Source: Methylotenera sp.
Lineage (GTDB): Bacteria; Pseudomonadota; Gammaproteobacteria; Burkholderiales; Methylophilaceae
Direction: 5' to 3'
Assembly (NCBI GenBank): GCA_013140755.1
Contig: JABFSF010000065.1
Coordinates: 1 to 39,565, forward strand
DNA: 39,565 bases
Both the position numbers and the translations under genes were made by a program. The stretch's first letter is position 1. Every line of letters starts with the position of its first letter. The notes below the pieces were generated by a model. It was not told where the DNA came from and did no database searches. It was given only the letters and a program-made list of their open reading frames with translations. Of the stretch, positions 1-39,565 are shown one piece after another.

Positions 1-1318
1 CTCTATTTGCATACACGCCATATAAAATTACCGTATAAATACCATCGCTTTGACGAAGCCTGTAAAGGTAAATGTTGTCCATTTCTACTTGTTGGCTGAG
101 TTGTGCTAGGGCAGTTTTCAAAGTGTCATCTTGCATGATTAGGCTATCTAGCTTTGCACTCAATAATGATTGAATTTGCAAGCTAATGGCATCCACACTA
201 GTCATGAGCAATAGTTTTTGTGTGGCTTCTAACCGCTGGTTAATTAAACTTGGCTTAATCACTTGATCAAGCGGCGCGACCTTTAATGTGGGCAACGTGG
301 TGATTTGGCTTGCTTGCGGAGCAACTGCCATGGCAGATTGTTTGACTGGCGTTTGCTTTGTCATCACACTCGCTGCTTGCTGTGTAGCAGTCATTTGCTG
401 CATAGTTTGCCACCATCTAACGCCAAAAAATATCACCATTAACAACGCCAATACGCCTACCAAAATTGCTAGTTTTTGGTAGGGCTTAAACCACTGCCAA
501 GCACTTTCTTCACCAAACTCACTGTCTTGAATGGCTGCTTTGACGTGCTTGGGGCTGACTTGATGTACATTATCTGCAAAGGCGGCTAACAAAGCTTTAT
601 CTGCCAAAATATTCACACGTCGTACCAAACCCTGCGCTGATTTTGATAATTTTTTTATCGCAGCATCGGTAAATAGATGTGGTCCAAAATAGCCTGCCGC
701 ACGCAGGCGAAAAATTAAATATTCACCAATATCTTTAGTTTGCAATGGACCTAAATGAAAGCTGTGCGTAATACGCTCACGCAATTGGCGAATATGGGTT
801 TGATTAAGGTTGTCGTCTAGCTCAGGTTGCCCAAACAGCACGATTTGCAATAGTTTATCTTGCTTGGTTTCTAGGTTTGAAAGTAGCCTGATTTCCTCTA
901 AGGTTGCCAGTGGCATTCCTTGGGCTTCTTCTACAAATATCACCACCTGACGCCCTTCTGCATGGCGGCTTAATAAATAAGCTTGCAACGTTTGCATCAC
1001 TTTTAATCGGTCAGCATTTTTAGGGAGTTTGAGTTGCAACTCAAAGGCAATTGCGTGTAAAACTTCTTCAGGTGCAACGCTGGGGTTGGCTAAATAAATA
1101 CTTTCAATTTTTTCAGGCAAAATGGTTTGTAGCATACGGCAAAGCATCGTTTTGCCACTTCCCACCTCACCCACTACTTTAATAATGCCTTCGCCATTGG
1201 TGATTGCATAGACTAATGCATCTAGCACCGCTCCCCGATTTCCACCTGAAAAGAAAAAATCGGTATTCGGCGTAATTTTAAAGGGTGGCTCTTTTAAGCC
1301 AAAGTGAGGGTAATACAA
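1..1318 (-). CDS. ExeA/MshM-like AAA+ ATPase with C-terminal membrane segment (3' end cut by window)
   Basis: The visible 439 residues run off the left edge. The N-terminus reads LYYPHFGLKEPPFKITPNTD, the typical opening of ExeA/GspA/MshM ATPases. A Walker A (GEVGSGKT) and a Walker B (VVIFVEEAQ) follow, with the family segment LLQIVLFGQPEL. One hydrophobic helix (LAILVGVLALLMVIFFGV) then leads to an extracytoplasmic tail. At the window edge the tail shows IYTVILYGVYANR, which resembles the first strand of a SPOR domain. Members of this family energise or position secretin, pilus or exopolysaccharide machinery at the cell wall. The start is TTG at 1318: an in-frame stop lies just upstream, the only other possible codon is CTG, and GGA sits 6 nt ahead. 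The gap to the sigma54 activator gene is 18 nt, so the two are very likely co-transcribed. The family is well supported; the actual machine served is unknown. Confidence 0.87.
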   Translation of the reverse strand, partial: MYYPHFGLKEPPFKITPNTDFFFSGGNRGAVLDALVYAITNGEGIIKVVGEVGSGKTMLCRMLQTILPEKIESIYLANPSVAPEEVLHAIAFELQLKLPKNADRLKVMQTLQAYLLSRHAEGRQVVIFVEEAQGMPLATLEEIRLLSNLETKQDKLLQIVLFGQPELDDNLNQTHIRQLRERITHSFHLGPLQTKDIGEYLIFRLRAAGYFGPHLFTDAAIKKLSKSAQGLVRRVNILADKALLAAFADNVHQVSPKHVKAAIQDSEFGEESAWQWFKPYQKLAILVGVLALLMVIFFGVRWWQTMQQMTATQQAASVMTKQTPVKQSAMAVAPQASQITTLPTLKVAPLDQVIKPSLINQRLEATQKLLLMTSVDAISLQIQSLLSAKLDSLIMQDDTLKTALAQLSQQVEMDNIYLYRLRQSDGIYTVILYGVYANR

Positions 1319-1336
1319 GTTGAGTCCTACTAACAG

Positions 1337-2761
1337 CTAATCATCTTGGGTATTCATGCGACTATAAAGCGTGGTGCGATTCACATTAAGCAATTTTGCC
1401 GCTTGGCTTAAATTACCGTGCGTCATCTTCATGGCGGCTTCAATGTAAGCACGCTCCCATGTTTTCAGCACCACATCCAAACTTAAATTGGCTTGTCGTT
1501 GCAAATGCGCTTGCGCTTGCGCAACCAAACTTGGCATATCGCTAAAGTTAAGAGCTTCGCTCACCGATGCTTCTGGTTGTGTTAAATCAAACTCCGCGAT
1601 TAAATCTTTTTCTTTAACAGCTTTACCCGCATATTTTGCGATTAAGCGCACCACAATATTTCTAAGTTCGCGCACATTTCCAGGAAAATGATAATCCAAC
1701 CAAAGTAGCTGTGCATTAGCATCTAGTGTAAATGGAGCTCTTGCTATTTGATTGGCATAAAAATTCGTGAAATGTTCGCGTAAAATATGTTTATCTTCAC
1801 CCAACTCACGCAAGGGCGGCACTTGCACAGTAAACACACTTAAACGGTGATATAAATCTGACCTAAATTGTCCAGTACGCACTTCTGCGCGCAAATCACG
1901 GTTAGTTGCTGCAATAATACGTGCACGGCTTTTACGGGTTTGCGTTTCACCTATGCGTTGAAACTCGCCATTTTCTAGCACGCGCAATAATTTTGACTGA
2001 AGCTCTAAGGGCAACTCGCCAATTTCATCTAAAAACAAAGTGCCATCACCAGCATCTTCAAAGTAGCCAGTATGTGCTGAAATCGCCCCTGTAAACGCAC
2101 CTTTAGCATGACCAAAGAGGATAGACTCAGCCAACAAAGGGGAAACCGCAGCACAGTTAATAGATAAATAAGGTTGCAATAATCGCTGGCTCGCGTGATG
2201 AAAACTACTTGCAACCAACTCTTTACCACTACCTGACTCACCCTCAATCAACACAGGAAAAGGCGAATCAGCAAATTGCTGAATTTGCATCCGCAACGCT
2301 TGAATTGGCAAACTCTCACCAAGCAAACCACCATGAGCCTGCTCTGCCTTTACCTCATTAAGTTCTACATTTTGCACGGTGAGTGCATTAAGCAACATGT
2401 TTTTGAGCTTATCTACATCACATGGCTTAGCAATAAAATCCACCGCGCCCAATGAAAGTGCGCGCTTCACATTAACATCATCACTCTGACCTGATAACAC
2501 ATGAATTTTAATAGTGGGAGAATAAGCAAGCAAAGCACTAATGACCTTAAACCCCTCTTCAGGAGAGTGTGGCGCAGGCGGCAAGCCTAGATCCACCAAA
2601 GCCAATGCAGGCGGCGTATCTAATTGCTGCAACAAGCTTTTTAACTGCGCGTGAGACTCAGCCACGCACACCTCAAAATGCTTACTCAATACAAAATGTA
2701 AAGTGTCTGTGATTAAAGGATCATCATCAATAATCATCAATACTGGACGCAATGCCGACAT
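1337..2761 (-). CDS. PrsR-like sigma54-dependent response regulator
   Basis: This is an NtrC-class transcription factor of 474 residues. The receiver domain (about 1-125) has the acidic pocket IIDDD and phospho-acceptor Asp57 in ALVDLGLPP. The PEEGF insert and AVDFIAKP segment resemble the PEP-CTERM-box regulator PrsR. The AAA+ domain carries Walker A GESGSGKE, the sigma54-contact loop GAFTGA and Walker B TLFLDEIGE. A Fis-type helix-turn-helix closes the protein (GNLSQAAKLLNVNRTTLYSR). I place the start at ATG 2761 because AAGGG lies 6 nt upstream of it; an in-frame TTG at 2767 abuts that Shine-Dalgarno and is unlikely. No cognate histidine kinase lies in the window. Its targets are not shown directly, but the one sigma54-type promoter noticed here precedes the giant surface-protein gene (16685-16702). 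Confidence 0.93.
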   Translation of the reverse strand: MSALRPVLMIIDDDPLITDTLHFVLSKHFEVCVAESHAQLKSLLQQLDTPPALALVDLGLPPAPHSPEEGFKVISALLAYSPTIKIHVLSGQSDDVNVKRALSLGAVDFIAKPCDVDKLKNMLLNALTVQNVELNEVKAEQAHGGLLGESLPIQALRMQIQQFADSPFPVLIEGESGSGKELVASSFHHASQRLLQPYLSINCAAVSPLLAESILFGHAKGAFTGAISAHTGYFEDAGDGTLFLDEIGELPLELQSKLLRVLENGEFQRIGETQTRKSRARIIAATNRDLRAEVRTGQFRSDLYHRLSVFTVQVPPLRELGEDKHILREHFTNFYANQIARAPFTLDANAQLLWLDYHFPGNVRELRNIVVRLIAKYAGKAVKEKDLIAEFDLTQPEASVSEALNFSDMPSLVAQAQAHLQRQANLSLDVVLKTWERAYIEAAMKMTHGNLSQAAKLLNVNRTTLYSRMNTQDD

Positions 2762-2798
2762 GCACAACCCTTTTTAATATAAATTACCGCTGTTCGCT

Positions 2799-2827
2799 AC
2801 TATAGCCTTAAAGGATAATTCTATCAA
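2799..2827 (-). promoter_or_regulatory. sigma70-type promoter of the response-regulator gene
   Basis: On the minus strand, TTGATA (2822-2827) and TATAGT (2799-2804) are separated by exactly 17 bp. The predicted transcript starts near 2791, about 30 nt ahead of the ATG at 2761. The regulator is therefore expressed independently of the surface-protein operon upstream, which ends at a strong terminator. Confidence 0.7.
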
Positions 2828-2932
2828 TTGCTAAAAAGACGATGTAACACCACGAAATAAAAAGCTTGGCTTTTGCACCCAACGTTAAGTATTAGCTGAC
2901 TTACCAGCGCAGTACAATACTTGTTTAATAAA

Positions 2933-2966
2933 AAAAGCCCCCATCAACATGTTGATGGGGGCTTTT
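2933..2966 (-). terminator. Rho-independent terminator after the OmpA/barrel gene
   Basis: A perfect 34-bp palindrome (17 bp per arm, core GCCCCCATCAACA and its complement) begins 15 nt past the stop of the barrel gene. On the minus strand it is followed by a run of six T. It ends the giant surface-protein operon and separates it from the regulator gene. Confidence 0.88.
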
Positions 2967-2981
2967 AAGTGCTTGAGTTTA

Positions 2982-5900
2982 CTAGAACTTACTAATTAAA
3001 TTCACGTACCATCCATGGGAACGATAAGACATATCGGTCATATCATCTGAGAAGTCAGTAAAGTTATAACCACCGCCCACTTTTACATTGTTATTGAGAT
3101 GGCGATAGATGCCAACTAATGCGCCTGCTCTGCTGTCATCTGCTGCGGGGACATTCAGCCAGCGCACTTCTAACAAAGCATCCCAGTCGTGTACAAAATG
3201 CCAATCTGCACGCCCTACAACTAAATGCGCGTCCGCATCTACCCAATCACCCGTTGCTTTTGGTGCGCGGATTTCTGATTTGCGATAACCGTATTTACCG
3301 CCAATAGATAGCCATGGTTTGATGTCGTAAATCGCATCTACTGAGAGTATATGGCTACGTTGCTCATAGTCTGACGACACGCCAGCGGTGCTGATTGTAC
3401 TTGATGACGGCATGTTGGCAAAATAGGTATATTTAAATAAGGTATTGAGTTTATCGTTATTCACTGGACGATAAGCGTACCCTAATACACCTTCAACAAA
3501 ATCGGCATCAAAAGTGTTGCCTAGGCTGCTATCAGAAACTGAGAAGTTGAGCTTACCTAATGCACGCCAATCTGGTGTGGTTTGATAGCTAAGCGAGTTG
3601 CGCACCAGCCAAGTGGTACGCTTTCCTGCGGTTGAGCTATCATCGCTACGCCATTCAATGTTACCTGCATATTTGGTTTTTTCAATCGCGCGGCCGATGC
3701 TAAAGCTCAAAGCGGTGCGGTCTAAATCACCTGATACCGCATCAGCTAACTTGCCTGTTTCAGCTTTTGTACCGAAATTCCAGCCATCTTGAGCGGCTAA
3801 ATCTAGTCCAAAAGCATGCATTAAGCCAGTTTGCCCAACGCCATGCAATAAACGCTCTTCACCGTAAACGGTCATGCTATCGGTATAGCGTGATTTTGCA
3901 CCCGTAACCAATGTGCCTTGGCGACCACGATACAAACTATCGGTGCGGTCAGCATCTAGGGCGTAGTTAAGATAAAGTTGGCTTCTATCGGTCACTTGCC
4001 AATCACCGCCTAATTTTCCGCCAAAGCCTTGATTACCTGATGACGCTTCGCCAAGCAAGCTAAACTTCTCATTCACGCGCCATTTACCACCCGCGCCAAT
4101 ACGATCATTGTCTAAACGATTGCCCGAGTTACTCACCGTGTTTTGCACAAAGCCATACACATTCCAATCTGGGTTTTGTGCTTCACTATCAGGTTGATAA
4201 TCAATCTGCACACCTAAATCAGTACGATCACCATCTTGGGATAAGGTTTTACTCGCATTAGCAACGTAAGTGTCCATGTTATCAAGGCGAACACCCACGC
4301 TACCTGCCCAATTTTGCGTAAATTTTTGCTTCACTGATGCTTGTATGGCTTTGGTATCTTGTGTATCTGCATTTTTAACATCGGTTTTCACTTGCACTGA
4401 GGTTGCTTCTGTTATCTCCACATCAGTCGCAAAACCGACTTGTTTTGAGTCTTCATTCGTGATTTGCCCAGGGGATGAAAAGCCTTTTTCTCGGTCTTGC
4501 CAATAGACATTCACTTTACCTTTGGTAGAAGATAACTCACTTAAGTCTGCCGCGAACTCTACACGGTGTGCATTGGCATTTCCGCCTTGAGCGTTAATGC
4601 TATTAAACTCAAAGCCTCCTGTTGTCGATGATTGCGTGGCTGTGCCAGCACCGCTTGAACGGGCTGTTTCAGCCTTTAAATACACACCCGCTGAAATTCT
4701 ATACGTCGCATCAATACCATAAATATGCTGACGTGTCGCTTGATCACCCTGACGATAACCCGTTGCACCTATTTGCACTTTATCACCCAACCATTGCGAT
4801 ACGTGACCACCCACAGTCATATTGTCAATATCGCGAATGCTCGGCGTATATTCATAGCTCACCACCAAAAACACAGGATTCCCTGATAATGAGCCAGCGC
4901 GGACTAATTGGCTATCATCCGCAGTAGATGGTAGCGGTGAGGTTAATAATAAACGTCCTTGAATCGCATCAAAATCATAGTCTTGGGTCGCACTTAATTG
5001 CGTGGTTTTAAGCACGATGCCAGAGTCTTTATCGCGCACTTCTACCCATACTTTTTCTGAGCCACGTGTGGTATCTTGATGTTGCACATAGTAAAGAGAA
5101 CCACCTGTACCACGAAACTGCTCACGTGCGCCCAATGTGCCAGGGTCACCTACAAAGGCATCAATTTGTGATTTCTTTTGCCCAAAGCTGGTAGCAGTAT
5201 CACTACGCACTTTAAGGTTAGCACCATACATACCGCGGCTGTATTGCACTAAATCCGAGCCTGATAGTTGCGTTTGGAAATTACCCCACATCACGTGAGA
5301 TTCGCCACGTGCTAATTTCACGTAAAACTTGCCGCGCGTGGGCGCATCTTCAACCGTTGTAGAGTCATCGCCATACACAGGATAGTAACGATCAGGATCT
5401 AAGCGGCGCAATAAATAACGTGGGTCTTTATCGTCAAAATTCGAAAATAAATGTTTGATAGGCTGCTCTTTAGTGTCCGCAGATGCTGTTAATAGCCAAT
5501 CGCCTTTCACTTTGCCTTTAAGGTAAAAAGCTAAGCGTCCATCCACATAAGCTTCGTTATCAAAATGCTGCGTATCGCCAGTCACTAACTGGGCAGGGCC
5601 TGACGTTGAATTGCGCCCCCCTGTAATATCTGCCAAAGCAATATAGAACCAATCTTGGTCTGGAATATACAAGTTGCGGTTAAAGGTCATGGCTTCTGTG
5701 CCATTTTCTTCTAGCACTGCTACCTTCACCACATGGTTGCCCGCAGGTAAAATTTGACGTACTGCAAATTTTCCATTTTTATCCACTGGCACTTCTTCAC
5801 CTAAAAAGCGTACGGTTTGACCAGCTTTTAAATTGATACCATTTGCGGTGACCGCACCACCATTACGCACAGGAATATTATGCAGTTTTAAACGGTTTTC

Positions 5901-7217
5901 GCCGTATCCAATCAAGTTCTCACGCACATCCGCTTGCTTATCAGCAAGTGGTGTTGATTTTTCTGCAATTTGCAATGGTTGCGCAATCGTTTCATCAAAA
6001 TTACCATCTTGGTCATACACTCTTAATACATATTGCAGACTATCAAGTTCGCTCACCACCTGCCAATCGGCTTGACCATTTGCCGCAATTGGCAATACTG
6101 CCAGCGGGGTTGATTGCGTTGAAACTTCTGCGCTAAATAAACGTACTTCACCACGCGCAATCCAATGGCGATAATTGCTATACGAGGTAAACGTCACTTT
6201 TTGGTGACGCACCGCCGCGTTTGGAAACGCCACCAAGTTAAGTGATGGCTTTTCATCCATCGCATCATAACGCACTTGAATGTCTGATTCTTCTAAGGCC
6301 ACATCGGTACAACGCTGCACATCTGGGTCAACGGTGCCTGTATCAGGCGTGAGTTCTTGAAGTGGTACACCATCCACGCTAATGCGGAAAGGTTGTGTAC
6401 TAGCACGTGTACGCGTTGCCAGTACCGCCTCGCATGAGTTGAGTAGTGCTGGTTTTGCCACCTCAGCAGGCACTAATGGCAATGCTACTTGCGCTTTGGT
6501 TTTGCTCACTTCATCGTAACTGACTTTGATTTCAATACGACGGTTTTGTGCCATGCCTTGCGGACTATCATTGCTTGCAATGGGCGCACGATCAGCCATG
6601 CTCGCAATTTGCACGTTATTTAGATCAAGATTTAAGCCTTGCGCTAAATAATCTGCCGTGTTTTTAGCGCGCGCTAAACCTAAGCCATCATTATCTTGAT
6701 AAATCTTCTTGGCACGTGCAGATAACTTTTGATTATCGGTATGACCAATCACACTAATTTTAAGGTTTTCTTTACCTTTTAATTTAAGCACTAAAGCGTC
6801 TAAATTTTGTTTCAGTTGCGCGGTCAATTGACCATCACCAGAAACAAACAAAGGATTCACCGCTTGCTCAGCAGCTGGTGTACGCAATGTTTTTTCAACA
6901 GTTTCAAACTGTTGTTCAGCATGCGCTAAAGGCGCAGAGACTGTGTCCGCATCACTCATGATAAAGGTTTCAGTCGTTAGCTCACGCTCATGGTCACGTG
7001 CTGGCGCATGGCGCACACCAAGGCTATCTCCATTATCAATTCGCTTGCCATGTACGCTAGCGCATGATTGATCTTTCTCGCCGTCTTTATTTTCACAAGG
7101 CTTGCAATCTGCTTCAGATTGGCAGAAATCACCCGCTTGAGCAAAGGCTGAAGATACGTAAATTGCAGGTGTAATTAAAGCTGCATTCAACAATAATGCG
7201 GTTAGTAAACGGCTCAT
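2982..7217 (-). CDS. OmpA-domain outer-membrane beta-barrel protein paired with the DUF11 surface protein
   Basis: The protein has 1411 residues. A signal peptide ends near AFAQ27. A cysteine cluster follows (Cys32, 38, 41, 52), then an OmpA-like peptidoglycan-binding domain (about 120-235) with the expected GHTDN aspartate (Asp161) and NRRIEI arginine. After two Ig-like or interdomain stretches, the long C-terminal part (about 540-1411) has the alternating pattern of an outer-membrane barrel and ends in Phe (LISKF). The ATG overlaps the stop of the upstream gene by 4 nt (ATGA), and a perfect AGGAGGTG sits 5 nt ahead, inside the last codons of that gene. Barrel proteins of this type regularly accompany DUF11/SdrD_B proteins; I infer that it anchors or exports its partner. 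No enzymatic motif is visible. Confidence 0.85.
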   Translation of the reverse strand: MSRLLTALLLNAALITPAIYVSSAFAQAGDFCQSEADCKPCENKDGEKDQSCASVHGKRIDNGDSLGVRHAPARDHERELTTETFIMSDADTVSAPLAHAEQQFETVEKTLRTPAAEQAVNPLFVSGDGQLTAQLKQNLDALVLKLKGKENLKISVIGHTDNQKLSARAKKIYQDNDGLGLARAKNTADYLAQGLNLDLNNVQIASMADRAPIASNDSPQGMAQNRRIEIKVSYDEVSKTKAQVALPLVPAEVAKPALLNSCEAVLATRTRASTQPFRISVDGVPLQELTPDTGTVDPDVQRCTDVALEESDIQVRYDAMDEKPSLNLVAFPNAAVRHQKVTFTSYSNYRHWIARGEVRLFSAEVSTQSTPLAVLPIAANGQADWQVVSELDSLQYVLRVYDQDGNFDETIAQPLQIAEKSTPLADKQADVRENLIGYGENRLKLHNIPVRNGGAVTANGINLKAGQTVRFLGEEVPVDKNGKFAVRQILPAGNHVVKVAVLEENGTEAMTFNRNLYIPDQDWFYIALADITGGRNSTSGPAQLVTGDTQHFDNEAYVDGRLAFYLKGKVKGDWLLTASADTKEQPIKHLFSNFDDKDPRYLLRRLDPDRYYPVYGDDSTTVEDAPTRGKFYVKLARGESHVMWGNFQTQLSGSDLVQYSRGMYGANLKVRSDTATSFGQKKSQIDAFVGDPGTLGAREQFRGTGGSLYYVQHQDTTRGSEKVWVEVRDKDSGIVLKTTQLSATQDYDFDAIQGRLLLTSPLPSTADDSQLVRAGSLSGNPVFLVVSYEYTPSIRDIDNMTVGGHVSQWLGDKVQIGATGYRQGDQATRQHIYGIDATYRISAGVYLKAETARSSGAGTATQSSTTGGFEFNSINAQGGNANAHRVEFAADLSELSSTKGKVNVYWQDREKGFSSPGQITNEDSKQVGFATDVEITEATSVQVKTDVKNADTQDTKAIQASVKQKFTQNWAGSVGVRLDNMDTYVANASKTLSQDGDRTDLGVQIDYQPDSEAQNPDWNVYGFVQNTVSNSGNRLDNDRIGAGGKWRVNEKFSLLGEASSGNQGFGGKLGGDWQVTDRSQLYLNYALDADRTDSLYRGRQGTLVTGAKSRYTDSMTVYGEERLLHGVGQTGLMHAFGLDLAAQDGWNFGTKAETGKLADAVSGDLDRTALSFSIGRAIEKTKYAGNIEWRSDDSSTAGKRTTWLVRNSLSYQTTPDWRALGKLNFSVSDSSLGNTFDADFVEGVLGYAYRPVNNDKLNTLFKYTYFANMPSSSTISTAGVSSDYEQRSHILSVDAIYDIKPWLSIGGKYGYRKSEIRAPKATGDWVDADAHLVVGRADWHFVHDWDALLEVRWLNVPAADDSRAGALVGIYRHLNNNVKVGGGYNFTDFSDDMTDMSYRSHGWYVNLISKF

Positions 7218-10200
7218 TTCACACCTCCTTTCTCATTGGCTTTGCGCTCGAAGATTTCTTCCTCAAAAGAAAGTGCATAACAACAACCTGATTTTTTCCA
7301 AAGTTTTTCTAAGGTAGTGCGCACTTGCTTCAAGCGGTTGCGTACTAATTTTTCATCTTCACCCGATGCGTCATAAGCCAGACGTACCACTGATACTTGA
7401 CCACGTAATTTTTCAGGTAAAGCTGCTACGGCTGCGGCTAAACTGTCCGTCATCATGGATTCGTTCGCTTTAAACGCCTCATTACTAAGCTCCACACGAA
7501 ACACACGGTGAATCGCCGCACCAAAATTGAGCTTATTCAGCTTACCTCTGGTCATGCGCACATCACGCGGATTTTCAGTGGTTACACGGTAGCCGCTAGG
7601 CAAAGTACGCTCATCTAACTTCATCACAAAATTACTGCCACGGAACTCATTTGGCACCTCTGCACAAGTGATATGGAAGCGACCTTGGTCATCAGTGGTG
7701 ACTAACAAACCATTCACTGTGGCTAAGCGCACATTGGCAATTCCTGCTTCACCCTCATCTTGATAACCATTGGCGTTTTTATCATCAAACACTTTGCCGA
7801 TTAAATCTGAGCAATCAAAGGTTGGGTCTGGAATCACGCGCACAGTTGCCGTAGCAGTGTTAGAAACACGCGCATTTGCCAAGTTATTAGTGGCAAATGC
7901 GATATTCACATATTCACCTTCTGCCACACCTGAACCGACTACCAACATTAAACGAATCACACGTTTTTGTTGACCTGCAAAAGTTTGATTAACCCAAGTT
8001 AAGTCGCGTCCATTCACTTTTGGCTCTTTAGCTACACCATCAATTGTGGCTGTGCCTACTTTATATTTAAAACCTGGTGGTACTTGGTCATGAATATCAA
8101 TGTTAGTCAAATTCGCCGTAAGTGTATTGGTTGCAGTAACGGTGTAAGGGACTAAATCACCACGACTCACATTCACCAAAGGTGATGTTTTGGTCATTAA
8201 AATCGCACCGCCCAATATTGGGTCTAGCGGAATATGGTTATTAACAACACCACGACCCCCTGCAATATCCAAGTTGAAACTAAAGAAATAGGTGGTTGGC
8301 TGTACGCCCGTAGGCGGACCAGCTTGCGCCTGAATTGCATCAACCCCTGGTGCTGGACTGGGTGTAAACGCACCTGCCTGAGGTGGAATAATAGTAGAAG
8401 CGGGTGGTAAATAGCCGCCTGGCTGAACCACTTTAATGGTGTAAACACCATCACCTGGACAACCCAGGGGTACTGGGTTACGCAACAAGAATTGATACAT
8501 GCCTGTAGGACCAGTCAGCTGCGTATTGATACCACCAATCAAACAAGTAGCAGGCACAGCAACACCAGCATTTAGCAAGGTTACGGTTGCACCTGCTACA
8601 GGTAAGCGAGTCACCGCGTCATACACTACACCACTTGGATCAAGTGGTAAGTTTTGTTTAATCGTGGTCACACCCGCTACTAATTGCAATTGCGTAATCA
8701 CACCATCAACCACCTGACCATTTCTAGCAGCGTTATCATCTACAGACTGTGCCGCACCATAAATAGCATGGTTAATCGGATCGCGGAAACGCACCGTGTA
8801 GTAAGTATTAGGATCTCCCGTGGTTGATGGGAACAGACCTGCCACTGTGTAGTTGCCATTTGCATCTGTGGTTGATTTACCCACCATCTGACCTAAGCCA
8901 TTCAACACTTCAACAATGAAGCCTTTTACCTGCGCAGTGGCTGGTGAACCATCATTATCAATACGATCATGATTGACATCTAAGTAAACCTTACCTGTCA
9001 CAGAAGCCAAGTTTACAGAATCAAAACTCACAGGCGTTGGATCATTTTCACCTGCCTCATTAGCGTTACCATCTGCATCGGCATCAGGAGCATTGCCATT
9101 ATCAGACAAATCAGTGGCAATAACTGTGCCACCTGATGTTTGCGCAGTCGTGGCAGTAGCTTGGTTATTTTGCACTACCGTTGGTAATGCATGGGTGCCA
9201 AAATCCACCTCTGTTGTAAAGGTAATGGTACAACGCTCACCTGCTAATAGGTTTTGATTTCCAACTAACAAGTTGTTTTGACCAATCCCTGTAAACGGCA
9301 CTGCCGATATGTTTAGCACCGTACCAGTACATGCCGATACTGCTACAGGCGTGCTAATCGTAATACTTTTTGCTGTTGGGAAAGTCACATTTAAATTATC
9401 TGTCACTTGTACATTGGTTGCCGTTACAAATGGAGCAGGGTTAGCTACAATCAATGTATAAGGAATACGGTATTTTTTAACCCCTATTTGCACAATGCCG
9501 CTCACTGACTTAGCCACACCAATCGCCTGAGCTGACAAACTCACGGAGGTAGGAGAGGTATCATCACTTGGATCGCCATTGCCATTGGCATCAGGGTTAG
9601 CATCATCTACGCTGTTATCCGTCACATTGCCACCTACGGGTGATGTGCCTGTAGCCACAGCCGAATTATTAAATGGCCCTTGTGTGACTGGGAAGAAGCG
9701 CACCGTAAATGTAATTTGTGCACTAGATGCCGTACCTGCACCTATATTAGGCAGGCTACTTGCAGCAGGCACAAGCAAGCCTAGCCCAGCACCGCTACCT
9801 GTAAAGGCACCTGAGGATGTAAGTACTGCACCATTCAATGCCCCAGTAATTGCAGGAGCTACCGCAATGGTATATTGACCCGCCGTTGGCACTGCACTTG
9901 CAGTATATGTCCCAAACTTGCCGCTGACATTTGTACCTGTTAAGTCATCCGCTACCTGCACGTTACTTAATGCCGTTTCGCCAGCGTTTCTCACGATGAT
10001 TGTAAAGGGCACGTTGTAAGTACCATCGCCATTATTCACCACTGGTGCGGCTTGTTTTGCCACCCCAATACGTGGAATTGGCACAGGCGTTGGGTCATTC
10101 TCCCCCCCTTCATTGGCATTACCATCACCATCTGGGTCAGGGTCTGTACCATTATCTGAACTATCATTTACACTCGTGCTTGATAGTGCACCTGTGCCTG

Positions 10201-13200
10201 CCGTTGTCGCTTGGTTAGTGTAGGTTTGACCCGCAATAGGCACAAAGCGATACACAATATCTAGCGTACACGTGCCGCCAATGGCGAGTTGCGTAATGCT
10301 AGCAACTTGCGTGTTACCACTGCCATCAAATGCTCCTGTAATGCTGCCCGTTGCACAAGCTCCCACAAATGTAGGTATAGATTGGATTGTATATTGCCCA
10401 GCAGAGAGTCCCGCCGCCGTGCCGCCACTCACAAAAGTACCAAAATGGGGACTGCCACCAGCCATGACGTCACTGACCGTCACACTATCCAGCTCTTCAT
10501 TGCCTAAATTTTCAACCACAAGGCGGAATGTGCCTGTGTAACTGCCATTACTATTGACAAGCAAACCTGATTGCAACGTTTTTGCAATCCCAATTGCTGG
10601 GGTAAATGTATAGGCAACTGGGGTTGGTATATTGTTATTGCTAGGGTCACCATCGCTATCACTATCTGGGTTTGCACCATTATTAGAGGTGTCATTTACA
10701 TTGTTACTTGAAAACTCACCTGTACCTGTGCCTGTGGCTACATTGCTATAACCACCTATAGGGGCAGGTGCACTGGGTTTAAAGCGCATGGTAACGTTAA
10801 ACTCACATGAAGCACCCACTTCTAACCTAGTAAGTGTAGCAATTTGGCTATTACCTGCCGCACCTGTATAACCACCAGTAAGGGTTGCTGTAGTACATGC
10901 GCCTTGAATGCTAGGGGCTGTTTGAATGGTGTATTCATCATTCGCCAAACTTGCCGCCGCACCGCCTGCTTTATAGGTACCAAAAGCTGGGGCAAACCCT
11001 GACATCAGGTCTGATACCGTAAGGTTAATCAAAGGCTCCGTGCCATAGTTTTGTACTTTAATACGGAATGCCGCAGTCACTGTGCCGTTGGCGTTAATGG
11101 TTTCTGCTACAGGTTTTGTTTTAGCCAAACCGATGCGTGGCGTAAAGCTGACATTCACGACTGTTGGGTCGTTTTCGCCTGTTTCGTTGCCAATCCCATT
11201 GTTATTAGTATCAGGGTTTACACCATCATCGGATAAGTCACTGGTTACAATGGTCGTTTGTGCTCCAGTACCCGTAGCATCTGCCTGATTGATATAGCCA
11301 CCCCCTGGCACTGGGTGTGCTGGACGGAAACGTAGGCTGAAATTGACCGTACAGCTGGCACCGATTGCCATACTAGTGATACTTGCTACCGTTGGACTAG
11401 CATCACCTGTGTAAGCCGCATTAACCGACCCATTGGTACATGCGCCAGAGAATGCTGGCGCAGATTGCACGGTGTATTGCCCTGCAGTAAGCGTGGCACC
11501 AGCACCACCTGCAATATAAGACCCAAATTGGGGCGATGCGCCTGAAACATCGTCTGTTACACTCACACTGTTGAGTGCTTCACCACCTGTGTTTTTCACT
11601 AAAAGCTGGAAAGGAACAGTCACCGTGCCATCCGCATTAGTAGTGGAGGCTGTGTTTACGCGCTTAGCTAAAGCCAAGCGTGGGTAAGGCACTGGGGTTG
11701 GATCATTCTCACCTACTTCATTAGCGTTACCATCGCCATCAGAATCAGGGTTGCCGCCATTATCAGAGGTATCGGTCACATTTGTCTCAGTGAAGTCACT
11801 AACACCACTGGTTGCCGCTTGGTTAGTATAAGTCGTCACCGTTGTTGGCATAAAGCGGTAGGCAAACTCAATGATACAGCTTGCACCTGTTGCCATATTA
11901 GCAATCGTCGCTAGTTGCGTATTGCCACCTGCACCTGTGTAACCAGCTGTAATCAGCCCTGAGCTACACCCTCCTGAGAAAGTCGGTGCTAAATGAATAA
12001 CATATTGTCCAGCAGTTAATACTGGCCCTGCAACATTTGTGCCAAATGCAGGGGATGCGCCAGCTAAAACATCGGTAACCACAACATCATGTAGCGGCTC
12101 ATTACCGACATTTTTAACTACTAATCGCACTGGCACTAAAATACTGTTATCAACATCTACAAGCAAGCTTGCAATCGCTAAACTCGTTAATTGTTTTGCA
12201 ATGCCCAAGCCTGATGCATAAGTTGGGCTTACTGGCGTTGGGTCATTTTCACCCACCTCATTGGCCTGATTATCATTATCTGGGTCTGGGTTAGATCCAT
12301 TATCTGAAGTATCTAGCAATTGTGGATTAGTCGCAGAGGTTTGCCCAGAAAGCGCACCTGTGCCACCATTCACCGCAGCTTGATTACAATAACGCCCACC
12401 ACATGAATCGACCACTGGCAATGGCGCAGTTGGGCGCATACGCACGGTAAAGTTAATATTACAAGTTGCCGCAGACGCTAAAGATGGAATGGTTGCAATG
12501 GTTGTGTCAGCACTACCCGTAAACCCTGCATTTAAACCACCACACGTACCGCTCGGTGCAGTTTGAATGGTGTAATCGCCATTAGTTAGCGTTGCCGCAG
12601 CACCACCTGATACAAAGGTACCAAATTTTGGTGCTCCGTCTTTTAAGACATCTGTCACCTCCACACTGTTTAAGGCTTCTAAACTAAAGTTTTCTACCAC
12701 TAACTGGAAGGTAGTGTTAAACGTACCATCCGCATTGGTGGTTGGCCCTGCGGTTACCCGTTTGGCAATACCAATTCGCGCAAGTGGCACTTCAGCAAAG
12801 TTGTAGCCAGTTGTGCTATGGTTGAAGGGCAATATAATCCCCGTTACTTGATCATTGGTTGTTGTGGCATCACCACCTAACAAGCCTGCAGTATCTTTAC
12901 CGTCGTTAAGATAAGCCTCTGTAATAGTACTCTCTGTAATGGTATAGCCTGAAGCATCACTTTCTGGCAAACCAGTAAAAACATAATTACCGCTTGCATC
13001 GGTAGAAACATAACGATCTATAGTTGCACCATCATGACTAATACCTTGGACTCTGATTAAATTGGCAATGTTCGCAATGCCTGTGTCGCCCGCAGTGAAC
13101 AAACCATCATTATTAAAATCACGGAACACGCGACCCGCAATAGAAGACGAACCGACCACTACATTACCTGAGTTTGTATTGTTCAATAAATCAACGTCTT

Positions 13201-16200
13201 TTGATGAGGTAGCAATAGATGCCGTATTAGTCAAAGTTTGCGGGTTACTAGTGACTGCCACCACCTGCACTGGCACCGTAATATCCACAAACGCATCTGC
13301 CGCCAAATTACCTGAGAATTGCCCTAAATTACAGGTAAATGAAGTGCTCCCTGCAGTGCCTGTACATGTGCTACTTGTAATCACGGCAGGTGACCCACCT
13401 GGAATAGTTATACTTGGTGTTCCCGTCAATTCCATCCCTGCGGGTAAAGTATCCGAAACCACAGTACTCGCCGCTTCAGCTAAGCCTAGACCAAACTTAT
13501 TGGTCACTCTAATGGTATAACTAAAGTTATCGCGCAAATTCACTGTGGCTGGTGTTGCCACTTTGCTGGTCACCTCTAAATCTACTTTAGTACGCACCGT
13601 GGTGCCTTCTGCTACGGCGTTATTTCCTGATGGCTCATAACCAAGAGGTGTTTCATCTGAAGACACACTGGCATTATTAGTATAAACGCCCTTAGTTACA
13701 CCGCGCATGGTCACGGTAATGCTACGCGCCGTATTATTTGGAATATATCCAAGATTACAAAGCAACGTACCACCCACCGCATTGACTGCTGGCGTTGTTG
13801 GGCAAGTCCCAAAGGTATTGGTTACTGACTGAAAGCTTAAACCAGCCCCTGGCAATGTATCGGTTATTTGCACATTTTCAGCAGCAGATGGCCCCACATT
13901 GGTTACTGTAATGGTATAAACCGTATCATCCCCCACAGCTACAGGGTCAACTGACTCTGTTTTATTGAGAGTCAAATCAAGGGATGGCACTAAAATACTG
14001 GTGGGCGCAGTAGCTGTATTATTGGCAGGGTGTGCTGTTCCCACCTCAGTAGTGCTAGTAGAGGCTGTTGCACTATTGGTAATGCTCGTACCCCGTGTGG
14101 CGTTATTGGGGCGCACAACTACAATGACCGTTTGTTGCCCCGTATTGTCTATGCTTCCTAAGCTACAAACAATGCTTCTATTACCTGCCGTTGTGGTGAC
14201 ATTTACCCCAGGTGTAGTTGCACAAGCACCTGTAGAAGGTGTAGCCGATACAAAGGTAACATCTAAAGGCAAAGTATCCGTAACTGACACCGCATCCGCG
14301 CCACTTGGGCCATGGTTACCCACGGTAACCACATAAGTTAGATTTTGCCCTGCCGCTACGCTAACGGGAGAGGCTACTTTGGTGGTAAAAATATCCGCAC
14401 GTGGATCAACGGTATTATTCACGGTGGCCGTTTCATTGCTGTGGTCAGGGTCAGGCGTACCCAATGAAATCACATTAGCTGTATTGGTACGTGGTCCACC
14501 ATCGCCACCTGGACGCACTTGTATGGTCACTTTTGGGCAATTCACACCCTGTGTACACACTGGCACTGTAGGGAAATTACAAGTGAGCTGACGACCACGA
14601 CCACTGGGAGAAGTATTACAAGCGGAGCCAACTACTCCATTGCTAATTACTTGCTCAATATAGCCTTCACCTGTTGGTCCAACGTTAGTAGTAATTAAAG
14701 TGTCTAGCACATCGGTCAACAGCACATTGCTAGAAGTATTAAGATACGACGGATTATCATTCACCACTTCTAAGGTGTAAGTCAGCACCTCACCTGCTAC
14801 CACGGTAGCAGGGCTCACGGTTTTAAGCACCCGAATATCAGCTGAATCTACTGTCGTGCCTGATGTCACCGTATAAGTGGTGCTATCACCCGCGTTACAA
14901 GTGGCTAAATTACAGCTTAAAGCATTCACGGTTGCGCCATTTGCAAAAGTCCCACTACCTGCGGCTACTGTAGTCATGACCACAGATGGGCTAGTTGCGC
15001 CAGCTGCAAGCGGTGAACCAGCAGTAAAAGTACGCGTACAGCTAATACTGGCAGGACCAACCACTGGCAAAGGATTGGCACATGCCCAGCCATTTAACGC
15101 ATAAGCCGTGACCGTTAATCCCGCTGGCAGGTTATCAACCACCTCTATATCGCCAAAATAACCTGTAGTACCTGTATTATTCACATTCACATTAAATGTA
15201 AATGGCACACCAGCCACTACCAATGGTGGCGTAGGGCCATTTTTGCCTACCCCTAAATCAACTGTAGGGTCTATCAAGCTTACCCCGCCATCGGTTGCCG
15301 TATTATTCGCACTATTGGGGTCAGGTGTAATTGAGCTAATCGTAGCCGTGTTGGTCACCGCACCAGCCGTTGCTACCGTCACAGGGATGACAATATTACC
15401 TAATGGCTGATTTAACCCAGCAACCCCGCCTGAAGGCTTAGTACAGTTAATAGTTTGTAGTGTACGTGTACATGTCCAGCCATTTTGTGAGGTTAAAAAT
15501 CCTGGATCGATTGTATAGTTGTTGGGGATAATGTCATTGACTACCAAGCTAGATGGCGAGCCGCCCGTGTAACTTGGGTTTAGAATAAAATTAAAACTTG
15601 AACCTACCAATAAATTACCACCCACACTACGTGTTTTAGAAATTGCAACATCAGAACCCGCTGTCGTATTAGTGTTAACAGTGGCAGTATTATCTGCGGT
15701 GTCTGGATCTTGCGGTGTACCAAAAGGAGCACTAGGCTGCAAAGTAACACTCGCCACGTTGGCAATGTTTGAGCCGCCCGCCGCAACAATCACCCCTGTG
15801 ATAGGACCGATATTCACGCTACCGCCACTCGCAATAGAGCCTGCAACATCACAAATAATGGTGCCTACGTTATTGCTACACTCAGAAGGCAAGCTCGTCA
15901 GACTAAATCCAGTTGGAATTGGATCACTTACCCGCAAATAAGTGGCCGTATCTGGACCTGCGTTATTTAATGTAAGGGTGTAACTTAAGGTAGAACCTGA
16001 AGGCTGAGCACCTGCTGGAGAGGCCGCCTTTGTAAGTGCGATATTCGCACCTTTATTGACCGTAGTTGACTCATTATCAACGTTATTTAGTACATCAAAC
16101 TCAGTTTGCCCTGAAGTCGCACTGGCACCCAAGGTAATACCGCCTTGTGTCTCCGACTTTAACTGAATCGTATAGCTTGTAAGCCCATCATTTTGCGCCA

Positions 16201-16564
16201 AATTAGGTAGCGTACACGTTACCGTGCCAGGCCCAGAAGTGCCAATCGCCATACCAATACAACTCACACCTGCGCCCGTAACCCCTTGATAAGTCGCCCC
16301 TCCGCTTACGCTATGTGTTACCGTCACCCCTGTTGCTGTTTCAGTTGCTTCAACCGAGTTATTTTGTACGGTTAGACTGTAAGTGATCACACCACCCGCC
16401 ACAGCAGGGTCTGGCGAGTCCACACTATTCACGATTAAATCAACCACGGCATATGCACTAAGTGGCGTCAATATCATCGCTAACCCCACCCACTTAATTA
16501 AACGCTTAAGTATCTGCGTTTTAATCATCGCGCATGAATCAATTAAATTATAAGGAGTAATCAT
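7214..16564 (-). CDS. Giant DUF11/SdrD_B-repeat surface protein (3116 residues)
   Basis: A long n-region and hydrophobic core end at SAYA39, a plausible signal-peptidase site. About eight DUF11 (CARDB-like Ig) repeats follow, each opening like VDLxVxKxxxPxxVxxG and carrying VTDTLPxG. An SdrD_B/Cna-B domain comes next (GRVFRDFNNDGLFTAGDTGI). Then come seven tandem units of about 180 residues (see 9020-12790), a second Cna-B domain (GKVYLDVNHDRID), a carboxypeptidase-regulatory-like unit, another DUF11 repeat and a third Cna-B domain (GKVFDDKNANGYQDEGEAGI). The last 110 residues are non-repetitive and alpha/beta, with a CysCys pair. Start 16564 is supported by AAGG 6 nt upstream; an in-frame ATG at 16528 would give a shorter signal peptide. 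There is no PEP-CTERM, LPXTG or type I secretion tail. A role in adhesion, biofilm or surface layer is inferred from architecture. Confidence 0.9.
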   Translation of the reverse strand: MITPYNLIDSCAMIKTQILKRLIKWVGLAMILTPLSAYAVVDLIVNSVDSPDPAVAGGVITYSLTVQNNSVEATETATGVTVTHSVSGGATYQGVTGAGVSCIGMAIGTSGPGTVTCTLPNLAQNDGLTSYTIQLKSETQGGITLGASATSGQTEFDVLNNVDNESTTVNKGANIALTKAASPAGAQPSGSTLSYTLTLNNAGPDTATYLRVSDPIPTGFSLTSLPSECSNNVGTIICDVAGSIASGGSVNIGPITGVIVAAGGSNIANVASVTLQPSAPFGTPQDPDTADNTATVNTNTTAGSDVAISKTRSVGGNLLVGSSFNFILNPSYTGGSPSSLVVNDIIPNNYTIDPGFLTSQNGWTCTRTLQTINCTKPSGGVAGLNQPLGNIVIPVTVATAGAVTNTATISSITPDPNSANNTATDGGVSLIDPTVDLGVGKNGPTPPLVVAGVPFTFNVNVNNTGTTGYFGDIEVVDNLPAGLTVTAYALNGWACANPLPVVGPASISCTRTFTAGSPLAAGATSPSVVMTTVAAGSGTFANGATVNALSCNLATCNAGDSTTYTVTSGTTVDSADIRVLKTVSPATVVAGEVLTYTLEVVNDNPSYLNTSSNVLLTDVLDTLITTNVGPTGEGYIEQVISNGVVGSACNTSPSGRGRQLTCNFPTVPVCTQGVNCPKVTIQVRPGGDGGPRTNTANVISLGTPDPDHSNETATVNNTVDPRADIFTTKVASPVSVAAGQNLTYVVTVGNHGPSGADAVSVTDTLPLDVTFVSATPSTGACATTPGVNVTTTAGNRSIVCSLGSIDNTGQQTVIVVVRPNNATRGTSITNSATASTSTTEVGTAHPANNTATAPTSILVPSLDLTLNKTESVDPVAVGDDTVYTITVTNVGPSAAENVQITDTLPGAGLSFQSVTNTFGTCPTTPAVNAVGGTLLCNLGYIPNNTARSITVTMRGVTKGVYTNNASVSSDETPLGYEPSGNNAVAEGTTVRTKVDLEVTSKVATPATVNLRDNFSYTIRVTNKFGLGLAEAASTVVSDTLPAGMELTGTPSITIPGGSPAVITSSTCTGTAGSTSFTCNLGQFSGNLAADAFVDITVPVQVVAVTSNPQTLTNTASIATSSKDVDLLNNTNSGNVVVGSSSIAGRVFRDFNNDGLFTAGDTGIANIANLIRVQGISHDGATIDRYVSTDASGNYVFTGLPESDASGYTITESTITEAYLNDGKDTAGLLGGDATTTNDQVTGIILPFNHSTTGYNFAEVPLARIGIAKRVTAGPTTNADGTFNTTFQLVVENFSLEALNSVEVTDVLKDGAPKFGTFVSGGAAATLTNGDYTIQTAPSGTCGGLNAGFTGSADTTIATIPSLASAATCNINFTVRMRPTAPLPVVDSCGGRYCNQAAVNGGTGALSGQTSATNPQLLDTSDNGSNPDPDNDNQANEVGENDPTPVSPTYASGLGIAKQLTSLAIASLLVDVDNSILVPVRLVVKNVGNEPLHDVVVTDVLAGASPAFGTNVAGPVLTAGQYVIHLAPTFSGGCSSGLITAGYTGAGGNTQLATIANMATGASCIIEFAYRFMPTTVTTYTNQAATSGVSDFTETNVTDTSDNGGNPDSDGDGNANEVGENDPTPVPYPRLALAKRVNTASTTNADGTVTVPFQLLVKNTGGEALNSVSVTDDVSGASPQFGSYIAGGAGATLTAGQYTVQSAPAFSGACTNGSVNAAYTGDASPTVASITSMAIGASCTVNFSLRFRPAHPVPGGGYINQADATGTGAQTTIVTSDLSDDGVNPDTNNNGIGNETGENDPTVVNVSFTPRIGLAKTKPVAETINANGTVTAAFRIKVQNYGTEPLINLTVSDLMSGFAPAFGTYKAGGAAASLANDEYTIQTAPSIQGACTTATLTGGYTGAAGNSQIATLTRLEVGASCEFNVTMRFKPSAPAPIGGYSNVATGTGTGEFSSNNVNDTSNNGANPDSDSDGDPSNNNIPTPVAYTFTPAIGIAKTLQSGLLVNSNGSYTGTFRLVVENLGNEELDSVTVSDVMAGGSPHFGTFVSGGTAAGLSAGQYTIQSIPTFVGACATGSITGAFDGSGNTQVASITQLAIGGTCTLDIVYRFVPIAGQTYTNQATTAGTGALSSTSVNDSSDNGTDPDPDGDGNANEGGENDPTPVPIPRIGVAKQAAPVVNNGDGTYNVPFTIIVRNAGETALSNVQVADDLTGTNVSGKFGTYTASAVPTAGQYTIAVAPAITGALNGAVLTSSGAFTGSGAGLGLLVPAASSLPNIGAGTASSAQITFTVRFFPVTQGPFNNSAVATGTSPVGGNVTDNSVDDANPDANGNGDPSDDTSPTSVSLSAQAIGVAKSVSGIVQIGVKKYRIPYTLIVANPAPFVTATNVQVTDNLNVTFPTAKSITISTPVAVSACTGTVLNISAVPFTGIGQNNLLVGNQNLLAGERCTITFTTEVDFGTHALPTVVQNNQATATTAQTSGGTVIATDLSDNGNAPDADADGNANEAGENDPTPVSFDSVNLASVTGKVYLDVNHDRIDNDGSPATAQVKGFIVEVLNGLGQMVGKSTTDANGNYTVAGLFPSTTGDPNTYYTVRFRDPINHAIYGAAQSVDDNAARNGQVVDGVITQLQLVAGVTTIKQNLPLDPSGVVYDAVTRLPVAGATVTLLNAGVAVPATCLIGGINTQLTGPTGMYQFLLRNPVPLGCPGDGVYTIKVVQPGGYLPPASTIIPPQAGAFTPSPAPGVDAIQAQAGPPTGVQPTTYFFSFNLDIAGGRGVVNNHIPLDPILGGAILMTKTSPLVNVSRGDLVPYTVTATNTLTANLTNIDIHDQVPPGFKYKVGTATIDGVAKEPKVNGRDLTWVNQTFAGQQKRVIRLMLVVGSGVAEGEYVNIAFATNNLANARVSNTATATVRVIPDPTFDCSDLIGKVFDDKNANGYQDEGEAGIANVRLATVNGLLVTTDDQGRFHITCAEVPNEFRGSNFVMKLDERTLPSGYRVTTENPRDVRMTRGKLNKLNFGAAIHRVFRVELSNEAFKANESMMTDSLAAAVAALPEKLRGQVSVVRLAYDASGEDEKLVRNRLKQVRTTLEKLWKKSGCCYALSFEEEIFERKANEKGGVK
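9020..12790 (-). repeat. Seven tandem ~540-bp coding repeats with Asp-rich linkers
   Basis: Seven units open with IGIAK-like motifs, on the plus strand near 12770, 12200, 11670, 11125, 10590, 10050 and 9515, about 530-570 bp apart. Each contains a DUF11-like fold (VxNxGxExLxxVxVxD) and a central FGxxxxG. Most end in an acidic linker such as DPDGDGNANEGGENDPTPV; the sixth and seventh linkers are more diverged. The linkers resemble calcium-binding DxDxDG loops. Units have diverged at the DNA level, so this is an old amplification and not a recent duplication or assembly artefact. Confidence 0.82.
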
Positions 16565-16644
16565 CTTGAACCTTAAATATTATTTTTTTAAATCCAACAA
16601 CATCAACTAGTGAAAAACATAATTCTGCTACAACAATCGCCACC

Positions 16645-16675
16645 CATGCTAATGCATGAATAGCCAAACAGGCTA
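16645..16675 (-). promoter_or_regulatory. Two consecutive stem-loops at the predicted 5' end of the surface-operon mRNA
   Basis: TAGCC-AAACA-GGCTA (16661-16675) and CATGC-TAAT-GCATG (16645-16658) are perfect 5-bp inverted repeats. The first begins at the start site predicted from the sigma54 promoter, so the mRNA would begin with a hairpin, followed directly by the second. They are short and could be chance. Confidence 0.4.
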
Positions 16676-16684
16676 GCGAGACAT

Positions 16685-16702
16685 AAGCAAAAGATAAGCC
16701 AA
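16685..16702 (-). promoter_or_regulatory. sigma54 (-24/-12) promoter of the giant surface-protein operon
   Basis: The minus strand reads TTGGCTTATCTTTTGCTT. The invariant GG (16699-16700) and GC (16687-16688) are separated by 10 bp, the exact sigma54 spacing, and the flanks match TTGGC and TTGCT of the consensus. The predicted start is about 16675, giving a leader of about 110 nt to the ATG at 16564. A sigma54 activator gene lies downstream on the same strand (1337-2761). Confidence 0.72.
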
Positions 16703-16833
16703 CTTTTTATTTTTATCACAAAAATGGTCTTTGTATTTTATCAGCAACGCCCACAAACACACGAGGGATGAAGCATATTAGCCACACGATAATAACAAAT
16801 TCACATAAGAAAAGAGATTATCACTTATCAAGT

Positions 16834-16860
16834 CTTAACAAACTTAACAAGAATTAACGC
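16834..16860. repeat. Triple 9-bp direct repeat, candidate upstream activator site
   Basis: CTTAACAAA, CTTAACAAG and AATTAACGC lie end to end; the first two differ by one base and the third is degenerate. The cluster is about 160-185 bp upstream of the predicted sigma54 start site, a distance at which enhancer-binding proteins commonly sit. Function is inferred only from position. Confidence 0.35.
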
Positions 16861-17066
16861 GAAACTTTGATTTCACGCAACCAGAAATCCAATAAACATT
16901 AAAGACAAATTGGTGACCATTAAATAAATGTGTATCAATTTTCAACACTTATTCAGATTTCCGTCAATTTAACCAAATGCAATTAAACGTCAGAAGCTGA
17001 GCATAAAGTTAAAGCTACTGATGCCAAGCAAGAGTTAAGAGATATTTAAGATATGGAGAGAGATGA

Positions 17067-17143
17067 TGGGGTGGCTGATGGGGCTCGAACCCACGACAAC
17101 AGGAATCACAATCCTGGACTCTACCAACTGAGCTACAGCCACC
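17067..17143 (-). tRNA. tRNA-His (anticodon GUG)
   Basis: The minus strand gives a 77-nt cloverleaf: extra 5' G (the G-1 typical of tRNA-His), acceptor GTGGCTG/CAGCCAC, anticodon stem CAGGA/TCCTG around TTGTGAT, T-loop TTCGAGC, discriminator C and an encoded CCA. It is the last gene of a three-tRNA operon. Confidence 0.96.
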
Positions 17144-17159
17144 ATAGAGACTTAAATTT

Positions 17160-17236
17160 TGGCCTGCCCGACAGGAATCGAACCTGTAACCCCCAGCTTA
17201 GAAGGCTGGTGCTCTATCCGGTTGAGCTACGGGCAG
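17160..17236 (-). tRNA. tRNA-Arg (anticodon UCU)
   Basis: A 77-nt cloverleaf with acceptor CTGCCCG/CGGGCAG, anticodon loop CTTCTAA, TTCGATT T-loop, discriminator G and an encoded CCA. The gene begins with C1. It lies 16 nt before tRNA-His and decodes AGA. Confidence 0.96.
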
Positions 17237-17292
17237 ATGTTTGGTTACAAGGCTTTACATAAAAAATAAAGCTTTTTCGGGCTGACTTTTAC

Positions 17293-17332
17293 TTTTAGCC
17301 GTTGATATAAAAGCTTATATCAACGGCTAAAA
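17293..17332. repeat. 18-bp perfect inverted repeat between tRNA-Pro and tRNA-Arg
   Basis: Arms TTTTAGCCGTTGATATAA (17293-17310) and its complement (17315-17332) flank a 4-nt loop, AAGC. Neither strand has a T-run after the stem, so it is not a standard intrinsic terminator. In the tRNA precursor it would form a long hairpin starting 5 nt past tRNA-Pro. Confidence 0.85.
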
Positions 17333-17337
17333 AGATT

Positions 17338-17414
17338 TGGTCGGCGTGGAGAGATTCGAACTCCCGACATCCTGCTCCCAAAGCAGGCGCGCTACCAGGC
17401 TACGCTACACGCCG
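17338..17414 (-). tRNA. tRNA-Pro (anticodon UGG)
   Basis: A 77-nt cloverleaf with acceptor CGGCGTG/CACGCCG (C1-G72, normal for proline tRNA), anticodon loop TTTGGGA, TTCGAAT T-loop, discriminator A and an encoded CCA. It is the first gene of the operon. Confidence 0.97.
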
Positions 17415-17424
17415 AAGAGGCAGT

Positions 17425-17453
17425 AATATAACTAAAACTCGCCGCGAGGTCAA
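17425..17453 (-). promoter_or_regulatory. Promoter of the Pro-Arg-His tRNA operon
   Basis: On the minus strand, TTGACC (17448-17453) and TATATT (17425-17430) are 17 bp apart, upstream of tRNA-Pro. This is a near-consensus sigma70 promoter, divergent from folD; the predicted start is about 17418. Confidence 0.82.
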
Positions 17454-17518
17454 ATGCTATATGTTAAAATCATGCTTTATTTTGCAAATTGCATCACTTT
17501 AAAGACTCTCAAGACAAA

Positions 17519-18379
17519 ATGACGGCACAAATTATCAATGGCAAAGCAATTGCCGAAAACTTACTTAATACGATTAAAGCGCAAGTATCACAAAGATTAG
17601 CTCACCATAAACGCGCACCTGCATTAGCGGTAATTTTAATTGGAGCTGACCCTGCATCTGCCATTTATGTGCGCAATAAGCGTTTGGCATGTGAGAAAGT
17701 GGGTATCCGCTCTATTGCTTATGATTTACCCACTTCCACAACAGAAGCGGAACTGCACACATTGATAGAACAACTCAATCATGATGACACAATAGATGGT
17801 ATCTTGGTGCAATCGCCACTACCTGCACATATTCAAGATGAGCATATTATAGAGTTGATTAGCCCGAATAAAGATGTGGATGGTTTCCATCCCTACAACA
17901 TTGGCAGACTCGCCGTGCGCCAACCCACCTTACGTTCTTGCACACCGTTTGGCGTAATTAAAATGCTTGAAGCAAGCAATATCAACTTAATGGGCTTAGA
18001 TGCGGTGGTGATTGGCGTTTCTAACCATGTAGGTCGCCCGATGGCTTTGGAGCTTTTACTTGCGGGTTGCACAGTAACGAGTTGCCATCGCCATACCAAG
18101 GATTTAGCTCAAATGGTTGCCAATGCCGATTTAGTGGTTGCGGCGGCAGGCAAAGCTGGATTGATTAAAGGCGAGTGGATTAAACCTGGTGCAATTGTGG
18201 TTGATATTGGTATCAATCGTTTACCTGACGGTAAAATTTGTGGAGATGTAGATTTTGATGCCGCAAAAGAACGTGCCGCTTGGATTACGCCTGTGCCTGG
18301 TGGCGTGGGACCAATGACAGTTGCGACTTTAATGCAAAATACTTTGCTTTCTCTAGAAATGCGAGAAAGTGCTCTTTGA
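17519..18379 (+). CDS. folD: FolD, methylene-THF dehydrogenase/cyclohydrolase
   Basis: This bifunctional enzyme interconverts 5,10-methylene-, methenyl- and 10-formyl-tetrahydrofolate, linking C1 units to purine and formate metabolism; in a methylotroph it also serves formaldehyde/formate exchange. The 286 residues match the family length. Visible motifs are the active-site YVRNK (Tyr50, Lys54), [10 protein letters not shown], the DVDGFHPYN segment, the nucleotide-binding [14 protein letters not shown] and [11 protein letters not shown] near the C-terminus. The start is ATG 17519 ([11 protein letters not shown]), matching family N-termini; an in-frame TTG 30 nt upstream would add residues unlike the family. 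The Shine-Dalgarno is weak. Confidence 0.96.
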
Positions 18380-18437
18380 TAATGCACCATTAACCCAGAG
18401 TGCGAGCATCTCAGTGTGCGTTCTTAATTTGCTTGTT

Positions 18438-18467
18438 TTGCATTAAATGAACAATTGGGGTTATACT
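18438..18467 (+). promoter_or_regulatory. Promoter of dksA
   Basis: TTGCAT (18438-18443) and TATACT (18462-18467) are separated by 18 bp, about 70 nt upstream of the dksA ATG. The match is good but was located by eye. Confidence 0.6.
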
Positions 18468-18543
18468 CATGCGCTTAGTTTTATCGCTCATACGTTTTGA
18501 GTGTGTTTTCTAGTGGTTTTTTATTATTGCGTTAGGGTTCATT

Positions 18544-18966
18544 ATGGTAGATGTTATTAGTAAACACTTCACCCCTTATCAGCCAAAAGCAGATGAGGAG
18601 TACATGAGTAAAAATCAGCTTGAGCATTTTCGTGCCATTTTAAATACTTGGAAAGATGAGCTAAGCGTTGAGCTAGACCGCACAGTACACACTATGCAAG
18701 ATGAAGTAACCATGTTTGCAGACCCCAATGACCGTGCCAGTCAAGAGTCAGATATGACCTTGGAACTACGCAATCGTGACCGTGAGCGCAAGTTAATTAA
18801 AAAAATTGATGATACATTACGCAACATTGATAGCGGCGAATACGGCTACTGCGAAGGTTGCGGCGTTGAAATTGGTTTAAAACGCTTAGAGGCTCGCCCT
18901 ACAGCTACACTTTGTATAGATTGCAAAACTTTGGATGAGTTAAGAGAGCGCCAAGTCGCTAAGTAA
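18544..18966 (+). CDS. dksA: DksA, RNA polymerase secondary-channel regulator
   Basis: DksA binds RNA polymerase and works with ppGpp to repress stable-RNA promoters and activate amino-acid promoters. The 140-residue protein has the N-terminal half of the coiled coil, the tip motif ADPNDRA (Asp60, Asp63, Ala65, matching the essential DxxDxA), the conserved LELRNRDRERKLIKKI helix and a four-cysteine zinc site (Cys103, 106, 124, 127) within GYCEGCG and LCIDCK. The start ATG has AGGG 6 nt upstream. All functional residues are present, so this is a true DksA and not a short TraR-like relative. It stands between folD and the convergent hemE. Confidence 0.97.
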   Translation: MVDVISKHFTPYQPKADEEYMSKNQLEHFRAILNTWKDELSVELDRTVHTMQDEVTMFADPNDRASQESDMTLELRNRDRERKLIKKIDDTLRNIDSGEYGYCEGCGVEIGLKRLEARPTATLCIDCKTLDELRERQVAK

Positions 18967-18980
18967 GCCACCCTCTTTTA

Positions 18981-19006
18981 GCGTTTGCACCAAGTGCCCA
19001 AAACGC
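18981..19006. terminator. Possible terminator between dksA and hemE
   Basis: GCGTTT pairs with AAACGC around an inner GCAC-CAA-GTGC hairpin with a 3-nt bulge, followed on the plus strand by AATGCTTTTAAAA. It lies between convergent genes. The U-tract is short, so this is a weak call. Confidence 0.35.
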
Positions 19007-19019
19007 AATGCTTTTAAAA

Positions 19020-20090
19020 TCAGAAGTGGTAAGGCTTACTCAAATATCGCACCGCTTGTAGCATCGCTGCCGCATTCTCTGGTGGCGTCCACTGCGTAAT
19101 GCCATGGCCTAAGTTAAATACATGCCCATGACCTTGACCGTAACTTGCCAGCACTTTAGCCACTTCTTTCTCTATTGCTTCTGGGGTTGAAAGTAAAATC
19201 GCTGGGTCTAAGTTGCCTTGCAAGGCAACTTTATTGCCCACACGCTGACGTGCACTGCCAATATCTACCGCCCAATCTAACCCAAGCGCGTCTGCGCCAA
19301 TTTCCGCTTGCGCTTCTAGCCATAATGCACCACCTTTCGTAAATACGATGCTAGGCACTTTGCGACCATCGTTATTTTTAATTAAACCAGCTACAATTTT
19401 TTGCATATAGCTAAGCGAAAATTCAATATAAGCACTATGTGAAAGCGCACCGCCCCATGAATCAAATATCATCACGGCTTGTGCGCCTGCTGCAATTTGT
19501 GCATTCAAGTATTGAATCACGGTTTGTGCGGTAGTTTCTAAAATGTGGTGGAGCAAATCAGGACGCGCATACGCCATTTTTTTAGTGGTTAAAAAATCTG
19601 TACCGCCTTTACCTTCCACCATGTAAGTCGCAAGCGTCCACGGGCTACCGCTAAAACCAATGAGCGGCACACGACCATTTAACGCTTTACGAATACTACT
19701 CACTGCATCAAACACATATTGCAACTTGCTCATGTCAGGGATTGCTAACTTTTGAATATCGGCCTCTAGCTGCAAAGTGCGCTCAAATTTTGGACCTTCG
19801 CCCTCTTCAAAATACAAACCCAAACCCATCGCATCAGGTACGGTAAGAATATCCGAGAATAAAATGGAAGCATCAAGCAAGGGATAGCGGTCTAGCGGTT
19901 GAAGTGTTACATCTGTGGCAAATTGCGCATTTTTACAAAGTTGTAAAAAACTACCTGCAGTTTTGCGAGTTTCACGATACTCTGGTAAATAGCGCCCTGC
20001 TTGACGCATCATCCACACAGGCGTGTAGTCTGTTGGTTGGCGCATTAAAGCACGTAAAAAAGTATCGTTTTGTAAGTTTACCATTGTCAT
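19020..20090 (-). CDS. hemE: HemE, uroporphyrinogen III decarboxylase
   Basis: HemE converts uroporphyrinogen III to coproporphyrinogen III in heme synthesis, in the cytosol. The 356 residues match family length. Key segments are [15 protein letters not shown] (substrate-contact arginines), [19 protein letters not shown] with its catalytic Asp, [23 protein letters not shown] and the C-terminal NLGHGI. Two ATGs compete (20090 and 20084) with no decisive Shine-Dalgarno; either gives an N-terminus close to the family's. The window also encodes several heme proteins (diheme cytochrome, catalase-like, SOUL), but hemE has its own promoter and I see no sign of co-regulation. Confidence 0.97.
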
Positions 20091-20122
20091 TTACCAGCAA
20101 TATTTTAGTATTTTAAGTGTGC

Positions 20123-20131
20123 ATTATAACA
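20123..20131 (-). promoter_or_regulatory. Extended -10 promoter of hemE
   Basis: The minus strand has TGTTATAAT, a consensus -10 with the TGn extension. No good -35 is present. The predicted start is about 20116, giving a leader of about 26 nt. It lies past the stop of the catalase-like gene, so hemE need not depend on that operon. Confidence 0.6.
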
Positions 20132-20156
20132 TGCGCTTACACCTCGCTATTTCTGC

Positions 20157-21245
20157 TTACCAATCCAATGTTTGTGGAATTTGCGTGTTGTTCACTTGAT
20201 GTCGATAGCTTGAACTCGCTTCATATACCACCCTTCTGGCTCTATTCAGTGCACCAATCGGGCGATGCGCTTCTAATGCATTCCAAGGCGAAAAGGCTAA
20301 ATCTTCACAAAACTGTTGCTGTGTTGGCGTATCAAATTTTTGCTTCAAAATCGTGATTTTTGCCACTGGCAAAAATGGTGAGTCGTCTTCTTTCCATAAC
20401 ACTGTCGCGTCTTCGATTGGCATTTTTTTATGCGTATCTTGCACCTGCACCATCAACTGCATACAGGCGTCACCTACAGCCAACTCTTTAGCTAAAGTAT
20501 TTTTTAAAAAATTGGAATCATCCGATTGCTCAGAGGCCTGACTCTTCGGCATTTCACATGCCTGCATCATAAATTTAATATTGTTAGGTCCTAATTTGTA
20601 GGCAGTATTACTAAAATACTGTGTCCATAGCGGGCTTTTAGGAGGTGGCGCGTAGGCGGTAACTAGTTGCCACAATTCTCTTAAACGCCATTTAAAAGGG
20701 TTGTAGCCCTGTATAAAGTATGTTGGATCACCTTTGGTCGCCACAAATTGATTATAGTCATCTACGCTCGTGACAAAAAACGCAGGGCTATTGTGTGCGA
20801 TAAATTCTTGAGTCGTTCCACCATTTAAATTTTGACCCGCATTGAGTATTTTAATCGCCATGCCCCGCGCATCTTTAGCGCGGTCATCTGCATTTGCCAT
20901 ATTAGAACCGCTATTTGAAAAGCGTATCCATGACTTATAACGGGTATCCGCTTTTGCAAATACACCATACTGCAATGGTGCATCAATGTCTCGATTCACA
21001 TCCACATAAGCTCTTACGCAAGCATGACCCTTCGCATGCACACCACGTGCAGCGTAAGTGGTTTTCAAACCTTCCACGATATTTTTTGCTTTTTCTGCGG
21101 CTATTTGGATTTGCGCCGCCTCACCCGCAGGAATCACTTCTTTCGTTGTTACAACAGCATGGGTTTGCAAATGATAAGCAACAAGTGCCGTCAACAAGAG
21201 CAGAATAACAAGCAAAGCAAAACCTATTTTTTTAATGCGTTTCAT
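20157..21245 (-). CDS. Membrane-anchored catalase-like heme protein (y4iL / allene-oxide-synthase-like branch)
   Basis: The protein has 362 residues. One N-terminal hydrophobic helix (about 7-27) suggests a signal anchor with the heme domain in the periplasm. The distal heme motif is RGVHAKGHA with His70, corresponding to RxxHxxG of catalases. FIAHNSPAFFVTSVDDY corresponds to the catalase NTPVFFIRD region. The proximal ligand motif RxxxY appears as RRVVY (Arg337, Tyr341). The protein is far shorter than a true catalase (about 480 or more residues), lacks the NADPH/flavodoxin extensions, and fits the minimal catalase-related family that includes fatty-acid hydroperoxide-converting allene oxide synthases. 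It is the last gene of a four-gene operon, 6 nt after the acyltransferase stop, with no evident Shine-Dalgarno. The substrate is unknown; H2O2 or lipid hydroperoxide are both possible. Confidence 0.83.
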   Translation of the reverse strand: MKRIKKIGFALLVILLLLTALVAYHLQTHAVVTTKEVIPAGEAAQIQIAAEKAKNIVEGLKTTYAARGVHAKGHACVRAYVDVNRDIDAPLQYGVFAKADTRYKSWIRFSNSGSNMANADDRAKDARGMAIKILNAGQNLNGGTTQEFIAHNSPAFFVTSVDDYNQFVATKGDPTYFIQGYNPFKWRLRELWQLVTAYAPPPKSPLWTQYFSNTAYKLGPNNIKFMMQACEMPKSQASEQSDDSNFLKNTLAKELAVGDACMQLMVQVQDTHKKMPIEDATVLWKEDDSPFLPVAKITILKQKFDTPTQQQFCEDLAFSPWNALEAHRPIGALNRARRVVYEASSSYRHQVNNTQIPQTLDW

Positions 21246-21251
21246 CTGAGT

Positions 21252-22535
21252 TTAGCGCCTTAAATTCATGATTGGCTTTTCGATAAACAAATACATCAGT
21301 GTAGCAACAACAAAGCTGAGAATACTGCTCACAATAAATCCATATAACAACACTTCACCCATCGTCCAATGATATTGTTCTGGCATTGTTATGGTTAAAT
21401 TCACCATGACAGGTATGACGAGAATCATCACGACTAAATGAATCAGGTAGAGGGAATAAGAGAGGCTCGCTATCGGATACCAAAAAGGGTGAGAAAAGAA
21501 CTTTCTAAAAACATTAGCGAGCCAACTTTGTTGCAATAGCATCGCAATAATAAGTAAGCCCACACCTACGGAAAACAAGGTGTGATTAAAGATATAGTAC
21601 AAATTATGCATCGTTTGATAAGCATCATAAGCAGGTGAGAATGCTGGAAAAACCATAAAAAATACGATTAAACTCACACCCAAGAACGTTAAAAAAACAC
21701 CTAAACGGGAGTTTGCTACTAGCGTGAGTTTCTCTTTGTGAAAATGCATCGTATAAGCGACCAAACAACCTACCACAAGGCCGCCAAAGCGCGTGTGTAG
21801 ATTATCGTAGAGTACCGTAATGAAATGATGGTAAAAAGCATCGCTCGTATAAATTGCACTACTTGGTGTTGTACGTATGATGTCATCTGTAAAAACAATG
21901 CCCGTATTGACAGCCATTGATATAAAAAACATCCAAATCAACACCAAACCTGGTCTTTTGCTCCATTTGAGAATCGCAATCAGAATTAAAGGGTAGATGA
22001 AGTAAAACTGCTCTTCCACTGCCAAGCTCCAAGTCCAGCCTGCAGCTTGTTGTTCATAATGGATAAAGTTACTCACATACAGATAATTCGCCCAAATCAT
22101 ATCGCTATTGTTAGCCGATAATAGCCAATAAATCGTGAGCATAAAATAATAGGCGGGCGTTAAGCGCAAATAACGACGTATGTAAAAATTTTTAAGGTTT
22201 AAATGTCCTTCTTTGGAATACTGGCGTAACAAAATACCCGAAATCAAAAAGCCACTCATGACAAAAAACACATCTACACCTTTATCACCATTCCAAGCCC
22301 ATGTCCAAGCCCAGCCCAATTTTTCAAGAATGCTCGCAACAGACTCGTTGGGGTTAGAAAGGTCATAAACCAAAAAAGTGTGGTAAACCAAAACTAGCAA
22401 AATAGATAAAGCACGGATACCGTCTATAGGCGCAAAGTTTGTAGCGCGCCTTTGATATATAGACTGAAAGTTTTCTTTAAAAAAAAATGCTTGATGAAGT
22501 GCACTTTTGGACATAGCTACATCTTGAGTCATCAT
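21252..22535 (-). CDS. Acyltransferase-3 family integral membrane protein (OafA/YrhL-like)
   Basis: Members transfer acyl groups across the inner membrane to sugars, lipopolysaccharide or other acceptors. The 427-residue protein shows about ten membrane helices. Family signatures are DGIRALSILLVLVYH, with the R-x10-H motif (Arg41, His52), DVFFVMSGFLISG, IRRYLRLTPAYY and WSLAVEEQFYFIYP. It has no C-terminal SGNH domain, so the acyl group is probably delivered directly. AAAGGA lies just upstream of a double ATG (22535 or 22532). It sits 32 nt after the diheme cytochrome gene and 6 nt before the catalase-like gene, inside a lipid/heme operon, so the acyl acceptor may be related to that pathway. 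The acceptor cannot be read from sequence. Confidence 0.9.
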   Translation of the reverse strand: MMTQDVAMSKSALHQAFFFKENFQSIYQRRATNFAPIDGIRALSILLVLVYHTFLVYDLSNPNESVASILEKLGWAWTWAWNGDKGVDVFFVMSGFLISGILLRQYSKEGHLNLKNFYIRRYLRLTPAYYFMLTIYWLLSANNSDMIWANYLYVSNFIHYEQQAAGWTWSLAVEEQFYFIYPLILIAILKWSKRPGLVLIWMFFISMAVNTGIVFTDDIIRTTPSSAIYTSDAFYHHFITVLYDNLHTRFGGLVVGCLVAYTMHFHKEKLTLVANSRLGVFLTFLGVSLIVFFMVFPAFSPAYDAYQTMHNLYYIFNHTLFSVGVGLLIIAMLLQQSWLANVFRKFFSHPFWYPIASLSYSLYLIHLVVMILVIPVMVNLTITMPEQYHWTMGEVLLYGFIVSSILSFVVATLMYLFIEKPIMNLRR

Positions 22536-22567
22536 TTTTCCTTTATTTTTTCACTCGCTGTAATTAT

Positions 22568-24268
22568 TTAAAGTGTTTTTAAATATTCAATAAGTGCCCA
22601 GCGCTCATTTTCAGTTAAAGCTGGCACATTGCCATAACCAGCACCATATTCATGCCCCCCGTTACTATTGCCTGGTAGCGTTGTATCAAATAAGAAACTC
22701 TCTCGGACTTGTACCATTTCGAATCCCACGTGTTTAGAATCAAACTCCATTGAGCCTAGATAAAACTGCTTCACCCGATTTTTTGCTGGTAATAGTAATT
22801 GATATAAATTAGGCACCGAGCCATTGTGTAGAAAAGGCGCACTAGTCCAAACGCCATTTAATGGGCGCGCCTTATAGGCAAGCAAAGCTCTTTGCGAAAC
22901 CTCCTGACCACTTTCAATGATTTTCCCATCTACATATTTCGGCGGATGAATTTCATCCCCATGACCGAACCGTTGCGCATCACGCTGAGCTAAATAGGCT
23001 TGTAAAGGATTATTTTTAATAATCCCCACCATGAAGTTATTGGCAATATCAATGGCGGGGGCTATTTTTGGTAATGGCTCACCTACCACATAATAACGTG
23101 GCTTGCCTTCAAGCTTGCCTGATTTTCCTTTGTAAAAAATTGCATTACTTGCCATTAAAGAGTCTGTTTTGATTTCGCCTAATGTACTCATCCGCACTTG
23201 AATCATGCGTTTCGGATCTGTCCGACTGATATCAAGATGACAGCTTATGCAATGCCGCTCGTACAAGGTGCGACCTTGCTTGGCCAACGCTTTATTGATA
23301 CTAGGCAATTGTGCTGGCCATTGTGGAGAATGTAACCTTCCTACTACTTTCTCAAGCCTTCTTAACTCTTGTGTTTGAATTGAAGACTTATAACCCCCAT
23401 CAATAAAGCCAAGCCAATGTGTTGTATTTGTTTCAATATCCCCAAAAACACCAATAACTTCGCCAATATTGCGTGCAAAAGCACCTATATTTGAATTAGA
23501 CTGTGAACCATTCCACTCTACATAATCATGCTGTGGCGTATCCCAAAGATAAGGGTAGCTCGTCGGCGCGTTGGGTGGGTTCGTATTGCTTTTTTCTCCC
23601 GTTGCCACTAATGCGCGATTTAATATTGCACCAAACGCATCTAACCTACCATATCCATAAGGCACTTCCGTATGATTCTCAATGCTGTAAGCTTGCCTTT
23701 TTTGATATTCGTTTGTGAGCGCGAGTTTTAATTGCGCTTTTTTCTTTTCACTGGCTTTCTCCCCCAATAGGTGTCGTTGAAATCGTGTGAATTTATCCGT
23801 ATCTTCTAACGTTACTTTGAGAGACAAGGTGAGCTCAGACAAGAATTTTTGCAAATCGAACAAAGTTTGCCCCCCATCTATAATCATGACATGCTTTTTA
23901 TAAGTAATTTGTTGAGTATGACATGCGGCACAAGTTGGTCCGAGATAATCTCGATTGCGAGCAAAACCAATCGGCAAACCATCTGGATTCTTTTGACTTT
24001 TTTGCGTCGGAATTAATCCAAAACGTAACAAATTATTATCGCTACGAAATAACTGATTGTTGTCAGCTTGTTCCAGATGTAGAAAATAATCGTAGGGAAG
24101 CAAACGAGAGCCTTGATCAGTAAAATAAAAATATTGACGATCTTTTTCAGTCCAATTTTGCTGAAGATAAACGTGATCTTTAGCTTCAGCAACTGCAAAT
24201 AATGCGTGTGTTGCCAGCCAAAATAACACTAAAAACAATAAGTGCGTCATACTACTCTTCTTCATCAT
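22568..24268 (-). CDS. Exported diheme c-type cytochrome, RoxA / diheme peroxidase-dioxygenase family
   Basis: The protein has 566 residues with a signal peptide (core LLFLVLFWLATHALF, cleavage near residue 29). Two c-heme sites are present: CAACH (Cys113, Cys116, His117) and CISCH (Cys340, Cys343, His344). The C-terminal half has LNGVWTSAPFLHNGSVPNLY (His481), the signature shared by RoxA-type rubber oxygenases and related diheme peroxidase-like enzymes. The length exceeds classical CcpA/MauG (about 320-380) and resembles RoxA and the Pseudomonas diheme oleate dioxygenase/diol synthase group. The function is thus probably oxygenation or peroxide chemistry on a hydrophobic substrate in the periplasm, which is an inference. 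AAAGGAG precedes the ATG. It lies 9 nt after the lipase-like gene, so the two are co-transcribed. Confidence 0.86.
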   Translation of the reverse strand: MMKKSSMTHLLFLVLFWLATHALFAVAEAKDHVYLQQNWTEKDRQYFYFTDQGSRLLPYDYFLHLEQADNNQLFRSDNNLLRFGLIPTQKSQKNPDGLPIGFARNRDYLGPTCAACHTQQITYKKHVMIIDGGQTLFDLQKFLSELTLSLKVTLEDTDKFTRFQRHLLGEKASEKKKAQLKLALTNEYQKRQAYSIENHTEVPYGYGRLDAFGAILNRALVATGEKSNTNPPNAPTSYPYLWDTPQHDYVEWNGSQSNSNIGAFARNIGEVIGVFGDIETNTTHWLGFIDGGYKSSIQTQELRRLEKVVGRLHSPQWPAQLPSINKALAKQGRTLYERHCISCHLDISRTDPKRMIQVRMSTLGEIKTDSLMASNAIFYKGKSGKLEGKPRYYVVGEPLPKIAPAIDIANNFMVGIIKNNPLQAYLAQRDAQRFGHGDEIHPPKYVDGKIIESGQEVSQRALLAYKARPLNGVWTSAPFLHNGSVPNLYQLLLPAKNRVKQFYLGSMEFDSKHVGFEMVQVRESFLFDTTLPGNSNGGHEYGAGYGNVPALTENERWALIEYLKTL

Positions 24269-24277
24269 AAGCTCCTT

Positions 24278-25714
24278 TTATTGCACAGAGTCTCTAGAAA
24301 GCAAAGTGTTAAGTAAATTATCTTGAAAATTCAGGTTCCCCGTTAAGCTTTCATGCGACTCACATAAAAAGAATGATTGCTCTATGGGCAAATGAATGAA
24401 CTTATGACGCTTAACGCTTGGGTCTAAAGCATTTCTGCCGAGCAATGAAGCCTTAGTCACAGAGCCGTCACCTGGCTCTAAAAGTAATGCATCATAATCA
24501 ACCCCAACTACTGGCTGCGTCACTTCGCTTGGTGTCATTCTAATAATAGAGTCTCCGTTTACCTCTTCTACCAAAATTCTGGCTGATGTTAAGGTGCACC
24601 CACCGCCAAAGACAATCAGCTTTGGCTCTTTTGTAGGAGTTTCAATACTTAACGACCATACAAAACGTCTTGCGCGTTCTAGATTTTTTTCAAAGTATTT
24701 TTCAAAGGTGATGAGGTATTGCTCACCCTCAGTTTTGTTTTTATATTTATCTAAGATTCGTTGCCTGACTTTAGGATTAAAGATAGACCATTCAAAACGC
24801 CGCCAAATTTCTACATCAAATAAATCTCGATCAAGTGGCGTACCATCGCTAGTCACTATCCAGTCAATAAGCGAGTGTGGGAATAATTGATACAAGCTAG
24901 GCATACTTGCCAACGTTTCTGTGCCAATTTCATTAACGCCTATATCAAGTCCGCCGATAAAAAGATTAAGCGTTCTCACGGAACCCAAATTCGGCGTGCC
25001 CAGCAAAATGACGCGGCGAACACGCTCTGCACCGTACATATTACATTTTTCAACAAATTGATTATCGTTGATAACATCCTGCTTACCATAACGAATATAG
25101 TAACGTGCAATTAAACCACCCATGCTGTGGGCAACAATATCAACTTTAAGCTTAGGATCATTGTAGTCTTTTCTGACTTGCTCTATGAAGTCCGCCAACT
25201 GACCCGCACTAATCACATTATCTTGGCGCCAATCATACAAAAAAACATAATAATTTTTTTGTTTTGGATTTACTTTCGCGCCTACCTTAGAAAGTTTATA
25301 TCCGCCTATTTTGGATAAAGTATGAATGATTTCCCCATAAAAATCCTTACCCGCTGCACCGTCAAAAATATCATAGGGCAACGCACTGCTAACCTTTGGC
25401 TCTAACGTTTCTGGGTTAATTTCAAAAGCCGTATCTGAATAATCATGTGTGAATAAACGACTAATTGCCCCTGGCCAAACATCATCTTTTGTTTGTGTAT
25501 CTTTCAGCCTACTACCTAATACTCCGTGGATAAAAATAACGGGGGGTTGATCCGTAACCATCATAGACTCCATATATAGGCGGTGCAAATCAGGCTTAAA
25601 TACTTTACTGTTTGCAAAAATACCCGCAATAAAAACAATAATCAATAATAATAAAACAAACAAATATTGATTGAAAAAAGTTTTTTTTAAGGCTTTATAA
25701 GATAATTTAAGCAT
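24278..25714 (-). CDS. LCAT/lipase-like alpha/beta hydrolase, membrane-anchored
   Basis: The protein has 478 residues. One N-terminal transmembrane helix (about 17-34) places the catalytic domain in the periplasm. Features of the lecithin:cholesterol acyltransferase / phospholipase family are the oxyanion segment VIFIHGVLGSRL, a conserved Trp-rich YDWRQ region, the nucleophile elbow VAHSMGGLIARYY (Ser197), the acid-loop motif EPGDGSVTKAS and a late His (probably in ESHESL). Expected activities are lipid deacylation or transacylation. It is the first gene of the four-gene operon, with a candidate promoter about 115 nt upstream. The ATG lacks an obvious Shine-Dalgarno. The family assignment is good; substrate is unknown, but a lipid is likely. 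Confidence 0.85.
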   Translation of the reverse strand: MLKLSYKALKKTFFNQYLFVLLLLIIVFIAGIFANSKVFKPDLHRLYMESMMVTDQPPVIFIHGVLGSRLKDTQTKDDVWPGAISRLFTHDYSDTAFEINPETLEPKVSSALPYDIFDGAAGKDFYGEIIHTLSKIGGYKLSKVGAKVNPKQKNYYVFLYDWRQDNVISAGQLADFIEQVRKDYNDPKLKVDIVAHSMGGLIARYYIRYGKQDVINDNQFVEKCNMYGAERVRRVILLGTPNLGSVRTLNLFIGGLDIGVNEIGTETLASMPSLYQLFPHSLIDWIVTSDGTPLDRDLFDVEIWRRFEWSIFNPKVRQRILDKYKNKTEGEQYLITFEKYFEKNLERARRFVWSLSIETPTKEPKLIVFGGGCTLTSARILVEEVNGDSIIRMTPSEVTQPVVGVDYDALLLEPGDGSVTKASLLGRNALDPSVKRHKFIHLPIEQSFFLCESHESLTGNLNFQDNLLNTLLSRDSVQ

Positions 25715-25829
25715 ACAAGTCAGCTATGAAATGAAGAAAAAAACGCAGTTACTGAGTATTAGTCAGACCAGTTTAAAAAAGCTTACAAAATAAGTTACTC
25801 ATTACTGTCCAATGATAGTACCTGATTTT

Positions 25830-25859
25830 TTTATAGGCTATCTAATAAATTTACAGCAA
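25830..25859 (-). promoter_or_regulatory. Candidate promoter of the lipase-diheme-acyltransferase-catalase operon
   Basis: On the minus strand TTGCTG (25854-25859) and TATAAA (25830-25835) are separated by 18 bp, giving a start near 25823 and a leader of about 110 nt. The match is moderate; read-through from the GNAT gene upstream cannot be excluded because I see no terminator between them. Confidence 0.45.
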
Positions 25860-25880
25860 CGCCAACCCTGAACTAAACAC

Positions 25881-26417
25881 TTACTTATTTAATATTTTTT
25901 CTAGTAACTCTAGATTTAAAGTATTCACTTTCACTTGCCACATCGCTGGATTCACTGGAAAGTCTTCAAAAACACCCGTACGTTGATAACCTCGCCTTTC
26001 ATAAAAGGCGATTAACTCGTATCGTAGTGCAATAACATGCATCGCCAGTTTATTGGCTTTTAAATGATTTTTTGCATACGCTTCAGCATAAGTGAGTAGT
26101 TGCTTACCCACCCCATTACCCTGCAAATTTGGATTCACCGCAAACATCCCAATATGGGTGACTGCCACTAAGCTTTCTAAACAAATAGTACCCACAATGG
26201 TTTGGTTTTGTAGGCACAATAAAATGATTTGATGTGGCGAAATAATGATACTTTTGACTTGTTTTGGAGTCGTTCGCAAGCCATCTAGCAAGTCGGCTTC
26301 AGTCGTCCAACCTTGTCGGCTTGTTTCCCCACGATAGGCCGCATTGACTAAGTCTGAAATTTGCGCGGCATCTGCAATGTTGGCAAGACGAAAGGACAGC
26401 ACTTGAGGTGCGCTCAT
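25881..26417 (-). CDS. GNAT family N-acetyltransferase
   Basis: A 178-residue single-domain acetyltransferase with the acetyl-CoA pyrophosphate loop NPNLQGNGVGKQLL (QGNGVG at 99-104), the preceding IGMFAVNP strand and the late FYERRGYQRTG motif typical of GNATs acting on small molecules or amino acids. Its ATG overlaps the stop of the symporter gene by 4 nt (ATGA), so the two are translationally coupled. The substrate cannot be inferred. Confidence 0.9.
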   Translation of the reverse strand: MSAPQVLSFRLANIADAAQISDLVNAAYRGETSRQGWTTEADLLDGLRTTPKQVKSIIISPHQIILLCLQNQTIVGTICLESLVAVTHIGMFAVNPNLQGNGVGKQLLTYAEAYAKNHLKANKLAMHVIALRYELIAFYERRGYQRTGVFEDFPVNPAMWQVKVNTLNLELLEKILNK

Positions 26418-27655
26418 GAGCGAGGTTGATTGACTAGCTTTTGCACAACTAAGCTCCCCACCATATCACCTTGTACGTTCACAGTAGTACGTAAAGTATC
26501 TAGCAATCTATCAATAGGTAGCAAAATTGCAATGGCCTCAGCTGGCAAACCTACCGATTGCAACACCATCACCATAGTGACCATCCCTGCACTAGGAATA
26601 CCTGGTGCACCCATCGCTGCAATCATTGCGGTAAAGAAAACAATTAACTGCTGCGCCATACTGAGCTCAATACCCACTAAATTGGCAATAAATAAAGCGG
26701 CGGCGGCTTCATATAAAGCCGTACCGTCCATATTGATGGTAGCTCCTAGCGGAATTACAAAACCTGAGATTTCTGGTTTCACGTTTAATTGCTGTGTGGT
26801 ACAGCGTAAAGTCACTGGCAAGGTTGCTGAGCTGGAGCTCGTTGCAAAGGCAGTCACTAAGGCTTCACGTGCGCCACGCCAAAACCAAAGCGGGGTTTTA
26901 CCTGTCACAAGATAGAGTATCAGTGGCAATATCACCACGCCGTGCAATAATAATGTGCCTATCACCACCGCCACAAATTTAGCCAGCGTACTCAGCATGG
27001 TAGCATCTTGCATGGCAATAAGTTTAATGAGCAATGCCATAATGCCCAGCGGTGCAAGCCACATCACCCAGCCTACTATTTTCATAGTGAGGTCTAAGCC
27101 TTCTTCTAGCAACGATAATAACACTTTATATCGCGAGCCACCCACCACCAAAGCAATTCCTAACATTAAAGCAAACATCACAACCGCTAACACATTACCT
27201 TGCGAAAGTGCTGTAAATGGGTTCACAAACAAACCATGTAAAAATTGAGCAAAGAACTCAGGCAGAGGTAGTTGCTTAGCTTCAAAGTTTTGCATAGCGT
27301 GTTCAAACATGGCAAGGTGCAACCCTGCTCCTACTTTAAAATAATTGCCTGCAAGTAATGCTAGTGTAATGGCAATACCCATGCTCGTGACAAAAAACAG
27401 TAGCGTCGTGACCCATACGCGGTGTATTTGTTGATGATGCCGTAAATTGGCAATACCCACTGTAATAGAGCAAAAAACGAGTGGGATTAAAATCATTTTA
27501 AGCAAATCAATGAATAAAGTACCCACCAATCCAGAGATATACAAACCAACTTTTACCGTGTGATGCTCTGCCCCTAATGCGTGAAAATACAAACCAAGTG
27601 CAATACCAATCATGGCGGCTAGCAATATTTGAATGTTGAGGCTAGGTATTTTCAT
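26414..27655 (-). CDS. Dicarboxylate/amino acid:cation symporter (DAACS, GltP/DctA-like)
   Basis: This inner-membrane secondary transporter takes up glutamate, aspartate or C4-dicarboxylates with Na+ or H+. The 413 residues show the eight-helix, two-hairpin fold with signatures SSSSATLPVTLR (hairpin 1), IPLGATINMDGTALYE (helix 7) and GAPGIPSAGMV (hairpin 2), then IDRLLDTLRTTVNVQGD (helix 8), whose Asp and Arg are substrate-contact positions. It starts 11 nt after the RsmB-like gene and overlaps the GNAT gene. A carboxylate importer is notable in a putative obligate methylotroph, but its substrate is not defined by sequence. Confidence 0.94.
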   Translation of the reverse strand: MKIPSLNIQILLAAMIGIALGLYFHALGAEHHTVKVGLYISGLVGTLFIDLLKMILIPLVFCSITVGIANLRHHQQIHRVWVTTLLFFVTSMGIAITLALLAGNYFKVGAGLHLAMFEHAMQNFEAKQLPLPEFFAQFLHGLFVNPFTALSQGNVLAVVMFALMLGIALVVGGSRYKVLLSLLEEGLDLTMKIVGWVMWLAPLGIMALLIKLIAMQDATMLSTLAKFVAVVIGTLLLHGVVILPLILYLVTGKTPLWFWRGAREALVTAFATSSSSATLPVTLRCTTQQLNVKPEISGFVIPLGATINMDGTALYEAAAALFIANLVGIELSMAQQLIVFFTAMIAAMGAPGIPSAGMVTMVMVLQSVGLPAEAIAILLPIDRLLDTLRTTVNVQGDMVGSLVVQKLVNQPRS

Positions 27656-27666
27656 TTTAAAAGCAG

Positions 27667-28971
27667 TTAGCTAGGCTTACTTTCTTGTTTTATTTCTGAT
27701 GTTTTTTCAAACACTGCTGCAAAAAAACCATCGGTATGATGCAAATGGGGTAACAACTTCAGATAAGTACCCGTATCAAGCTTAATTTGTTGTTGCGCTA
27801 AAACTTCTGCGGCGTTAAGCAATTTAAAGTCTGGGTGGGTTGCTAAAAACTGCTCAGCAATTTGCTCGTTTTCATCACTCAACAAACTACAGGTTGCATA
27901 AATTAAACGACCGCCAGCTTTCGTCAACTTAGCGGCACGCGCTAAAATGTTGGCTTGCTTCACGTTAAGTTCAGCCACATCATCAGGTGATTGTCGCCAT
28001 TTTAAATCAGGGTTACGACGAAGCGTACCCAAACCGCTACAGGGCGCATCCACTAACACCCGATCAAACTTGCCGTTTAGACGCTTGAGTTTTTGGTCGG
28101 TTTCGCTCGCAATCACTTGGGCGTGTAAATTGCTTAAGCCCGAGCGTTTTAAACGTTGCCCCAAATTATGTAAGCGTTTTTCTGAAACATCAAACGCATA
28201 CAGTCGGCCTGTATTGCGCATCAATGCGCCGATTGCTAAACTTTTGCCACCCGCACCTGCACAAAAATCCGCCACCATCATGCCACGTTTAGGTGCCACT
28301 AAGTAACTCAATAGTTGGCTACCTTCGTCTTGCACTTCAATTTTTCCTTCGGTAAATAACACATGGCGACCAATATTCATGCGGTGCGGCATACGAATCC
28401 CTATGGGCGAGTAGGGTGTTTCCGTAATAGTGGTTTCGTTTGAAGTATTCTCCGCCAGCATTTTTTTCAACACATCTTCACGTGTGCCTTTAATGGTGTT
28501 CACACGCAAGTCTAAAGTAGCTTGCTCATGCATACTACGAGCTATAGCAAGTGCTTCCTCCTCACCATACTGCGCCACTAATTTATCCCAAAGCCAATCA
28601 CGCACATCGGCTTGCACTGCTAAAGGCAAACTTTCAGTAGATTTAGCTTTAATGAGGTGTGCCCATTCTGTTTGCTGCTCATTTAATACAGGCTCTAACT
28701 CACGAATGCTCATACCTTGCACGCGAAGTAGCCACGCTAAAATTAACTTACGCGCATCGTCAGGGTCATTTTCATCATTCGCGGTAACCGTGCTTAAAAA
28801 GCGCAAACGGCGCAATACGCCATACACGCTTTCTGCCACAAAGGCGCGTTCTTTGGTGCCTAAATCACGATTATTACGAAAAAACTCGCTTAATTTAGCA
28901 TCGGCTGGCCCGTTAAATGTCAGTAAGTTGGAGAGTACAACAGCAGCTTGCCGAATGAGATTAGGGGTCAT
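27667..28971 (-). CDS. RsmB/NOP-family RNA (cytosine-5) methyltransferase
   Basis: The protein has 434 residues, with an N-terminal NusB-like or helical RNA-binding part (1 to about 140) and a C-terminal class I SAM fold. Motif I is DFCAGAGGKSLAIGAL (235-250). Motif IV has the PC pair in VDAPCSGLGTLRRNPDLKW (Cys311) and motif VI the catalytic TC in YATCSLLSDENE (Cys361). The two-cysteine arrangement defines m5C methyltransferases that use a transient covalent RNA adduct. The N-terminus differs from canonical E. coli RsmB (Sun), so it may be the second, less studied betaproteobacterial paralogue; the rRNA target (C967 in E. coli) is therefore not asserted. It lies between DUF3108 and symporter genes on the same strand. 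Confidence 0.91.
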   Translation of the reverse strand: MTPNLIRQAAVVLSNLLTFNGPADAKLSEFFRNNRDLGTKERAFVAESVYGVLRRLRFLSTVTANDENDPDDARKLILAWLLRVQGMSIRELEPVLNEQQTEWAHLIKAKSTESLPLAVQADVRDWLWDKLVAQYGEEEALAIARSMHEQATLDLRVNTIKGTREDVLKKMLAENTSNETTITETPYSPIGIRMPHRMNIGRHVLFTEGKIEVQDEGSQLLSYLVAPKRGMMVADFCAGAGGKSLAIGALMRNTGRLYAFDVSEKRLHNLGQRLKRSGLSNLHAQVIASETDQKLKRLNGKFDRVLVDAPCSGLGTLRRNPDLKWRQSPDDVAELNVKQANILARAAKLTKAGGRLIYATCSLLSDENEQIAEQFLATHPDFKLLNAAEVLAQQQIKLDTGTYLKLLPHLHHTDGFFAAVFEKTSEIKQESKPS

Positions 28972-29017
28972 ATGGGTTCTCTTGTGTAAATTTCACGCGC
29001 TTGGTGCTACGTAAGGG

Positions 29018-30097
29018 TTAAGGCGATGGTATCGTGTTAAGCTCTGTGACTAATAGCTCGTAAACTTTACCATCTTTTTCTGTTTCGCGTATTTTAACAG
29101 GTACATACTGATAATCTAAGGCTAACCACAAATCTGTTTTTTTATCTTCTATCGTGGCACGTTGCAAATGAATGGTATTGACCTTGCCCATTTTTGTATC
29201 TATCAGCTCTTCACCCTCAAAACTATATTCATAAACGGCGAGTTTTTTGCCATTGGTGATGTTAATTTGCATGGTTTGCAAAGGGGCTACAAACATAAAT
29301 TGATACATAAAGCTTAATAAATCTTGCGTGCCTTCTTCAAGCCTTACCTGCTTGCTACTGCCGGCTTTATTAAGCGCAAGGATTTGATTAGTCCAATCAA
29401 AATCTGCGCTAAAGGTTTTGTTTTGATTATTGTTAAATTGATATACATAATGTTGTGGTTGCAAGCCTGTTGTTGTAACCGCACCTTGGCTGGTTTGCAA
29501 TAAATCTCCAATAAATAATGCGGCTAACCCTTTGGCTTGTATCAGGCTTTTAATCTGATATTGGGTATTTTTCTGACTGAGTTCAAATACTATTTTAGCT
29601 TTACCCGCCGCACTACTATTCACTCTCGCATCAAACTCTGTGCGCACATCAAACATTGTTTCAATCCGCTGATATGGATGTAGGTTAATTTCAATATCTG
29701 TGCTTTCTGCCACTACTTCTTCTGGCTCGCGCGTACTATTTTCATCTATTGGCGGATTATCGGCATCAAGTGATGGGGCTTGGTTGGGTAATATCGCTGG
29801 GGGTAATGCTTCATTTTCCTGTGTTTGCGTGACTTCAGGGGGGGGAAGCACGCTCGGTTGGCGCGGCTTTAAGGTGGGTTTGCGCACTCTTTTTTCAGCG
29901 GGTTTTTCTACCACTGGCTTTGCAGCTGGCGGCGGCTTAACCACCAAACGCGCTTCTAATGTCTGATGTGGTTCAGACTCAAATAAATGAAGCTGCACGC
30001 TCCCCAGTAACACCCAATGCACCAATAACGAGAAACCTAGCGCAAGTGTTAACCTTTGGACACGCGTTTGACGCAACCAGGATGTCAGACGCGCCAC
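29018..30097 (-). CDS. DUF3108 protein with TonB-like N-terminal anchor and proline-rich linker
   Basis: The protein has 359 residues. Charged n-region and one membrane helix (about 16-33, LTLALGFSLLVHWVLLGSV) precede a Pro/Lys/Glu-rich stretch (about 50-130, KPPPAAKPVVEKP) like the periplasm-spanning linker of TonB. The C-terminal DUF3108 domain (about 140-355) has FDVRTEFDARVNSSAAGKA and LWLALDYQYVPVKIR. The domain is uncharacterised; related proteins are all envelope-associated. The neighbouring gene, 3 nt upstream, encodes a second DUF3108 domain behind a signal peptide, so the two form a paired, differently localised set. The link to purM and the methyltransferase is likely only operonic. 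Confidence 0.85.
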   Translation of the reverse strand: MARLTSWLRQTRVQRLTLALGFSLLVHWVLLGSVQLHLFESEPHQTLEARLVVKPPPAAKPVVEKPAEKRVRKPTLKPRQPSVLPPPEVTQTQENEALPPAILPNQAPSLDADNPPIDENSTREPEEVVAESTDIEINLHPYQRIETMFDVRTEFDARVNSSAAGKAKIVFELSQKNTQYQIKSLIQAKGLAALFIGDLLQTSQGAVTTTGLQPQHYVYQFNNNQNKTFSADFDWTNQILALNKAGSSKQVRLEEGTQDLLSFMYQFMFVAPLQTMQINITNGKKLAVYEYSFEGEELIDTKMGKVNTIHLQRATIEDKKTDLWLALDYQYVPVKIRETEKDGKVYELLVTELNTIPSP

Positions 30098-30100
30098 ACT

Positions 30101-30829
30101 TTATTCCACTTGCAATGAAGTAAGTGTCTGCACTAATTTTTGCCCATGCTCATCTGTTAGCATGATTTTCACTGGTAAATAATGGTGCTCAAGCGATAGC
30201 CAAAGTTCTTTCACGTCACTTTGCGAGGCAGCTTGGGCTGTGCTGACGGGTGGCGTTAAATGAATGGTCTTATAAGGCTGACCTAAAAGACTGAGTACTT
30301 CAGGTTCTGCCTGAATGACGTAGGTATATTGATTGATTTTTTTACCCGTAGTAAGCGGCATATTGAATGTGCCTGTAAGCGCATTTGCCATAAACATAAA
30401 TTGGTAAGCATAGCTGGCTAAATCTTGTGTGCTGGGTAATAAAGGCAAAGTTTTTGTTTTACCTTTAGCTTGCGTGTTGAGCGTTTGATTACCCCAATCA
30501 AACGCTGCCTGTATCGTTTTTTTAGGGTTATCGCCTTGGCGTAGCTCAAACTGAAGCGGTTTAAGTCCTTCAGCCGTTACTTCACCTGCGCTATTTAATT
30601 TGCGCTCACCAAATAAAGCATAGATACCAAGCCCTTTAGTGATGGATTCAATGCGATAAGTAGCTCCCTCTTGAATAAAGCTTTCTTTCACGGTGGCAAA
30701 TGGCTTATCGTCGCGCGCCACCTCATATTCAAGTTGTATTTTTTTAGGCTGCGCGTTAACCACATGTGTACTTAACAAAAGCAAGCCTATCACCCAAGAC
30801 GTAAATTTCAGCATCGTGTTCTTTCGCAT
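30101..30829 (-). CDS. Exported DUF3108 protein
   Basis: A signal peptide (TSWVIGLLLLSTHVVNA, cleavage before Gln) leads into a DUF3108 domain of about 210 residues. It contains RIESITKGLGIYALFGERK and LWLSLEHHYLPVKIMLTDE, clearly paralogous to the next gene downstream. The mature protein is probably periplasmic. I start it at ATG 30829 (MRKNTMLKF); ATG 30814 (MLKF) is equally possible, with a weak GAAAG ahead of it. A longer frame reaching 30934 would overlap purM by 71 nt and bury the signal peptide, so I reject it. It lies 34 nt after the purM stop. Confidence 0.83.
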   Translation of the reverse strand: MRKNTMLKFTSWVIGLLLLSTHVVNAQPKKIQLEYEVARDDKPFATVKESFIQEGATYRIESITKGLGIYALFGERKLNSAGEVTAEGLKPLQFELRQGDNPKKTIQAAFDWGNQTLNTQAKGKTKTLPLLPSTQDLASYAYQFMFMANALTGTFNMPLTTGKKINQYTYVIQAEPEVLSLLGQPYKTIHLTPPVSTAQAASQSDVKELWLSLEHHYLPVKIMLTDEHGQKLVQTLTSLQVE

Positions 30830-30863
30830 TTTAAAAGCACTCAACGCTTGAGCTGTCAATTGG

Positions 30864-31925
30864 TTACACCACAACCGTTGGTGCCTCACCTGCATTTTGC
30901 GCACGAATATGCCCAATTTCATACACGGTTTCACCCGCAGCTTCTAGCAAGGCTTTGGCTTGTGCCACATGAGCAATATCCAACACAATTGCCATGCCAA
31001 TGCCGCAATTAAAGGTTTTGTACATTTCGCTTGGCACGATATTGCCCTGCGCTTGTAGCCATTGAAATAATGGCGGCAACGCCCAACTAGACGCTTTAAT
31101 TTCAGCGGTTAATCCCTCTGGCAACACGCGCGGAATATTCTCAGTAATGCCGCCACCTGTAATGTGCGCCATGCCTTTCACTGGCAAGACTTCAATCAGT
31201 TTTAGCACAGATTTCACATAAAGCTTAGTCGGTGCCATCACCACATCTTTAAATGTGCGCCCATGAAAATCAGACTCAAAATCAATGCCAGATTTTTCAA
31301 TCAACTTGCGAATCAACGAATAGCCATTGGAGTGTGCGCCACTTGAAGCCAAGCCAATGACCACATCGCCTGCGGTAATCGAGGTGCCATCAATAATTTT
31401 AGACTTATCCACACAACCCACTGCAAAGCCTGCTAAGTCATACTCACCTGCGGGATACATACCTGGCATTTCAGCCGTTTCACCGCCTACTAAAGCGCAA
31501 CCAGATTGCTCGCAACCTTCTGCAATCCCTTTAATCACTTGTGCTGCCACGCCAACTTCAAGTTTGCCGCAAGCAAAATAGTCTAAGAAAAATAGCGGCT
31601 CTGCACCTTGCACGAGAATATCATTCACACTCATAGCCACTAAATCAATGCCCACGGTATCGTGTTTGTTGAGCTCAAAAGCAAGTTTGAGTTTAGTACC
31701 CACACCATCAGTGCCAGACACTAAAATCGGTTCTTTAAATTTTTGCGGCACAGCAAACAGTGAGCCAAAACCACCAATCCCACCCAGCACCTCAGGGCGC
31801 ATCGTGCGTTTAGCAAAAGGCTTAATTTGTTCAACTAAAGCATCCCCAGCTTCAATATCTACCCCTGCATCACGGTAGCTAATAGATGTTTGATTAGATT
31901 GATTGGTGCTCAAGAGGGTTCTCAC
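30864..31925 (-). CDS. purM: PurM, phosphoribosylaminoimidazole synthetase (AIR synthase)
   Basis: PurM closes FGAM to AIR with ATP, the fifth step of purine synthesis. Typical segments are [45 protein letters not shown] (ATP/Mg site), [46 protein letters not shown] and the C-terminal [16 protein letters not shown]. Two starts are possible: GTG 31925 (353 residues) or TTG 31913 (STNQSNQTS, closer to the usual N-terminus, with GTGAG 7 nt upstream). Divergent to it are the AI-2E-type permease and hda, a common betaproteobacterial arrangement. purN, often the next gene, is not adjacent here. Confidence 0.97.
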
Positions 31926-31951
31926 TTTCTACAAAATGTGTGTTGTAACGT

Positions 31952-31957
31952 TATAAT
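31952..31957 (+). promoter_or_regulatory. -10 element of the permease-hda operon
   Basis: Consensus TATAAT with only a weak -35 (CTACAA, 17 bp upstream). It predicts a start near 31964 and a leader of about 40 nt. The same stretch read on the minus strand (TATAAC) could also serve purM. Confidence 0.4.
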
Positions 31958-31963
31958 GGCATT

Positions 31964-31991
31964 TTAACCGAAATGCTCCATTAACCGAAAT
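31964..31991. repeat. 11-bp direct repeat in the purM / permease divergent region
   Basis: TTAACCGAAAT occurs exactly twice (31964-31974 and 31981-31991), 17 bp apart start to start, just downstream of the permease -10. On the minus strand the two copies place TTCGGT and TAAAAT at promoter-like spacing (17 bp) in front of purM. It could be an operator, a purM promoter or a chance duplication. Confidence 0.45.
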
Positions 31992-32005
31992 TTAGGCGGC
32001 GAAAA

Positions 32006-33109
32006 ATGACAACACAAACATCGCATTACCGTTGGTGGATTGCTGGTTTACTTGTTTGCGGGCTGGTTTATCTACTCAGCCCAATGCTTACACCATTTTT
32101 AATAGCCGCCATTTTGGCCTACATCACCAACCCTCTGGTGAATATAATTGATGCGTTTCAGTTTAAAGGCATCAATGGTAAATTCAGCTTTAGCCCAAGC
32201 CGTACTGCGGCCACCTTGCTTGTGATGCTACTGCTACTTGCTGTGCTAATCGCATTTTTGCTCATTGTGATTCCACTGATGCACAAAGAATTTCTCCTAC
32301 TTGCGCAAAAGCTCCCAGCTTATTTCAATACTGCTAAATCAGCCTTAACACCTTGGTTATTCAAGAACTTTGGCGTGACAATTGATATTGACCTTGCACA
32401 AATTCAGCAAATTTTGACAGAAAACTGGAAAACCGCAGGTAACTTTGCTAAACAAATTGCCATCAGCATTAGTAGCCAAGGCTTAGCGATACTTGCTTGG
32501 CTTGCCAATATGATATTGATTCCACTCGTACTATTTTATCTATTGGTAGATTGGAACACCATCATTACCAAGCTGAATCAATATATTCCTAAAAAATGGA
32601 TGGGTAAAACACAAGAAGTCGCCTCTGAAATTGATGCCGTATTGGCTGAGTTTTTACGCGGTCAACTCACCGTAATGCTACTGATGAGCATTTTTTACGC
32701 TGTTGGCTTATGGTTAGCAGGGTTGGAGTTAGCAATTCCTATTGGTATCTTGTCAGGGTTACTCGGCTTTGTGCCTTATTTGGGCATAGGCTTAGGGCTG
32801 GTACTCGCCATCCTCTCTGGCTTTTTACAGTTTGGCACACTGCATGATTTAATCCCCGTGCTCATTGTATTTGGTATTGGTCAAGTAGTTGAAAGCATGG
32901 CTCTCACGCCTTGGCTGGTAGGTGAGCGCATTGGTTTACACCCAATTATCGTAATTTTTGCCTTAATGGCAGGTGGACAACTCTTTGGCTTTGCGGGCAT
33001 ATTGTTGGCACTGCCAGTATCCGCCGCCATTGCCGTGGGCTTTAAGCACGCAAAAAAAAGCTACCTAGCAAGCCAATTTTACAACCATCAAGCCCCTCCA
33101 GAGTCATAA
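32006..33109 (+). CDS. AI-2E-family membrane transporter (PerM/YdiK-like)
   Basis: The protein has 367 residues with about seven or eight membrane helices, a central soluble section (about 85-150), and the family's conserved C-terminal helices (IGILSGLLGFVPYLGIGLG; LVGERIGLHPIIVIFALMAGG). Members are putative exporters or permeases; the autoinducer-2 label comes from E. coli TqsA and does not prove that substrate. The ATG is preceded by AGGCGG. The stop is 3 nt before hda, so they form an operon, and the permease-hda pairing opposite purM is widely conserved. The pairing probably reflects chromosomal history more than shared function. Confidence 0.91.
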   Translation: MTTQTSHYRWWIAGLLVCGLVYLLSPMLTPFLIAAILAYITNPLVNIIDAFQFKGINGKFSFSPSRTAATLLVMLLLLAVLIAFLLIVIPLMHKEFLLLAQKLPAYFNTAKSALTPWLFKNFGVTIDIDLAQIQQILTENWKTAGNFAKQIAISISSQGLAILAWLANMILIPLVLFYLLVDWNTIITKLNQYIPKKWMGKTQEVASEIDAVLAEFLRGQLTVMLLMSIFYAVGLWLAGLELAIPIGILSGLLGFVPYLGIGLGLVLAILSGFLQFGTLHDLIPVLIVFGIGQVVESMALTPWLVGERIGLHPIIVIFALMAGGQLFGFAGILLALPVSAAIAVGFKHAKKSYLASQFYNHQAPPES

Positions 33110-33112
33110 CCC

Positions 33113-33718
33113 TTGAAACAACTCCTTTTAGATATACAACCGCCTGCCCCCGCCACCTTAGAAAACTTTATTGTTGGCAAAAATGCAGAGGCCATACATA
33201 GCCTAAAGCAAGCACTTGCAGGGGCAACTGACGCGCGTTTTATTTACCTTTGGGGCGCAAAAGGCAGTGGCAAAAGCCATTTACTATCTGCCTGCAAGGC
33301 AGCAAATATGCGGGTTGCAGACGATGTGCATTTACTAAATAATGAAGCGCAAATCGCACTGTTTAATACCTACAACCAAACTAAAGAAAACGGCGGCACG
33401 CTCATTACCGCTGGGTTACACGCGCCGACACAAATGGGACTGCGTGACGACCTAGCCACTCGTCTAGCATGGGGCCTAGTGTATCAACTACAACCACTAA
33501 GCGATGAAGAAAAAGCCCAAGCACTCAAAACCCATGCGCTTGAGCGCGGCATGAAGCTGCCAGATGAAGTAGTGGATTACTGCCTACGCTACTTGCGCCG
33601 CGATTTACCTACACTGATGGCGGTGTTAGATGCATTGGATGAGTGGTCGCTCACTGAGAAAAAGCCAGTGACTGTACCAATGCTGAAGAAATTGTTGCAG
33701 TTGGATTTAAATATTTAA
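33113..33718 (+). CDS. hda: Hda, DnaA-inactivator AAA+ protein
   Basis: Hda bound to the sliding clamp stimulates ATP hydrolysis by DnaA after initiation, preventing re-replication. The 201-residue protein is DnaA domain III-like. The N-terminal MKQLLLDI holds a clamp-binding QLxLxI/L motif at residues 3-8. GAKGSGKS (48-55) is the Walker A and VADDVH (68-73) the Walker B; the C-terminal lid follows (YLRRDLPTLMAVLDALD). The start is TTG 33113: no other start keeps the clamp motif, and it lies 3 nt past the permease stop. Use of TTG with a weak Shine-Dalgarno fits a protein needed at low copy. The AAA+ core lacks the extra DNA-binding domain of DnaA. Confidence 0.94.
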   Translation: MKQLLLDIQPPAPATLENFIVGKNAEAIHSLKQALAGATDARFIYLWGAKGSGKSHLLSACKAANMRVADDVHLLNNEAQIALFNTYNQTKENGGTLITAGLHAPTQMGLRDDLATRLAWGLVYQLQPLSDEEKAQALKTHALERGMKLPDEVVDYCLRYLRRDLPTLMAVLDALDEWSLTEKKPVTVPMLKKLLQLDLNI

Positions 33719-33769
33719 CATCCTGTAAAATCCTAACTTTGATAGATAACCACTATCCACGAGGTCAAA

Positions 33770-35407
33770 ATGTTACGCATTACCGAAATCAAACTCCCCA
33801 TTGAGCAAGCAGATACGCTCAAGCACCAAGACGAGCAAATTAAAGCCGCGTTACTTAAGCACTTAGAAATTCCAGCCTCTGATTTAATTAGTTTTAGCAT
33901 TTTCAAACGTGGGGTGGATGCGCGTAAATCATATGCAATTTTGTATGTGTATAGCTTAAATGTGGAAGTTAAAAACGAGGCGAAATTGCTGGCTAAGTTT
34001 AAAAAAGATTCACGCATAAAACCAGCACCAGACACCGAATACAAATTTGTAACTAGCAATACCAACTCAAACCAACTACGCCCAGTGGTAGTGGGCTTTG
34101 GGCCTGCGGGCATTTTTGCGGCACTGATTTTAGCGCAATCAGGCTTTAAGCCAATTGTGTTAGAGCGTGGTAAAGCCGTGCGTGAGCGCACACAAGACAC
34201 TTGGGGTTTGTGGCGTAAAAATACATTAAACCCTGAGTCAAATGTGCAGTTTGGTGAAGGCGGCGCGGGTACTTTTTCAGACGGCAAACTTTATAGCCAA
34301 ATTAAAGACCCCAAACATTATGGGCGCAAAGTGATTCAAGAGTTTGTGAAAGCAGGCGCACCCGAAGAAATATTATATGTGAGTCACCCGCATATTGGCA
34401 CATTTCGCTTAGTGGGCATGGTGGAAGAGATGCGCAAAACCATTATTGCATTGGGCGGGGAAATTCACTTTGAAAGCCGTGTAGAAGATATTGAAATTAC
34501 AAACAATGCCGTGCAAGGCGTGGTGTTGCAAACGGGTGAACGCATTGCTACCAACCATTTGGTGCTAGCTGTAGGACACAGTGCGCGTGATACTTTTGAA
34601 ATGGTGCATCGCAAAGGCATTTATGTTGAAGCCAAGCCATTCTCCATCGGCTTTCGCATTGAGCATCCGCAATCGTTGATTGATAAAGCACGTTATGGCA
34701 AAAGTTATAGCGAAGATTTGCTCAGCAAAGTGGGCGCAGCCGATTATAAATTGGTGCATCACGCCAGCAATGGCCGCAGCGTGTATAGCTTTTGCATGTG
34801 CCCAGGCGGCACGGTGGTAGCGGCAGCCTCAGAACCAAATTGCGTGGTGACTAACGGCATGAGCCAATACAGCCGCAATGAGCGCAACGCCAATGCGGGC
34901 ATTGTCGTGGGCATTACGCCAGAGGTGGACTTTCCTAACCACCCACTCGCAGGCATGGAATTACAACGCCAACTAGAAAGCAACGCGTTTGTAATGGGTG
35001 GCAGCAACTACAACGCGCCTGCGCAGTTAATTGGTGATTTTTTAGCTAACAAAGCTTCAACCCAATTGGGCGAAGTGGTTCCTTCTTATAAACCCGATGT
35101 GCAGCTCACCAATTTAGCGGATGCCCTGCCTGAGTTTGCCATTACCGCCATGCGCGAGGCGATTCCTGAGTTTGCCAAACAAATTAAAGGCTTTGATTTG
35201 TATGATGGTTTGCTCACAGGCGTTGAAACGCGGACTTCATCGCCCATTCGCATTAAACGTGATGATGCAACGCTTGAAAGCATCAACACCAAAGGCTTGT
35301 ACCCATGTGGCGAGGGTGCGGGCTATGCAGGTGGTATATTATCAGCAGGGGTAGATGGCATTAAAGTGGCTGAGGCGGTGGCGTTGAGCTTGACTGCTAG
35401 AGCATAA
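33770..35407 (+). CDS. FAD-dependent oxidoreductase (COG2509 type)
   Basis: The protein has 545 residues. An N-terminal alpha/beta domain (1 to about 95) precedes the dinucleotide-binding VVVGFGPAGIFAALI (GFGPAG at 109-114). Family features follow: NVQFGEGGAGTFSDGKL, the HPHIGTFRL segment, LVLAVGHSARDTF and the C-terminal FAD-closing PCGEGAGYAGGILSAGVDGI. The family is widespread and annotated only as an NAD(P)/FAD-dependent or uncharacterised dehydrogenase; no substrate is established to my knowledge. GAGG lies 6 nt ahead of the ATG. It stands 51 nt after hda, possibly in the same transcript. Confidence 0.92.
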   Translation: MLRITEIKLPIEQADTLKHQDEQIKAALLKHLEIPASDLISFSIFKRGVDARKSYAILYVYSLNVEVKNEAKLLAKFKKDSRIKPAPDTEYKFVTSNTNSNQLRPVVVGFGPAGIFAALILAQSGFKPIVLERGKAVRERTQDTWGLWRKNTLNPESNVQFGEGGAGTFSDGKLYSQIKDPKHYGRKVIQEFVKAGAPEEILYVSHPHIGTFRLVGMVEEMRKTIIALGGEIHFESRVEDIEITNNAVQGVVLQTGERIATNHLVLAVGHSARDTFEMVHRKGIYVEAKPFSIGFRIEHPQSLIDKARYGKSYSEDLLSKVGAADYKLVHHASNGRSVYSFCMCPGGTVVAAASEPNCVVTNGMSQYSRNERNANAGIVVGITPEVDFPNHPLAGMELQRQLESNAFVMGGSNYNAPAQLIGDFLANKASTQLGEVVPSYKPDVQLTNLADALPEFAITAMREAIPEFAKQIKGFDLYDGLLTGVETRTSSPIRIKRDDATLESINTKGLYPCGEGAGYAGGILSAGVDGIKVAEAVALSLTARA

Positions 35408-35478
35408 CTACACCACCACTACGCTTGTAAATTGCTTAAACCCAACCTATTCTATAAAATTGCACATTGAGTTGTTTG

Positions 35479-35506
35479 TTTGCGCATTGAACGCAAAAAG
35501 TTTTTT
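35479..35506 (+). terminator. Possible terminator or leader hairpin between the FAD oxidoreductase and the Fae-like gene
   Basis: TTTGCG (35479-35484) pairs with CGCAAA (35492-35497) across a 7-nt loop; six T follow after AAG. The stem is short. It could end the oxidoreductase transcript or act as an attenuator ahead of the Fae-like gene. Confidence 0.35.
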
Positions 35507-35541
35507 CATATTTCTCTTTTTTCATCTCTTAAGGATTTCTC

Positions 35542-36093
35542 ATGTCAAAAATTATTTTTAAAGCTGGCGAGGCTACTGTTTATTCAGAAGGTAAAGATGT
35601 TACCGCCGCAATGCCTGAAATTTTAATCGGCGCGGTGGATGGCCCTGTTGGTCAAGCCTTTGCAAACTTGATGGCACAAAGCAAAGGGCACACTGCCATG
35701 TTTGCCGTGCGTGATATTAACCAACTCGTGCGCCCAGTATGCATGACAGTGCCTAAAGTCACCTTAAAAGGCAGCACCGATGTTGGCTTGTTTGGTGGTG
35801 TGGTGCAAGCGGCAACGGCTGATGCGATTTTAGATTGCGTGATTGAAGGGATTATTCCTAAAGACCAAGTGAATGAATTATGTATTATCAGCTTGGTGTG
35901 GATTGATCCAGGTTGTATCGCTTTAGAAAAAGAGGGCACTTTAGACAAAGCAGATATGTACAAAAATAACTACGATGCCACTAAATTGGCGATTAAACGC
36001 GCATTGAATGACGAGCCTAGCATTGATGAATTGATTGCTAACCGTCATAAAATCAAACACTGTATGTGGGAAGACAGCTGGGATCAAAAGTAA
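35542..36093 (+). CDS. Fae-like protein (formaldehyde-activating enzyme homologue), catalytic His apparently absent
   Basis: True Fae condenses formaldehyde with tetrahydromethanopterin in methylotrophs. This 183-residue homologue keeps the family frame: [56 protein letters not shown] and [21 protein letters not shown]. In canonical Fae the segment after GNEV reads AHIDLIIG, whose His is the catalytic acid. Here the corresponding stretch is [10 protein letters not shown] (Ala22, Ala23, Met24), so that residue seems missing. There are also extra residues ([12 protein letters not shown]) and a C-terminal [10 protein letters not shown] tail. AAGGA lies 6 nt ahead of the ATG. It is likely a secondary Fae paralogue with an altered or regulatory role. 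Alignment was done from memory. Confidence 0.85.
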
Positions 36094-36128
36094 TTATCCC
36101 TGACCCCACTATTAGCCATAAGAACACC

Positions 36129-36986
36129 ATGACAAACACGATACGCTTTACCAAAATGCAAGGCGCAGGCAATGACTTTATGGTAATTGATGCCATCAAT
36201 CAGCCTATTGCCTTGTCTGCCACGAAAATCAAATGGTTAGCGCATCGTCAGTTTGGCGTGGGGTTTGATCAGCTATTGCTCGTAGAAACTTCAACCATTG
36301 CTGATTTTAAATACCGTATTTTTAATGCCGATGGTAGCGAAGTTGCCCAATGTGGCAATGGCGCACGTTGCTTTGTGCGCTTTGTGGTTGAGCAAAATCT
36401 AACCCAAAAACGTGAGATTAGCGTTGAAACTGCCAGCGGCATTATCACCCCAAAACTTGAAGACAATGGCTTAGTTACCGTCAACATGGGTGCACCTGTT
36501 TTTGCACCCCATCAAATTCCATTTATCGCAGATACGCTTGCAAGCACTTATACTTTGTCGGTAGAGAATCACCTGCATACAATTAGCGCACTTTCTATGG
36601 GTAATCCTCATGCAGTGCTAGTCGTAGAGGCAGTTGAAACTGCCCCTGTTGTTGCACTGGGTAGTAAAATTGAAGTGCATCCAAATTTTCCTGAGCGCGT
36701 GAATGTAGGCTTTATGCAAATTATTGATGCACATCATATTAAGCTAAGAGTATTTGAGCGTGGTAGCGGTGAAACCTTAGCTTGTGGCACAGGGGCATGT
36801 GCGGCCGTGGTGGCAGGCATTCAGCGTGGTCTTTTGCAATCTCCCGTGCGCGTTGAAGCGCGTGGTGGTGAACTCCACATTGCATGGCAAGGTGGTAACA
36901 ACCCTGTGATGATGACAGGGCCAGCAGTGACAGTATTCACAGGTACAATTCATTTGAGTCAAACCAATAAAGACACAACACCATGA
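36129..36986 (+). CDS. dapF: DapF, diaminopimelate epimerase
   Basis: DapF interconverts LL- and meso-diaminopimelate for lysine and peptidoglycan. The 285 residues match family length. The two catalytic cysteines are Cys75 (AQCGNGARC) and Cys219 ([11 protein letters not shown]); [15 protein letters not shown] opens the fold and [11 protein letters not shown] follows. The start is ATG 36129: an in-frame ATG at 36066 would overlap the Fae-like gene by 28 nt and adds residues foreign to DapF. The Shine-Dalgarno is weak. It is coupled to DUF484 by a 4-nt overlap; dapF-DUF484-xerC is a conserved proteobacterial cluster. Confidence 0.97.
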
Positions 36987-37678
36987 CCAATACGCACACA
37001 CAAGATTTAGAGATTTCAACCGAGCAAATCAAAGCATTTTTGCGCAAATATCCGCATTTTTTTGAAGAAAACGCCTATTTACTGGCGGATATTTCATTAC
37101 CAAGCCCACATGGCAATGGTGTGATTTCTTTGGCAGAACGCCAGCAGCTAGCCCAGCGCGATAAAATTAGCACCTTAGAAAATCTAATTGCCGACATGAT
37201 AGAAAATGCTGAGCAAAACAGTGCCACCAGTGAAAAAATTCACCAACTCAGCATCGGCTTGCTTAATCAAAATAATTTTCGCATTATGCAATTAGTGCTC
37301 AATGAAGCCCTACAGCTTAACTTTGGAGTTACGCAATCACTCATTCGCTTTTGGGTGAAACCCAGTAATAATGCGCTTGCCAGCGATGCTGCATTTACCC
37401 CTATGAGCGAGCCCTTTAACGCATGGATTAACACGCTCACCGCCCCTTATTGCGGTGAAAAACCTGCCACTATAGACGCATCACTATTTGCTGATTCAAT
37501 TCAATCTTTTGCTTGTATCCCGCTAGGCAAAAAAGGTGAGCCGCACGTTGGCGTGCTAATATTAGGCGCAACTGACCCGCAACGCTTTCAAGCCAATATG
37601 GGTACAATCTACCTAGAAAAAATCGGTGAGCTTGTGAGTACCGCGCTCTATCACCACTTATTTACCCTACAACTTTAG
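36983..37678 (+). CDS. DUF484 family protein
   Basis: The protein has 231 residues. An N-terminal helical part ([20 protein letters not shown]) is followed by a coiled-coil-like stretch (about 50-90) and a GAF-like domain (about 95-230) with the conserved FACIPLG and [13 protein letters not shown] segments. The family has no assigned activity but sits constantly between dapF and xerC. The ATG overlaps the dapF stop by 4 nt. Confidence 0.93.
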
Positions 37679-37705
37679 CTTTTACGCCTTGTTCAGCTTA
37701 ATACT

Positions 37706-38587
37706 GTGCAACATCTTCATGAATATCTGCAACATTTAAGCTTTGAGCGAGGGTTAAGCCCACTCACCTGCAAAAGTTATACGCGTGATTTAACGCAGCT
37801 TGATAAACTCGCAAACAAACTCCCCCTTGCCGAAATTAAAACCACGCACGTGCGCCGCTTTATTGCTACCTTGCATAGTCAGGGCTTAAGTAGCAAAAGC
37901 ATTGCACGGTCACTTTCTGCTTGGCGCGGGTTTTATGACTATTTAATACAACATCAAGGCTACACGCACAACCCCGTGCTTGGCTTGCGTGCGCCAAAGG
38001 CAGATAAAAAACTACCCCAAGCGCTCTCGGTAGATCAAGCCGTTAAATTTGTAGAAATTTCAGAAGATGACCAACTTGCTCAGCGCGACCACGCCATGTT
38101 TGAGCTATTTTACTCATCAGGCTTGCGTTTAAGTGAATTGGTAAATTTAGAAATCAATGATCTAGATTTTAGCGATGGTACCGTCACAGTCACAGGTAAA
38201 GGTAACAAAACACGCATTGTGCCATTGGGCAACCAGGCGGCAAAAGCTATACAAATATGGTTAAGCCAACGTGTTCAACTCCCCATCAGTAGCCAAAACC
38301 CTCAAGCCTTATTTATAACGCAGCAAGGCAAAAAAATTAGCACCCGCGCTGTGCAATACCGCTTTAAAACTTGGGCCATAAAACAGGGCATCAATACTGA
38401 CATGCACCCGCACTTGCTACGCCATAGCTTTGCGACCCACGTACTACAATCAAGCGGAGATTTACGCGCCGTGCAAGAAATGCTAGGCCATGCCAACATT
38501 AGCACCACACAAGTTTACACCCACTTAGACTTTCAACATTTAGCTAAAATTTACGACGCTGCACACCCACGCGCTAAAAAGAAATAA
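37706..38587 (+). CDS. xerC: XerC tyrosine recombinase
   Basis: With XerD, XerC resolves chromosome dimers at dif. The 293-residue protein has the N-terminal SAM-like core-binding domain (FERGLSPLTCKSYTRDL) and the full catalytic set: Arg141 (SGLRLSE), Lys165 (GKGNK), His236 and Arg239 (HPHLLRHSFATH), His262 (LGHANIS) and nucleophile Tyr271 (QVYTHLD). Start is GTG 37706, which gives the standard N-terminus; no better upstream start is in frame. The location directly behind dapF-DUF484 supports XerC over XerD or a mobile integrase. Confidence 0.95.
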   Translation: MQHLHEYLQHLSFERGLSPLTCKSYTRDLTQLDKLANKLPLAEIKTTHVRRFIATLHSQGLSSKSIARSLSAWRGFYDYLIQHQGYTHNPVLGLRAPKADKKLPQALSVDQAVKFVEISEDDQLAQRDHAMFELFYSSGLRLSELVNLEINDLDFSDGTVTVTGKGNKTRIVPLGNQAAKAIQIWLSQRVQLPISSQNPQALFITQQGKKISTRAVQYRFKTWAIKQGINTDMHPHLLRHSFATHVLQSSGDLRAVQEMLGHANISTTQVYTHLDFQHLAKIYDAAHPRAKKK

Positions 38588-38628
38588 ATCACTTAAACCA
38601 ACTGCGCCGCTCAGCCACCAAACAATTA

Positions 38629-38686
38629 ATTGGGGACACGCTAATTAACTCCCTCTCCTCCTGCGGGAGAAGGCTGGTGAGAAGGG
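38629..38686. repeat. Fragment of a dispersed intergenic repeat
   Basis: CCCTCTCCTCCTGCGGGAGA (38651-38670) followed by AGGCTGGTGAGAAGGG resembles the proteobacterial repeat CCCTCTCCC...GGGAGAGGG...GTGAGGG. Just before it, TTGGGGACACG with flanking TTAATT/AATTAA recalls sequence near REP-associated or transposase remnants. It lies between convergent genes and may act as a weak terminator. No transposase is present. Confidence 0.5.
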
Positions 38687-38726
38687 TAAGTACTTAACAT
38701 TAAAAAACTGTAGCGTTTACTTTGGC

Positions 38727-39257
38727 TTACTTTAGCGCAGGCTGAATCAGTTTTAAAATCGCCGCATCATCAGGCTCAACCGCACTTTTAAAGCTATGCA
38801 CGGTTTTTCCATCGGCAGCAATCACATATTTATGAAAATTCCATTGCGGCTCAATGCCGCTTGCTTGAATCAGTTGCTTATAAAACGGATTAGCATTTTC
38901 ACCCTTCACCGCGCCTTTTGACACCATGGGAAACTTCACGCCATAAGTGAGCTTACAAAAGCTGCCGATTTCAGCATTTGAAGCCAACTCTTGTTTAAAA
39001 TCGTTAGATGGAAAGCCAATGACCAGCAACCCTTTATCTTTATAGCGACTGTACAAACCTTCAAGCTTTTCAAATTGCGGCGTAAAGCCACATTTGCTGG
39101 CGGTGTTCACCACTAAAATCGGCTTACCGCGATAATCACACAAATTCACATTTTTCCCCTGCAAGGTTTTGAATTGGTGATTTAACAACGCAGGGCAATC
39201 ATCTGCAAATACACTTATACTGGCGACCATCAACAACGCTCCTATCCAATAACGCAT
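38727..39257 (-). CDS. Exported glutathione-peroxidase-type (probably thioredoxin-dependent) peroxidase
   Basis: The protein has 176 residues, with a signal peptide (MRYWIGALLMVASISVFA) for export to the periplasm. The thioredoxin-fold peroxidase has peroxidatic Cys56 (NTASKCGFTPQ), Gln89 (FKQE), Trp139 and Asn140 (QWNFHKY), giving the complete Cys-Gln-Trp-Asn set. Cys101 (SFCKLTYG) lies where 2-Cys members have their resolving cysteine, so the reductant is likely thioredoxin-like and not glutathione. Start is ATG 39257, with AAGGAG 6 nt upstream; a longer frame to 39311 would hide the signal peptide. It follows the SOUL gene by 53 nt on the same strand. Confidence 0.92.
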   Translation of the reverse strand: MRYWIGALLMVASISVFADDCPALLNHQFKTLQGKNVNLCDYRGKPILVVNTASKCGFTPQFEKLEGLYSRYKDKGLLVIGFPSNDFKQELASNAEIGSFCKLTYGVKFPMVSKGAVKGENANPFYKQLIQASGIEPQWNFHKYVIAADGKTVHSFKSAVEPDDAAILKLIQPALK

Positions 39258-39310
39258 AAAAATCTCCTTAAAATAGTAGTGTTTTTTTGAACAAACTGTA
39301 AAACGCCTCA

Positions 39311-39565
39311 CTAATACGCCACCATTACCTCATTACGGCGCAAAAATGGCAACGTCCACGGCGGGTTATAGCGCGCCAGCTCTGGCGTGCCAGTGGGCGC
39401 AATGTTTTTGCTTTTAAGCCAAACTAACAACTCATCTGTTTTTTTAGCTGTTTTCTCTTCACCCGCCAAACCAGAAAAACGTATCACCGCCATTCGGCTT
39501 GCAGGCAGCTCACGCAAAGTCACAGCGGGGTTATTGGGCGTGGGCAAGGTACTTAAGGTATATTG
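39311..39565 (-). CDS. SOUL-family heme-binding-like protein (C-terminal part, cut by window)
   Basis: 85 residues are visible; the frame is open to the right edge. YTLSTLPTPNNPAVTLRELP, RMAVIRFSGLA and the terminal ARYNPPWTLPFLRRNEVMV match the C-terminal half of SOUL/HBP proteins, small proteins reported to bind heme or porphyrin. The true start is outside the window. The next gene on this strand encodes an exported peroxidase. Confidence 0.88.
   Translation of the reverse strand, partial: QYTLSTLPTPNNPAVTLRELPASRMAVIRFSGLAGEEKTAKKTDELLVWLKSKNIAPTGTPELARYNPPWTLPFLRRNEVMVAY

Follow-up and report, generated by a model that had tools for sequence, protein, structure and literature searches.

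A conserved four-gene operon of Methylotenera that probably oxidises lipids outside the cytoplasm

A conserved operon of Methylotenera sp. encodes, in 5′ to 3′ order, an LCAT-like hydrolase, a RoxA-like diheme cytochrome, an acyltransferase-3 protein and a catalase-like heme protein. These proteins probably act on lipids outside the cytoplasm, oxidising them in a manner that resembles oxylipin synthesis. The operon consists of four minus-strand ORFs (25714-20157; Table 1) within the window, by which we mean the whole 39,565-nucleotide stretch of contig JABFSF010000065.1 that was analysed. The ORF coordinates agree with a previous sequence-only reading, which had described four genes on one strand separated by gaps of 9, 32 and 6 nt. 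That reading had also assigned a signal peptide or membrane segments to all four products; inspection by eye indeed shows hydrophobic N-termini or multiple membrane segments, and N-terminal helices appear in two predicted structures.

Table 1. Coordinates of the operon genes and of the gap upstream of them
Feature	Position	Strand	Family or source
LCAT-like serine hydrolase, N-terminal hydrophobic segment, 478 aa; first operon gene	24278..25714	-	PF02450
Diheme c-type cytochrome, NF040606 / RoxA-like, 566 aa	22568..24268	-	NF040606, PF21419
Acyltransferase-3 membrane protein, 427 aa; optional member	21252..22535	-	PF01757
Minimal catalase-like heme protein (y4iL type), N-terminal hydrophobic helix, 362 aa	20157..21245	-	PF00199
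Upstream gap, before GNAT gene; presumed promoter region	25715..25880	-	ORF coordinates

A scan of positions 19900-26000 returned 22 promoter-like sites (15.7, sd 4.2, in shuffles), none of them inside the upstream gap, and 5 terminators (5.3 in shuffles); we accordingly propose no promoter there. The regions upstream of hemE were compared in same-genus genomes: in 11 of 12 they contain neither an operon gene nor any of eight further neighbours used as queries. These regions extend over 0.8 to 8.7 kb, and four of them measure 3.4 kb or less. The operon therefore sits at a synteny break, and a clean empty insertion site could not be shown.

All four genes recur in identical order in six Methylophaga-type loci of other genomes, a repetition beyond chance, and they form a real conserved unit. 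Among the 57 genomes of the Methylophaga-type family (E <= 1e-20), the hydrolase and diheme genes are found in an identical set of 8, 6 of which also have the catalase-like gene; at E 1e-10, two Methylophaga-type genomes carry the hydrolase and diheme genes without it. The hydrolase, diheme and catalase-like genes stay together in two families. Furthermore, the tree distances of the diheme and catalase-like proteins correlate (r 0.77 over 14 loci; 2 of 5000 permutations were as high), and the two trees differ in the placement of L104/L105, L016, L031/L032 and L033. Two of the five genomes in a class sample that have both a diheme and a catalase-like gene carry them on different contigs.

The acyltransferase is an optional member. 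Its product scores 79.6 bits against Acyl_transf_3 (PF01757; cut-off 31; profile queries for all four proteins were the sequences without the first Met), and the gene occupies the same position in 6 further loci. It is missing between the diheme and catalase-like genes of L030, L031 and L032, and L028 and L029 have neither an acyltransferase at this place nor a catalase-like gene. We therefore reject the earlier proposal that acyl transfer belongs to the core of the pathway. Genome co-occurrence, suggested at the same time as a check, bore out the gene order but revealed one dispensable gene and another, the catalase-like gene, that is missing in two genomes.

The hydrolase belongs to the LCAT family (PF02450, 39.3 bits; cut-off 21). 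By analogy with that family, we take S197 (AHSMGG), D416 (GDGSV) and either H437 or H454 to be a candidate catalytic triad; these four residues are invariant in 9 sequences.

The diheme protein is a member of NF040606, the di-heme-cytochrome C peroxidase family (589.7 bits; cut-off 150), and also matches the RoxA-like family PF21419 (59.8 bits; cut-off 26.7). Its CXXCH motifs lie at H117 and H344. The predicted structure (pLDDT 90.2; helix at residues 4-24) supports a RoxA fold: among 31 PDB fold matches, RoxA 4b2n is the only one with E <= 0.001, and no classical cytochrome c peroxidase or MauG is named. The comparison with RoxA proposed in the sequence-only reading was thus borne out. Both heme sites are shared with RoxA, and H539 aligns with RoxA H641 as the second-heme His. 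H117, H344, H481 and W252 are kept in 49 of 49 diheme sequences and H539 in 48, the remaining one having a gap. Alignment places the inter-heme Trp of RoxA at a position that is Trp in all 49. This active-site alignment used RoxA-like homologues rather than a true RoxA, because the RoxA-like relatives of the class sample, present in 2 of its 274 genomes at E 1e-30, all score below the RoxA cut-off. The protein itself scores 56.7-73.4 bits against RoxA, RoxB and RoxC (cut-offs 900-1000), so membership of the rubber dioxygenases was rejected. It also has no polyisoprene link. In this sequence-level comparison, RoxA F317 has no clear counterpart.

The residue preceding the inter-heme Trp is Gln in 37 and Glu in 12 of the 49 sequences. 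At the position corresponding to RoxA F301, Pseudomonas aeruginosa PA2077 and PA2078 carry Gln, according to PMC4496055, where these oleate diol synthase proteins are placed in the FadCcp subfamily. The Methylotenera protein has the FadCcp features of two CXXCH motifs, the HNGSV His and the second-heme His. However, it has Glu where the published description gives Gln, and for this reason we do not file it as FadCcp.

The catalase-like protein scores 54 bits against the Catalase profile (PF00199; cut-off 25), and R67, H70, R108, R337, Y341 and R348 are kept in 14 of 14 sequences, among them the distal His (H70) and the proximal Arg and Tyr (R337 and Y341), which places it in the catalase superfamily. 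Its model (pLDDT 81.5; helix at residues 2-26) supports the minimal catalase fold common to coral allene oxide synthase, whose structure 1u5u is the first PDB fold match, barely ahead of true catalases. Compared with the coral enzyme (PMC5617202), the protein is similar in length (362 and 366 residues) and both have a distal His, a proximal Tyr and heme-binding Arg residues. They share 15% identity in the fold match, and the Methylotenera protein is not fused to a lipoxygenase. The Thr that immediately precedes the distal His in the coral enzyme is replaced by Ala in 8 and Val in 6 of the 14 sequences; a specific allene oxide synthase reaction is therefore not indicated. The position aligned with the distal Asn of H2O2-dismutating catalases (human Asn148) holds His (9), Ile (4) or Thr (1), although an Asn follows it directly in 11 of the 14 and a one-residue alignment shift is possible. 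Given the minimal form, the lack of an aligned distal Asn and a second, stronger catalase match (605 bits) in the same genome, reading it simply as an ordinary second catalase was rejected.

The diheme and catalase-like genes have other partners elsewhere. In 77 diheme loci (ORFs of at least 150 aa, within the retrieved flanks), a P450 gene is the nearest other ORF in 14, lies two away in 1 and is never further, and a catalase-like gene lies within two ORFs in 12. The P450-flanked diheme genes sit in other genomes than those flanked by catalase-like genes. Six plasmid diheme loci (of 65 records) were examined, of which four (L018-L021) have no catalase-like match and no annotated lipase or P450. 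One of the P450s near diheme genes was searched as a possible known hydroperoxide isomerase, and its best PDB matches were ordinary bacterial P450s. A relative with 38% identity to the catalase-like protein adjoins a cyclooxygenase-like gene (L022), a neighbourhood that resembles the enzyme pairing reported for Nostoc, and another relative forms a fusion with an An_peroxidase domain (L111).

From the gene order, co-occurrence, folds, heme-ligand residues and recurrence with exchanged partners, which were observed directly, we infer the chemical steps and the substrate. The LCAT-like hydrolase would free, or later remove, an acyl chain; the cytochrome would add O2 to an unsaturated chain, as PA2077 does with oleate; the catalase-like protein would rearrange, cleave or reduce the resulting hydroperoxide, like the catalase-related hydroperoxide lyase of Nostoc; and the optional acyltransferase might modify the product or an envelope acceptor. 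We give roughly even chances to the operon encoding an oxylipin-type module for lipid oxygenation in the periplasm or inner membrane. The Gln or Glu before the inter-heme Trp in all 49 sequences, set beside the Gln of PA2077/PA2078, is counted in its favour on alignment grounds, together with the recurring gene order, the co-occurrence, the correlated tree distances, the two fold matches and the exchanged partners. Counted against it are the two genomes without the catalase-like gene, the differences between the two trees, the genomes with the two genes on different contigs, plasmid loci L018-L021, the catalase-like domains joined to LodA or beside a Dyp-type peroxidase relative, the missing allene oxide synthase Thr, a fold match to allene oxide synthase barely better than that to catalases, and the scarcity of LCAT- or patatin-like matches, which occur in 12 of 80 scanned loci (queries limited to these lipase families). 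The pathway sketched earlier is partly supported, by the conserved unit, the two folds and the lipase-like, P450 and cyclooxygenase-like neighbours elsewhere; the core acyltransferase and the specific allene oxide synthase step are not.

Full-text searches, whose scope took in few subscription papers, listed no description of this gene set, as the sequence-only reading had supposed, but there are close precedents. In Nostoc punctiforme, a linoleate 10S-dioxygenase works with a catalase-related 10S-hydroperoxide lyase that acts on its hydroperoxide, as reported in PMC9579011 and PMC13049297; the latter describes separate genes, and PMC11719350 mentions a cyanobacterial fusion. The Nostoc dioxygenase is cyclooxygenase-like, whereas the operon would use a diheme c-type cytochrome, its gene preceded by that of a lipase. 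PA2077/PA2078 are likewise periplasmic, RoxA-like diheme proteins with two CXXCH and an HNGSVP motif, and PA2077 has the inter-heme Trp. There, two diheme paralogues act in turn, whereas the operon has one together with a catalase-like protein.

The same genes might instead serve periplasmic peroxide defence, with the cytochrome as an H2O2 peroxidase, the catalase-like protein removing H2O2 or lipid hydroperoxides, the hydrolase excising damaged acyl chains and the acyltransferase repairing the envelope. The NCBIfam name of the diheme family agrees with this idea, and lipid repair would account for the lipase too. LodA belongs to a family of amino-acid oxidases that release H2O2. One catalase-like domain forms part of a LodA fusion protein (L109), with further such fusions noted in PMC4417212, and another catalase-like gene adjoins a Dyp-type peroxidase relative (L108), so the peroxide used by the catalase-like protein need not be lipid-derived. 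Nevertheless, we consider peroxide defence unlikely: RoxA, and no classical peroxidase, is the significant fold match, the position aligned with the distal Asn holds other residues, the genome already has the 605-bit catalase match, and P450 and cyclooxygenase-like partners are better suited to synthesis.

LCAT enzymes act on sterols, and the operon could cleave an isoprenoid (hopanoid, carotenoid, sterol ester or polyisoprene) by a RoxA-type reaction, while an ester would be the substrate of the LCAT-like enzyme. The sole significant fold match fits this proposal, as does the cleavage of polyisoprene by RoxA (PMC4496055). We regard it as improbable in view of the scores far under the RoxA/B/C cut-offs and the alignment of Gln or Glu with the hydrophobic F301, where the fatty-acid enzymes PA2077/PA2078 have Gln. 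Acyltransferase-3 enzymes frequently modify glycans, which would suit an envelope or glycan modification operon whose heme proteins have unrelated roles and are neighbours by chance. That the acyltransferase is the dispensable gene, that the other three stay together in two families and that the diheme and catalase-like tree distances correlate make this very improbable.

Returning to lipid oxygenation, we suggest tentatively, as a possibility that we hold to be rather doubtful, that the operon belongs to an unrecognised modular family of bacterial heme lipid-oxygenation cassettes with exchangeable parts: a diheme RoxA-like or cyclooxygenase-like dioxygenase, a minimal catalase or P450 to convert the hydroperoxide, and an LCAT or patatin lipase. 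By analogy, such cassettes would parallel, with unrelated proteins, the fungal fusions of a dioxygenase with a P450 and the cyanobacterial pair of dioxygenase and catalase-related protein. If so, oxylipin-type lipid chemistry in bacteria would be more widespread than the few known cases and would rely on heme enzymes that can replace one another, in this case located outside the cytoplasm. A function would be suggested for the ‘di-heme-cytochrome C peroxidase’ family and the y4iL-type ‘catalases’, and the role of bacterial oxylipins would become testable in harmless methylotrophs. A patatin-like gene accompanies the diheme and catalase-like genes in L052 and in the y4iL region of the Rhizobium NGR234 symbiotic plasmid (L016). 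In NGR234, the three lie in a single same-strand cluster, the patatin-like gene (26.0 bits, just below the Pfam cut-off of 27.7) stands in place of LCAT, and the cluster also holds a further RoxA-like gene, or a fragment of one, and a gene without family assignment.

The four operon genes form a unit. An ORF listing returned the same four frames, strand and gaps that the sequence-only reading had described, confirming the observation itself, and a genome scan found the order hydrolase, diheme, acyltransferase, catalase-like at six further loci (L024, L025, L026, L027, L033 and L035) among the best 80 of 465 encoding relatives, with the diheme gene of L035 split into two frames. Partial versions also occur. 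The acyltransferase is missing from L031, which retains the other three genes in order, and from L030 and L032, which carry diheme and catalase-like genes (the contig begins within the diheme gene), separated in L032 by an 87-aa ORF. L028 and L029 have only the hydrolase and diheme genes, and no catalase-like gene was found in their genomes at E 1e-10, that of L028 being a 1.5 Mb MAG that may be incomplete. In the family to which the L024 genome belongs (57 genomes), eight encode the hydrolase, the same eight the diheme protein, and six of these the catalase-like protein (E 1e-20; kinship ignored). In genome G397 the hydrolase and diheme genes are each present in multiple copies.

Tree distances of the diheme and catalase-like proteins correlate across 14 loci with both (r 0.77; 2 of 5000 permutations as high) and within the closer group of nine (r 0.74; 0 of 5000). 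L052 and L035, with a broken catalase-like and a broken diheme gene, respectively, were left out of the 14-locus trees. Both trees pair the window with L030 as sisters but place L104/L105, L016, L031/L032 and L033 differently.

In a class-wide sample of 274 genomes (E 1e-10), 17 had a diheme match, some to the C-terminal part only, and 13 had a catalase-like match, including one broken frame (G186) and two weak matches (G198, G245). Both genes occur in five genomes, versus approximately 0.8 expected under independence. They are adjacent in three of the five, the window and two genomes of one genus (G262 and G375; order TPR, SMP-30-like, diheme, catalase-like), and on separate contigs in G176 and G312, also of one genus. 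The hydrolase family occurs in seven of the 274 genomes. Its strongest match after the window, in G348 (88% complete), is accompanied by neither a diheme nor a catalase-like match at E 1e-10, which counts against strict dependence.

Table. Coordinates and positions of features in the window and at other loci.
Sequence	Coordinates	Feature
Window	25714-20157	Four-gene operon, minus strand
Window	19020-26417	Synteny break at which the operon lies
Window		GNAT gene and dicarboxylate symporter gene, upstream of operon
Window		hemE, downstream of operon
Window	7214-16564	3116-aa protein, eight DUF11 stretches
Window	2982-7217	1411-aa OmpA-domain protein, directly after the 3116-aa protein
L022	4449-7017	Catalase-like gene adjoining cyclooxygenase-like gene
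L058	10685-12265	P450 adjoining diheme gene, Prosthecobacter MAG
L108	3043-7080	Tight same-strand cluster: 434-aa protein (family not recognised), Dyp-type peroxidase relative, catalase-like protein
L109	1-2923	Catalase-like domain fused to LodA
L111	5357-8623	Catalase-like and An_peroxidase domain fusion, 1088 aa (class-sample genome)
L112	2304-6697	731-aa catalase-like frame near same-strand MauG-like cytochrome gene
L045, L047, L048, L058, L062, L069, L072		P450 nearest to diheme
L075, L078, L086, L094, L096, L098, L101		P450 nearest to diheme

Neighbours of the diheme gene were counted among ORFs of at least 150 aa, skipping additional diheme ORFs, at the 77 of 80 scanned loci with a called diheme ORF. 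Among these best 80 of 465 loci, a P450 is the nearest ORF in 14 of the 77, the second in one and never further out (the P450 profile derives from these neighbouring genes and may miss remote P450s at other places), while 514 of 793 other ORFs sit at least three positions away. A P450 also adjoins at L100, one of the three loci without a called diheme ORF. Titles naming Nitrosomonas, Nitrosovibrio or Nitrosomonadaceae account for eight of the 15 P450 loci, and for eight of the 14 in which the P450 comes first; independent events are therefore fewer. The catalase-like gene lies within two positions in 12 of the 77 loci (nine being the window's close group), at three in one and at six in two. 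No locus among the 77 has both a P450 and a catalase-like gene within two positions; L096 and L101 combine an adjacent P450 with a catalase-like gene six away. LCAT- or patatin-like matches occur in 12 of the 80 loci (nine and three, respectively). Eleven diheme regions from 11 of the 17 class-sample genomes show an adjacent P450 in four, a catalase-like gene in two and no recognised partner in four; in one region a patatin gene overlaps on the opposite strand. By eye, the P450 heme loop matches FxxGxHxCxG in most of the 14 P450-nearest loci, and the L058 P450 has an apparent lipoprotein-type signal after an internal Met. Peroxide-driven chemistry would be well served by a P450 located beyond the cytoplasm.

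The predicted diheme structure (pLDDT 90.2, from 49 sequences) has the rubber oxygenase RoxA as its sole PDB fold match at E <= 0.001 (E 3.4e-10; TM 0.48 and 0.43), and RoxA also ranks first in a profile search. The ligand histidines are conserved. W252, present in 49/49 sequences, lines up with the Trp that RoxA-like homologues carry, and the residue before it is Gln in 37 and Glu in 12, including the window protein. The RoxA F301 position is Gln in the P. aeruginosa diol synthase pair PA2077 and PA2078, and the Trp is retained in PA2077 (PMC4496055). For RoxA F317, the alignment shows no clear equivalent.

For the catalase-like protein, the sequence-only reading had pointed to allene oxide synthase (AOS). 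The closest fold to its model (pLDDT 81.5, from 14 sequences) is indeed coral AOS, 1u5u (E 1.6e-13, TM 0.69), but a fungal catalase (5.3e-13) and the mycobacterial catalase-related protein 3e4y (9.6e-13) are nearly equal, and true catalases outrank 1u5u in a sequence-profile search. These model-based matches indicate a minimal catalase fold rather than an AOS. The heme-binding Arg, distal His and proximal Tyr occur in 14/14 sequences. Judged by the residue roles described for coral AOS (PMC5617202), its Thr was not found in the 14 aligned sequences, and the position aligned with the distal Asn is His in nine, Ile in four and Thr in one; according to a title cited in PMC5617202, Asn mutants alter rate, not chemistry. 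AOS chemistry is thus not indicated.

PA2077 requires both of its hemes and produces a fatty-acid hydroperoxide (PMC4496055). The 10S-hydroperoxide that a dioxygenase makes in Nostoc is cleaved there by a catalase-related protein (PMC9579011, PMC13049297). By analogy, the operon may be a diheme counterpart of the Nostoc-type pair with its own lipase, its proteins predicted to lie in or face the periplasm. The lipid-oxygenation interpretation is partly supported, and comparative evidence makes it likelier, with the acyltransferase demoted and no AOS step indicated. The diol-synthase oxylipins of P. aeruginosa have roles in its motility and in the forming of biofilms (PMC5155153).

Matches in plasmid records numbered 65 for the diheme and 124 for the catalase-like protein; of these, six loci with a diheme match (L016-L021) and three with a catalase-like match (L016, L022 and L023) were inspected, L016 belonging to both sets. 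L016 (NGR234) combines diheme, catalase-like and patatin-like genes. At L017 a gene annotated as P450 follows two genes downstream, and the opposite strand carries a patatin-like gene at 23 bits, below the cut-off of 27.7. No recognised lipid partner was found at L018-L021, and no diheme match at L023. The L022 catalase-like protein (Methylobacterium currus plasmid; 38% identical, first among the plasmid matches listed) has a neighbour that matches cyclooxygenases best in the PDB (E 1e-57), a plasmid-borne case of the enzyme pairing known from Nostoc. Against a purely lipid reading stand the LodA fusion, a type already described (PMC4417212), the Dyp-type neighbour at L108, and a Clp ATPase gene adjoining the catalase-like gene at L106/L107. 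L112, with its cytochrome match at 38.5 bits, below cut-off, is perhaps a further catalase-like/diheme pairing.

The window is a piece of a 2.6 Mb genome, and G+C is approximately 0.38-0.42 across the operon versus 0.42-0.48 in scanned flanks. The diheme protein was matched in six of 121 related genomes including its own (E 0.001), over most of its length only there and in G059, a genome of the same family (64%; its locus L005 falls within L030); the other four matched the C-terminal part, one also with short pieces. Besides G059, the closest homologues among the best 80 of 465 loci come from a different family, in genomes of the Methylophaga type (diheme 61-67%). Regions fetched upstream of hemE from 11 same-genus genomes, four of them short, contain no operon genes or other queried neighbours. 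This rarity nearby, the absence upstream of hemE and the closest homologues in another family fit horizontal transfer, and the operon has probably moved. Separately, relatives belonging to the same order carry neighbouring pairs of RoxA-like diheme genes (L006-L013; genomes G082, G088, G095 and G099) that resemble the PA2077/PA2078 pair.
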